From Berberis thunbergii (taxonomy: Eukaryota; Streptophyta; Magnoliopsida; Ranunculales; Berberidaceae), in assembly GCA_003290165.1 (NCBI GenBank), contig QNQO01006218.1, positions 1 through 64,000 on the forward strand: a DNA stretch of 64,000 bases, given 5' to 3'. Shown piece by piece: positions 1 through 64,000 of this stretch. Under the pieces are notes generated by a model. The model ran no database searches. It saw only the letters and a program-made list of their open reading frames with translations, and was not told the origin of the DNA. Both the position numbers and the translations under genes were made by a program. The stretch's first letter is position 1. Each line of letters begins with the position of its first letter.

Positions 1-487
1 ATGTGGTTTGTAGTTGGTCCCACCAAGCTAACGCACCTCCTTTAAGTCGATAGGCTACCAACTTGACCTTCATGTATTCTTCAGTCTCCCAATATTCAAA
101 GAATTTCTCCACTTCAGCTAGCCAATCAAGAAATTCTTCAATCACGAACATGCCATCGAAATATGGAATTTTGATCTTCATACGATAATTGTCTTGTCGT
201 CTTCCTTGGTCGGGCCCAGGAGTAGTTGGTACCTCATCATCACTACTCGTATCCTGTTCTGGATCAAACTCATTTTTGAGCCTGAAATTGTCACGGTGAT
301 TATTGGGTTCTCTCCACCGATTGGGTGCGTCCCGTCTCTGCTGTTGAGGATTTTTGTTTTGTCCGCCAATGAGTTGAGTCAAATTCTCGATCATTGCCTC
401 TAGATTTTGTAACCTTCTTTCAACTACTTCTACGGACTCCTTTGTAGCAAATCTCTCCACTTGTTGACTTTGCTGGCTGGACTCCAT
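1..487 (-). CDS. Ty3/gypsy gag, 5' part, cut by the window edge
   Basis: An open frame runs on the minus strand from an ATG at 487 to the window edge (about 162 codons, no stop). It begins MESSQQSQQVERF and has a coiled-coil-like stretch (SVEVVERRLQNLEAMIENL), a charged linker, then the usual plant gypsy capsid motif IPYFDGMF...FLDWLAEVEKFFEYWE and, near the edge, LVAYRLKGGALAWWDQL. In this family the product is the capsid precursor that packages element RNA. It follows a leader, a tRNA-Met primer site and an LTR in the same orientation, so it belongs to an element that continues left of the window. No lesion is seen in the visible part. Confidence 0.85.
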   Translation of the reverse strand, partial: MESSQQSQQVERFATKESVEVVERRLQNLEAMIENLTQLIGGQNKNPQQQRRDAPNRWREPNNHRDNFRLKNEFDPEQDTSSDDEVPTTPGPDQGRRQDNYRMKIKIPYFDGMFVIEEFLDWLAEVEKFFEYWETEEYMKVKLVAYRLKGGALAWWDQLQTT

Positions 488-1322
488 GTCAGATTTTTTT
501 TTTTACAAATACAAAGTACAATTTTTTTTTGTTTTGTTGTCTTCGCGCACTAAAATTTACTCTGAAAAGAAAAACACTTCCTCTTTTCTTTTCTCTCTCC
601 CTTCCTCTCGCCCACTTTTTTTTCCTTACACCTCACGCACACTCACTCACTCACATTCACTCATCTTTTCCTCTCCCCTCTTTCTTCTCCTTCCAGGAAG
701 TTCTTCTTCCTTCTCCACTACAATTCTTCTCCTCTACGATCTCTACTCCTCTACTCTACAAACTCTTCTCCTCTACAAATCTCCTCCCCTCTTCTATTTT
801 TTTTTCAGGAACTCTTTTTTCTTTTTTTCTTTTTTTCTTTTTTTTTTGTGTTTGGATCTGAGTGGGCCTTGGCGGTGGCGAAGGGTGCCTCTGGTTGTGC
901 CGAGGTGGCGAGGGAGCCTTTGGTGGTAGATCTGGTCGAGATCGAAGAGATCTGATTTTTTTTGAGTTACTGGTGAGTTTGTTTGGGTTAAAAAAAATGG
1001 AAAACGAGATTTTTGGTGATGGGATTTTGTAACAAGATTTTTTTTTGTTTGGTAATGGGATTTTTCTGGTGAGTTTGTTTGGGATCTGGTGAGTTTGTAA
1101 CGGGATTTTTTTTTTGTATTGAAACTTTGGGTTTGGGATTTTGGGTTTCCTGATCGGTGGTGATGAGGATGAGTGTTGGGTATGGCGGTGTGTGGTATCG
1201 GTCTAGGCTCTGTTTTTTTTTTTGGTTGGGGTTCAGGGTTACTGGATGGCGGTGGTAGCGGAATTTGGGTCGTCGGTGATTGTGTTGAAGGTGGTCGGGA
1301 AAGCTTCGCCTGGATCAGAGGA
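488..1322 (-). other. untranslated leader of the gypsy element
   Basis: On the minus strand this is the stretch between primer site and gag start. It is rich in T and CT tracts on the plus strand (A/G on the coding strand) and holds no convincing reading frame. Open frames seen on the plus strand are low-complexity products of the CT tracts. Confidence 0.6.
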
Positions 1323-1336
1323 GGGCTCTAATACCA
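1323..1336 (-). other. tRNA-Met primer binding site
   Basis: Minus-strand TGGTATTAGAGCCC lies two bases from the LTR end. It matches the complement of the initiator tRNA-Met 3' end (TGGTATCAGAGCC in most plant elements) with one C-to-T change. It primes minus-strand DNA synthesis. Confidence 0.75.
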
Positions 1337-1338
1337 AT

Positions 1339-1699
1339 TGTCGCAGCGGGTTGCTAGGTGCGCCCTAACTTGCGATCTCACAAAGAGAAGAATGGTAATT
1401 TTCTCACACAGAGAATAGATACTTAGGTTTTTTTATTTGAAAACTTGATGCCTACAAATCCATACTGAGGTGGTATTTATACATGAATTGTTGCAGAGAA
1501 TACAAGAAAAATACATAATGGGTCGTTGACTTTTGACACTCTGTGAGCGGCGCGTGGGCGGCTTGGTGCAGTTCCTGCATCACAACCATCTCTCTTTATT
1601 ATTAGAATTTTGATGGAAGTTTGGGTTATATTTTCTATTTGGCGGGAAATAATGATTTGATAATACATTCTGCTTCTAACTTCATACCAATTTGCAACA
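1339..1699 (-). repeat. 5' LTR of the gypsy element
   Basis: On the minus strand the block starts TGTTGCAAATTGG and ends CGCTGCGACA next to the primer site, giving TG...CA ends and about 361 bp. A TATA box (TATAAATACC, minus strand, about 1472-1481) would start the element RNA near 1445. The outer end is inferred from the TG dinucleotide only, because the partner LTR is outside the window. Confidence 0.55.
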
Positions 1700-1739
1700 T
1701 TAACAATTCGAAGTCCTTCGATTTTCGTGGTTCTCGGGG

Positions 1740-2620
1740 CTAGTAAATAAACGCAATTGCAATAAACAAAAGTAACAAAATTGACGATAAACGAAATAAA
1801 CTAATAAACATATAACATTTATCTCCAATCAACCTATGAAACAATGGCGCAACCAACGCCCTTATTTATAGCTACACCTGCCTTTTAAATCTAACTCTAA
1901 ACCTAATAGAAAACCAAATGGTGCGAACCCTATCTCCTAATCCAAGCTATATAGATGGTAGCTAATATTGCAACCAACATACCAAGGCTTTATCTCATAA
2001 TCCATGAATCACACTTTTAGCAAAGTTTGTCTTCTGATGAGACATCAAACAGTCACCCAACTGCAACGTAACATGTGGCACCAGGGTCAACCCTAAGACG
2101 GGAAGGCATCAACGCGGTCGCAAGCAGACTCCAAGCATGGTCCAGCTAGACTCAGCCACGTGGCTTTTCAGCTATGTAAGATCAAGTGCCCAAGCCCAAA
2201 TTATGCCAACCCATCATGGTCCGAATCTTGAGCTTGCGCCCAGAACAATAAGGCCCGAACACAGATCTCTGGGTTGTCACAAGCTCAAGATCTATCTTAC
2301 ACAACTCTTGGCCAATCACGTATTGGGTCACAAACATAGCAAAATATCAAAGGGACTCAATCATGGGCTGGTAAGATCTTCAATTAGATTTTCTCTCTCT
2401 ATCACGCCTCAATGATAGAGTCAATGAAAGAGTGAAATACTCGTTATATAAGGTGAACAAGGGGACGATAAAGGTACGCATTTACAATTTAATTTATAGT
2501 CTACATCCATCCTTACTTCAGTCACCTGACTTTAGATCGGAGTGCTTTCGGCCACCACAACAATGGTCTTTGGCTCATTGTTGTTCATTTTGCTAGTCAG
2601 GGATGTGACAGATGTGGACG
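1740..2620 (+). repeat. LTR-like block of a second retrotransposon
   Basis: A TATA-like element (TATATAAGG at about 2455-2463) is followed about 60-110 bp later by CACCTGACTTTAGATCGGAG, which resembles the R/U5 part of many plant gypsy LTRs (CTGACTT..GCATCGGAG). No partner LTR or coding region was found, so this is probably a fragment. Its outer limits are uncertain. Confidence 0.35.
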
Positions 2621-3693
2621 CATCATCTTCAATCTAGAAAACCAACCCAAAAGCATAAGAGCAAATTTTAGATTTTTCACTTTTAGCAAAATCATTACCT
2701 TGATATCATCTACATAGACCATTGTTTCATCTACAAATTGAAAGTGAGATGGCATAGATCCTCTTTGCCAACACGGCATATGTGAGTCGCCTACCATATC
2801 CTTCTTCGCTAACCCTCTCTTGGATGTACCAATGAGGGCAGATCTCATTCCAAGAGAATGATTTGTCCATAAACTAATGCAAACAAAGCACTGACCTCTG
2901 ATAAATTTGTCCGTAACATGTGAAAAGGCTACTAAACAATAAAGGGTTGTTATAAATCTCAAGATGATTAATGGTACTATTTTTTTACTTTTTTCTTTAA
3001 GTATTATTATCAGTTTTTATTTGGGCATAAGGGAATCCCCCTGATGATTTAACTTTTGTTAGCAGTCTAAGACTCTTAAGAGTAACTGGAACATTTGCGT
3101 TTCAGGAAGGGAGAATGAGGAGGTCAAGCGTTTGTGACGTTTCCATCAGTTGATCTTGCCCCACCGTGTTTGGTATGTTACTGATATCATTGTTGCCCTT
3201 TTTAGCATCTTACAGTTTATGACTACCAATTAATTCTTGGCAAATGTGATCTTTATTCCTACCAAAGATCTTTCTTGCATCCACTTTTGTTTCTAAATTT
3301 CCATCACCTGTCAACTTACAAAGGTTTAGCAGTAGTCAGGGACCTTTATTCTTTTTTTATTGGATCTTTTAACTTCTTAAGAATGAAGATGGTGATTGAT
3401 TTGGGCATGAAACCGTGGACTTTATCTTTTGGAGAAGCATTCATTTTGATCATATACTCGGTCAAAGTTTGTGAACTTCCATTTTGGTCTGTCTTCATGC
3501 ATGAATTCCCTCAAGTTCTAACTCTTACATTTGTTAGAAGTTGCATTGGATATTGGTTTGGTTAAAAAAGCACAACTAATAAATGCACAATTTTCCAATG
3601 ACTGATTCTACTAAAAAAACCAATGGGTTTTTATGCATGAGTATTACAATGATCGATCAAACTTTTTTTTCTTTTTCATTTTAGTTTATCTCC
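2621..3693. other. no recognised gene
   Basis: A minus-strand frame (2597-2962) has no recognised motif. At 3106-3172 an exon-like segment has good splice signals (TTTCAG before, GTATGTT after) but carries stops in all frames. It could be a non-coding first exon of the small gene that follows. Confidence 0.3.
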
Positions 3694-5262
3694 ATGAAAT
3701 CGTCAAAGAAGAGCATAGTAGTCCTAATAATAGGAACCCCCATACGAAGAGGTTGTGTCAAAGAAAGTGAAGAACGCAAAAGAAATGTAGATGTTGTAAG
3801 CAAACTATCCTTTGTAATGATGATAAGGTTTCTCTTGATTCTCTTTGATTATGTGTATCTATGTACTTTTTTTGCCGGAAACAAAATTAGCATTAGGATC
3901 ATAAGACAAAATAGTTTGTTTCCCATTATTGTTTCATAAAGCACATTTACCAACTGCAAATCAATGTTATCTAATTGCAGAATCTTGTGAATGGATATGT
4001 GTTCAAAGGAAAAACCAATGATCATCCAATTTGGTAAAAATCCAATTGTCGACAGAGTCAGTTGAAGAGCTTCACTAAAACAGAAGAGAAACTCGTGCTA
4101 TAGATGTCGCGGTTAGTTTTCTTTACCTTTTATTTTATTGTGTGTTTAAGCTTAAAGTGTAAACCCAAAATTTTCCAATTGAAATAACCAACTTGGTTGG
4201 ATGTGATTATGGTATGGTTCTCCTTAATTACCGAAGTAAAAATTTTGTGAGGAAAAATAAAGTTTATAGCATAACTCTTTACCTAAAGTTTCCAAATTCC
4301 AATTTATAGGGATGAGGTGTAAACAGTGTTCTAAAAAGCGCTACGCGCTGGGCGGGGCCGCGAGCAAGTGCCTAGGCGGTCTTAGGTTTTGTATTATAAC
4401 TTTAATAATTTACAAAATCTAAGCATAATATATTATCAATTACATCCAATTTAATGCCAAGATACATATGCAAAATTTAAAAACATGAAAAATTAACAAT
4501 CATGAACAAAATTTATTAAAACTCAAATGATTGAAGTTGGTCATGATGGGTACTTTATATAAATTGAATTTGTGGACAAATATCCAAACATATCCAAACC
4601 TACTCTTTTATTTTTCTTCAAATTGCATGAATAACCTCAGTCATGTTTGATAAAATCTACATTAGTAAAATTGGTACCGGTAGATCCTTTGAGAATTTCA
4701 TTAAGTAATCATCATTTGCTACAATTAGACATATACTGAATAAAAAATAATAAAATAGTTTATTTCTAAAAAAGAGGAAAGAACAATAAAATAAGAGCAC
4801 AATCAGCCTTATTAAAAAAAAAATTGCCCAGACCTCGCCTAGGCTGCTCAGACTTCGCCTAGGCCGCCTAGACCACACCCAGACCCGCCTAGACCGCCCA
4901 AATCCGCCCAGCCATTAATCTAGGCGGTTTTCTACCTTCTAGCGCCTAGGCGTCGCCTAGGCCGATTTTTAGAACACTGGATGTAAATGATCGTACGATG
5001 ATCTTCATTGCTGTGCATGGAACCTAACATGATTATTTGCATTGCATGACACAGGGTGTTGCATAGCTCAACTTTGAAAGGTAGACCTGCTGGGATATCC
5101 AAAAGACTATTTGCAAGTATGGTAACCGTGGAGCCAAGGTTACTTCCTTTCCCACCTAGTGTGGATGCTCCATGGTTCTTTCTTCCTACCCTCACTAGGA
5201 GATATCGATTTGTTGATCCAGACCAAAATGTGTTTAGAGATCAACCAAATAGTAAAGTTTGA
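3694..5262 (+). CDS. possible spliced gene, 120 aa, unknown function
   Basis: Three segments join in one frame at consensus splice sites: 3694-3795 (donor GTAAGC), 3981-4033 (acceptor ATTGCAG, donor GTAAAA) and 5055-5262 (acceptor GACACAG, stop TGA). Together they give 363 nt, exactly 121 codons. The last exon ends RRYRFVDPDQNVF..QPNSKV and has a proline-rich FPPSVDAPWFFLP segment. I do not recognise the family. A hAT element sits in intron 2. The in-frame phases favour a real model, but the protein is short, codes for no known domain, and could be the 3' part of a longer or decayed gene. Confidence 0.35.
4324..4979. mobile_element. non-autonomous hAT element, 656 bp
   Basis: The ends are CAGTGTTCTAAAAA and its inverse TTTTTAGAACACTG. 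They are flanked by GGTGTAAA and GATGTAAA, an 8-bp target duplication with one mismatch, as expected of the hAT superfamily. The inner ends carry GCCTAGGCG-type repeats, and the middle is AT-rich without a transposase. It lies in the predicted intron 2 of the small gene. Confidence 0.8.
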
Positions 5263-5717
5263 AGGAATATCCACTTAGGATATCATTTTTGTTGTAATGT
5301 CTTCATGAGTTCTGGTTACAGTTAGTTATTCACCCTTAATTCTATTTGAGTTTTAAAAATGCCAGAATTCATGAAAGTGTTTTGGTTTCTTCTTCCACAA
5401 CTTCGAAGAGATTTCTATCATGATTTATGCATTGGTTATAATTGTGGCTTTTCATAAAATCTGGAGAAATTCATGTGGTGGACCTGTTTCTTTGGTGCAA
5501 ACAAACCCAACTTGATTGGATTCGTGGTGGTTCAAATATCAGATACATTACTTTAAATTTCAATTTGAATTTCCTTGTTTCCATGACTTATTACTTATAC
5601 CACTTACTGGTGCTTACAAATGGCTTGCGACTTGTAAGGGGCACTTATAAGCGACTATAAATTACAATTCAATATTTTCTTTTCCCCAAAATTCCATTGT
5701 TTTAGCAACCAAAATAT
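5263..5717. other. no recognised feature
   Basis: AT-rich sequence between the possible gene and the gypsy element. It may contain the 3' untranslated region of the former; nothing else is seen. Confidence 0.4.
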
Positions 5718-5722
5718 GTTGA

Positions 5723-6092
5723 TGTCACGTATGTGACTTCAAGATTGAAAAATTAGAATTGGGAAATTGGAAAGGATAGTTGTATTGATACGAAAAACAA
5801 AAGGAACCGCTCCTCTAGTGATCTCTACACAGAAAAGCCTAATTCATCAATCTTCTCTGTTTTCTATTACAGTCTGTTCCCCCATTTATACACATATTAG
5901 CTAACATAATTTCAAAGTTAACCAATTGGGGACTTACACGTGTTTGGCCATGTGCCATTTAGTAACTAACTATGAGAGAATTACTAAACTACCCTTGTTT
6001 TCAAACTTTCCAAATTTGACATTGGCGCCATCCTTTGCGCCATTTTTTCCTACAACTAAATTTCATTCTCAGTTGATCTTGAGGACGTGACA
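5723..6092 (-). repeat. 3' LTR, 370 bp
   Basis: It starts (minus strand) TGTCACGTCC and ends GTGACA. It matches the LTR at 11152-11441 along most of its length but keeps about 80 bp, near 6000-6070, that the other copy lacks. The minus-strand polypurine tract AAGGGGTGGGCAT directly precedes it. Confidence 0.9.
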
Positions 6093-6467
6093 ATGCCCAC
6101 CCCTTAAGACAAATCCTTGTCCTCAAGGATTAAATGAGGGAAACATGGCTTGGATGTGTTGCCAATTTTCCCAAGTAGAGTCTTTTGGTGAGGAATTCAA
6201 CCACTAAACAAGGACTTGTGTCATGGATTTATTGTGTCAAGGGACCAATTTGCAAGCTAAAATGGTTGTTGGCTCAGCCCTAAAGTTACCTAAGTTGTCA
6301 ACCAGAGGTAGTAGTGAAGTTGGGATGATGGAAGTTCCCAATTTCTTCTTCAACTGGGACACATGGAACACATGGTGAATTCTTGATCGAGGGGGCAACT
6401 CGAGCTTGTAAGCCACTGCACCAATGCATTCAATCACTAGGAATGAGTCGTAAAATCGAGATGACAA
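6093..6467 (-). pseudogene. integrase C-terminus and chromodomain remnant
   Basis: The open part (6237-6467) shows the GPY/F-type integrase tail: SSRFYDSFLVIECIGAVAYK then SRIHHVFHVSQLKK. Below it the frame resumes with VLV-stop-WLNSSPKDSTWENW and FPSFNP, which matches the chromodomain core of chromoviruses (a Lys or Arg codon has become TAG). Chromodomains direct integration to chromatin marks. Confidence 0.75.
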
Positions 6468-6785
6468 CTTAATATTCTCCGGACGCTGACTGATGTTTGT
6501 CTATATGGTTGAAGACAAAGATAAACCCAATCGCCCACTGCAAATTCTCTTTCAGCCCTATTTTTGTCCACATAGACTTTCATTCTTTCCTGAGCTTGAT
6601 GAAGCTTCTCTTTTTATAATAGAGAGCATATAATCTCTATCAGATAGGTATTGTTGGACGTCAGGTATGGTTGTATTAGCTAAAAGAGGAAGAGCTAATA
6701 GGGGTGGGGTGCACCCATATAGATCTTGGAAAGGGGAGATTTGTAAGCTCGAATGGTAAGACGTATTGAACCAGTATTCTGCTAA

Positions 6786-7157
6786 CTATAACCACTTGGT
6801 CCATTGTGATGGTGCATCACTAGTCATACATCTTAGGTAAGTTTCGAAACAAGCGTTTGTGCACTCCGTTTGGCTGTCCGTTTGGGGATGGTGTGCGGAG
6901 CTCATATTTAAGGAGGTACTCAAAGCTTTGAACAAGTCTTGCCAAAAGGCACTAAGGAAGATCTTGTCTCGATCAGACACAATGGAGGTGGGCAGGGCGT
7001 GTAATTTGTAGATTTGGTTAAGGGAAAGATCAGCTATAATGGTGGATGTAAATGGATGTGATAAGGGCATGAAATGACTATATTTTGTGAGACGGTCAAC
7101 CACCACTAGTATCACTGTCTTGTTGCTAGATGTAGAGAGTCCTTCGATGAAATCCAT
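6786..7157 (-). pseudogene. integrase catalytic core fragment
   Basis: The frame begins DFIEGLSTSSNKTVILVVVD and has SIVSDRDKIFLS..FW and SSAHHPQTDSQTECTN. These carry the D, D and E positions of the DDE integrase core. It is separated from the zinc-binding part and the C-terminus by frame breaks. Confidence 0.8.
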
Positions 7158-7513
7158 CGATATGTGTTGTCTGGCTTGGTCTGGAATAGGGAGAGGTGAA
7201 GAAAACCATCATAAGAAGCCCAATCATTCTTATTTCTCTGATATATATCACATTTTGTGATGTACTTGAGGACTGAAACTTTCATATTGGGTCAGAAAAA
7301 ATATTGTTGTAATCTCTTATATGTGGTTGCAATACCTGAATGGCCACCAAGAGCCGATCTATGGAGTTCCTGTAGAAGGTGCCGTCGAAGAGTGTCTATT
7401 GATCCAATATAGAGCTATTGTTTGAATTTAATTAAACCATTCATCAGGGTGAAGAAAGGCCTTGAGTCAGGTTGTATTAGTAGTTGCTGGCAGAGTGGTT
7501 GAACAAAGTTGTC
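7158..7513 (-). pseudogene. integrase zinc-binding region, decayed
   Basis: Minus-strand translation gives LGGHSGIATTYKRLQQYFF, a stop in place of the usual Trp, then PNMKVSVLKYITKCDIYQRNK. This fits the H-H-C-C zinc module of gypsy integrases, with the second Cys of the CxxC pair replaced by Tyr. Confidence 0.65.
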
Positions 7514-8023
7514 CTACTCATATGAAGTAATTATGTCTTGTATCCACTGAGGGGAAATGACTGAAATTGCTGAGCATTGTAATGGTGGTTCAATACACCT
7601 TGAAAGAACATCTGCTACTAAGTTGTTCGTTCCTTTCTTATAATGTATCTCATAATCAAAGCCAAGGAGCTTGGATAACCGCTTCTGCTGTGTCATTGTA
7701 GTAACCTTTTGAGCTAGGAAATATCTAATACTCTGATGGTCTGTATAAATTTGAAACTTTGAGCTCAATAAGTACGATTTCCATCGATGGATAACCATAA
7801 CAATAGCAAACAACTCTTTCTCGTAGGTGGACAATGTGAGGTTTTTTGGACTGAGAGCTTTACTAAAAAAAACAATGGGCTTGCCATTTTGAGAAAGGAC
7901 TGCTCCAACACCCATTGTGCAAGCATCTGTTTCCATAACAAAAGGTAGACTAAAGTCTGGAAGAGCTAATACTGGAGCCTTACACGTGGCTGCCTTCAAT
8001 AGTGTAAAAGCTTCAGTGGCCAA
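7514..8023 (-). pseudogene. RNase H domain of the gypsy element
   Basis: The frame shows FVMETDACTMGVGAVLSQ (first catalytic Asp), FSKALSPKNLTLSTYEKELF (catalytic Glu), YTDHQSIRYF (second Asp) and NLVADVLSR (last Asp). This is the Ty3-type RNase H that removes element RNA after reverse transcription. The domain is open over 169 codons but cut off from RT by the hAT insertion and a frame break. Confidence 0.85.
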
Positions 8024-8128
8024 AAGGGACTAGTGAAATGATTTTTTTTCAAGAAGTCAGTCAAGGGAAGAGCAATTTGTCCATATCCTTGGATGAACTT
8101 TCTGTAATACCTTGTGAGACCTATAAAA

Positions 8129-8811
8129 TAGGGTTGTTAATTGGTTTTTGAAAATCGATCGAACCGATCGAATCAAATTGAATTGAACCGTTAAATAATC
8201 AAACCGAAAAATAATCGTAACCAAATAGTAAAAATCGAATCGAATGAAGTTCGGTTCGGTTTTGGTTTTTAGAATTTTGAAAACCGAAATAATCAAACCA
8301 AACCATATAAAGAAAATTTTCCCCAATTACCCTTGCAACCCTTGAAAATTACCCTTGCAACCCAAGTAGATGCAATTTTGCTTTTACGTATGTTGAAATT
8401 ATATGACTATTCTTTTAGGGCTGCAATAATCCATGTTGAAGTCACAGACTCTGAATTTGTAGTACTGAATTTTGAAATTATAAGCCTGAATTTTAGGATT
8501 GTATTTATAGGACTAAAATTTGAAATTATATGACTGAATCTATAGGATTGTATGTTGAAATTATAGGACTGAATTTTGTAAGCCCTGTTGAAATTATAGG
8601 ACTGAAATTATGTTGAAATTACAGTATGAAACATTTTGTGATGAAAAACCGAAAAAAAAAACCCGAATTGAATCGAACCACACGGGTTGGTTCAATTTTG
8701 GTTTTTTTAATTTAAAATTGGATAACTGAATCGAACCGAAAACGAACTTGAACTTGGTTCAATTTCGGTTTTGATACAAAATCGAATCATTTAAACCGAT
8801 TAACAGCCCTA
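8129..8811. mobile_element. non-autonomous hAT element nested in gypsy RT, 683 bp
   Basis: Inverted ends TAGGGTTGTTAATTGG and CCGATTAACAGCCCTA are flanked by CTATAAAA and CTAGAAAA (7 of 8 bases alike). The ends are rich in CGGTT and AACCG motifs typical of this MITE class. It has no transposase. It inserted after the gypsy element. Confidence 0.82.
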
Positions 8812-9209
8812 CTAGAAAACCCCTCAATTATTTGATATTTGTAGGCATAGGCCAATTTGTCATGGCTTCTATCTTACTTGGGTCAGCTTCTACACCTTGG
8901 CCACTAATGATGTGTCCAAGGTATTCTAGTCTTGGTTGAGCAAAGGAACACTTAGATGCTTTGACGTATAGTTGCGTTGTCTATGAATAGAGAAAACAAC
9001 TTGGAGATGTCTCAAATGAAGAGTAAAAGAGGGACTGTATACAAGAATATCATCAAAAAAATACAAGAACAAACTTTCTCAATAAGGTATAAAAATTTTG
9101 ATTTATCAAGGCTTGGAAAGATGCGGGTGCATTGGTGAGACCAAATGGCATAACCTTGAATTTGAAGTACCCATATATCCGGACGACGGACAAGAATTTG
9201 ATGATAACC
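8812..9209 (-). pseudogene. RT, second half, frameshifted
   Basis: Across three frames the minus strand gives GYHQI, then [20 protein letters not shown], then [10 protein letters not shown] and DDILVY. The catalytic FxDD motif is split by one extra T in a T run near 8990-9060. A deletion lies between GYHQI and the next block. Downstream, EYLGHIISGQGVEADP is still readable. Confidence 0.75.
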
Positions 9210-9695
9210 TCACCTCAAGTCTAGCTTGGAAAATATTGTGGCTCTATGTAACTCATCAATCAAGGGCATTGGGAATTTGTCCTTGATGGTTATGTCATTG
9301 AGTTTCCTATAATCTACGCAAAACCTCCAAGTTCCATCCTTCTTTTTAACCAATAGGATTTGGGCAGCAAAAAGACTTTGGGAATATTGTATAAGACCTG
9401 CTTTTAGCATTTCTTGCACTAGTTTTTCAATGACAAACTTCTGCATATAGGGGACCTTGTACGGATTTTGTGATGGGGCGTGATGTCCTGGTTTCAAGGG
9501 TATATGGTGATTGAGGCTCCAATGTGGAGGTAGGGTGGTGGGTGTTTGAAAAATGTCACTGAATTCATGTAGGACTTGTTGTATCTTTGGTGGGTGTTGG
9601 GACTGATCATAAGTAAATGAAATGGATAACAAATGGCACACGAAAGAGTTAGCATGCATCTTTATAATTTTAGAAATTCCCTTACCATCAACCAT
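9210..9695 (-). pseudogene. RT, first half
   Basis: The frame has [54 protein letters not shown] and FSKLDLR. These are the standard N-terminal RT blocks of Ty3/gypsy. The frame stops right after KLDLR, where intact elements continue SGYHQIR. Confidence 0.85.
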
Positions 9696-10170
9696 GCGCG
9701 ATCAATTCACCTGTATCAGATACTCCCTGTAGTGTTACTGCTTTTCCATTGGTCTTCAAGGTTAGCTGCAACTTTTGCAAGTTCAAGGTAATGTCCTCAA
9801 AGAGTTTCAACCAGTCTCCGCCTAGCACTATATCATATCCCCTTAGAGGGAGTAGCCGGACAGTTCCTTCAATTTGCATGCCCTGCATTGTCCACCTCAA
9901 GGGCTGGCAAACAACAATGCTGATCAGCCGATCTCCATTAGCAACTTTAACCAACATTTGAGGAGTGAGGATTGTAGGCCATCTTGTTTCCTTGGCCACT
10001 CTTGGATCCACGAAGGAATGTGTGCTCCCTATGTCGATTAGTATTGCAATAGATCTCTTTTTAATCAAGCCTCTTAATAGCAATGTATTGGTTGACATAC
10101 TACCATGAATTGCATGTAAAGAAACTTCCATCTCAGTTGGAATTTCTTGGAGTAGACTCTCTGAGATCAC
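9688..10170 (-). pseudogene. retroviral-type aspartic protease
   Basis: The motif ILIDIGSTHSFVDPRVAK marks the active site, but the usual D-[ST]-G triad reads D-I-G, so the catalytic motif is altered. LRGYDIVLGGDWL is the flap and C-terminal part typical of gypsy proteases. It overlaps the RT frame by a few bases in another frame. Confidence 0.8.
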
Positions 10171-11120
10171 TGCAGGGTCTTCTTCTTTGTCCGTTGAATC
10201 ATTTTCTTAAATTAGCAGGTAGAGGTGTTGTTGTTTACATAGATGGTCTGGTCTATACTGCCCCTAGCACAACCCTTTCTCCCTCCTCAGTCTCATTTGT
10301 GCTGGGGTCAGTCACTTAATAGGAGGTATTGCATTATTGGACCTTGGGTTGGTATAAGTGGTGGTGGAATAGGGTTGTTTATTAGGTTGAGTGGAGTTGT
10401 AGGCGTTTGGTTGTGTTAGGTGATTGTTTATAGGCTGACTATTTTTGTTGGTTAGGTATGGAGTAGGTGAGTAATTTTTGTGTTTGTTGACAAATTGGGG
10501 GGGGGGGGGGGGGGGGGGGGGGGTTGTTGTACTTGGTGTTGTGAGGCTTATGAGTGGAAGCCTCATGCATTCTGGTGGGTGATAAAGCTTGAGTTAAGGT
10601 TGTAGGTTTGAATAGTTGTACAAGTGACTTGATCTCTAGACGTAGTCCACTTAAGAAACTCAACACGAAATATATAGTGCTCATCCAGATGCTTGTTAGT
10701 ATTTATCGCATTTCTTAACCCATGATCTAGGGTTCATTCCATAAAAAACAGGGAAGTCCAATTTAGGGATTCAAAGAAATGTACCTTGGTGCATGTGTAG
10801 TACCCTTATCGCATTTCTCAATGAGTTTGGGAACTATATCTATGATTGGTAGGTCCTGAAATTAGTGTAGAAGAAGAACTAGGTCCTGCAGCATGTGTAG
10901 TACCCATTTGGTTGTGAATGAGTTGGATCAGTTGATTGAAACGTGCTTCAACTGGCTTCTCTTGGGCTTCGTGAGTCTGAGTAAGCTTTTTGAATTTGTT
11001 CTTCAACAACTCAATTTGATTTGAAGTCTCACTTTGGTTCTTCCTGGTCTTTTTCATAAACATTTCGATCTCTTTGGTTCTCGTCTCCATGGTTGTCTGG
11101 TTCAATCGATCACTCCACAT
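10171..11120 (-). pseudogene. gag region of the gypsy element, broken
   Basis: The first 100 codons (10818-11120) read MWSDRLNQTTMETRTKEIEM and a Gln/Lys-rich coiled-coil-like stretch ending in TH and a stop. Beyond it only scattered frames remain, one with a long proline run coded by the opposite strand of a 26-G tract at 10497-10522. No capsid core or zinc knuckle is readable. Confidence 0.65.
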
Positions 11121-11133
11121 ATCTAAGAATCAA

Positions 11134-11149
11134 CACTGCTCTGATACCA
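11134..11149 (-). other. tRNA-Met primer binding site
   Basis: Minus-strand TGGTATCAGAGCAGTG lies two bases inside the 5' LTR. It matches the initiator tRNA-Met complement used by most plant LTR elements. Confidence 0.85.
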
Positions 11150-11151
11150 AA

Positions 11152-11441
11152 TGTCACGTACATGACTTCAAAATTGAAAAATTAGAATTGGAAAGGATAG
11201 TTGTATAAATACGAAAAATAAAAGGAACCTCTCTTATGGTGATCTCTTCATAGAAAAGCCTAATTCATCAATCTTCTTTGTTTTCTATTGCAGTCTTCTT
11301 CCCCATTTATACACATATTAGCTAACAAAATTTCAAAGTTAACCAATTGGGGACTTACACGTGTTTGGCCATGTGCCATTTAGTAACTAATTATGCGAGA
11401 ATTACTAAACTTCAGTCTCAGTTGATCTTGAGGATGTGACA
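11152..11441 (-). repeat. 5' LTR, 290 bp
   Basis: It has the same ends as the copy at 5723-6092 (TGTCAC...TGACA) but lacks about 80 bp near its U3 start. On the minus strand TATAAATGGGG near 11304-11318 is a plausible TATA box. Confidence 0.9.
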
Positions 11442-11446
11442 GTTGA

Positions 11447-11820
11447 TTCATCTCACTCCTTGGTGATTCAAGTAATCACCTACTGATACCAAGAGAATAG
11501 TAACTAAAGTTTATGCCCACATTATTTCACCTTAGAATTCAATCGAGGACATGATTTAGGCACTTCCTTTTTATCAAGTTAATCTTGCTTCACAAAGTAG
11601 ACATTTTGTGACACTGTTACGAGGTAGATCCAGAATTTTCCAATTAAAAATGAAGGAGATGTTATGATCCATTAGTGGAAATGGTGGATGCACGTAGCAG
11701 ATTAGCATATGCCAACTAAAACACCCCCCCTTTTTTTTTTTTTGTTTCCAATCAACCCAACCATCTCCCCTGCAGTGCAGCGTCCCTAATAATACAAGTG
11801 ACTATTAGATAAGAGGAAAA
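11447..11820 (+). other. upstream region of the PPR gene
   Basis: No coding sequence. A run of C and T tracts (about 11725-11745) and AT-rich sequence precede the ATG. No clear TATA box was identified. Confidence 0.35.
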
Positions 11821-13265
11821 ATGCGTCCTCTTCTGAAACCCAACTCTGTCCAACAACTGATCCCATTGTTTTTAAAACAACCCACGGTTGTACTAACCCA
11901 ACAACACCTACTCTCTCATTTACTCGAACACCCAAATAGAGACCAAGCCATTCAAATCCATTCACACTTGATCAAAACTGGCACCCGCCCATGGAAGATA
12001 ATCTGGAACACTTTACTCAGAGTCTACTCTCAGGGTCTCTTCCCTCACGAGGCGTTCAAGCTTTACAACCAAATTTCTCCTTTCTTTTGTGTCCATGCAG
12101 ATACCTTCACCTACTCTTTCCTACTTAAGGCTTGCAGTAATATAGACCAACCAATTCAAGGAGCACAACTGCATGCTCAGACTATTAAGGTTGGGTTTGA
12201 ATGCCACGTTTATGTTGGGACATCTTTGGTGGATATGTACTTAGTTTGTGGATTTTTGAGAGAGGGTATTAAATGTTTGAAGAAATGCCTGATAGAAATT
12301 TAGTGGTTTGGGGTGCTATGATCACTGGTTTGACGAAATGGGGTGAACTTGATTTGGCTCGGCGCTTCTTTGATGAGATGCCTTGTAGGAGTGTGGTCTC
12401 TTGGACTGGGATTATTGATGGGTACGCTCGTGCAAATCAATTTAAGGAAGCTGTTAGTCTTTTTCGACAAATGATGATGATTGATGGTTTGAAACCAAAT
12501 GAAATAACAGTTCTGACTATATTGCCGGCAGTTTGGAATCTTGGGGACCTCTATATGAGTGAGTCGATTCATGCTTATAGTGAAAAACATGGATTCAGTG
12601 CATTTGATATACGAGTGATTAATAGTCTCATAGATGTCTATTCCAAGTGTGGGTCTGTAGAAAATGCATTTACACTTTTTGAGGAGGTCTCTTCTAAGAG
12701 AAAAAATTTGGTAACATGGACTTCGATGATTTCAGGATTTGCCATGCATGGAATGACAGAACAGGCTCTTAAACACTTTCAGGAGATGGAAAAGGAAGGT
12801 TTAAAGCCAAACAGGGTGACATTCATTAGTGTTCTCCATGCTTGTAGTCATGGAGGATTGGTTAAGGAGGGTCTCATGTTTTTTGACAAGATGGTTAATG
12901 GGTATCAAATTATGCCAGGTATTAAGCACTATGGGTGCATGATAGACATGTTGGGAAGAGTAGGAATGTTGGAGGAGGCTGAAAAGATGGCAATGGAGAT
13001 CCCCTTAGAGATGGTAAATGCAGTGGTCTGGCGGACACTTCTAGGTGCTTGTAGTTTTCATGGAAATGCGGAGATGGGTGAAAGAGCTATGAAGAAGATA
13101 CTGGAGCTCGAGAGAGGTTATGCTGGAGACTATGTGCTCTTGTCTAACATCTATGCTGGGGTTGGAAAGTTTAGCGATTCTGAGAAAGTGAGAAGCTTGA
13201 TTGATGACCAGAATGGTCTGAAAGTTCCTGGTCTTAGTTTGATAGATTTCAAAGAAACAGGTTAG
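11821..13265 (+). pseudogene. E-type PPR protein gene with one frameshift
   Basis: Two overlapping frames (11821-12303 and 12273-13265) form one intronless gene of about 481 codons. The N-terminus (MRPLLKPNSVQQLIPLFL) could be an organelle transit peptide. PLS repeats follow, including NTLLRVYSQGLFPHEAFKLY, VVSWTGIIDGYARANQFKEA and GLKPNRVTFISVLHACSHGG, and an E-type end (DYVLLSNIYAGVGKF). Motifs such as TILPAVWNLGDL resemble Arabidopsis At1g09220. PPR proteins bind organellar RNA. The frames break at about 12265-12273, where GGTATTAAATG seems to lack one A. It could be a recent pseudogene or a sequencing error; the rest is free of stops. Confidence 0.88.
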
Positions 13266-15292
13266 CATCTGCTTTGAGAATGCCAGTGTGAATGTTATGC
13301 ATTGGATAACTCATGACTGATTGACATGTAAGCTTTTCAAGAAATTGGGAACCTATCTAATGGGGAATTGAGGGATTGCAGTTGTCTTGGTTGTGGAACA
13401 AAAGATCAAATGACACGCAAATGGGTGTTTGCCTCGAACTCATTGGAGCTAAAATATGAGAAGAGTTCTGACAGTCCTCTCTGGCAATTGGCGAGGTCTG
13501 CATAAGCATGTTCATATTGATAGCCCAGTTGAAGGATCCACGTGATGAACTATACTTTATGCATCATTTCTCCCATGATGAATAATATATGGCTCACACA
13601 AGCTACTGGATTTCTGGATGGCATTTTTCATGGTTAACATTTTTCTTTCAGAGGTATGTTTTGAATTTAATGTCAGGAATTTGCTCCTAATCATATTCTT
13701 TTATATTTACACTTTATCTGGTTCAAAAGAAAACAAAAAATTAAAAGAAAACGAAAATAGAGAACGAGGAGAGTCAGAGGGAAAATGAACATTTGTTATT
13801 GAAGATGACCACATCTTTTCAGACAATGTTTGATCTACTGTTTGATATGAATTTTGGATGTTAAGGATTTGCTTTCGTCAATTATATTTGCCATGATTGA
13901 TTCATGTACGACTAATTGATAGTTAGCCTTTTACTTTCGTTGGTATCGAAGCATGATTTTTATAGTTTAATTGAATTTGTGAGTTTATGTGTCCAAAAAA
14001 ACTCCCATTTAGTTTCCCATAGCATAGATCCCTGACGCTATTCGAAAAGCAATAGGATTCCAAACCTTTTGTTAAGAAGGTGGGCAGTATCATGGACCGG
14101 TCGCCATGATTGTTTGGGTTTACAGAATTACTTGATTCAGTAAAAAAAAATAAAGTTTTAGATCAGTAATACTGTGTAAATTCACCAATTCAATCATTGA
14201 AAGGTTAAGTAGTCTATTAATTTAGTTCAATTAATTTTATATAGCCTACAGTGATGATGTAAAATTAAGGCGGTGACGTGTCAATGAATGATGGCGAAAA
14301 ACCTACCAATGACTTGACAGATAAGTCTAGTTGACTATCTCTACCAAATGATGACAGATCTTCTTGACACGATTAAAAGGATGGGGAGCCTTCAGTAAAA
14401 ATAGAAAAAGAAGGGGTATTAAGAAGGTGAATAGGTAAGAAGAATAGGAGAAATCCCAGAAGATTTAAAAGAATAAAATAATAAACTAATATTTCATTGA
14501 TTGACAATCAGATACAAAATTAGTTTTTTGGAGCTCCTTACATAGAAATATTTAGCAGGTCAAATGGGTTGACACGATTGTGGCATGGCTTGTTCATCTA
14601 GTAATTGGTTCGTTTTGCTTCATGGGTGAAGTAGAAAACTGCCTCCATCAGTTTAGATGAATATTCATATTGCTGACAATTTGTGAGACATATGGCTATG
14701 GTTTATAGCTTTGGTAGGATTGATTACCTAGACATATTTCATTATTAGCATCTCATGCTTGTTGAATGTTTATTTCTATTTGGTAATTTAGGATGTAGTT
14801 TGTCTGTGTTGGCAAATGGCAAATTGTTTGGGACCAATCCAAATCTGTACTTCTTTTCTGAAATCTGAACTATAATGAACCCCTTGTCCTGATGAATATT
14901 TGTGGGTCACATTAGCTTGGCGACACTGAGCTGGTAAAGTACCTGTCCTTTATTGAAAAGCATATATTTTCCATCATATGTCAAGACTAAATGCTCCTTG
15001 TGCCACCTGCTATCTAGAAAAATAGATAAACATAGATAGTAGTGTCTTATTACCATTTTATACCACAATCCTTTTAAATTGTTGATATTTAATATTTATA
15101 GTTGATTATGAAAATCAATGGTGATAGACTAGTGCAACTTTTTTTTTTGAATCTTTCCATATAACTATGTAAGTAATTTCTTTGAAGTGAAGCCATGAAA
15201 TGTTCTTGGCTTGCTTTCTTCAAGAAATGATAATAAAGCATTTCAGACAAAGAGCTTCTTTGATACTGATTTAAACATTTCAATCATAGACC
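13266..15292. other. no recognised gene
   Basis: AT-rich intergenic sequence. The first few hundred bases probably include the 3' untranslated region of the PPR gene. Nothing else is seen. Confidence 0.4.
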
Positions 15293-17232
15293 ATGGCTGA
15301 GATTCTAAGCAAAACTAATTTGCTTTCCCATTCATGTTCTCACAATCTTAGTTTCTACAAGGACTCATCACCTTCTTATGTTTCTGGGTTTCCTTCTATG
15401 AGATACCTCTCTCAAATCTGCTTCTGACTTCTATGTCTGCATAAAGTAGATACAAAACCCAGAAGAGAAAATATCAATGCTTTGCCTGTTCAGATTTGTG
15501 AAAGTTCCATTCCATTTCTTTGGTTTTGAGAACTGATTTTTTCCTTTCGTATTTACTTAATCAAAGTTGTGGGATTTTCATTGCATAGCATTACGAATCT
15601 TAACAGAATGATGTCTCTTTATGGTGCGTTTCTCATTTTACCAAAAGCTAAGGAAGAAATCTTTTTTAAGATTAGAAAAGGCCATGGTTGTTTTGTGACT
15701 AATGATCAAAATGTTTAACAACCAGATTTGATTGTTGTTTCTGGTTTTAGCTCTATTAGTTTTTGTTCTCAAGGATTATTTGTCTTGTGGGATGGAATTG
15801 TAGATGAGCCCTTCTTTCGGGAAAGCTTTTAAATAGAGGGAGAAGGGGCTCCAGCCGAATATGAAAAAGATCGTTTCTGTTAAAAATCTTAATGCAGGAG
15901 ATAAACTAGTTGTGGTGAATTTCTATTCTCCTGGTTGTGGGGGCTGTAAAGCGCTCCATCCCAAGGTTGGTATTTCAGGTACAACTATAGCGACGCATGT
16001 ATCTCCATTTTAAGTATCATACATGTTCTGATTTACTGTTTGCAGATCTGTCAATTTGCAGAGAAGAACCCAGACATTCAGTTTCTTCAAGTGAACCATG
16101 AAGAATATAAATCTGTCATAGTCTTCGTGTACATGTTCTTTCGGTTTTGCAGAGGAGCTCATGGCTTCAGCTGCACTAATGCAACTGTAAGTCTTGAAAA
16201 TCCGATGAAACCCCATTTGATTTTATGCTGTGGTTAAGTTTGCACAATTTCATGAGAACCCATTTTGTTGAGTAGGTGATCATTAGTTAGAACCTATGTA
16301 ATGACACTTGGTTTCTACTAAAACAATGTCTAGACACGTATCGTTTGGAATGCTCATCTCAACATTCACGAATACTCACATCAGACGCTCCATGCTTAGA
16401 TCAAATATCTTTGAAAAGTTTCAATTTATGGCAAGTTAGTAATACATGAGTAGCAATATTGACATGCAACTGAATGAATATTACTATAATTCAAACTTAT
16501 TGCTGAAAAAGTAAACAAATTTACAAGTGTGTACCCAACGTATCCCATGTATTGTGTTCTTTGTGCCAACGTGTCCGACACGGATACGTCAATCACGTTG
16601 GTCAGAAAACATAATACGAGATACACTAGGGAACACACTTGTACATTTTATTGTTGTTTACTTTTCAGCAATACGTATTGAACTATTACTCATATTCATT
16701 CACTTGTAGATCAATATTGTCACTCATGTACTGTTAACATGTTTGTAACATTAATATATAACGCCAATGGCATGACAGCTCAACTGTTGGAGCTTGGCGA
16801 ATGGTACCACTTGATCATGGGTTCGAACCCAGCTTGCGGCATCTTTATCAGTTTATGGTGTATGGGTTTGGGATCCTATAAAAATCTTGCTTGCCTTCCA
16901 AAAAAAAAAGTAGAGTATCGTTGCGACATAGGTTAGAACCCTTTTTCGAGTTCCATGTTGTTGTTTTGTTTGGGTTATTCTGTGAGAAATGTTTCGCTTG
17001 TTTACATTGCTTATGCTGATTAATGACAATATGTATTTTTGGTCTGAACAGTTGAAAAAAATTCAGAAGATCGCACCACAGAGGTGTGCATCATTGGACC
17101 ACTAAATGGATTGGAAGAATCAGAGCTTATAGCTATGGCTGATAAAGACTTGCCCTTCCATTACACATCAGCTGGGCTTCGGACACCACCATTAGTGCTC
17201 ATTCGTTCTCTACAAGATGAAAAGCAAACAAA
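15293..17232 (+). pseudogene. ACHT-type chloroplast thioredoxin relic
   Basis: Exon 1 starts MAEILSKTNLL, like the transit peptide of atypical Cys/His-rich thioredoxins. The next exon (about 15805-15964) reads GKAFK-stop-REKGLQPN then LVVVNFYSPGCGGCKALHPK, with the ACHT active site CGGC. A further exon (about 16046-16185) has ICQFAEKNPDIQFLQVNHEE and FSCTNAT; the last (about 17052-17236) has GPLNGLEESELIAMADKDLP. Intact ACHTs relay redox signals in plastids. This copy has TAG for a Trp, lost codons before the active site and near RGAHG, frameshifts in two exons, and a SINE in an intron. Intron structure is kept, so it is a decayed gene, not a retrocopy. Confidence 0.85.
16763..16909 (+). mobile_element. 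tRNA-derived SINE, family 1 copy a
   Basis: It begins GCCAATGGCATGACAGCTCA (A-box region), has a B box GGTTCGAACCC about 40 bp on, then a tRNA-unrelated body and CTTGCCTTCC followed by an A tail. It shares this layout and wording with copies at 35424 and 38858. No clear target duplication was found. Confidence 0.8.
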
Positions 17233-17289
17233 AGCAGTGAGTCTTCCACTTCTATCAAACACTGTTTACTCTCATATCAAGGACTCTGA

Positions 17290-17607
17290 GGGTGTGTTTG
17301 GTTGCATGGAATTATATGCCATGGAAATTCATGAGGGGGCCACTATATTTTAGGCTAAATTGATAGATTACTCCACATCCACCATTTGGTTTTGTGATCA
17401 ATGGTGGGAATGAAAGTCCCATGAACATGGGAATCCCACTCCTTAGCCCCCCAAGGCATGTGATTCCCATGTTCATGGGACTTTCATTTCCACCATTGAT
17501 TACAAAACCAAATGGTGGATGTGGAGTGATATATCAATTTAGCCTAAAATGTAGTGGTCCCCTCATGGATTCCCATGGCATAGGATTCCATGCAACCAAA
17601 CACACCC
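17290..17607. mobile_element. Tourist-like MITE (PIF/Harbinger type), 318 bp
   Basis: The element is nearly a full inverted repeat. It starts GGGTGTGTTTGGTTGCATGG, ends with the inverse, and is flanked by TGA on both sides (3-bp duplication). GGG..TGTTTGGTT ends and a 3-bp target site are typical of Tourist elements, though the usual site is TAA or TTA. It lies just after the ACHT relic. Confidence 0.8.
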
Positions 17608-17610
17608 TGA

Positions 17611-19430
17611 GAGGAAAATGTTGGTTGGTGATAGCTAACAGATTTGGAAAATGTGTCAAAAAGACTCAATTTCTCGAACATGAAATGTATAGCAGCATTA
17701 AAAGAAAGGGCATGAATTATAGTTTAAGCCCTTAATTGTATACTTGTGATCTTCTTATAGAGATTGCAAAGAAAGGAGCTCTGCTCTGGTATCTTGCTTT
17801 CATGTACTGAAAATGGATTTATTACGAGCATTTATTTTGATACATATACATACATTCCGAGACCTGGAAATAAACCATGCCATTAGCATTCATTACAGGA
17901 ATGAAGGCCAGTAGGTGCATTAAAAGACACTGAAAGCTACTCCTTGGGCAGCTAGTTTGGTAAGCCGCTTCTCAGTTGATAATAACCAGCGGAGCTTGAG
18001 AAAGAGATAATGTTTAACCAAGTGCTTGCAGCTTGCTAAAATTGCTTTAAGGTGCTCATGGGATTCTTTGTCCTCTACCAAACAGATGGATGAGTGGAAT
18101 TGGTAATAGTAACTTGGCCATTCTTAGACGACAATTTGTCATCCCCTAGTTAGGAGGGACAATGGACACTGTTAATCAAGAGATGCAGTTTAGTGATTGA
18201 GCAAGGTTCGCCTGCATTGAAATCCCGGAGATACTCAAAGCCGAGCCTGTTTGCTCTAAGGTGTAGAAATCTTGCTTGCTGCATCTGTTGAATAACCACT
18301 CAAAATATTTTTCCAGTTAGAATACACAACATTATTATCGAAAGAAAGTAAAATAAAAATACAGGGTCCAGAATTTTGGACTCAGCTTAATTGTCATTAG
18401 CTCACGGGTTTAACTTGAGAACATCTCCAGTCCAGTAGAGTCGTCATGGATGTATAAGTGGAAGTGGGAGATGCGCATTTTTTTTCTTACATTTCAAAGC
18501 TCGTACGACCCCACGATTAGTCATAGTTGGCCCAACCTAACCTAACTGAAGGTTTGCTGATGTGTGTTCATTTAGGGTTTTTTGGTAACTTTGTTTCCAA
18601 TTTTGTGTCTAGTAGAAGAAGTTCAAGTGTCACAACCTAAATTGAACTTTTATGACTGTGTCGGGGCCGCCATTGGTTTTTTATGTTTGAATCTTGATTA
18701 TTTCCCCAACCCAACCACTTTCGCCTTGAAACCAACCTCTCATTTCACAAATACAAATTTAACCAAACTATTTAAAAGTACATTTAGAATTTCTCTCTAG
18801 ATACACTTCTAAATTTCTCATAAATTGTCAACCATTTTAACGAGCACAATTCAAACTTCTTTGGAAAAAGCTATGATTCATGAGTTGATATGAATATGAT
18901 GGAGAAATTCTAAAACCCCTACCCCTCGCCCCTTTCCTCGACAATAAGAAAGATCAAAGAAAAAAAACATATCCAAACAATACCTAACATAGATATTACC
19001 TATTCCTTCTTGCACAAGTTAACAACCAATTTGTTCCGATCTATTTTCTTTCTTTCATTATTTATTTTTTAGATAGTGGCACCCTATCAGTCCGCAGGTA
19101 GTGAAGTTGCGATGTTTAGGCAATGAATATTGGCTTTTGCGCCCAGAATTGCCATAAGATTAAAAAATTGACCCTACGATCACAATTCCACCAAAACCTG
19201 GATGTTAATTATGTCACACATTGCCATTGCTCTCCAATTAAGATGAGGAGGAACTTGAAATGACATTATCTTATTTACTTTGTCGTTTGATATAACTTTG
19301 GACGCCTACCCTCCCTGTATCTTCTTAAATACTTCTCAATAACTCTCCCCGTCTCCCATTACATGTGATCTAAGGAATGGGATAAATGAATGGTGGTGGA
19401 AATAAAGTAGCACTAGTATTTTTTTTTTCT
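17611..19430. other. no recognised gene
   Basis: Mostly AT-rich spacer. Around 18905-18950 a piece reading CCCCTCGCCCCTTTCCTCGAC resembles the ends of the GC-rich MITEs at 24.5-24.9 kb. No other feature is seen. Confidence 0.4.
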
Positions 19431-21000
19431 ATAGTTCTTGTTAGTCATAAAATTATAAAATTAGGTTTTCTATTTGTTTAGAAAGGTAAATATGCCATAT
19501 AACTTTATGGGTTAACCTGAGTTAATAAAAGAATCAATGTTAGTCATAAAAATATAAAATTAGGCACAAATTAGTCATTACATCCACTATGATATCTACA
19601 TTATCTATTTTGTAAAAAAGTAAGCCCTAAAAGTCATTTTCCAAAAAAAAAAATCATAATTTTCTTTCTCTATTTCTCTCCACTTTCTCTATCTTTCTTT
19701 ATATTTTCTACAAAAATACCTCTACACACAAACACAGAAAAGCCTCTGTTGAGAATTATAAAAGGACGAAAAAACATAAATACAGACGAAAAATATAAAT
19801 AATAAAGTCTAATGTGTTTATTTTTTTCATTTAAAATTTGTGATTAGTCTGCTAAACTGAAGGCTCGGAGAAAAACGTGAATGCAATTGATTTTTTCTTT
19901 TCTGTATTTTGTAATTCATGCATTTCAATTTTTGTAGAGTTTGTTTTGTGATCTCTAGAATTACATAGATAAAGATGAAAAAATGAAGAGGGAGAGAGAA
20001 ACTAAAGATAAAATAAGGGAAAAAGAATTTTAAGAGAATATTAAATTATTTTTTAGATTAGTTTCCGTAAAAAAAAATGAGATTTCTAAAGTATATTAGC
20101 TGTAACACTAGTTAGATGATCAAAACAATCTAATAGATTCTTAGACTTGTGACCTTGATTTACCACATATTTGATAAATTTGGACTCTTTTGTTTACACA
20201 CATGAATATATATAGTGCATATAACCACTGCAAAGTTTAATGAACAACATTAATCTCTTCAACCTGATTTTTGGGTTTCAATTTTCCCTACCAACTTTAT
20301 AATATTTACAAACTAAGAAAAAAAGGTTAGTAAAAAGTGATAAAATGGTGTTTGTGCATTTTAAATGAAAAACTATTACATTTATTTACAATTTTGTCTT
20401 CCATATTTCATATTTTTTTATGATCAAAACTAGCTTTTCTCAAACATTAATTAATTATACTTAAGTCTCTAAAGATAATTTATTAAAAGCCCACATTGTT
20501 TATGCACTATAAGTAGGTCCTTACATTTAACTTTTGAATTTTTCATTTTGCTTTCCAATTTCATATTTTTTACAATAAAAATTTCTCACAAACATTGATT
20601 AATTATACCTAAGCTTCTAACAAAATGCACTTGAAGCCCCATAGTTAGCTAAATTATAAATAAGCTCTTTCAATAGTGAGAATGTAATCTATGGTTACTT
20701 TGGTTTTCTTATTTTTACCCTCAGAACTTTACACTTTATAATTGAAAACTTTGTCAAATACTAACACATTAACCCAAGAAAAAAATAATCGAAAAATGAC
20801 TTTTATGACCTACTTTTTCACAAAATAGACAATTTAGATATCATAGTTGATGTAATGACTAATTTGTGCATAATTTTATACTTTTATGACTAACAATGAC
20901 TCTTTTATTGAACCTGGTTAATCCATAAGGTTATATGACATATTTACCTTCCTAAACCAATAGAAAACCTAATTTTATAGTTTTATGACCAACAAGGACT
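19431..21000. mobile_element. long-TIR element, about 1.57 kb, class uncertain
   Basis: About 210 bp at 19431-19640 (starting TAGTTCTTGTTAGTCATAAA) recurs inverted at 20790-21000 (ending TTTTATGACCAACAAGGACTA). The interior is AT-rich and holds diverged direct repeats of about 165 bp (for example 20385 and 20545). No transposase is seen. Long inverted ends suggest a Mutator-like or foldback element. Confidence 0.55.
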
Positions 21001-21715
21001 ACAAAAAGAAAAAAAAATCTACGTTAATTGTTATTGAACGACAATTTTAGTAACTTTTTGTTATTAACCAACAAGGACTACAGGAAAAAAACATATGTTA
21101 ATTGTTATTGACCAATTTTATTTACTCTTTGTTAGTTTTATTGACCAACAAGGACTACAATATTTTTTTTTTGGTTATTAAACGACAATTTTAACAAGAA
21201 CTATAGAAAAAAAAACATTAGCCTATTCTCTGAATAAAATTAGGATTTATCATATGATGTCCATTATTTTCAGGTTAGTGAACAAACAATTTTTTTTTTG
21301 TAGTCATTGTTAAAATTGTTGTTCAATAACAACTGACTTATTTTTGTATCTGTAGTCATTGTTGGTCAATAAAACTAACAAAGTGTAACTAAAATTGGTC
21401 AATAACAATTAAAAAAAAATTATGTAGTCCTTGTTGGTCAATAGCAAAGAGTAACAAAATTTGTCGTTCAATAAAAATTAACGTAATTTTTTTTTGTAGT
21501 CCTTGTTGGTCATAAAACTATAAAATTAAAATTTCTATTTGTTTAGGAGGGTAAATATATCATATAACTTTATGGGTTAGCCTGTGGTAATAAAAGAGTT
21601 ATTGTTAGTCATAAAAGTATAAAATTAGGCACAAATTAGTCATTACATCAACTATTGTATCTAAATTGTCTATTTTGTTAAAAAGTTGGTCCAAAGTCAT
21701 TTTCCCAAAAATATT
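20790..21715. repeat. large palindrome centred near 21.25 kb
   Basis: Sequence at 20790-21240 is repeated inverted at 21255-21715. The outer 210 bp of each arm is the same unit as at 19431-19640, so the unit occurs three times. The inner arms are built of repeated pieces such as TTGTTATTGAACGACAATTTTA and AACAAGGACTACA. Confidence 0.65.
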
Positions 21716-21749
21716 CATAGCATGGGTTGAGGGCATACAACATGTGTAT

Positions 21750-21965
21750 TTTCTATTTACCCTCTGAACTTAAGACTTTATAATCAAAAGTCATGTTAAA
21801 CACTAATATATTAATGCAAGAAAAAAAATAACCATTCGCAGGTCGATGACATGCAACACGTGCTTTGCTTGCTGAGAATTTTTTTAATAAAAAACCATGT
21901 CAAACACTAATACATTAATGCAAGGAAAAAAGTCGTAGCGCCTGTCGTTGACATGCAACACGTGT
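21750..21965 (+). repeat. diverged tandem units
   Basis: Two units of about 120-130 bp contain AAACACTAATAYATTAATGC and then GACATGCAACACGTG. Related units occur at 20715-20790 and at 38570-38800. Confidence 0.55.
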
Positions 21966-22009
21966 TTTGCTTGCTTATTAAGAGAAATTTTATTTAACCA
22001 AATCCCCTA

Positions 22010-22956
22010 AGATTTTAATTTTTACTTATTATTAATCAACACCTAGTATATATTTAAAAAAAGAAAAAGAAAAGAAAAGAAAGGTCCATTGGCCAAAGGG
22101 TCATGGTGGGTCAGGGAGAAATTGCTTATTAATCCATGATCTTGTCCTCTCAATTTTGCATTCAATTCACTTATGTAGGCAAATCATACAGACCTTAACA
22201 CAGTAGGTTTTCACTCTTCGCCAACCGACAAACTCATCTCTGTTTCCTCCATCTCTATCTCTCTCTTTCTAAGTAATTAATTTTTTTTTTGAAAAGTCTA
22301 AACTTTTTAAATATATGTATATATCTTTTCCCTAGTCATCTTAGAAAAGTTTTATTGATTTATTAAAACAGTGGCAGGCTTGAGTTATTGTAAAAAAAGT
22401 CTAGGATTTGGATGAAGCCTATTAGCTGATACGTAAAGTTGCAAATATACATTAAATTGTAAAAAATGATATAAACAATAATCCTAAAGATTGAAATGTC
22501 CAAGACTTTTAAGATTGTTTCAATCATTTTTCGATCTGTTTTTATATAACATTTCAATCCCTTGGATGTTGTTGTATCCAAGGAGACATCTAGCAATAGT
22601 GGAGCCAATGAAGGGTTGTGTATGTTTCATCGTCTATTAATTGGTTCCTTGTTTGATTCTTCAAAACCCCTCTCGCTTTTCAATATTTTATTATAGTTAT
22701 TTTTTAGGTGAACCCCATTTTAAATTATGTTGAGGCGTGAGACCATTCTCATAGGTTAAATGGGTAGAGAATACATACCAAAATATGATTGGTTATAAAA
22801 TAACATAAAATATGATTGTGGAATTTGTATTTAGTTAAGGAGGTTGGAGCGAGGCCCGCCCACTACCATCCATCATTCTTGAGATGTTGTTCACCTTGCT
22901 CTCTCTCCGTCGCTCCATAGAATCAGGGTTGTCTTTAATATTTCAACCCTTCAAAG
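22010..22956. other. no recognised gene
   Basis: AT-rich sequence with a CT-rich stretch near 22210-22270 that looks like a leader but has no coding sequence behind it. Nothing more can be supported. Confidence 0.35.
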
Positions 22957-24301
22957 TAGGGGTGGGCACGGTCCGGATCGATTCCAAATTTGGAGGAACC
23001 TAACTCAAACCGTTTAAAATTAATGGATCCGGTCCGGTCCGGATCCCCTGATTTTTAACATTGGAACCGAACCTAACTCGAACCGTTTGGAACGGAACGG
23101 CCTGTTCCACGGTTCCAATTGAATCAAGAACAGAAAAAATTGCCTTTAAAAAAAACAGAAAAATAAATTTGGTAAACAGATCCATCATCTATCCATCATA
23201 AACAGATCATACAAAAACATACAAATCCATCATACAGATCATACAAAAGAGATCCATCATCGATCCATAAAAGCAGTCTGAATCACCTAAACTCAGATAC
23301 AGAGATCCATACAAAGAGATCCATCACCTAAACTCAGATACAGAGATCATACAAAAGAGATCCATCACTCCATAAACTCAGATACAGAGATAGAGACTAC
23401 TGAGAGAGAAGAGCTTGCTGCTGCTTCTTCTTCTCCTCGTCTCGAGAAAGAGAGTGTGAGTGAGTGAAAGGAGAAAATATGGATATGGTTCAAGGCTGAA
23501 GAGATTCAGAGAGGTCTCAGAACTGATTTATTTGTCTATTTCTTTGGATGGTAATGGCAATATAAAGTGGTAGTCATACAGTAGAGGTTATGAAAAGTGA
23601 ATGAGGAGGTATCTCTCTTTTGCCATGTTTATATCTCAGACGCCACATGAGTGGAGGCTATAAAGAGATCCATACAAAAGAGGAGGTCTCTCTCTTTTGC
23701 CATGTTTATAGCAAATGTCTCTCTCTCACTCCATCATACACAAGAGATCCATCACCTAAACTCAGATACAGATATCATACAAAAGATATCCATCACTCCA
23801 TAGCTGCTTCTTCTTCTCGAGACAAAGTTGCTCCTTCTTCTCGTGCTGCTGCTTCTTCTTCTAGTGCTGCTGCTTCTTCTTCTCGAGACAGAGACTCGAG
23901 AGAGAGAGGAGCTCGCTGCTGCTGCTTCTTCTTCTTCTCGTGCTGCTGCTGCTGCTTCTTGACTCGACAGAGACAGAGACTCGAGAGAGAGAGGAGAGGG
24001 AAACAAAGACAGAGAGAAAGGGGGTTTTGGTGATTCCTTACGTCTCCTCCTCTTCTTTTTCCTTCTGCTGCTACATCATCTCAAAGTCAGAGACAGAGTA
24101 GATATTGAAGTTTTTATTAAATGCAATTTGAAACAGGTTCAACCCGGACCGTTTCGTTTTAAAAAATAGGAACCGGAATCGGACCGTTTTATAACGATCC
24201 GAACCGTATCAAAAAATTCAAAATTAAAATCTGGACCATTTTGAGCAAACGGTCCGGTTCGATTTGAACCCGCAGATCCTTGACCTGTTTGCCCACCCCT
24301 A
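22957..24301. mobile_element. non-autonomous hAT element, 1,345 bp
   Basis: Ends TAGGGGTGGGCAC and GTTTGCCCACCCCTA are inverted and flanked by CTTCAAAG and TTTCAAAG (7 of 8). Subterminal parts are rich in CGGTCCGG and GAACCG. The interior holds repeated AGATCCATCA pieces (about 23180-23400) and CTCGAGA/GCTGCTTCTT repeats (23800-24000). Frames there are low-complexity and not genes. Confidence 0.82.
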
Positions 24302-24490
24302 TTTCAAAGCGTCGAGAAAACGGGCGAAGGGTGGGTATTACCACTTATCTTCCTTGAGATTTGCCAAGCTATACATCTCAAAGGCACAATACACATCTCG
24401 AGGGGATGAGCAGTCCCACCCACTCCCTCGCCCATTTCCTCGCCATTTAGAATTTTTGTCGAAGGTTTCCACATGGGATTTCAGAAAAAA
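24302..24490. repeat. partial GC-rich MITE
   Basis: Includes CTCGCCCATTTCCTCGCCAT and TTAGAATT, matching one arm of the two foldback elements that follow. It appears to be a third, incomplete copy. Confidence 0.45.
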
Positions 24491-24505
24491 AAAAAAAAAA
24501 AGAGA

Positions 24506-24684
24506 AATTCTAGGTGCCGAGGAAACCAGCGAGGAAGTGAGCGAGGGGAGGGAGGTGGCGGGGTGGTGACCGTTCACCTCCCTCAGGATGTGCACACCAA
24601 AATGGTGTGCGCATCCCGAGGGAGGTGAACGGTCACCACCCCGCCACCTCCCTCCCCTCGCTGGTTTCCTCGGCACCTAGAATT
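24506..24684. mobile_element. palindromic GC-rich MITE, 179 bp
   Basis: The element is an almost perfect inverted repeat from AATTCTAGGTGCCGAGG to its inverse. The centre is near GGATGTGCACACCAAAATGG. It is far more GC-rich than its surroundings. The superfamily is unclear. Confidence 0.75.
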
Positions 24685-24702
24685 ACTCAAAAAAAATGAG
24701 TG

Positions 24703-24874
24703 ATTCTATGTGTCGAGGGAAAGGGCGAGGAAACCAGCGAGGTAAACGAGGTGGCGGGGGGTGAACCGTTCACCCCCTCGAAATGCGCGCGCGAAAAACA
24801 TCTCGAGGGGGGTGAACGGCGCCACCTCGTTTACCTCCCTGGTTTCCTCGCTCTTTCCCTCGACATTTAGAATT
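24703..24874. mobile_element. palindromic GC-rich MITE, second copy, 172 bp
   Basis: It runs from ATTCTATGTGTCGAGGGAAA to CCCTCGACATTTAGAAT, inverted. The shared GCGAGGAAACCAGCGAGG block shows it is related to the neighbour at 24506-24684, only 18 bp away. Confidence 0.72.
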
Positions 24875-24999
24875 TCCAAAAAAAAATATGTTTGGCAGTC
24901 TTTGGTCCTACATGTCTTTGTGCCAGTTAGTGATTAAAACAGACACCTAAATTCTATTTCTTCAGCCTAAAACCACATTAACACTTGTGATATCTCAAC

Positions 25000-25211
25000 G
25001 TTAATCTCTCTTTTTCTATGTCACTATCTGGGGTTTGTGGGTCTCTTCACATTCAAAGATCAGATTATGAGAAAATTGACTGTGGGGTTTGTCTTGGAGT
25101 AGAATTTTGATCTCCTCTCTGGTAAATTATATAGGGACATTGGCTTGGTGGTGTGAAGGTGGTGGTAAGCTAAGCTCTAGTCTTTGATACTTCTGTTGGA
25201 GCTTTGAAGAG
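25000..25211 (+). other. probable 5' untranslated exon of KIN-14
   Basis: A GT donor (GAAGAG then GTAAGTT, 25212) could pair with the acceptor GTTATGTGTAG at 25821-25831, nine bases before the KIN-14 start codon. The transcription start cannot be fixed from sequence. Confidence 0.45.
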
Positions 25212-25839
25212 GTAAGTTATCTCTTCAGTTGATTCATGTGTTTCCCTTCAGTGCAGTGGGTATGTTGTTCTTGTGTTGTGTTGTATTTTATGTGTGTGCA
25301 TTGTTTTAGTCATCATGTATGTTTTTTCACTGAAAAAGTTGAATATACTCACTTTTTGTTTGGGTTTCTTTCCTTTTTGTCTTTGCGAGCTCAAATGAAA
25401 GAAACTGATCTACTGCACAAAAGCAAAACTTTTTGCTTTCTGATCTCATGTTGAACACCTAATTCTCAATTCTTTTAGTTTAGTATTCATTTGCAATTTG
25501 AAGTGCAAGAACCAAGAAGATGGTAAAAACCCAGTTGTTGTTCTATTTTAGTTGCATTTCAGTCAAGGGGCTGTTGTTTTGTCTATGTAATTTATGGGGG
25601 ATATTTCGATTTTTCAAGCAAGAGCAGAGGAATGTTGGGTAATGGTTGGTGGGATTTTCCTAATGTAAAAAAAAATGCTATTAGATTGATTAAGAAAATG
25701 TTGATGATCTACTATTTTTGTTTTACCCTTTTGTATGATTCAAGATTTATGTTCTATGGACATGCAGTTAGATTGTCTAAGAAGGGCTTATGATGAGAAA
25801 ATTGTTTGTCTGTTGAAACTGTTATGTGTAGGGAGCTCA

Positions 25840-28800
25840 ATGGAGTCTAGAAAACCTGTTCGGAAACTCGCCGAATCGATCAGGTCTCTTTTGGGATTGA
25901 AGACACACTTAACCTCTAGCTGGGCGGATTCTGTTTGTAATATACTCAAAGATTTGCCCCCTGAAGAACCATCTGTTGATTCTCGATTTAATTGTCTTCA
26001 ATACAAGATATTGGAATCTTCTGAGAGCAAAGATGAAGAGTTGGATATATCTGCTTCAAAAATTCAAGGTAGATCTCTCTATATCTGTTAGTTTGAATTT
26101 GAAACCTTGACTTCAACTTCGATACAAATATTGCTGTTTAATAGTTACTTATTGGTGTTTTTACTTCTGCTTAACAGATGATCTCGCCACCTTGAATTCC
26201 CATTTAAACCAATTGAACTTACAGAGAAGGCAGGCTCTAAGTGATTATCTAGACTTGAAAGGTCAGTCATGTTCTTTAGGCTGAAGATTGAACTTGGTCA
26301 TTACTTTACAACTAACTTAAAAATACCTGATACGAAAAAGTCAACATTGAGCATTATAGATTTGATGAAATCTCATTTTAGGTTGAACTCTATAAGCAAT
26401 TCCCAGTTTTTGACGGACCAAAACTTGAAGATGTACTGCTATCTGACTTAGTCAACTTTTCTCAGAGAGGGTGTTGGATCTAGCAAGTCTTATATTCATT
26501 TAATTTTTGTCACAATCAGTGAAATGTAGGATACTCTGCAAAGGTTAAAATTATGAATGTTTTGCTAGAGAGCATGATGTTGCATAATGAACTCCTCATT
26601 GCATCAATTCAGGAAATATTCGTGTATTTTGTCGTGTAAGGCCTAACATTGAGGGAGAGGAGGTCAGCCAACCGAGACATGCAGTTGTTACAGATTCAAA
26701 TAACATTTATCTGAAACTTTCTGAGAGCAAAAGTAAGCGTTACAACTTTGACAAGGTTTTCTTCCCCGGCTCATCTCAAGGTGCTTGAAATTGGTATATC
26801 AAAAAGTTTTCATTTTTGATATTTTTTAATTTTCCTTTGGTGTTGGCATTAGTGCTGCAACTGTGAGTTCACTCTTTCATACAGTTGACTTTTTGTTCAT
26901 TAATTTCAGATGAAGTATTTCTAGAAATTGAGCCAGTTATCAAATCTGCCATTGATGGCTACAATGCATGCATCTTTGCTTATGGACAGACGGGCACCGG
27001 GAAAACATTCACCATGGTGAGGAATGAGGATAATCTTGTTGGCTTGAGTGTTATATATTGTGGTTTAGCCAAGCAAGCCAACTTTTAAGAATATCTGTAG
27101 ACTGTAGTTAATGACAGCAACAAGAATACAGAAAAGCATTTCTTCATATTGTTTTGGAAACAACAATCAGCAAGACAGCCTTGAGCTATATATAATAAAT
27201 CCATAATTGTTTGAATCGACAATGAACTTTCCAGAGTGAAGTTTTTTTATTTAGATGTCTACTTGAATTAAGACTTGTGGCAGATAGAATCAGAGTCCTG
27301 GGTTTGAACCTTTCATAGCAGATTGATGGTTCAGAGATCCATAAATTTCCGTTTGCCTTTCACAACACACACACCAAAAAATAAAATTATGGATTTATAT
27401 TATATAACTTCGTTATTTGTGTCATTCTAGGAAGGTAAAGCCGACTGTCCAGGAGTTGTACCACGTGCAATTGAGGCATTATTCCAGCAAGCAGTGGATA
27501 GCAATCACACATTTTTCTTCACTTTCAGTATGCTTGAAATTTACATGGGTAATCTTAGAGACTTGCTCATACCTCACAGGACGAGACCAACAAATCCTAT
27601 GACACAATGGTGAGTACTGATTTAGTGGTGATGGTTCGTTGGTGGCTAATTTCCTAATTATCTCTCTTGTTTTGTTTCCCACTTTCGTGATATCTAAGCT
27701 CGGTTCTTTCTAAATATAGATTTTGAACTGAAATGATAGCAAATTGTTTTAGGTCTGAACTTATATCTTTTTCTTTCCATGTTAGATACTTATCTTCTTA
27801 TTAGATGTGATCCTCCTGTCCCATGGTATTCATGTTTTCGGCTATCTTCTCTACTGTACCTTTTACCTCACAGAGTGTCATGGTTAGTGTGAACATTTTG
27901 CAGTAAATCTACTAGCCTCTGTTTCATGCAGGGATTTTTTTTTTTCTTGAAACTTTTTTTAATCCTCCGTTTTGGTGTGTTGCCTAATATAATAAACGTG
28001 CAGGAACATGCTAAGCATGGTTTTAGGTGATATTTAATTTTTGTAGGTCATATATTTGAATGCAATGTCAGCTTAATTTTAATTTGCATCAGTTTATCTT
28101 CAATGAACGGGTGGGCATCCCATCCTGCGATCCCGATCCCATCCCGTCCCGATTTTTTCGGGTCTTTTTGGGATTGATCAAATCCATCCTAATCCTGTCC
28201 CGTCCCGATCTATAATGGGATGGGATCGGGATGAAGATTTTCAATCTCGCCCATCCCGTCCCAAACCTATTTAATATTAATTATTATTAATTTTAATATT
28301 TATTAACTCAAAATTTTGTATGTTAAATTAAGTGTGGTACATGATGTTTTGAGGAGTTGTGTGAACTTAACATCACAAATAATTGTATTATAGTTTAAAA
28401 CAATAACACTTTCATAGATAACTCTTTAATATGCATAATGATAGAAAATACTATAATATTCTTGAATTGATGATGTAAATAGGAACATAAATAGAAACTT
28501 ACAAAAATAAGACCTAACATATTGTGGAACAAATAAGTAAACCTAATGAGAATGTTGATAATATAGTAATTATAAGAATATACGTTTAAATATGCATATC
28601 ATAATAACTTAGTAATTGCACAAAAATCCAACCATGCTCATCCCATCCCGTCCTGAACCCGTTTGGAATGGGACGGGGTCGGGATGAGGTTTATCCCGTC
28701 CCGAAGATAAAACAACGGGATGAGATTGGGATGAGTCCATCCAGTCTCGTGCCCACCCCTACTTAGACATCACCAAGGTGTTTTGTTTATTTAATAGCGT

Positions 28801-31800
28801 GAATATATCGTTAAAGCTTTCTAATGTTTGGCTATCTATATCCTCAGCCTTTCAATCCAAACAGATCCCAAGGGAGGTATTGAGATTGAGAACCTTGTGA
28901 CCATCAGAGTGAGCGACTTTAATCAAGCTAAAAGGCTCTATATCTTAGGCAGCAGGTTCAGATCAACTGCTTCAACTAACTCTAATGCAACTTCAAGCAG
29001 ATCTCACTGGTACTCCTTTCCCCAAAAATATGACTTTAAATTTAAGCATTTCCATATGACTTAAACATCAACTCTGAACTAGCGACTTTGATTTTGATAT
29101 GTCAAAAACAGCTTGACTCGGATATCTTTGACTTGTTTTGATGCTCCCGAGAGACGAAGAGAAACCAACAAAATATGGATGGTTGATCTTGGTGGAAGTG
29201 AGCGTGTTTTAAAGACCAAGGCATGGGGGAGAAGATTTGAAGAAGGGAAATCCATCAATCTATCTCTCTCCGCTCTTGGAGATGTCATCAGTGCTCTTCA
29301 AAGGAGAAAGTCACATGTTCCTTACAGGTAATAACAGTAAGACTTGCTGATAAACTCGGTGCTTTTCAAAGAAAAAGAATTCTTTATCCTTTTTCATGTT
29401 TTACTGGTTAAATTCATCTTCAAAGGATATAGCTTATTTGTAAATTCTGAAGCAGAGTTAACCTTTAATATGAGAAAAATTATTGGTTTGGAAAAGATAT
29501 CTTATTAACATTCTTGAAATTGGGTTTACCAGTTGATAATGCTTACTTCAACATCCTAAACTTGGTTTCAACATTTTCAATTTTGACAGGAATAGCAAGC
29601 TGACACAAGTCCTTAGAGATTCTCTTGGTAACTATGCCTTTGATTATTTTTTCTTTCCGAAAACTTCAATTTTTTTTTTTTTTGTCAAAGGTGTGATAGC
29701 TCAATGGCTGAGTAGTGGCAGATGGTGTGATAGTGCAATGATTATCTGCTAGAATTTATCTTGTAAAACTATTATTATCCAAGAAGGATGGAATAAATTC
29801 CTTCTGTAATATATTCTTGGGCAACTTATGGTGTAATTAATTCCCCTTCTCATAAAAGGGAACACACCTAGGCGATCTCTTAAGAGGGAAAAACCGTTGG
29901 GTGTATCTAATTTTCTTTGATTGCTAGGAAAAATGTGGGGATTTTCATAGATTATGAGATGATCGCTATCAATACAAACCCAATACTATGAATATATGGC
30001 ACCATAACACTTGGGCAACGACTATTTGGCACCACAAATTACTTTCACCCACACCACCCATTTGAACTACTATTCATATTCTTCCTCTCTCACCGTCTCT
30101 TCTAAAAAACAACGACAATAACATGGAAGTAGGTAGTGAGGAAAGTGGGGAGTTGATTGCGAGGGACGATGAGAGACGATAGGCGATGGCGAGAGATATA
30201 GGAGATAGAGCCACAACGACCGTCCCCCTTCTCCAATTTCTTTTTCTCCCTCCCCTCTCCCAGTTCTCCCACTATATCTTCTTCTCCCACTTTTTTTTTT
30301 CACAGGCCGTCACCCCCTCTCTCTCTCTTTTCTCATTCCCCGCACTTTTTGTTTTTTTCCTTGCCCTCGCAGTGGACCGTGTGAGGATGGGTTCCCTACT
30401 TGCACAGGTCGCTAAGAGAGCAAAAGAATTTTACCCTCGCATAAGTTCCTGCGAGGAGAAGGAGAGGGAGAGGGGCGATGCCGAAATCGAGGTCAAGATC
30501 CTATAAAGGTTACAACTCTTTTTCTTCTTCAACTTTGTCTTCAATTTCGATTTGAGAGAATGAAGAGGATATGCGAGGGGTGCTTTGGGGTGCCCCCGAA
30601 TGGGGAGGGAAGAGAAGAAGAGAAATTAGAGAAGAAGAAGAAGATCAGAGAAAAACATGAGAAGAGGAAAGATCGAAGAAGAGAAGAGGAAGTTGGGTGG
30701 GAAGGAATCTTTGATCGTTTTAAATTTGGGAGGGGAGAAAAATTTAGGTTTTTCCTTTTATGGGTGGTGTGGAAGGTAACACTAGTGTGAGAGAGAAAGT
30801 GCATGGTGTGGGAAAGAAAAATTAGATGGGTGGTGTGGGTGAGAGTAATTTATGGTGTCAAATAGTCGTTGAAGGCCAAACACTTCTCTCTCTTTGCATA
30901 CTATCAGACCATATCCACAATTGGGATTCGGGGGCTCCTGCGCACAAAGCACAAAAGGAGGTCTTGTGCACATCTCTCAGCCGTCGGATCTGATTCGACG
31001 ACTCAGATTGATGGATTTCAAAAGTTGTTTGTTTTGGCAAGGGATTGAATCTCTTTTGAAATCCATTGATCTGAGCCGTCAGATAAGATCCGATGGCTGA
31101 GAGATGTGCACAGGACCTCCTCCTGTGCACAGGAGGCCCCTCCCCCCCACCCCCCCGCCCGAATCCCTACAATTGCAACGAAAGAAGGCCCCAAGGAACA
31201 ATGCCTGACGGTGTGTGTCATGGTCAAGGTAGTTTGGTAGTTTCTATTATTTTATATGGGCAGTATCGTCATTTCTTCTCCTCCTCAACTAAGTCAAACT
31301 TATCTCCTCTATGCTTCAGAAATTCTTAATGGCCTGGGAAAACCGGCGTGGTTGATTGCCTGGGGGGGCGAAAATGCATTTTTGCCCCCCCTCCTTGAAC
31401 ACTTTCTCTAAGTTGTTTAAAGAGGGGGGCAAAAATGTATTTTCGCCCCCTCAGGCAGTCAACCAGGCTGGTTACCCAGGCCAGCTAGATCAACTCTCTA
31501 TGCTTACCTTCATTTCTGATCGTTTACTTTCAAAGTTTCACAATGGATCATTGATTCAATTCAAAAGGATACAAAAGCATATGGGAGATACCATTTCTCC
31601 CTCCTTTACCAAATATAACCAGACACCAATTCAATAGAAGCTTCTCATCACTGTAGTCTCTAGCTCTCACCTCCACTGATTGATGGGTTTGACTAACTAA
31701 GATTTTTGTCATACAGTTAAGTTTGTAAGGACAATATTGTCAATTGATCGAATAACACAAGCTCTTCTTCAAACTCTTCTCATTCTTTTCCGTTTCTCAC

Positions 31801-34518
31801 TAAGGATGACTCCTCTTTGTACATCTTCGATTGGAGAAAGCCTCTCACCTTCTTCCTGGAGCAAACTTATCACTATACATACAAATCCACTAGAACCTCA
31901 TTGTTAGAGTCCCAACCATTTATGCAGCTTCATTGTGATTTTTTTTTTTTGGGTGTTCTTTTAAGTTCCCCATTATCATCTAGGGTTAGAAAGCATTTTT
32001 GGGGTGATTTGAACATGTTGATGATAATTAAAATTTTTTTTTTTCAAAAGATCTAACAATCTGGTGTTGACCGGAATAATACGTGCAAATTTTCACAAAA
32101 AAAAAAAAAAAAAAAAATTTGTGTGAGCACGCATTGCGTGGGTTGGAGGCTAGTATTACATAAGTAAAAGTAAAATGGATCTTTTTGTTCCTGCATCAGA
32201 GGGGAACATGCTTCTTTGACTTAATTATAGTACCCTTTCATGTTGTCCAAAAACTTTATTTCTTTGTTACAGGAGAGGATTCAAGAACCTTAATGCTTGT
32301 CCATGTAAGTCCCAAAGAAGAAGACTTGTGTGAGACTGTGTGTTCCTTGGGATTTGCAACGCGGGTCAGAAGTATTCACCTAGGCCATGATGAATCAACT
32401 GTAAGTTCTTGTACTTCTTTTTGCATGTAACATGATTATTGGGTCAAATGGAAAGCCAACCGATGCAATGAAGACAATCCTTACCTCTGCCACTAAGCCC
32501 ACCCCTACATAGCTATTTCTTCTTTTTCAATGATTTAGTGAGACTGGTATCAAACCTTTTTCACTACATATTTACCCTGGATTAACAGGCCAAAAAAAAA
32601 CAGATGATCACCCAGGAAATGACTATCATCACACTATCCAAAGTGCTTGGCACTTTCATTTTCAATTGAAAAATGTTGGACAATACCTTTGATACCTCCA
32701 TGAGATATGAAGTTCACTCAAACATTTCATTCCCTGTACTGAATCAACACCAATCTCTTACATAACATGCACATCTCCTCTAGTGTTCAAATTTAAGCTA
32801 ATTATTAACGATTTTATATGATTCATTTAAACCAGGAAGCACAAGTAAAAAAGGAATTTGCAATGGCCAATCTTCTCCAAAAGGTGAAGCAGCTTGAAAA
32901 TGAGCGCCAGGATGCCAGAGAAAAAATAAAAAAATTAAATGACAGACTAGAACATTTTACAAGGAAGGAGCCATTGGACGCTAACCACTTGTGTAATGAA
33001 CTGCTACAAGGTGACAAAAAGATGGAGAGGGAGGGTGCTGGGGCTGTTACTTCGTCTCTTTCTTTACAATTACCTAGATTTATGAGGCCAACTGTTTGCA
33101 GTCGAAAGAAATTTGGTATGGAACACCATACTAAAGATCGTGTGCACAAGAAAGGTCGAACACCTTCAAGGAGAAAAATATCTTCAACTCGTGCAGTGTC
33201 TGTGAGTTTCCCCATAAAAGGTATTTCTGAATATGGGTCTGAGTGCAGCATCTCTAAGACTAGCTGCTTTACAGATTATGGAACTGAATATAGTCAGAAC
33301 ACATCTGAATGTGATGTCAAAATGGTTGTTAACACCATTGAGTCCTCAGAGAGTAATTCAGCTCACGAGAAGTCTCAACTCAGCAACGGTAATGGAAACA
33401 CAATCAATGTTGATTCGTCAAAATGCTTAACTGTCGATGATTGGCTTCGGCTACAGAAGAACAAATCAACTGGTACTTGCACCCATGGGAATAAGCGGGT
33501 ACTTGCTATTCCTCTCCCAGTGAAGAAGAAAAACAGTAGCACAGTGAATAAGGCCAATATAGTAGACCAGCAGGAGGAGTTCAATCTTGATTTCACAAGG
33601 AACAAGTCCCATGATGAAGCAGAGAAACTTGTTAAGATAACGGTCAGTGAAAGGTCTACTGCAGAAGTGGCAATTCACCTAACAAGGACTTTGTTGGACA
33701 TACCTGTAATTGATGACTCCGGGTCAGAACCCATATCTCCATATGAAAAGATAATAGAAGCAACACAATGTTCCTTTGAGTGTACTCTGGAAGAGAATGA
33801 TATATGTCATCCCGTTTCACCACCAGATATTGGCTGTAATGGACTCATGAACGATGAACAGTTTACTCAACAACAGGTATTAGTAACAGATGAGATAAGG
33901 TGTTCAAAGGAAACTTACACAAGCAAGGTAGCCGAACATAATACATTCTACCCGAATGAAGAGTACCATGACCCTTTACCAGAAAGTGAAATGGAATCAG
34001 AAAGCCCGAACTTGCAAACAGAAGTTTCCCGTAAATTTGCAGTTAGTTCCTCTAGAGTTGTAGAGATCGATAGAAAACTACAAAGAGCAGCCTCTATATC
34101 AGATGAAATCATGTCCAAAGAAGTGAATGATAAAGTTGAGCTTTGCATCTCTCCTCAACGTGTAGAAAGTGCAAGAAGAATTTCCTTGTACAGCATGAAA
34201 TCTCGAAGAGCCTTATGCAAAGACTTAAATGGAGTGGATCAAATGGATTATAATGTAGCCTGTGGGAAATTTGATGAAGAAACATGCAATCCAGGTGAGA
34301 ATTTGAGCTCTATTCAACCGATAGCTTATGCATCGCCATATCTATCCTGAAGCCTAACATTGTACATACTGACTTTCCTTTTTGATAAATTTTATCTTTC
34401 AGGCATGTTCAAGCTTCTTGGAAAGAAAGTTCAGACGTTACACGCTGGTGCCCTTCTAGCATTGGGATTTCAAGATTTGGGACTTGAACATGACTTCTTC
34501 TATGCCCTAACGCTTTGA
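25840..34518 (+). CDS. KIN-14 family kinesin, 11 exons, 961 aa
   Basis: Exons: 25840-26068, 26178-26261, 26613-26780, 26910-27016, 27431-27609, 28848-29009, 29112-29327, 29590-29627, 32273-32400, 32836-34294, 34403-34518. All junctions are GT-AG and in phase (2,886 nt). [11 protein letters not shown] at residue 105 is the KIN-14 neck/motor start. The P-loop is GQTGTGKT (186-193), switch I is NATSSRSH (302-309), and switch II reads DLGGSE (about 335-340) where most kinesins have DLAGSE. A short coiled coil ([20 protein letters not shown]) and a long Ser-rich tail without a known domain follow; the last exon is hydrophobic and ends in FFYALTL. KIN-14 motors move along microtubules towards the minus end. 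Intron 8 (2.6 kb) and intron 5 hold transposons. Confidence 0.93.
27265..27370 (+). mobile_element. degenerate SINE-like fragment in KIN-14 intron 4
   Basis: A B-box-like GGGTTTGAACC and a distal GTTTGCCTTTCAC resemble the SINE family 1 layout. The A box is poor, so this is only a probable old copy. Confidence 0.3.
28106..28761. mobile_element. hAT-like element in KIN-14 intron 5
   Basis: Inverted ends CGGGTGGGCA and TGCCCACCCCTA match the ends of the hAT at 22957-24301. Subterminal GGGATGGGATCGGGATG and its inverse are the repeat type of this MITE group. A clean 8-bp duplication was not found. Confidence 0.65.
30017..30870. mobile_element. 44-bp-TIR element in KIN-14 intron 8, 854 bp
   Basis: The first 44 bases (AACGACTATTTGGCACCACA...) recur inverted at 30827-30870 with about four mismatches. 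The interior is purine- or pyrimidine-rich and has no transposase; frames there are low-complexity. No target duplication is evident. Confidence 0.6.
30924..31166. mobile_element. Mutator-type MITE in KIN-14 intron 8, 243 bp
   Basis: Near-palindromic element with ends GGATTCGGG and CCCGAATCC, flanked by CCACAATTG and CTACAATTG (8 of 9). A 9-bp duplication fits Mutator-like elements. Inner arms share GTGCACATCTCTCAGCC and its inverse. Confidence 0.75.
31331..31482. repeat. 152-bp inverted repeat in KIN-14 intron 8
   Basis: Arms GGCCTGGGAAAACCGGCGTG and its near inverse flank a G/C-tract pair (GGGGGGGCGAAAATGCATTT). It looks like a small foldback element; no target duplication was identified. 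Confidence 0.55.
32129..32153 (+). other. Helitron-like 3' end
   Basis: A short hairpin (ACGCATTGCGT) lies 10 bp before CTAG followed by T, as at plant Helitron 3' ends. No 5' end was identified, so this is a weak call. Confidence 0.3.
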
Positions 34519-35217
34519 AGGAGTGTTCTCATTGTACATCAAGAAATTGGTTCCACCTTCTACTTTGTTCATTTAGATGATCAGGGGTCGAAGCTTTACC
34601 CGACCTTACTGTTCTCTGTACTGAATTTCAACTGTATCAATTTATTAGCATCTCATGTCAAAGCATAGGAGTGTTTCCTGCTCTACACACTGAAGACACT
34701 GAAATTGGATATAATTTTTGTCTTCCTATTTGATGTAATATATGGAAGGCAAATTTTCCATTGACACTTGCAATTACTAATTCCTTTTTTCATTTAATAA
34801 TTTACATTGCAATTCTACACAATGAATGTCGAGCTAACCAAAATTTGCCCAGGCAACATATTAACACATGGTTAATTAGTTCAAGAGAATCTTGTGGTAT
34901 TAACACATTTGAATTAGCTTGAGAAAAATCAATTAGGCTCTTGATTAGGATATTGTTTTCTCTTCTCTGTTTTTGTAGAATCAGTTAAGGCATTGAGTGT
35001 GATAGTTTTATCTTTTTTCTCTATCAGATATTTGAAGCAGTGTTTTAGCCTTTCTCTTCCAAGAGAAGACTCAAAATTAGAGTTGTAATTTTATAATGGA
35101 ACTTTAAAAAACATTTGAAAACTATTTCTAGAACACAAATAGTACAATAATCTAACATTTGAAAACCAACCCCTCAAAATATTGATCAATTATAACTAAA
35201 CTGCCGACACAATTTAT
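34519..35217. other. KIN-14 3' untranslated region and spacer
   Basis: About 250 bp after the stop codon probably belong to the KIN-14 transcript. The rest is AT-rich with no recognised feature. Confidence 0.4.
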
Positions 35218-35423
35218 TGGATAATTTTATTGGAAATACCCATAAAGCAACCCATTTTATGTCTATACCCCAACCTTTTAGAAGTTTAAGAAGATTTCTC
35301 CTTTTCTCTTTTTAGCTCTTTCAGAAAAATTAATTAAAGTTAATGAAATAAGTGATTAAGGAAAGTAATTTATTAATCCATTTCCCAAATAATTACCTTT
35401 TAACTCTTTGAACTCCCCAACTT

Positions 35424-35559
35424 GCTAATGGCATGACAGCTCAACGGTTAGAACTTGGTGAATGGTACCATTAGGTCATGGGTTCAAACTTAGATTGCCA
35501 CATTTTTAGTGGGTTCTGGAATCCTATAAAAACCCTACTTGCCTTTCAAAAAAAAAAAA
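35424..35559 (+). mobile_element. tRNA-derived SINE, family 1 copy b
   Basis: Starts GCTAATGGCATGACAGCTCA, ends in CTTGCCTTTC and an A tail. An exact 13-bp target duplication AACTCCCCAACTT lies at 35411-35423 and 35560-35572, proof of retroposition. The B box is slightly decayed (GGTTCAAAC). Confidence 0.9.
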
Positions 35560-35844
35560 AACTCCCCAACTTTCTCATTTCACCTTTTAATTTATTATAT
35601 TTGATTTATTTCAGAAGAGATTACCTATTTATATTTAGTAACGCTTAAACTGTTATATGTGAAGTATGTTCATACTGTTTGAGTTTTCATTCATATTTGT
35701 TGGTATTAAATAGTAAATTTGTTGTGCAGGTGGCGAGAGCTTGGAGACTTTGGCTTTAGTTTTATTGCAAAACTAACCTATATAGCAAGGGCTTGGAGGT
35801 TATAGATATTATTTGTTGTTTTTAAGTAGTAATTTTTTTAAGAG

Positions 35845-36190
35845 TGAAGTGTGCGACATACATGCACATACTTCATACCACTTGTTAAATCTTAATTGTT
35901 TGTCAGTGTTAAATGACATTTATGCTTAATGGTTATATCTGATAAATGCTGAAGTTGTTTGATTTTTTATATGAAGTATTTTGAAAAAGAAATAAAATTT
36001 TAAGAGTGTGTCGCGTGTAACATAGATGCACATTGCCAATGGTAGCCTGGTTGGATGGTTAAGGCTGTGGTGGTTTAACCCCCACGTCTTGGGTTCTATA
36101 CCCACCGGCAACACGCTTGCCTTTCAAAAAAAAAAAAAAAAAAAAAAAACATAAATGCACATACTTCACACCACTTGTTACACCTTAATT
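35845..36190 (+). repeat. local duplication interrupted by a SINE
   Basis: The segment around 35845-35905 (GACATACATGCACATACTTC, CCACTTGTTA) recurs at 36003-36033 plus 36148-36190, with the second copy split by the SINE at 36034. The duplication therefore predates that insertion. Confidence 0.6.
36034..36147 (+). mobile_element. tRNA-derived SINE, family 2
   Basis: A box TAGCCTGGTTGG and B box GGTTCTATACC are followed by CTTGCCTTTC and about 25 A. Flanks AACATAGATGCACAT and AACATAAATGCACAT form a 15-bp duplication with one mismatch. The head differs from family 1 but the CTTGCCTTTC tail is shared. Confidence 0.85.
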
Positions 36191-36736
36191 GCTTATCCCA
36201 GGCTTATGGAGCAACATCTCATCCACTGTGAAAGAGCTGGTTCAAAGTGTTTAATATTTTCCAGAGTGAAGTGAAGGCTTCATTGGCAACCATATCAACA
36301 GAGAACATGGAGATACAAATTTAATTAATAAAATGCAACTAAATAGACCATGTAAACCTTGCAAACAAAATACACAACAAATTTAAGCAATCGAGAAGGC
36401 TTTTGGAGTCGCAACAACTGTGTAGGAGCTGGAGTGAAGTGAATTCAGGCTTCATCTCTGCAAAAACACAAATTTAAGCATCCAGAATCACAACCAAACA
36501 TTAATAAGTAAAACTTGTAAAATAAATAAAATATTCTGAACTCTGTGAATTCAGTTCACACTGTTTGTGATTTTCAGAAAACCAGAGATCTATACAGACC
36601 ATTACGAACCCTTAAATCAATCCATGGATCCAACCAGAAAATTATGAACCCAAAGAAAGAACAACTAGATCAATGTGTACATTACTAAATCCATCAAGAA
36701 AACCTTCACACACACAAAAAATAAAAGCCCAGATCT

Positions 36737-36955
36737 TCAATCTCCCCCTACCAGAATTTTGAGTTTTAAGACAATGGGTTTCAACTGGTCTCCTTGAACC
36801 ACCACTCTCGCCTTCTTCCGTAGATCAGGATTCATTCTTTTCAGTTTGGGGGGCTTCAGTGCGTCATACCCGAGCTGCTTGAGGCGTGATCGGTCGAGGT
36901 TGTTCCCTTCCTCAAGCCCCCAGATCGGCTGTAATGGTGGTGCAAAAGGTGACAT
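36737..36955 (-). other. unrecognised coding-like fragment
   Basis: A minus-strand frame reads GLEEGNNLDRSRLKQLGYDA then KLKRMNPDLRKKARVVV. Its composition looks like real protein, but I do not recognise it and no flanking exons are seen. It may be another captured gene piece inside the outer inverted-repeat element. Confidence 0.35.
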
Positions 36956-37154
36956 GTGATGGGGGAAACAACTTTTGTGGGAGCAAAAATTCTACGCAGC
37001 CCATCCTCACAGCCCGTCCCATGGGACGGACCCTCCCAGGCACGTGCCTTTGGGAGGGCGTCTCGCACGTGCTCGACTGAAGGTTCAAAAACAAAACAAA
37101 AAAAAAGCGGGAAATCTGATTTTGGGGGAAACTAAAAAGAGGGAGACTGTGTTT

Positions 37155-37476
37155 GACAAGCAGTCTTTGATCCAAAACAATTTGGTGAAGTATGGGGTGT
37201 CCAAAACGAGATGAAGAAGCTTTCTAAACTCACTGACGAGGAGATTCGAGATTGGCTCAGGGAGTTGTAAGATGTTGCTTATGCTGCTGAAGATGTTTTG
37301 GAGGAGTGGGAATTTCAAGATCAGCAACAAGCCTCCGGAAAGGTGACTGATTCTCTCAAAGAGCTCAAGGAGAGTTTTGATGAACTTGCTAAAGAAAGTG
37401 GTCAGTTTGATTTACAAAAGGGAGTTGTAGATAAGGGAGTCAGTTCAATTCTGGGGATGGGTGGACTCGGCATTTG
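37155..37476 (+). pseudogene. captured NLR (CC-NBS) resistance gene fragment
   Basis: Readable pieces are SLIQNNL, EMKKLSKLTDEEIRDWLREL, a stop, DVAYAAEDVLEEWEFQDQQQ, and SSILGMGGLG then a stop. These match the Rx-type coiled-coil domain (EDVLDEW is its usual EDVID-like motif) and the edge of the NB-ARC P-loop (GMGGLGKTT) with the parts between deleted. The mirror copy lies at about 37690-38011 on the minus strand. It cannot make a resistance protein. Confidence 0.8.
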
Positions 37477-37482
37477 AAACCC

Positions 37483-37568
37483 ATGGCGAAGACGAAACCA
37501 GGAGTGAAGAAGGACTTGGAGTTCTACACCATCCATGAAACCAGCAAGACCGTGAAAGGTAACGTAGT
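37483..37568 (+). pseudogene. captured fragment resembling EBS/SHL N-terminus
   Basis: The frame reads MAKTKPGVKKDLEFYTIHET then SKTVKGNVVLLY. Plant EBS (a BAH-PHD histone reader) begins with MAKT..PG, then KK(D/E)L.SYTI.GTNK. The match is short and from memory of the family, so the identity is tentative. The mirror copy lies at about 37595-37680. Confidence 0.5.
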
Positions 37569-38569
37569 TCTACTTTATATCCGCCAGCTTAGAAACTACG
37601 TTACCTTTCACGGTCTTGCTAATTTCGTGGATGGTGTAGAACTCCAAGTCCTTCTTCACTCCTGGTTTCGTCTTCGCCATGGGTTTCAAATGCCGAGTCC
37701 ACCCATACCCAGAATTGAACTGACTCCCTTATCTACAACTCCCTTTTGTAAATCAAACTGACCACTTTCTTTAGCAAGTTCATCAAAACTCTCCTTGAGC
37801 TCTTTGAGAGAATCAGTCACCTTTCCGGAGGCTTGTTGCTGATCTTGAAATTCCCACTCCTCCAAAACATCTTCAGCAGCATAAGCAACATCTTACAACT
37901 CCTTGAGCCAATCTCGAATCTCCTCGTCAGTGAGTTTAGAAAGCTTCTTCATCTCGTTTTGGACACCCCATACTTCACCAAAATTGTTTTGGATCAAAGA
38001 CTGCTTGTCAAACACAGTCTCCCTCTTTTTAGTTTCCCCCAAAATCAGATTTCCCGCTTTTTTTTTGTTTTGTTTTTGAACCTTCAGTTGAGCACGTGCG
38101 AGACGCCCTCCCAAAGACACGCGTGCCTGGGAGGGTCCGTCCCATGGGACGGGCTATGAGGATGGGCTGCGTAGAATTTTTGTTGTGGGAGAGGAAGGAA
38201 AATGAATGGCTATATATTTGAGGAACATGAATCTTCTCACTTGATTTGAATTTTTTTTTTGGGAAATCCTTCACTCTTAAGCATAGATAATCAATGCTTT
38301 CTTTAGATTAGTTAATGAATTTATTTTCTATATATTTTTTTTTACAATAACCACAAAGATTAATTAACATTAGATTACTGAAAGGGTAAAAGAGAAAAGG
38401 GGAATCTTCGTCAACTTCTAAAAGGTTGAGGTATAGGCATAAAAATGGGTTGTTTTATGTGTATTTTCAATAAAATTATCCTAAACTATTTGAAGCCCTC
38501 CCCTCCTCCAATTATTTATAAACTATAAATAGACTCTTATAAAGTAATATTTGTTTGCTTTGGTTTTTC

Positions 38570-38800
38570 TATTTTACCCTTCAAACTTTATAACCAAAAG
38601 CACTGTCAAATACTACTACATTAACTCAAAAAAAAATTGATCATGGCGCAGGTCGATAATATACAACACGTGTATCTTTCTATCTTACCCTCTGAACTTT
38701 AGACTTTAAAATAAAAAACCATCGCAAACACTAATACATTAACCCAAAAATGGGTCGATGGCATGTCACAAGTGCATCGCTTGCTTATTGAAGAGAAAAA
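38570..38800 (+). repeat. diverged tandem units, as at 21.75 kb
   Basis: Two units share ACTACATTAACTC-type and GGTCGAT..ATACAACACGTG blocks with those at 20715-20790 and 21750-21965. Confidence 0.5.
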
Positions 38801-38857
38801 AAAAACATAACAAATATAAATTTTGAAAACTTATTATGTGTCTATATTAAGGTAGTA

Positions 38858-39004
38858 GCTAATGACATGACAGCTCAATGATTAGAGCTTGACAGATAGT
38901 ACCACTAGGTCATGGTTCGAACCCAGCTGACTGCATGTTTATTAGTTTATGGTGTGTTGACTAATTCTGATCTTTGATAGGTTATGGGATCCTGAAAAAA
39001 AAAA
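38858..39004 (+). mobile_element. tRNA-derived SINE, family 1 copy c
   Basis: Starts GCTAATGACATGACAGCTCA, has the B box GGTTCGAACCC and ends in an A tail. Flanks AAGGTAGTA and AAGGTACTA agree at 8 of 9 bases. Compared with copy a it has an extra stretch before the tail. Confidence 0.82.
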
Positions 39005-39248
39005 GGTACTAATAATGTATTAGTGTTTGACAAGGCTTGGGTTTTCATTTAAAAGACACAAACCAACCCGTCTAATTGTCGAGGGAATGGGCGAGAAAAA
39101 CAGCGAGGGAGAAAAAAAATTTGAAAGGAAGATTTGAAGAAAGTTTGATAAAAAGTATGCATTTGCTAATAACTTGTTGTTAGCAGAATTCATAGCAGCA
39201 AGGGTAGACACGAATCAGAGCATACAAAATATACATGCCATGGGACAT

Positions 39249-39501
39249 TGACAAGATTAAGGCCAAGTTGTCACCTTTCATTCATTCATCAGCAATATAA
39301 ATACTATAGTCAAAATACAATAGGAAACCACCATACACTAGGAAACCTCCCAAACTAAGGAAACAAATCACTAGCCATCGGAAAGTTTCCTAACCCCATA
39401 AAACTTGCAACACAATATGATAAAATATATTTTCCTAACAATAGGATGTATTTTCTAATACTGGAAGATATTTTCCTAACAATAGGATGTATTTCCTAAT
39501 A
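39249..39501 (-). repeat. 3' LTR, 253 bp
   Basis: On the minus strand it starts TATTAGGAAATAC directly after the polypurine tract and ends TAATCTTGTCA. The ends are thus TA...CA, not the usual TG...CA. It is nearly identical to 43379-43632. Confidence 0.9.
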
Positions 39502-39513
39502 CCCCCCTCAAGT

Positions 39514-40320
39514 TCAAGCATGAGGGTTAAAAATGCCCAACTTGCCAAGGAGATAATTGAACTGCGATTTTCCCAAAGCCTTTGTGAAAATGTCTGCCAA
39601 CTGATCAGTCGTCGGCACATAAGAAAGAGCAATAAAACCATTCTGAATGGCATCATGAATGAAGTGACAATCAACTTCAATATGCTTCGTACGTTCATGG
39701 AAGACGGGGTTCTGCGCAATGTATATGGCAGACTGACTATCACAAAATAGGGGAACGGCCTTGGGATGAAGTACCCCTAAACTCAATAATAAACCTTTCA
39801 ACCATTTCAACTCACACATTATGGCGGCCATAGAGTGATATTCCGCCTCAGTCGAAGAACGAGAAATCGTATGTTGCTTCTTAGTTTTCCAAGCAATCGG
39901 AGAATGGCCCAGAAACACCAACCACCCCGTCAGGGACCTCCGAGTAATAGGGCAAGCGGCCCAATCGGAATCACACCAACCTTGCAAAGTCAAGTCACTA
40001 TCCGAGCGCAAGAGAATACCGTAACCCGGAGTACCTTTCAAATAGCGGACAACGCGCAATGTAGCATCCCAATGCTCCTGTCGCGGTTGCTGCATAAACT
40101 GAGATAGCACATGAACCGAGTACGTCAAATCAGGACGTGTGACCGCCAAATAGACCAAACGCCCCACCAGACGCCTATAAGACTCAGGATCCGAGAGAAG
40201 AGAACCCGTGGCACGCGCTAGTTGATGGTTTTGTTCGATCGGAGACATAGTAGGCTTCGAACCCAAGAGACCCACCTCTGAAATAATATCAAGTGCATAT
40301 TTACGTTGACAAAGAAACAA
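39514..40320 (-). pseudogene. copia RT end and RNase H
   Basis: Frame of 268 codons: FLCQRKYALDIISEVGLLG, RRLVGRLVYLAVTRPDLTYS, WCDSDWAACPITRRSLTG, KKQHTISRSSTEAEYHSMA, CDSQSAIYIAQNPVFHERTK and ADIFTKALG. The RNase H acidic residues (D in CDSDWA, E in STEAEY, D in CDSQSA) are present. It is one frame off the upstream RT. Confidence 0.88.
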
Positions 40321-41276
40321 CCCTGCAGAGCTGCGGGCAACCTCAATACCAAGTATTTAAGGACCCCGAGGTCCTTCATATGAAAACATGAGCCAAGGTA
40401 GCTTTTAAACAGAGCCAAAGCAGCAGAATCATTCCCAGAGAGTATTAAATCATCAACATACACGAGCACATTAATTTGAACCGGCCCCTTCTTATAAGTA
40501 AAAAGGCAATAATCAGAATATGATTGTAAAAAACCATACCCTTTTAAAGCTGACACAAGCTTAGCAAACCAACATCTAGGAGCCTGTTTCAATCCATATA
40601 GAGATTTACGCAACCGACACACTAAACCAGGTTCATCAGAGGTAAAGCCAGGATGGAGTTTCATACAGACCTCCTCATCGAGATCCCCGTGCAGAAAAGC
40701 ATTGTGTACATCCATCTGATGCAACTCCCAATTTTTAGAAGCCGCAATTGCAAGGAATGTGCGAACAGTCGTCATCTTTGCCACTGAAGCGAATGTCTCG
40801 TCATAATCTATCCCTTCGGTCTGATGATTACCGAAAACAACCAAACGAGCCTTCAATCTCTCAATACTAGCATCAGATTTGTACTTTATCTTATACAACC
40901 ATTGACTACCAAGAGCCGAATAAGGCAACTTTTCCATAGTCCACGTCCCATTGTCTTCCAAGGCCCGCATCTCCTCTTGCATAGCGACGCGCCACCCTGC
41001 ATCTTTTACAGCCTCCTTAAAAGACTGTGGCTCTTTTCCAGCTGTAAGAGCTGCAATAAAATTTCGGTGTTTCACAGAAAAACTGTCACAACTAACATAA
41101 TGTGCTATAGGATAAGGTGTACCTGAGGGAGGTAAAGATGTAGAAGCAGGTGAAGCGGAGGATGGACTATTTTTCTTTACCGTAGTGTGTGTAACAAAGT
41201 CACGTAGCTTAACCGAAGAATACTTTTCCCGAAAGCCATGACCTAAATGCTCACTTGGCGGAGCATCTCCCGACAC
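40218..41276 (-). pseudogene. copia reverse transcriptase
   Basis: Carries WRVAMQEEMRALEDNGTW, KARLVVFGNHQTEGIDYDET, HQMDVHNAFLHGDLDEEVCM, SLYGLKQAPRCWF and the catalytic VLVYVDDLILSG. The frame is lost after LGVLKY (about 40350), where intact copies continue FLGIEVA, and resumes in the RNase H frame. The proline- and alanine-rich linker to integrase lies at about 41280-41460. Confidence 0.88.
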
Positions 41277-41461
41277 TGCCCCCCTGAATCATCCGTATGA
41301 GAAGGCGTAGGCAACACCTGTGGCTGCGGTGCAGGGAGCACGGGCTGCAACGGCGTGGCGGTGGGCTGTGGTATGGCTCGCGGCTGCTGGGCTGGGGCAG
41401 GCTTGGGTGTGGACGGTGTGGCGGCCTGTGGCGGGGGCTGCAGCTGTGTGGTGGCCTGCGG

Positions 41462-42571
41462 CTACTGGTCTAGAGCACCCCTGTGCGTGGGAGGGCGTAC
41501 TTGCTGCACCTCCTCATCATTTTTTAAAAAATCTGGAAAATCCACAGCCACCCCTTCATGCAGATCACAATGAATGTCATTGCGAGCAGCAAACTTAGTA
41601 GCCTCAACATCAAGATATGGGAACACATTATCATAAAACGTGACATCCCTGGACACAAAAAATCTTGCTTGTCCAAATCAAACAAATACCAACCCCTTCT
41701 TGCCAAACGAATATTCCACAAATACACATTTACGACTCCTACTGACAAACTTATCACCCTTTGCCTTCTGATTATGGGTGAAGCACAGAGAACCGAAAAC
41801 ACGCAATTCACCACAGGAAGCCGGATCACCAAACAAGACTTTATATGGATTTTATTGCCAAGAATACTAGAATGTGTCCGATTGATGATATGAGCAGCGG
41901 CAAGGGCACATTCCCCCAAAAAATAAAGCGGTAGACCACCCTGAAATCGTAGTGCCCGAGCAACATTCAAAATGTGTTTATGTTTCCTTTCTGCCCGACC
42001 ATTTTGTTGAGGAGTCCCCACACAAGAAGTTTGAAACAGAATTCCATTGACCAAAAAATAATCCTTGAGGCAATTAAATTCAGTACCATTATCACTACGA
42101 ACAATCTTCAATTTCAGAGAAAACTGTCTATCAATCATAGCTATAAAGGACATAAACATTTTAAAAACCTCCGTTTTATAAACTAACAGATATATCCACA
42201 CAGCGCGGGAGAAGTCATCCACTAATGTCAAAAAATAGCGAGCCCCACAAGACGAGGGTGTATCATATGGCCCCCATAAATCACAATGGACTAATTCGAA
42301 AATGCGAGTAGATTTATTGTCACTTAACCGAAAACTATCCCTAGAATGTTTAGCTAGATGACAAACTTCACATGCTTTATTCAAGTTACCACTAGAATTG
42401 CTAAAAAAAAGGAAGCAACTTCACCACTTTCTCGGAAGGATGCCCCAATCTGCGATGCCATAGCTCCACAGAAGTTGAAGGAGCAACTGAAACTGCTTTC
42501 ACCTTTGTCTCCTCCCGTAGGTAGTATAGTCCATCCCTTCTGTCACCCGTTCCAATCACATCCCTCGTGTG
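41462..42571 (-). pseudogene. copia integrase region
   Basis: GLYYLREE and VELWHRRLGHPSEKV mark the gag-pre-integrase/zinc part; HCDLWGPYDTPS, RSDNGTEFNCLKDY and QQNGRAERKHKHILNVAR carry the DDE residues. Lesions: TGA near 42557 where an Arg codon is usual, a T-run slip near 42400, a frame change near 41860 (after SSILGNK) and another near 41650 (after LDKQDF). Integrase inserts the cDNA into host DNA. Confidence 0.85.
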
Positions 42572-42919
42572 TCAGTCCTGGATAGCACACAAGTCGGAGT
42601 TAGTTATGAATTCGCAATTTATATCATCACTCAATTGTGAAGCCGAAATTAAAGTACGATTTAATTTTGGAACATAAAAAACATGGTTAAGAATAATTTT
42701 GTCAGTAAGCTTGACAATTCCTTCCTTCAAGGCAACAACGTTCTGACCATCCGGGAGGCCAACAGAACAGGGAGTCACAGTTCTTAGATCCGACAAATAC
42801 GACAAATCTCCCGTAACATGATTGGAGAACCCAGTGTCAATAATCCACTTGCCATTCAACCGATTAGGGGAAGGGTGAGGAGTGCTGAAAGCAGCCATGA
42901 GAGCCTGCCATTGTGCTGC
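42572..42919 (-). CDS. copia protease, in frame with HIPP-like segment
   Basis: NGKWIIDTGFSNHVTGDLSY is the copia protease active site (DTG kept); LPDGQNVVALKEGIVKL and ILNHVFYVPKLNRTLISASQ are the usual following blocks. It is fused in frame to the HIPP-like sequence upstream and ends at a stop after CAIQD. Confidence 0.85.
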   Translation of the reverse strand, partial: AAQWQALMAAFSTPHPSPNRLNGKWIIDTGFSNHVTGDLSYLSDLRTVTPCSVGLPDGQNVVALKEGIVKLTDKIILNHVFYVPKLNRTLISASQLSDDINCEFITNSDLCAIQD

Positions 42920-43360
42920 AGGAGGACCATTGTCACAGTAGAGGCCAGTGTTATGTGGAGTAAAGGGTGACCTATAGTACATCATCTGGGGTTGCATGTA
43001 TTTGCTTTCATTCATGTTCATTATCACTGAAGAAGGTTGAACATTGCTGTACTGTTGACGCCCATTATTCATGTTCATCATCATAAGGGATTGATGAAGC
43101 TGATGCAACCCATCTGATGCTGCAAACCCCCCAGATCCTTGGAGTTGGAATACGTTGTTTGGTGGCTGAGCTTGAAAACCAAATCCATTACCTCCAACCA
43201 CCCCACCACCAACATTAGCTGCTCCATTATTGCCATGAAATCCGGCTAGACCCATCATGGTATTGATGTCATTCCCCCTTTTGCCTTCACCAACATTATG
43301 GACGTTATTCATCTTTACTTGTCCCATGTTCTTTTGATCAGTGCATGTTGGAACCTTCAT
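42920..43360 (-). CDS. HIPP C-terminal-like segment in the gag position
   Basis: The frame begins MGMKVPTCTDQKN just after the primer site and is rich in Gly, Asn, Met and Gln: MGLAGFHGNNGAANVGGGVV, SLMMMNMNNGRQQYS, PQMMYYRSPFTPHNTGLY. The last motif closely resembles the PQMMY.RSP..P.TGYYY tail of heavy-metal-associated isoprenylated plant proteins. The metal-binding domain and the CaaX end are absent. I infer capture of a host exon that replaced gag; the similarity is recalled, not searched. Confidence 0.7.
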
Positions 43361-43378
43361 ACCCATGCTCTGATACCA
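43361..43378 (-). other. tRNA-Met primer binding site
   Basis: Minus-strand TGGTATCAGAGCATGGGT abuts the 5' LTR directly and matches the initiator tRNA-Met complement. Confidence 0.9.
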
Positions 43379-43632
43379 TGACAAGATTAAGGCCAAGTTG
43401 TCACCTTTCATTCATTCATCAGCAATATAAATATTGTAGTCCAAAATACAATAGGAAACCACCATACACTAGGAAACCTCCCAAACCAAGGAAACAAATC
43501 ACTAGCCATCGGAAAGTTTCCTAACCCCATAAAACTTGCAACACAATATGCTAAAATATATTTTCCTAACAATATGATGTATTTCCTAATACTGGAAGAT
43601 ATTTTCCTAACAATAGGATGTATTTCCTAATA
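43379..43632 (-). repeat. 5' LTR, 254 bp
   Basis: Nearly identical to 39249-39501, with TA...CA ends. A minus-strand TATATT or TATAAATAC-like box could drive element transcription, but its exact site is unclear. Confidence 0.9.
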
Positions 43633-43637
43633 GACAT

Positions 43638-44216
43638 ACCCAAATAGTGACACCACCACCGCCCAACACCATCGTGGTGGCGCCAAAAGCCAACCCCTCT
43701 CCGTTGTCAATCCTTCCTCAGTTGATCAACACATGATCGTCAATCTTCGTCAAGTCAACCGTTTGCTCACAGCTCCACACCAGCACACGTTCGATCGGAG
43801 CCCACTTCCACCACCACTCCTTGTTCCCCACAGTCGGCAGATCGTTGTTCACAACCATTACAACAAGTCGATCACCATGTCAGTTCACAACGATCCACAA
43901 GATCGATTGACACTAGGTCCATTGTCAACCCCTTTCCACTTCCAGTTTGATCGAATTCAAATTCGCTTAGTCAGTCAATCCCCACAATTGATCGAAAGCT
44001 TCAGACAATCCACAAAGATGATTGCGAACCCCATGAGAGTCAACCGATCGATTCTCTCCAGCCACTTCCTCATTCGATCGTCTTCAACTTCCTCGCCACC
44101 ATCATTATCCGTAAAAGCCCCCTCATTCCTCCATTACCGACCCGACCACAGTCTGTCGATCAATCCATCGCAGCCCTTTCTCGTCGCACCCTTCAATCAT
44201 ATATCACCATCCCAAT
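43638..44216. other. no recognised gene; His/Pro-rich open frame
   Basis: A plus-strand frame (43733-44329) is 198 codons but has no known motif, is rich in Ser, Pro and His, and runs into the hAT element at 44217. The sequence resumes after that element, so it is an older repeat, perhaps retrotransposon leader. Confidence 0.35.
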
Positions 44217-44704
44217 TAAGGGCGGATCTACTGTATGCCCCCCTTAGTTTATTTAAAAACTCCACCAAACTAATCATATTTGCAATCTTGTCCCTTCTTG
44301 AAATTTTGGATTGCCTCTCCTATATATAATGGAATACAAGTATATTCACAAAGTCTCAAACCCTTTGCAAGTTCGCAAGCCTTTGCAAGTTCAACTCTCC
44401 CCCTTCTCAATCGCACAAGACAATTTCAACAAAGATCGATTTCCTCCAATCGCACAAGATGATTTTGACGGAAATCAATTTCCTCCAATAGCACAATACG
44501 ATTTGGACTAGATTGGACAAGACATAACATGAGAACCCACAAAGAGCTTCTACCAAAATTCAACGTGCATTGACACATTAAGTATGATTATCTTGTACTA
44601 CTTTTGAAACATTTTTTAATCATATTTATCTATTTATTTTAAGAATTAAATTATCTATAATATTTTTTTGTCCCCCTTTGTCTGCAATCCTAGTTCCGCC
44701 CCTA
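44217..44704. mobile_element. non-autonomous hAT element, 488 bp
   Basis: Ends TAAGGGCGGATCTA and its near inverse TAGTTCCGCCCCTA are flanked by an exact 8-bp duplication ATCCCAAT (44209-44216, 44705-44712). No transposase. Confidence 0.87.
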
Positions 44705-44712
44705 ATCCCAAT

Positions 44713-45339
44713 CATTGTCGCTCGATACTGTCGTCAACCTCTTCCCCCTTGATCAAACAACTCTTCGATCTGTTGTTGCCATTGCAGTCCATGCGCAACG
44801 CAAGTTGCATCACCCCCTAATCGCAACAACTCCACCGCCTGTTTATGTCGTGTATGTGGAGGAAGACACTCCATTTTACAAAGTAGTCTTGTCCTTATTA
44901 TTTTTAATCCAGACCCTGTCCTTGATTTTTCAATTAAGTCCCTGGACCCCTTTGGATATCACACCCTGATAATCTGTTTGCACCTCCACAAGTTATTTGT
45001 TCTTGTACTATTTTTGATCCAATTATTAACCACCATCTGATAGCACCATTGACACTGCATGATACATTTTCAGATCCAATTTGGGAGGTTTTTGTGGCTA
45101 ATTTTTAGGAAACATTTGCGAACAATCTCTAATTCATGAAGTGAGTTTCCTTTGCAACAAATATTCATTTTGGACATTATTTTTTGAAGTGCATTCTTGA
45201 TTTGATTGTTGATGCTCCAATAACTACAAAGGAAAAATTAGAAGTCAATTTCTACTTGGACACTTCACACTTTGTTGTTGCTTGTGCTCGTATGATTTCC
45301 TTGACCTCAAGCTCGAGGAAAGCTTCTTCAATGTGGGGA
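44713..45339 (+). other. retrotransposon 3' internal remnant
   Basis: Diverged sequence ending GACCTCAAGCTCGAGGAAAG and ATGTGGGGA, which looks like the polypurine tract of a plus-strand LTR element whose LTR follows. No pol domain is readable. Confidence 0.45.
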
Positions 45340-45560
45340 TGTTGATGTAATTAAGATATTTATTAATATTAGCAATAATAGTATTTTTGGCATATTAAGA
45401 ATTCTAATATTATTAGGACATTATTTCCAATTAGGTTTTAGGTATTTTTTAGAAGTAGGTTAGTTATAGATAAGGCATAGATTGTTCATTGTTAGTTGAT
45501 TGATGAAAATAAGTTTATTTCCTTTATTTATTGTTGATTTACTTTGTCGTTTAATTTACT
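45340..45560 (+). repeat. LTR, 5' part, plus orientation
   Basis: Starts TGTTGATGTAATTAAG after a polypurine tract and resembles 53504-53660 (GATGTAATTA, TTATTAGGACA, ATTAGGTTT). Its 3' limit is unclear. Confidence 0.5.
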
Positions 45561-46047
45561 TTATTTTGGTTTCAACATTGTCTTTCAAATTTTGTTGTTC
45601 CACAAGTTATATTCTATTACAAACACTCATTGTAATTGTTCATCTACCTTTTGATTTTGCTTGTAAATATTAAAAAGTTGGGAGGGAAAAACCAGAAACA
45701 AAAAGTTAGAATTGAATACATGACACTACTCAACCAAGGCTTCTATTGTTATAATAGTTTCGATATTTGCATGACGACTTTCCAAGGATTTTGTTTGCTT
45801 CGATCTACTTGATCTACACTTCTTGCTTATTTGATTACGGACACTTCAATATTCTAGTGAGGCATACCAAGTCATGAAATTGATAGTACAAAATATGTTG
45901 TAACAATTCCGCAACAAAACCCAAAAACTTATAAATCTATAATTTGAAGGATTCAAAATAAATAAAATGACTCAGAAAAACACTAGGTGAAATTTGAACT
46001 TAAGGAAAATGTTTGAAGCTTCAGTCTTCACATAATTGTTACCCTAA

Positions 46048-47639
46048 TGTAACCTTAAGTGTGAATTAAACAAATCTATACAAAAGATAAATAAACCTAA
46101 ATAATCTCCATTGGAGTTTCTTCATTCATAAAAAAACCCGGCTATATTCAATGGCCTATTGGCCCCTATTTACACTAAACCTAACTTGCAAAGCAATCTA
46201 ACCTAAATCCTATGGGAACCCTAATCTCCAGTTATTCTATTATGAGTTTATTAGGCTCGACCCAACAACTAAACTAAACTAAATTAAATAAATAAACTAA
46301 ATTCTATGTTATATCATCCTCCCCAGGTTAAAGAAGCTTGAAGTCGAAGAAGTCAAACGAACATAAGCATTCACTTAAAGAATATAAGGCATAATACACG
46401 CGAAGTAGACAACCTCGAAAGTTGTCACGATACAAACTTGCTATAAATAGCATCAACTCAAAAAAGTTGCAAGGTGACTCGAATAATCATAAGTTGTAAT
46501 AAACCTACTGAGAAGACTCTTGCACATAAGCTCGTGTCACAAAATATTTCCAAAATGGGTCGATATAACCAGCAACACTCACTATGTTTGTTGCTGTAGA
46601 AACATCGTCTTCTTGGCCAAAATGGGAAAGAAATCACCAAAGTCAAATGGCCCACATTTCGAAATCAAGCATGTCGAAGGTGCCTTTAACTTCCTAAAAA
46701 AACTGAAGGGGCTATAATAAACAGTATGGCTCATTCGACTCTTTGCGCGTCTGCCAAGTTCGCCTTTCGCTAATTGTTCTCATCCGCTGGTATATCTCCT
46801 TCACTTTTGAGGCAAAGCAATCGCCTATCCGTTCTGCTAAGTCACTTGAAAACTTCTTACAGTCTTCTCAACCTGTATCACAATGGAGGTGGTAGTGGGG
46901 TTATGTCATTGGTCATGACTGAGGGTGTTGTAGGAAAAACTGGTGCACATTAGGTGTAAGGGGGTATATTGGTGGTTTGTGGTTGAGAATAGTAAACTGG
47001 TTATGGGTATTAAACTTGACCGAAGCTCGGGCTATATGGATAATGGTATGGGGATGGAGAATTGTATGGGTATGGTAAGAATAATAGGGGTTTGGATATT
47101 GGGAAAAATATGGGTTACTTTTTTTAACTATTGGGTGTCTAACGAATTATAGGGTGTAAATAATCTGATAGCTGATGAACAGTACACGATGAATAAAGTT
47201 TGCAAAAAAATTTATTTTTAATTTTGCAAGCACTTCTCCAAACCAACTTTTGCTCTTCACTTTTTAACCAACTAAAATCTTCTTGTTTTTCCTTTTCTTA
47301 TTCTTCAAACAATAATCTTCTGAACCCATGAATCCAAGAGCTTCATCAATGTTACTAAATAATGTAACCTAAATTATGTATTAAACAAATCTACACAAAA
47401 CATAAATGAAACTAAATAAACCTAAATAATCTCTATTAGAGTTTTTTCGTTCATCAAAAACCAACTATAACCAATGGTCTATTGGCTGTATTTATACTAA
47501 ATCTAACTTGTAAATTAAACAATCTAACTCTAAATGTTATGGGAGTTATAATCTCCACTTATTCTATTATGAGCTTACTTAGGTCTGACCCAATAACTAA
47601 ACTAAATTAAATAAATAAACTAAATCCTATGTTACATCA
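46048..47639 (-). mobile_element. non-coding LTR-type element, 1.6 kb
   Basis: Two direct repeats, 46048-46316 and 47363-47639, both run from TGTAACC to ATCA on the plus strand and are clearly related over about 270 bp (ATTCTATTATGAG, CTAAATAATCTC). On the minus strand CTGGGGAGGA precedes one copy like a polypurine tract. The 1-kb interior has no coding domain, as in TRIM or LARD elements. No primer site or target duplication was found, so a simple duplication is not excluded. Confidence 0.45.
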
Positions 47640-48131
47640 TATTGTGTCGTGATTATCTGTATTTTCTTTGCATGGATACACCAATAAACGATTACTACGC
47701 ACATGGTTGAACTAATAATCAAGTTCTCATTTTTATGGGACGGACTTGGCATGTCATCTACAAGCGCACTTGTCTTCTTCGTTCCCTATCTTTTCCAGCC
47801 CTCCCCTCATCCAGTCGCCTACAATACCTACATTCATGGAATGAGATTCCATCAACCAAATATACCCTTGACTATTGTTCTTAATAACTGAAATCTCGGG
47901 AAAACCTTGATTCTTTGGTAGTAAAATCTCACACCTTTTTTTTCTTTAGCCGTTTAAAGCAAATTGATGTATTAACATAAACTGATTTTTCATGTGCGAA
48001 GCCACCAATGGAACCAAACATTTGTGCACATCTGGGCAAAAAAAGTGTAATGAGATTAGTAAACACCAGAGGTAGAGACATAGTTGTTTAGGAGCTAATG
48101 AATTCGGAATCTGATTCTCTCGACATGCAAA

Positions 48132-49672
48132 GGGTATTAAAAATTTGGGTTTTTTTGAGTTTGACCCTCAGTAGTTTATATCCAAATGAGTTTAGCTCTT
48201 ATTTAATTTTAATTGAGTCTAAAACCCTCATTTATAACAGATCTGTTAGGTCAACCACATTGATCGATAAATATTGATTTAATGACTAAAATACCCTACA
48301 TTAAATGCACATGCTCCATAAATGAAGCAAAAGACTTAGATTATTAATGTCAATCCCGAGGTAATCCTAGGTCTGAAAATTGAAGAATTAAAAATCCAAA
48401 ATTTATCCATATTCTCCACCTTTTCCTTATCTTATTTTAATTAGCAGCCAATGTTCGGTTTAGAAGAAGGAAGATATGTACCTTCTTCAGCCTGCCGGCT
48501 CAATCCCAAAAATGAATATGCCTATCTACTCTCGAAGACGAATCAACAATATTGAATTTGTGATGATATTTGCAATCTACTCTCCTCACAAAATATGCCT
48601 ATCTTGCGTCACTTGATTCGTGTTGCTCTGTAGTGTAGTTCGCTCGATTTCTAATCTTGGCCAGTGGTGGTCAAGCACATTGACTGGCGTGTCTATGCTG
48701 ACTACCAAATTCAATACCAATTCATAGTCATCCATTACACTTTAAAAGCTTCTCCTACGACCTTATAAATTATAATAATAAGAAAATTAAAAACATGAAA
48801 AAACAAAAATAAATAGAGCTTCTTACTTTATTTACATATAAACAAATGACATATTTCCAATTGGAAACAATGATTGTACGGGGAAGGGTTTGTGAGAGGA
48901 GAGCTGATGCTGCAACAATGGAGGGTTTGAATTCTAATAACTAGCTTTCTGTACACAAATTGAGGATTAGTGATTGGTGATACACATTAACTATGTGGCT
49001 TATATTAAAGAATTAGAGTTGTTATTTCTTCCATACCATTTTGAGATTTGAAGAGGATTTCTGTTGGCCGAGCTTGTAAGAATGGCGGATTTTTGAGTTT
49101 AAATAACGAGGCAAAGAAATGAAGAAACGATAAAGGAGTTACAGAACGCGTTTGCCATTTGATAATCAGAAGCTCCATTCGCTCTATAGTTTGTGAATCA
49201 AACATGAATCCTTCTTCCTCTCCGAGTAGTATTGGATTCATTGATTAAATCTAAAGAGAAACGTATTTAGTGAGTGAACGTGCAGAGGGCGAGGAAGAGG
49301 GGGATGGGAGAGGAGGGTGGTATTTTCTATATTAAAAAACAGAAGAGAAAGAAAAAGATGGTGAAACTCGATAGATTTGGGCCTTTTAATTCTTCAATTT
49401 TCAGACTTTGGATTACCTCGAAATTGACATCAATAATTCAAGCCTTCTTGCTTGCATTTTTTGGAATTCGCACATGCAAGGCATGCGTATTCAATGTAGA
49501 ATATTTTAGCCACTAAACCAATATTTATCGGTCAACATGGTAGACACTAAATGATCTATTATAAAATGAGGGTCAGACTCGATTAAAATTTTAAATGAGA
49601 GTTAAACTCAATTGAATATAAACTAATGAAGGCCAAACTCAAAATAAAAAATTAAAAAACCCCAAAATTTTG
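48132..49672. mobile_element. inserted element with about 150-bp inverted ends
   Basis: GGTATTAAAAATTTGGG...GAGTTTGACCCTCA at the left recurs inverted at the right (GGCCAAACTCAAAATAAAAA, CCCCAAAATTTTGAATACT). It interrupts the left arm of the larger inverted repeat. The interior has no recognised gene. The target duplication is unclear. Confidence 0.55.
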
Positions 49673-50121
49673 AATACTATATCAAATAGTTCAAAATAAG
49701 TGAAAGCAAAATCATTATTTCAAGGCGTTTTGTTGCCAGTAGAAGATTTAGTTTGTTGTGGCTTAGGTTATTATTGGATAAAATTTGAATTTGTAGCATG
49801 CTTTTCTTATTATTTTTATTTCAGAATATAAAATTGGCCAAATGCCCGACACATGATAAAGCTACTCCGGTTAAGCTACACTGAGAATGGAATTGGAACG
49901 ATGAAACTCAAGAATACCTTATACGAACAGTTGTTCCAGATCTACTAGCTAAAACTACAAATCTGAAACTGACAAAAATGTACAGAATATATTAACATTT
50001 GCATCAGGAAATTACTTTTACAATTTAATCTTAGAAAAGAGAGGGGTTGGAATATATATACCAGGAAGAGGAAGATAGATTTCTGCTTTTGGCAAACCAA
50101 GGAACATGGGGTAGTTCTACA

Positions 50122-50250
50122 ATGGAAAAGGGAATCCAAATCTTTTTATTCTTGGTTGTGTGTGGAGTGTTATTGAAGCAAGAGCCAATAGCAGGCAACA
50201 TATGTAGCAGGAAGGCCTTGGTCCTTGAGTTTAGCTCTTCTTCCCCCTAG
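50122..50250 (+). CDS. possible small secreted peptide, 42 aa
   Basis: The frame starts MEKGIQIFLFLVVCGVLLKQ, which looks like a signal peptide, then has one Cys and a Ser-rich end. The upstream frame extends further, no family was recognised, and the length is short, so this may be chance. Confidence 0.2.
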   Translation: MEKGIQIFLFLVVCGVLLKQEPIAGNICSRKALVLEFSSSSP

Positions 50251-51034
50251 ACTAAAACTAACATATCTTGCAGGGCTCCCACTCCCACAGCACTTCCTAT
50301 CTTTCTTTCCAAAGAAATCTATTTTGCTTTCCTCCAAACTGCAAAACATTTTTATTTTTATTTTTCAAAGAAGAGACCATTTTTATCCCATTGTCAGTGA
50401 TGATGATTTAGATTATATTCTTGGGGGATGAAAATACACACTCTCAGACACATTTTCCACCACTGTTAGTGTTTGATGAAAACATTGATATTATTAATAT
50501 TCCCCATCTACTACCATTTCAACTTTTTCTACCTTGTAAATTGCCTTTTGAGGTATTTGTGTGGAGATGCTACAAAGCAAAGGTTGGTGCAGTGAATTAC
50601 TTCTGCACTGCAACAGCCACTAGCTAGCGTCACCATTGAAAATGCCACATCACTTACCCCTTATTACTTTTCTTATAGTGCAACTTGATTATCAATGTTT
50701 GATTATAAATCTCACATGCAGAGTGTGAAATTGCTTCAAACTTTCATGTATTAATGTATTAAATACGAAATTTATGAAGTGGGTTGTCGTTCAATCTTCT
50801 TGGTTTGCGGTGTTCTGATGGTCTGAGAGAGAGAGAGAGAATAACATAGATCTTATCTTTTGCACTTTATTCTATTGGGCCATAACCATATCCTTGTGGA
50901 GCTGTCATAATCACTTTGATATATGGAAGATATTGCATTCGAACTGTGGCTAATGATTTCAAGCAATAATACTTAACCATCTAATTACTATCTTTTCATT
51001 TCCCTTTGAAGGCAAGCTTCAACACTTTACTATC

Positions 51035-51043
51035 TATATATAT
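51035..51043 (+). promoter_or_regulatory. TATA box of MIR169
   Basis: TATATATAG within CTATATATATAGATGAG lies about 120 bp before the hairpin, placing transcription start near 51070. The position is typical for plant MIR genes. Confidence 0.5.
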
Positions 51044-51160
51044 AGATGAGACTTCTATGCCGTCAGATCCTTCTCCCCTACCTTTATACTCAAGTTAACC
51101 ACTCATCTCTTTGTTATTCATTTTATTTCTTTTTTCTTTTTGGTCATTCTCAGCTATGGC

Positions 51161-51319
51161 CTTGCATGTAGGCTCAGAATGTATGGTGCAGCCAAGGATG
51201 ACTTGCCGACAACTGTTTATGGGCTTCTCTAATCTTCTTTGAATCTATGAAGAGTGGATCAGTAAGTGAGGTTGGCAAGTTGTCTTTGACTACATTTTCC
51301 ATTCAGCTTGTCATGCAAG
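51161..51319 (+). ncRNA. MIR169: microRNA precursor MIR169
   Basis: The 5' arm carries CAGCCAAGGATGACTTGCCG plus A (51189-51209), the miR169 sequence. The 3' arm carries GGCAAGTTGTCTTTGACTAC plus A (51274-51294), which pairs with it with one mismatch and a few G-U pairs and matches the known star strand apart from two changes. The stem continues outward to CTTGCATG (51161) and CATGCAAG (51312-51319). In land plants miR169 cuts mRNAs of NF-YA transcription factors and acts in drought, nutrient and flowering responses. No second miR169 copy was seen nearby. Confidence 0.93.
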
Positions 51320-52894
51320 TCCTGTGCTGAAAATAATACTTGCATTGAAGGAGTTCTTCAACGGCATGATTTATGGTTTGACAACCTTATTATTCTTGAT
51401 TTGGTTCTTTACATTGCATTCTTTTCTTCTTTTATTGCTATATTATAAAGTAATGATATTAAGTATGATCTAAAGCTACTTAACTGACAAAGTTGATTAT
51501 GTTGTACTAGTTCTTCTGATCCTCATATCAACTCTTACTTATTCATCAAATCATTTATAGAAAAGAAAACACTGATCTCCATGCTCAACAGGTTGCCATT
51601 GCTTACCATGCATTGTTTACCTTTAGTAGGAAACTTCCCACCTATCTGGGTTGTGGAGATAATTTTCATTTCTCATCATGAAAAGTTGTGCAAAAACAGA
51701 TTATACAACATTTAAACCCCAGTCTATATTGATTTGATTAACTTAAGAGTTCCTTGGATGCTTTCGAGTGTTGTGAGAAGAACAAAGTAGAAAATCACTT
51801 GACAAGAAACACCAAAGTCTTACATGGTTTGGAAGGTTGCCTACGTACACCAAAACTGGATGAGATGTACGATAATGGTTAAGAACTCATAGTCTGAAAT
51901 GTCACTAAAACCCCTTTACAATCTTTATTTTGTTTTCCCTCTTTTAAATCCTCGAGGCAAACTTTGGTTGCAAGAATGCATGATTTAGCTTCTATACCAT
52001 GCATTTTTGTTTCTCCAACTGTATTTCTTTCTCAAAGGGGTGGGTCTTCAAGGCATGATGCCAGAGAGAAAATGAGCCATTTACTCCTCCTCGATTGATA
52101 TTTGATTCAGCTTAGATCAACAATTATTTGCCCACATTGAGGTTTAAGAATGCATGATTTAGCTTCTATACCATGCATTTTTTTAAAGATACGGTCGTAC
52201 TTTTTTTTTTTTTTTAAAGTTATCAAACCATATTTATATATCAGAGGTCAAACCAAAACATCTTTATTACGTTGATGAGCTACAAGAGCTCTCATGTTCA
52301 GCACTGGTTACATGTTACTGATCATAAAACCACATGACTTCAGTCTAATGATGTGTGAGAGCAATGGCTTGCATGCCCAACATGACTGCACTGTTGGCTC
52401 TCCATATATAAGATGAACAAACATCTCGATCAGATTATAGTTTGCTCTGCTCCAATCCATTATCTAAGATCAGTTGTAGTTTTGTACTTTGTTAGTTTGT
52501 CAATTTCGTCATAGATTACAACACATCAATGATCATGTATGGTGAAGATTCGAGTTGAAGTGTTGATAAAAATCATGGTATCCTAAATCATGAAGTATAT
52601 CGATCAGGAAGGTTAATGGAAACTAAAGTTTATTATGAAAATATTTTTATTTTATTAAAGTATAAAATTACAAACTTCTAGAATTAATATTACGTGTAAA
52701 ACAAGAACTTATAAAGCAAAAAAAAACCAATTTGGAAAGCCAAGTTTGAACCTTGCAGGCCATCAATGGTTTTAAAACTCTTAGATTCTGAACCTAGGTT
52801 GGAACTCAAGGTACCAACCTTTTCTTTTGCTCTGAAAAACTTGGTTTTTGAATTTTAACGTCTTTGACAAAATGTCTTAGCTTACAAATAAGCC
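51320..52894. other. MIR169 downstream region
   Basis: Unique AT-rich sequence without a recognised gene. A 37-bp exact repeat (AAGAATGCATGATTTAGCTT...) occurs at 51972-52008 and 52146-52182. Confidence 0.45.
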
Positions 52895-53503
52895 TTTGGC
52901 AAAACAATACTTTAATTTTTTATACTCTCAAATAAAATCATAAGAAAAGCATGCTACAAATTCAAATTTTATCCAATAAATAGCCTAAGCCACAACCAAT
53001 TTAATATTCTACTGGCAACAAAACACCTAAAAATAGGGCTTACTAATGATTTTCCTTTTCACTTATGTTTGAATTATTTGATGTAGTACTCACTTTTACT
53101 GCCGAAATGGTGCACAAATATTTGGTTTCATTAGTGGCTCCACACATGAAAAATCAGTTTTTGTTAAACATCACTTTGCTCTAAAAGGCTAATGAAACAA
53201 TAATAGTAATAATATATATATAAAGGAACTGTGGTATTTTATTACCAAAGAAGCAAGGTTTCCGGAGATTTCAGATATTAAGAACAATATTCAAGGGTGT
53301 GTTTAGTTGATGGAATCTCATTCCATGGAAATGTAGGTGACTGAAGGAGGGGAGGATAGGAAAGGAAGAGGAAATAGATGACACTCCAAGTCCATCCCAT
53401 GAAAATGAGAACTTGATTATTAGAGTCAACTACATTCGTAGTGATCATTTAATTATTGGAGTGTGTACAAAGAATATACAGGCAATCAAGACGGGGGAGC
53501 AAT

Positions 53504-53660
53504 TATGATGTAATTAGGATAGTAGTATTATTAGTAATAGTAGTATTTTAGACATATTAATAATTCTAATCTTATTATTAGGACACATTGTTTCTTATTA
53601 GGTTTAGTGTTTTGTTTTAGAATTTATGTTAGGTTGATCATTGTAATTTGGTTTTGTATG
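53504..53660 (+). repeat. LTR fragment related to 45340-45560
   Basis: Starts TATGATGTAATTAGGATAG after ACGGGGGAGC (polypurine-like) and shares TATTATTAGGACA and ATTAGGTTTAG with the copy at 45.3 kb in the same orientation. No coding sequence is attached. Confidence 0.45.
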
Positions 53661-54101
53661 ACATGATGAATTTGGAGCCCGCATAGCAGATATTCCGTGA
53701 GCTTATTTACTTGCTCTTGTGGACTGATTGGAAGTAGTGAGTCAAATTTTCACTTGCAACCAAGCATGAACTAATGACTTGACTAGTAAATAATCTTTCA
53801 TCTGGATTTACACATTGAACATGGGTTTGGAAACTTTCTTAATGATTTCTGCAGATTTGAACATATTATTGTTTCTGCCCTATTGGAACACAAACAAGCC
53901 TGTGAATTGGTTATTGCAAAACAAATAGAAAGGGCCATAAAATAAGAGAAAAATCAGTGCAGGACTAGGGTAGGGAGGTGGTTTTAGTTAGAAGGAGAGG
54001 AAGTGATTATAAAGTTGTTCTTGAAATCAGGTGGACGGGAAAAGTATGTATGTAAGAAGTTGGAAGTTGATCATAGGTAATTAAGTAAGGATGATTATGA
54101 G

Positions 54102-54590
54102 GAGGCACTATAATTAAGTTGACCATTATGGGGCAGGAAAAAAAAAATTGCTATGAGGCACTTGTTGGGTGGTCACTGGCAAAATAAGGATGATGAGATG
54201 GATAAAGGGACTTCTAAGTTGATAATTATGATCGACGAAAGAGGCAGAGGAATGAGCTGCTTGTATGATCACTGGAGGAAAAAAACAGTGGTGATCAAAC
54301 TCTAGTAAAATGATCTTCAAGAAAAGAGAGGGAAAAAGGCCTGAAGAAGGGGACAAGGCATTTGTAAAATGTTCTTTTGGCAATAATATTGAAGATAAGA
54401 AGAGTGACAAGGTGCTTATTGGATGATCATATAAGATATTTAAGAAGAGTACGTGATCACGGATTTAAGAGTTGATATGCGGAGAAACAAGATAAGAGCA
54501 TTGACAATAGTGACGAGGCACTTCTAAGTTAATCACTAGGAAGTCCCAAGATGGAGAAAAAAAAGGAAAATATGAATTGGTAATTAAAAA
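54102..54590 (+). repeat. degenerate minisatellite, period about 50-55 bp
   Basis: Variants of GAGGCACTTCTAAGTTGATC begin near 54102, 54155, 54206, 54254, 54292, 54353, 54408, 54455 and 54514. The copies are strongly diverged. Confidence 0.5.
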
Positions 54591-54830
54591 GGTGGATAAG
54601 AAGCGTGTGATCTGCGACCAACTTGGTATTGGGATTCATGAGGATGAGAAACCAACATTTAAAGCTATACTGGTACATCACCCTGCTTCATGACTGGCCA
54701 GCTGCTACCAGAATCTACAGGTTGCAGGTTCACCTTCACCAGTCCAAAATTCGGAAACAATAGAAAAAACAAACAAACAAACAAACAAACATGCACATGA
54801 TACCCTTGATGAGACATCAAACAATCACTC

Positions 54831-55754
54831 TGTCACCCCAAATTTAAAAACAAAAACCTAAATTAATGAGCAAGTCTAGCCAACCATGTTTGCTAGCATT
54901 TTATTTTTATTTTTATTTTTTGCACTTTTTACCTTTTCTCTTTAAAACACAACCACTATCTATAGAAGTGAAAAAAGTGTAAAAAACCCAAAACATGGCT
55001 GAATAGAATTGTTATAAATTAATAGATTGTCCAAAAACCAATGCACAACTGAAACAATTTAAATGGTATAGTCATGAGGCAATAAATAAAATAATAAGTT
55101 TTCTTAAAATTATTCCTCTCATAATGAGGTCCACAATTATCATGCCTAATCAACAAAATAAATCATAAAAAGGAATTATATTAATCAATCCCCAAATAAG
55201 TCTCTGACCCAAAATCCGAGCATTAATAACTAAGCCTTACATCTGATTACCTAGGAAAACAATAAAATCAAGGTCTAACAAAAGGTGTCAAATCCTCAGC
55301 TATCGCCACACAGCTAGAACCACCTTCCAGCTCCAACTAACCATGATAAGTCTTCAGGCCTACACTTATTAAGAGCGCGCCCAAATTTGTACAACAATAC
55401 AAAATTTGGGTCAGTATATTAATACTGGTGTGAGCAAACTTACAAATTAAGATACAACTACACAATTAAATATTATTTAAATAATATGCATTTCACCTTA
55501 AATAAGACATGTAGTTCTCATTCGAGGATCAAATAAATGTTAGTTTCTTCCTTCAAGGCTAATCTAATACATGCTAAAATAATCCATGCATATTTTTATG
55601 TTATGATAAATTCAAGGTTTTCTTTATTTTCCTAGTTTTTAGCTTATTTTTCCACAACCGCACTCTCCTCCTGTGCCGAACACACCTCACCCAAGCGTGT
55701 CTCCTTTGCCATCAAAGTCACTCGGAGTGTACATGACCCAAGTGGGGTGTCACA
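54831..55754 (-). repeat. candidate solo LTR
   Basis: The block runs from TGTCACCCCAAATTT to AGTGGGGTGTCACA, giving short inverted ends typical of gypsy LTRs (TGTGACACCCC). No internal region flanks it and no clear 5-bp duplication was found. Confidence 0.4.
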
Positions 55755-56238
55755 TCGAGTGTCATGTCATCTCACTCGAAGTTCTTTACATGGCAAATAT
55801 TTTCTAAATACTACACATACTGCCGAATTTATATGGAACGGCGTACCCGATATGCAAGCAAATCTGCATACCCAAAATTATATCACACGTATACAAACAA
55901 CTTTGTATACTAAAATAATTTTTATTTTGAGTTGTCGAAAAGAGCATTACTAAGTATTTATATTTGTGAATAACAATGGGTGTGACAAGATGAATAATAA
56001 CACATACGAAAGACATTGTAAATAACAATAACTATATATCTATATAATTTTTTTTACAACAGGTGATTTAAAAAAAAAATTCACTTACAATAACACCATG
56101 ACTACAACTTTCTATAGTGTTTAAAAATTAGGATAGTGTGTATTCTTACCCATTTTTTTTTTATTAATATGATAACAAAATCTCTAACATGTATCTGAAA
56201 TACATTGCTCACACTACACAAAAAATGGCCATTAGCAA

Positions 56239-56613
56239 CGGTTTTAAATCGTGGGGGTAACCCATTGGCACGACTTAGAACCGTGGGCTGTAGAGGCGTC
56301 GCTAAATCCCTAGTAACGGCTAAAAACCGTGGCTAAAATATTAGCAACGGTTTTATCTCGAGGACGGTTGATGATTTAGCCACGGTTATAAACCGTTGCC
56401 AAAATCTTAGCCACGGTTCTAAGCCGTGGGCAGGAGTAGCCACGGCTTAAAACCGTTGCCAAAATCTTAGCCACGGTTCTAAGCCGTGGGCAGGAGTAGC
56501 CACGGCTTAAAGCCGTTGCAAGTTTGGCCACGGTTTTAATCCGTGGCCAGTACTAGCCACGGTTTTTAGCCGTTGCAATAATTAGCCACGGTTTTAAACC
56601 GTGGCAAATTTTT
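56239..56613. repeat. CACTA subterminal repeat array
   Basis: At least ten variants of TTAGCCACGGTTTTAAACCG with the inverse inside each unit (GCCACGG...CCGTGGC). Positions 56401-56460 and 56461-56520 are a 60-bp tandem copy differing at two bases. In En/Spm such motifs bind the transposase cofactor. Confidence 0.8.
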
Positions 56614-56859
56614 TTTTTAATATTATTATTTTTTTTGCTATCAAATGACTTTTTATTACATCTTATAAGTTTTATTTCTAGAAAATAAAAATTTTAATGT
56701 GTCAAACTTAAACATTTCCATGAATGGAGGCAAAATAATGAAATTAATAAGATAATGTATTACATTGAGTCACAAAATCTATCAAATAATATCTCAAATA
56801 CAATGACACACACACAAACTTAAATATCTCAAATACAAAGAAAGTGGAACAATGCTCTT

Positions 56860-56990
56860 GCTACTGCGAGAGACGCAATGTTGCTGCTGCAAGGGACGAT
56901 CTGCTGATGATGCGAGGTACGCACTGCTGCTGCGAGGGACGAACTGCTGCTCTGCGAGGGACCCACTGATGCGAGCTTGCTGCTGGTCGC
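56860..56990 (+). repeat. short GC-rich tandem repeats
   Basis: Units like CTGCTGCGAGGGACGAACTG recur about every 30 bp with variation. Function unknown. Confidence 0.5.
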
Positions 56991-57384
56991 AAACCAGAGT
57001 GCACTATGTTTCACTGTAGAGTACCCACTGTCCTGGCAGTTATGATCTGCGGATTTTTGATAGGCAAGCACTCAGCGGTCCAAAACCATAATGTGCATGA
57101 ACCTGTTCAACCCTGTAAACAAAAAAATAATTCATTACAAAGATTAAAAAAAACTGAGTATCAAACGTGATTTAACATTGTTGAGACATGAAAATGAACC
57201 CAATTTCCACAAATGTATGATAAGGTAATGCAACTCATTACAGATTCATGATTAGAATATATCAAAACTGAAACATTGAGAGAAAAATACTTGCAACTTA
57301 TTGACAACAGCAAAAAATTGAAGAAAAATCAACAAAATTAGCATAAGGGATTAACCACAGTTCAGAAAAATCTTCACAAGCCTT

Positions 57385-57478
57385 GGAAAGCTTGCTCGGA
57401 TCCTGCATCAAGGTAGCAGATAGTACCATCTTCACAAGCCTTGGATAAGCATTTCCCTTGAATCCTCTTTCAACGCCA
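57385..57478 (-). pseudogene. DEAD-box helicase (RH1-like) exon fragment
   Basis: After an acceptor-like GTTGTAG the frame reads GVERGFKGNAYPRLVKMVLS then ATLMQDPSKL. This matches the segment with helicase motif III (SAT) of plant RH1. The similarity ends at SKL, where CCAAGGCTTGTGAAGAT from inside the exon is repeated. Only this piece of the helicase was found. Confidence 0.75.
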
Positions 57479-59048
57479 CTACAACACAGAGATCAAGAAA
57501 CCAAAAGGTAGCTTTTAGGAGTTCATATAACTTCTACAACATCCCTTTCTTAATTTAAAAGAAGAAAGACGGTATCAAATCAAATAGGAGACATATTTCA
57601 GAGCTAGTTTTCATATTCATCAATAAAAAAAACTAAGTTTAACTGGAAACTAGGAAAGATGAGAAGGTTTGTCTTTGTCTACCTAAGGGCACAACATGAA
57701 TGGGTCCAACCAGACATATTTTCTAAATAAACTTCAAAAAGCCAAAGCATCAAATGATCGAGTTTATAAAACTTGATAAGACCAGGTATACTACACTGCT
57801 AAGCAATAAAAACAGCAGAAAGCACCGACATCTGGATAGCTCGATCAAATTGACCTTCATCAAAGAGATCCTTTTGATGAGTCAAAATCATATGGTTCTG
57901 TGCAGTTTTTTTTTCCTAGATGAAAGTCATGGTTATTTATCCGAACAACAGTGTTGCAAAAAATTTCGCATTCAACAAGATTTTCATTCGAGAGAGCAAG
58001 GAGCATAACATGATAGATGTTGAAGTACGATAAATGATAGAACATACAACTTCCTTATAGTTCTCAAGGAACCAATAGTAAAATGAGCAAATTTACTAGC
58101 ACTGTGAAAATTTCCTTCACCACTTTTCCTACTTGCAAAGAAACTCTTTTATGTTTTACAAACAAATTATCCATTTGCAGGTACATTCTGAACTTGCAAC
58201 AGAAACAAATCAAAGTTTTTCATACTTATAGAAAGCACAAGTTGTTGTTTGTTGTACATACTAGATAACAGAGATGCTCAAGAGTGAACCCTTTGTGGTA
58301 TTTATATGGTCCATTAGTCATCTAGGCGTTGCCAAATGCTCAAAGGTAATATAAAAGGTAGTGACAATGAGCTGTAAATAACAGCTGAAATTTTGAGCAT
58401 GAAAGAATCACATTCCTAGAGCAAACTAAAATACTCATTTGAAGTAGCTAAAAAATATGTTATAATGGAAATTTCATCTAGTCAGATAATTAACCAGCAA
58501 GGGTTGGATTCGATAATAATGTATAATTATCTGTGATTAATAACTATGTAACAAGGACTCTGCATTATAATGGCCTCAAGTACTATAATATTTTCAGCCT
58601 TCTGAAAAGCATGACTGGATGTTTACCTATTCAAAGGATAGAGTTTCAAACTGTTGCATTAGGTCCATGAGTAAATGAAAATTTTGACAACTTATGTTTG
58701 TGCGAAGTTTTGAATTTTACAAGGAAAACACACCTTCCCATGGGTAGCTAGGAACATAGAAAGTCGATTCCTTTCTAAACTGCATATGAAACAAGCTGCA
58801 CAAGTTGAAACGCTTGTAAACAAGTGAGAGAGCATTCAATTGAAAGTAGTTAGACATAATTGAAATAACATTTAACTACCAAAGTGAACACGCTTCTAAT
58901 ACCAACAGTGCCTCGAAGAGAGCTTCTTTTAATCACTTTCTATGAAAAATCAAATTAAATTTGCCTTAGGGAGAGGTTTATAGACAAGAAAACTTGTTCA
59001 ACTGACCAAGACAAAAGTAGGAGGGAAGACCAACCTCTAAGGTTTTAC

Positions 59049-59745
59049 CAACTGTCAATACAGCGGGCAATTCGGATAGTAAACCTGGCCTGTCAGGGCC
59101 AGTTAACTCAATCGATGTGTGCTCTTTAGATGGCATTACCCCAACATAGCTTCTGAAAGACGAGAGAAAGCATACATTGGTTTCCAGAGACTGAAAATCA
59201 TAAATGAAACAGTTTGATTATTAGTAGAGTACTGCAAGCACCACAAAAGTTTTGGTAGAAATGAAAGTTATGAACATAAATGGAGATGAGTATCAATCAG
59301 TTTATGAATTCTGACCTTTATGATATAATTGATAAGTCCTTCATCTCTGATTTTATTTCCATCATCATCCGTCACTTTGAACACTGAAAGATATGATCTT
59401 AAGTTTAGCACGAGAATGATAATAAAAGGGTTTGAGTTCATTTCAAATCAAATCAAGTAGTTTGGAATGGAAACCTTACCATCCATAAACCATCCTCCAT
59501 CAAAAGATATGTACGCTTTCACTATATAAGGTTGAGATCAGTAAGAAGTTGCACAACTTCTAAGAGAATTCCATGTTTGTTGGCACTATCAACCTATAAA
59601 CAAAATTTCACTATCAGTGATATAAAAAATCTTTAATTTCTTGCAAGTCTCCTATAGAACGAACAGAATATCCCAAAGGGTATAAGCAGCTCACCTGAAT
59701 GACAGTTGCATGCTCACAAGCATCATTGTCAACCACAATTTTGCC
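59049..59745 (-). pseudogene. ACT-domain repeat (ACR-like) gene fragment
   Basis: Four exon pieces with kept splice sites: about 59696-59745 (KIVVDNDACEHATVIQ), 59480-59593 (VDSANKHGILLEVVQLLTDL, then a stop, KAYISFDGGWFMD), 59316-59383 (VFKVTDDDGNKIRDEGLINY) and 59049-59152 (YVGVMPSKEHTSIELTGPDR, PGLLSEL). These are the first and part of the second ACT unit of plant ACR proteins, which probably sense amino acids. A stop after LNLI and the missing rest make it non-functional. Kept introns show capture from genomic DNA. Confidence 0.82.
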
Positions 59746-60519
59746 ACAACAAAAGGCAAAAAAATTAATCAAGTCCTGAATTGCCCCAAAAAAAATTAAA
59801 TGAAGTGAAAAAGTGATCATTTGATCACTATGTCTATATAAATATAATGTAAAAAAAAGGGGCAAGCCCTATATTGAATGAAAGAATCTCAATGCCACTC
59901 AGAGCTTTTAGCTTGAGAATCAAGCAAATGTGCTTATAAAGAATAAACAAAACAAAATACTACTAATATTCCTGTCTATTAAATCAGGAAAATAAAGTTG
60001 AAAGGGGAGCAAAACATAATGTATTAGGACGGATTCCACAAATCTTCACTATAGTTCTAGGAAGGATATAATTAGAAAAAGCAGAGGAAATTGCACATAG
60101 TTTTCAAATCTAGCTTGCCGAATTGCATTTCGAAGAGTCTTGAAACTCCTAACCAAACATCTTCATATCAACCTAAAAGAGAACCCCATCAAATAATTCT
60201 AATCAAACTATCATTAGATCATTCTAAGAAGTCGAACCTTTTACTCTTCAAAGTCCTCACACCAAACTTTCACATGAAACCCCAAGAGAACTATTCAACA
60301 AAAAACATTGATTTGTGTGTTTCTAAGCTCTCGCATACCAAAAGGACTCATTCAAGAAGACCCCCATACACTAATCTCTAACTAGTAATTTTTGAAATTT
60401 CAGAAAGACCAACATAGCAATATATGAATTGAACACAAATCAAAGAGATACAATTTGAAAAGGACCCCAAAACAAGTGATTTGTGGGTTTTCTATTAAGG
60501 TTTTATTGTGGAATTGGCA

Positions 60520-60870
60520 ATGCAACAAAAGTTAAACAACTAGTTCCTGGGATTGACAAAACACCAGGAACTCCAGCCGCCAGGTGCATAGCAAGAAATG
60601 AAGAATACAGAGCTCCTATATGAGCAGCCTGACTAGCAAATATATAGTGAATGAGGAAGTAAGTTGCCTGAAGCACGACAAATGTTGCAGGCCAGCTCAA
60701 TGAGAAAGACTGAAGAGCAGTGCCACACAATTAGACACCCAGGCGACAATACCCAGGTATGTGAGTTGGCCTGCCATACCCACTAGAACTGAAAACCAAG
60801 CTAAGGTATCCATGCAGACTTTTTCACTTAGCAAATATAAGGCTAACATGTTTAACCAGTCCAAAACCAT
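60520..60870 (-). pseudogene. plastid dicarboxylate transporter (DiT) fragment
   Basis: Readable parts are DTLAWFSVLVGMAGQLTYLG, IVAWVSNCVA, then in another frame LQSFSLSWPATFVVLQATYF, IGALYSSFLAMHLAAGVPGV. This is a C-terminal membrane part of 2-oxoglutarate/malate-type translocators of the chloroplast envelope. One frameshift falls near 60715; the ends join unrelated sequence. Confidence 0.8.
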
Positions 60871-61051
60871 TACCTTTTTAGAGATGTTTTGCAAGACACC
60901 CATCAAAATCAAATGCTGCAACTTTGCTTGAATCGTGGAGGCCTTCATCTAAGCCAACAAAATAGAGATCATGAATCAATCACAAAGATAATACAAATAT
61001 GTGACATATAGACATCTGTACACAGTATCAAATGATTAACAAAGTTCTCAC

Positions 61052-61160
61052 CTGCTCAAGAAAAATGATTGTTTGGAATGCCTTCCATTTGGCCAATAGT
61101 ATGGAATCTTGTGACAAATGGTCAAACAACAACTTGGCTACCGATAACACAGCGAGGACG
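61052..61160 (-). other. exon-like piece, unrecognised
   Basis: Minus-strand frame AVLSVAKLLFDHLSQDSILL then KWKAFQTIIFLEQ ends at a donor GTGAGAAC. It reads like a helical repeat protein, but the family is not recognised. Probably another captured piece. Confidence 0.35.
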
Positions 61161-61453
61161 AATAAAACAACAAGAACGAGAACAACACAACAATAAAGAA
61201 AAATTTAACAAGATTGTATGCCTAACTAAGTGCCCCCACCTAAGAGACAGAATAACTATGTAAACAAAGGTTGATACTGAAGATGTAATGTGCTTATTTG
61301 GTGTTGGATGGCCACGAAGTTTGTGTTTAGAAGTTCCTTTGTGATTTTTATTCGGCTTGCTCTGGGCAAACGTTGTATTTCAATTATCTGTTAAATGCAT
61401 CAGCCAACCACCCCCCCCCCGCCAGTAGCATTGATACCTAATCTATATCGCAC

Positions 61454-61792
61454 TTGAATGGCTTTTTTAGGTCCAATTCCATCTATTTGGTTGAGGCAAT
61501 TCTTAACTTGTTCATTGGAACTGATCTTTCTTCAATGGCTGAGAACTGGGACAGGGACTTCAACAGACAGACAGGAGCTGCGAGGAGTTTGACTACGGTC
61601 CTTGACCTGCTTCCAAAAAAGAAGGGACGCTTTCACTGGGCCTGCCCGATTCGACAGACCAATGGCCAAGTGCTGCTTTATTGTATTGTTCGCCTAGGTG
61701 CGCTATTGCTTCCTTCCCGCCCACCCCCCTTTTTTGAAGCCATTACTTTGCTTTGTCCTTATTGTCTTCTAAATAGAGATAGTAGCAGATAG
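61454..61792 (+). other. open frame of unknown origin, 112 aa
   Basis: Contains MAENWDRDFNRQTGAARSLT and LDLLPKKKGRFHWACPIRQT. Composition is protein-like, and it is the only plus-strand candidate in this stretch. Not recognised; could be a captured fragment or chance. Confidence 0.25.
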
Positions 61793-61832
61793 AAACTAAA
61801 TAAATGCAACACTAAGATAGGGCGAAACATAC

Positions 61833-62433
61833 CTTGTACTCATCCTTTACTTCGGAGTTGGAGTAATGTATTTCTAACCCAGTTTTCCCAACAAGTGACA
61901 ACTGGTTGTTTCCAATAAAAGGATCAGTTTTTTCTCTTTGGGTCAGTAGAGCAGTATTATACAAAATAAATTATAGAAATGACATACAATCTTCTTTAAT
62001 AATATGCCATACCAGATACAAATAAAATTGCTCATACCTTTGAATGAAAATGGATCACCTTAATGGAAGAAAATAATTTCTTTGTTTATTTTAAAAAAAA
62101 TTTAGTTTCTCTACCTTTACTTTCTTCGAACTGTTTTCCTTGCCTTCACCATGCTCAATTTCTTCTTCTTCCAAAACCTGAAACAAATAAAATAGTTTAA
62201 TACTAAAATAAGAACGCATATAAAAAATGATACTTAGAAAGACTCTTTTTCTGATCGTTACCGCAACCTCCTCCTCCACATTCCCATGCATTTTCAGGAT
62301 CCACATTACACTAAACTCAATCGCGCATTGCTAATTTAACAAACAACAATAACAAAGGCAATCTTCAAACCTCCTTCTCCTCCGAACCATCACTTGGAGC
62401 CACAAGCTTATTCAATGCTTCCTGATCATCACT
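61833..62433 (-). other. several exon-like acidic pieces, unrecognised
   Basis: Pieces with plausible splice sites: 62371-62433 (SDDQEALNKLVAPSDGSEEK), about 62105-62178 (VLEEEEIEHGEGKENSSKKV) and 61833-61905 (GLEIHYSNSEVKDEYK, donor GTATGT). They may come from one acidic nuclear protein, but the family is not recognised and no joined frame was verified. Confidence 0.35.
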
Positions 62434-63739
62434 CTGAAACAATAGCCCAGAGGGAAATAACTAGGTAATCATTACCAATACATTGAAACAATAAAAGATT
62501 TAACTAGGTAATCATTACCAATGCTCACTTTGATATATCTTATCCTTACCAAAAAGATATTTAACAACATCAAATTGTCGGTAGCTCAATAAATGTAGTA
62601 GATAAGATGGAGATATTTAACATTGAAATCATTGTAGAACCAATTGGTTTGAATTTAGAAATGGCAAGTTTTTTGGGGAAATATCAGATAAAACCAATGA
62701 TATGTCAGGGAAATTAACAATGCGCGGGTGATGATCAAGTACAGGCTTGGTTTCTAAACACACACAGACTGCTGTCAGTTTGGTCAAGACAACATATTTA
62801 ACTTAGCATGGGGTGGACCGTGTGGCATATGTGATGGCTCAAATAACATTATGTGCACCAAGAAAGCACTCTCATTATTGTATACATTGTCGTGGCTCCT
62901 GACTACTTTCTGAATTTGTGGTGCTTATATCGGCAGCCTAGTAATAATATATTGTAGGAAATATTAAGCTAAAAGGACAATATGAATAATATATTGTAGA
63001 CATATGAAATACAGCCGTAGATTACTATTCAAGTTCAATATAGCATTAAGCATAATTTACATGGATAAATTTGAAGAGAATGCAAATAATAACTATAAAA
63101 ATGCTACATTCAGAATGCTTGCTATGCTCCATGATAGGCAGACTCCATTTTAAGGGTAACAATAGAGTCAAACATGCATAGATAGATAAATGAAGAGACC
63201 TTAACATCTCCGAACATACATCTCAAACTTAAAGGGTAGCTAAAGAAATCACAGTCAAGTAATCCAACAACCATGATGACAATACAACGCTGTGTGTCAC
63301 AGAACTTATCATTCGCAACCTTTGGAACACTGCAGTTAATGTCACACACATGATTCAACTCATACACAATAAGATGGAAAATCAACTTAGAATTAATTTA
63401 TCTTTATAATTGATACAGGTTCGTTTCTGAGTAGCTTGGATGTTTGTAAGAGCTGGAGGCGGCTTCTGCTCCTCAAATGGATCAACATCATCCACCTCTC
63501 TTGTCACTGTCATGCCTTTCATTCAGAATGCCATCGTCAGCTCTCCCCAACCATCTGCTGATGATGCCATTGTCAGTTTTTGTAGCAACTTGCTATTTCA
63601 CTTGCAAGATCAGGCTTGTAAAAGTCATATACATGAGCCATGTGCAGGCCCTTCTGCCATGAGCCATGAGCCGGTTGGCCTTTGCTCATTCTCTATTTCA
63701 CGAAATGAATAAGCAGTACCTATGAATATTCTTGGCAAA

Positions 63740-64000
63740 CTCTATATGGTGGATCACGGGAAAATCCAGTGCATTTTCTGCTAAAGACTCAAATAGCCTG
63801 CACCAAAAAAAGAATTCATGATTTAGATGACTAGCAAAGATGTTAATTAACAATTCAAAAGCATCGGTCAGAACATTTCCTCCTTGCAGCATGCACTCTG
63901 CTGGTTTTGTCTTCAGTACTTGGTAGATGATGCAGAATCATTGTAGCATCAACATCCTTCTCGTAGGATTCATCTCCTCGGATAGATATAGCCAACGTGG
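63740..64000 (-). other. exon-like pieces at the window edge, unrecognised
   Basis: Minus-strand frames SIRGDESYEKDVDATMILHH with LPSTEDKTSRVHAARR (from the edge) and LFESLAENALDFPVIHHIEF with AKNIH look like coding sequence. They could be part of a gene extending beyond the window or more captured pieces. Confidence 0.3.

Follow-up and report, generated by a model that had tools for sequence, protein, structure and literature searches.

Among the closest described counterparts of the locus studied here is Mu killer (Muk) of maize, which PMC3440606 presents as an internally deleted MULE in which both TIRs come from one element end and form an inverted duplication, with a hairpin RNA proposed as its product. 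The centre of Mu killer could not be sequenced through in that work. According to the same study, plants in which Muk silences contain short antisense transcripts, incapable of forming large hairpins, and plants that fail to silence contain read-through sense transcripts (PMC3440606), which leaves the step by way of a hairpin RNA in dispute for the model system as well. MULEs with multiple long TIRs, in tomato and elsewhere, are described in PMC3310237 as having acquired their unusual TIR architecture by duplication of terminal sequence. PMC10004981 names Models 1 to 3 for the origin of MIR genes, and PMC4858842 gives a proposal for rice that 24-nt small RNAs direct the methylation of gene-carrying MULEs.

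We analyzed a 64,000-nucleotide stretch of Berberis thunbergii DNA (contig QNQO01006218.1, positions 1 to 64,000), hereafter the window, which contains an element that can be set beside these systems. Like Muk, it appears to be an internally deleted MULE with same-end arms in inverted duplication. Muk carries mudrA transposase sequence and silences MuDR, whereas the window element carries NLR and EBS-like fragments, is 1.2 kb long, has been sequenced through its turn, and is known here from sequence alone. It resembles Pack-MULEs in being non-autonomous, in having a 9-bp target-site duplication (TSD), and in carrying captured gene fragments, but its captured block lies within the inverted arms and not between TIRs. 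In MULEs with multiple long TIRs the TIRs are duplicated in tandem, whereas here a whole end, gene cargo included, is duplicated in inverted orientation. As in the inverted-duplication model of MIR gene origin (Model 1), the hairpin derives from target-gene sequence; the target piece is carried by a transposon, however, and the arms are far too long and too alike for a present miRNA precursor. We found no description of a palindromic Pack-MULE with NLR cargo in the open-access literature searched. The features of the element are as follows.

36975..36983, + strand: left TSD TTGTGGGAG, an exact repeat with two copies in the window
36984..37569, + strand: left arm, 586 bp, comprising the TIR end, NLR segment, EBS-like exon, and a short junction tail (alignment and tree)
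37014..37029, + strand: self-complementary 16-bp motif within the left TIR end (repeat search)
37148..37472, + strand: CC-NBS (NLR) segment of the left arm, stopping at the P-loop, with a TAA stop at 37268-37270 (Pfam Rx_N; relatives on contigs C876 and C1369)
37483..37558, + strand: EBS-like first-exon segment of the left arm, the name being plausible but weak (PDB 5z8n/5z8l, E values of 1 and 1.5)
37564..37587, + strand: tail of the junction together with most of the loop; its sequence matches that found inside longer relatives, which is attributed to an internal deletion
37570..37593, + strand: hairpin loop, 24 nt (repeat search, alignment, and fold)
37594..38182, - strand: right arm, 589 bp, read as the left arm copied in inverted form (alignment, tree, shared changes, and junction)
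37605..37680, - strand: EBS-like segment of the right arm, the mirror of 37483-37558
37691..38016, - strand: NLR segment of the right arm, the mirror of the left-arm segment
38137..38152, - strand: second copy of the 16-bp self-complementary motif, within the right TIR end (repeat search)
38183..38191, + strand: right TSD TTGTGGGAG, an exact repeat

Positions 36984-38182 constitute an inverted duplication of 1199 bp in total, enclosed by an exact 9-bp duplication. Across the whole window, TTGTGGGAG occurs only at 36975 and 38183, directly abutting both element ends. In a global alignment the arms are identical at 578 of 589 columns, with eight substitutions and three gapped bases. Repeat search and alignment confirmed the 9-bp duplication, the 586- and 589-bp arms, and the 24-bp loop reported in a preliminary description of this DNA, and the fold-energy prediction that it had proposed yields a single hairpin from each strand at about -1160 kcal/mol. 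A chance repeat was rejected, as TTGTGGGAG is confined to the element ends and 9/9 TSDs are found in all ten complete copies of the family (see below). We also rejected a MIRNA precursor, which would be expected to have a short imperfect stem with one precisely cut duplex; the stem here is almost perfect and nearly 590 bp long, and Rfam gave no match at the gathering cut-off in 36500-38700. The region 36984-38182 is a real, well-formed Mu killer-like hairpin MULE with resistance-gene cargo.

The genome that contains the window comprises 2.24 Gb in 11,732 contigs; our search of it scored 40 of 2286 first-look candidates, so that its copy numbers are minimum values, and 20 regions surrounding chosen matches were taken for comparison. 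Both ends were located in ten copies, the window element and those on C6200, C10340, C1413, C5085, C26, C78, C6297, C148, and C1184, which made up the set used for TSDs. Left out were C137 (right end missing), C1281 and C10132 (one end located), and C370 and C7584 (no TIR of the window element's family). Each of the ten complete copies, the window's included, has a 9/9 TSD as the best of a small offset grid, on which 5 of 3000 random pairs reach the same score. The ten copies represent seven distinct sites, three pairs sharing flanks, and the TSD of C10340 and C1413, AAAAAAATA, is of low complexity. These TSDs fall within the 9-11 bp that define MULEs in PMC3310237. Long TIRs of about 100-500 bp, as expected of MULEs, are present too: inverted arms reach at least 388 bp in L012, L014, L015, the window, and L017, and merely about 85-89 bp in L010 and L011. 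Among the ten complete copies, all except C10340 and C1413 (about 85-89 bp) have long inverted arms with NLR sequence. In C6297, C5085, C78, and C6200 the arms measure about 0.39-1.6 kb and the interior about 3-4.4 kb, and C148 and C26 look similar to these two-armed copies.

Relatives of 3.7-7.4 kb contain ankyrin-repeat/PGG and serine-carboxypeptidase fragments and a candidate IQ motif, which scores 20.0 bits against a Pfam cut-off of 20.3. No transposase was detected in the 8 frames scanned with Pfam, out of 22 frames of at least 90 aa in L007, L010, L012, and L015. The host-gene fragments within a MULE that mark a Pack-MULE are supplied by the NLR segment, the EBS-like exon being a weak case, and the family of the window element fits multi-gene Pack-MULEs. 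The Pack-MULE assignment made earlier is thus upheld by the 9-bp TSD, the family TIR, the captured host-gene fragments, and the palindromic body. The 7.4-kb relative L007 (C6200, 1167-8585), which carries ankyrin/PGG and carboxypeptidase fragments, is for the most part a palindrome too; its inverted arms measure 356 bp (99.2% identity) and 1245 bp (99.8% identity).

The NLR segment of the arms matches Pfam Rx_N (PF18052) with an E value of 2.5e-8, above the family cut-off, and is interrupted by a TAA stop in each arm, in agreement with the damaged CC-NBS sequence previously noted there. A PDB search with the NLR fragment returned 30 matches, with no NLR among them. Compared with NLR genes, the window arms lack two stretches, and their NLR segment terminates at the P-loop. 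Both arms also carry the MAKTKPGVKKDLEFYTI segment that had been called EBS-like. Two PDB chains matched it at an E value of 10 or less, both of Arabidopsis EBS (E values of 1 and 1.5), and its Pfam scan found no EBS-related family; the segment is present as described, and its identity as EBS, with one short alignment behind the name, is plausible but weak. Loci on C370 (L020, 4448-5069) and C7584 (L021, 4506-5127) hold an NLR-EBS fusion that includes both stretches missing from the window arms. On C370, an inverted-repeat search for TIRs gave five weak pairs, and the fusion there lacks the TIR of the window element's family. The C370/C7584 fusion may represent the captured block at an older stage or on a different carrier.

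A tree was built from 23 sequences of arms or fragments together with 3 NLR genes; in it, both window arms and the arm on C137 form one clade (support of 0.995). The arms also pair with each other in C6200 (0.937), C1184 (0.998), and C78 (0.884); those of C6297/C148 and of C5085/C26 are not sisters. Six states, including the TAA stop and one in an A-rich tract, are private to the window arms among the arms compared. In both window arms, and likewise on C137, GTAACGTAGTT adjoins sequence from the interior of longer relatives: arm positions from 573 onward match the interiors of L007, L008, L009, L012, L013, L014, L015, and L016, with junction contexts compared for five of these eight. After the EBS-like exon, 10 of 10 other arm ends displayed, from seven other loci, have ACGTTTATTTGAG, as GTAACGT in nine and GAAACGT in C370. 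This reads like the start of an intron, and the exon of the relatives looks as if it runs on into it. The common private changes and the single internal-deletion junction in both arms indicate that one half was probably copied from the other, and because the window arms and C137 carry GTAACGTAGTT joined to interior sequence, the element was most likely deleted internally before the inverted copy was made. The private changes and shared junction thus give the element the same plan as Mu killer: its two ends would go back to a single end and form an inverted duplication.

The hairpin pointed out in the preliminary description holds up, although not as a unique structure: members of the family often have long inverted arms, and C1184 provides another near-perfect hairpin, 1296 bp in length, whose arms of 624 bp are 99.4% identical and whose turn point is different. 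The different turn point suggests that the change to hairpin form probably happened more than once.

A further copy of the locus is found on C137, which apparently represents the other haplotype and would then be allelic to the window. It is collinear with the window at about 99% identity in the three stretches checked (26149-29143, 32654-37598, and 40566-50480), and window stretches 32654-37598 and 40566-43632 adjoin in it, also at about 99%. C137 shares the insertion point and the left TSD with the window. It runs through the left arm and the loop and 5 nt into the right arm, and then continues at position 40566, within a Copia element, about 2967 bp being missing.

37599..40565, no strand: stretch absent from C137, covering the right arm and its flank, one LTR, and a portion of the Copia element (contig comparison)

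A distance of 17 nt separates the break from the palindrome's centre; a uniformly placed break within the 1199 bp would fall so close in about 3% of cases, and breakage at the hairpin tip would be a natural reading of the deletion. C137 offers a half-deleted hairpin and not the empty site for which a survey of related accessions had been proposed. The substitution divergence between window and C137 is 0.65-0.72% in the flanks, and that between the arms is about double (8/586, or 1.4%); with the turn present in C137, this makes the hairpin probably older than the split of the haplotypes, on the assumption of equal rates and no conversion.

The Copia element (window 39249-43632, - strand) has LTRs at 39249-39501 and 43379-43632 that are 97.2% identical. 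An open reading frame within it, 42572-43411 on the - strand, is a fragment of a HIPP37-type heavy-metal-associated gene (76 protein matches at an E value of 1e-3 or less, the best at 4.8e-22, the named ones from plants) and, by eye, continues into an apparent Copia protease start. Elsewhere in the window, 7514-10170 (- strand) holds broken retrotransposon frames that by eye resemble pieces of a Ty3-type polyprotein.

Our preferred account, which we hold to be probable, is that the element is a Pack-MULE-type non-autonomous MULE, one end of which was internally deleted and then fold-back duplicated, its NLR and EBS-like cargo having been captured earlier. That cargo, acquired by the family beforehand, would have been an NLR CC-NBS segment joined to an EBS-like exon; in the window copy, an internal deletion at one end would have come as step one, and in step two the deleted end would have been copied back on itself by fold-back (inverted) duplication, both halves thereby deriving from the same end. 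The simplest route may be fold-back priming across the loop, where TAGAA at the turn is able, by eye, to pair with an upstream TTCTA. Against such copying it can be held that gene conversion between older arms could yield part of the pattern, and that several longer relatives likewise have long inverted arms. It is also conceivable, and in our view rather unlikely, that a longer two-armed MULE lost its interior by deletion and that gene conversion then homogenized the arms, with no fold-back copying at all. Two-armed copies with arms of about 0.39-1.6 kb do exist in C6297, C5085, C78, and C6200, and the non-sister arms of C6297/C148 and C5085/C26 imply that two-armed elements are old. A single deletion between two arms, however, does not produce the same recombinant junction in both, and conversion would need to have spanned the whole arm, junction included. 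Palindromes are difficult to sequence and assemble, and the position of the C137 break, just 17 nt from the centre, would suit an assembler having made the second arm or the C137 junction at the palindrome. We regard such an artifact as very improbable, given that the arms differ at 11 of 589 columns, that an exact TSD stands at the outer end, and that C137, collinear in all three stretches checked, holds the turn and 5 nt of the right arm.

When the arm substitutions are polarized by the relatives, seven of eight are C to T or G to A, and the remaining one is T to G; at alignment column 26 the polarity holds only in the nearer subfamily, the other arms having C in 6 and T in 12. By eye, five of the seven transitions fall in a CG or CHG context against an expected 29% (binomial P of 0.025), a signal drawn from seven sites, including an adjacent pair that may reflect a single event. 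This fits decay of 5-methylcytosine in a silenced element and, with so small a sample, may be taken as a hint. An excess of changes in the outer TIR was considered and dropped, being suggestive at most: substitutions number 3/95 there versus 5/491 elsewhere in the arm (P of 0.13), and with indels included the changes number 4/95 versus 6/491 (P of 0.06; counts entered by hand).

C876 and C1369 contain three reading frames with the same NLR segment, 958, 1145, and 1152 aa long. The 958-aa frame (C876) overlaps a second LRR frame and may be shifted near its end. The 1145-aa frame, the sole one scanned for domains, contains Rx_N, NB-ARC, winged-helix, and LRR domains; among the protein matches listed for it (120 of 1900), many are named RGA1 to RGA4, and these matches come from scattered angiosperms at 35-54% identity, a few having no species name. 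Of these NLR frames, the one of 958 aa gives the best match to the arms (97.2% over 216 bp), and the 1145- and 1152-aa frames reach 82.7% and 81.6% over 347 columns, gaps counted. All three values exceed the level of about 80% identity below which NLR parents had earlier been thought too diverged to be targeted. Exact 21-mers present in at least one of the three frames number 131 of 566 in the left arm and 131 of 569 in the right arm, and perfect identity extends over at most 60 nt. Any siRNAs to which the arms gave rise could thus reach NLR genes.

The genome search also returned NLR-like places on C1754, C7378, C3971, C1883, C1187, and C931, as well as further ones on C876 and C1369. Two NLR loci, L023 (C8733) and L024 (C680), have a part of the CC-NBS region repeated head to tail five times at a spacing of about 0.87-0.96 kb, and an NLR locus on C1450 (L025) has two head-to-tail copies of it.

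RNA passing through the locus would be expected to fold into a duplex of nearly 590 bp and to be diced, the products acting mostly on the element's own family through RNA-directed DNA methylation; RGA-type NLR genes that have an exact match of up to 60 nt might be affected secondarily. Silencing of NLR genes by hairpin siRNAs is, judged from these matches, a possible hypothesis. Another reading, which we take seriously without favoring it, is that the locus is an untranscribed, methylated transposon relic with no effect outside itself. The stop codon and missing stretches in the cargo, the methylation-like mutations in the arms, and the deletion on C137 all agree with a relic; long perfect hairpins, on the other hand, are good Dicer substrates when transcribed. 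We find it improbable that this is an active hairpin locus, maintained for the purpose, whose siRNAs silence NLR genes in trans. Its appeal lies in the exact runs of up to 60 nt, in the 131 of 566 left-arm 21-mers shared with one or more of the three NLR frames, of which two exceed 1100 aa, and in the second hairpin of the same family on C1184, but the mainly C-to-T and G-to-A differences between the arms are those of a silenced relic, and half of the hairpin is gone from C137. Moreover, a 72-aa open reading frame beside the left TSD (36737-36955, - strand) had no homologue in a protein database that included plants, a search that is insensitive at such a length, and so provides no known host gene to drive the hairpin. 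For the same reason we dropped the idea of an insertion in the 5' region of a conserved host gene with read-through. More speculative still, and quite unlikely in our estimation, is that the family made NLR-carrying hairpins more than once (the window, C1184, and C6200 close to it), that these hairpins are segregating, transposon-borne regulators of a CNL resistance-gene cluster, and that the C137 copy, cut at the hairpin tip, provides the plant with a naturally arisen loss-of-function allele.

The turn point of the element, the prior deletion, a sibling hairpin, the NLR relatives of its cargo, and a half-deleted copy are all readable in one genome. If transcribed, the hairpin could yield silencing RNAs against the resistance genes of the same plant. 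Should small RNAs be produced, and should C137 prove to be an allele, a single heterozygous plant would allow a test of whether a transposon-borne hairpin can tune an NLR cluster.
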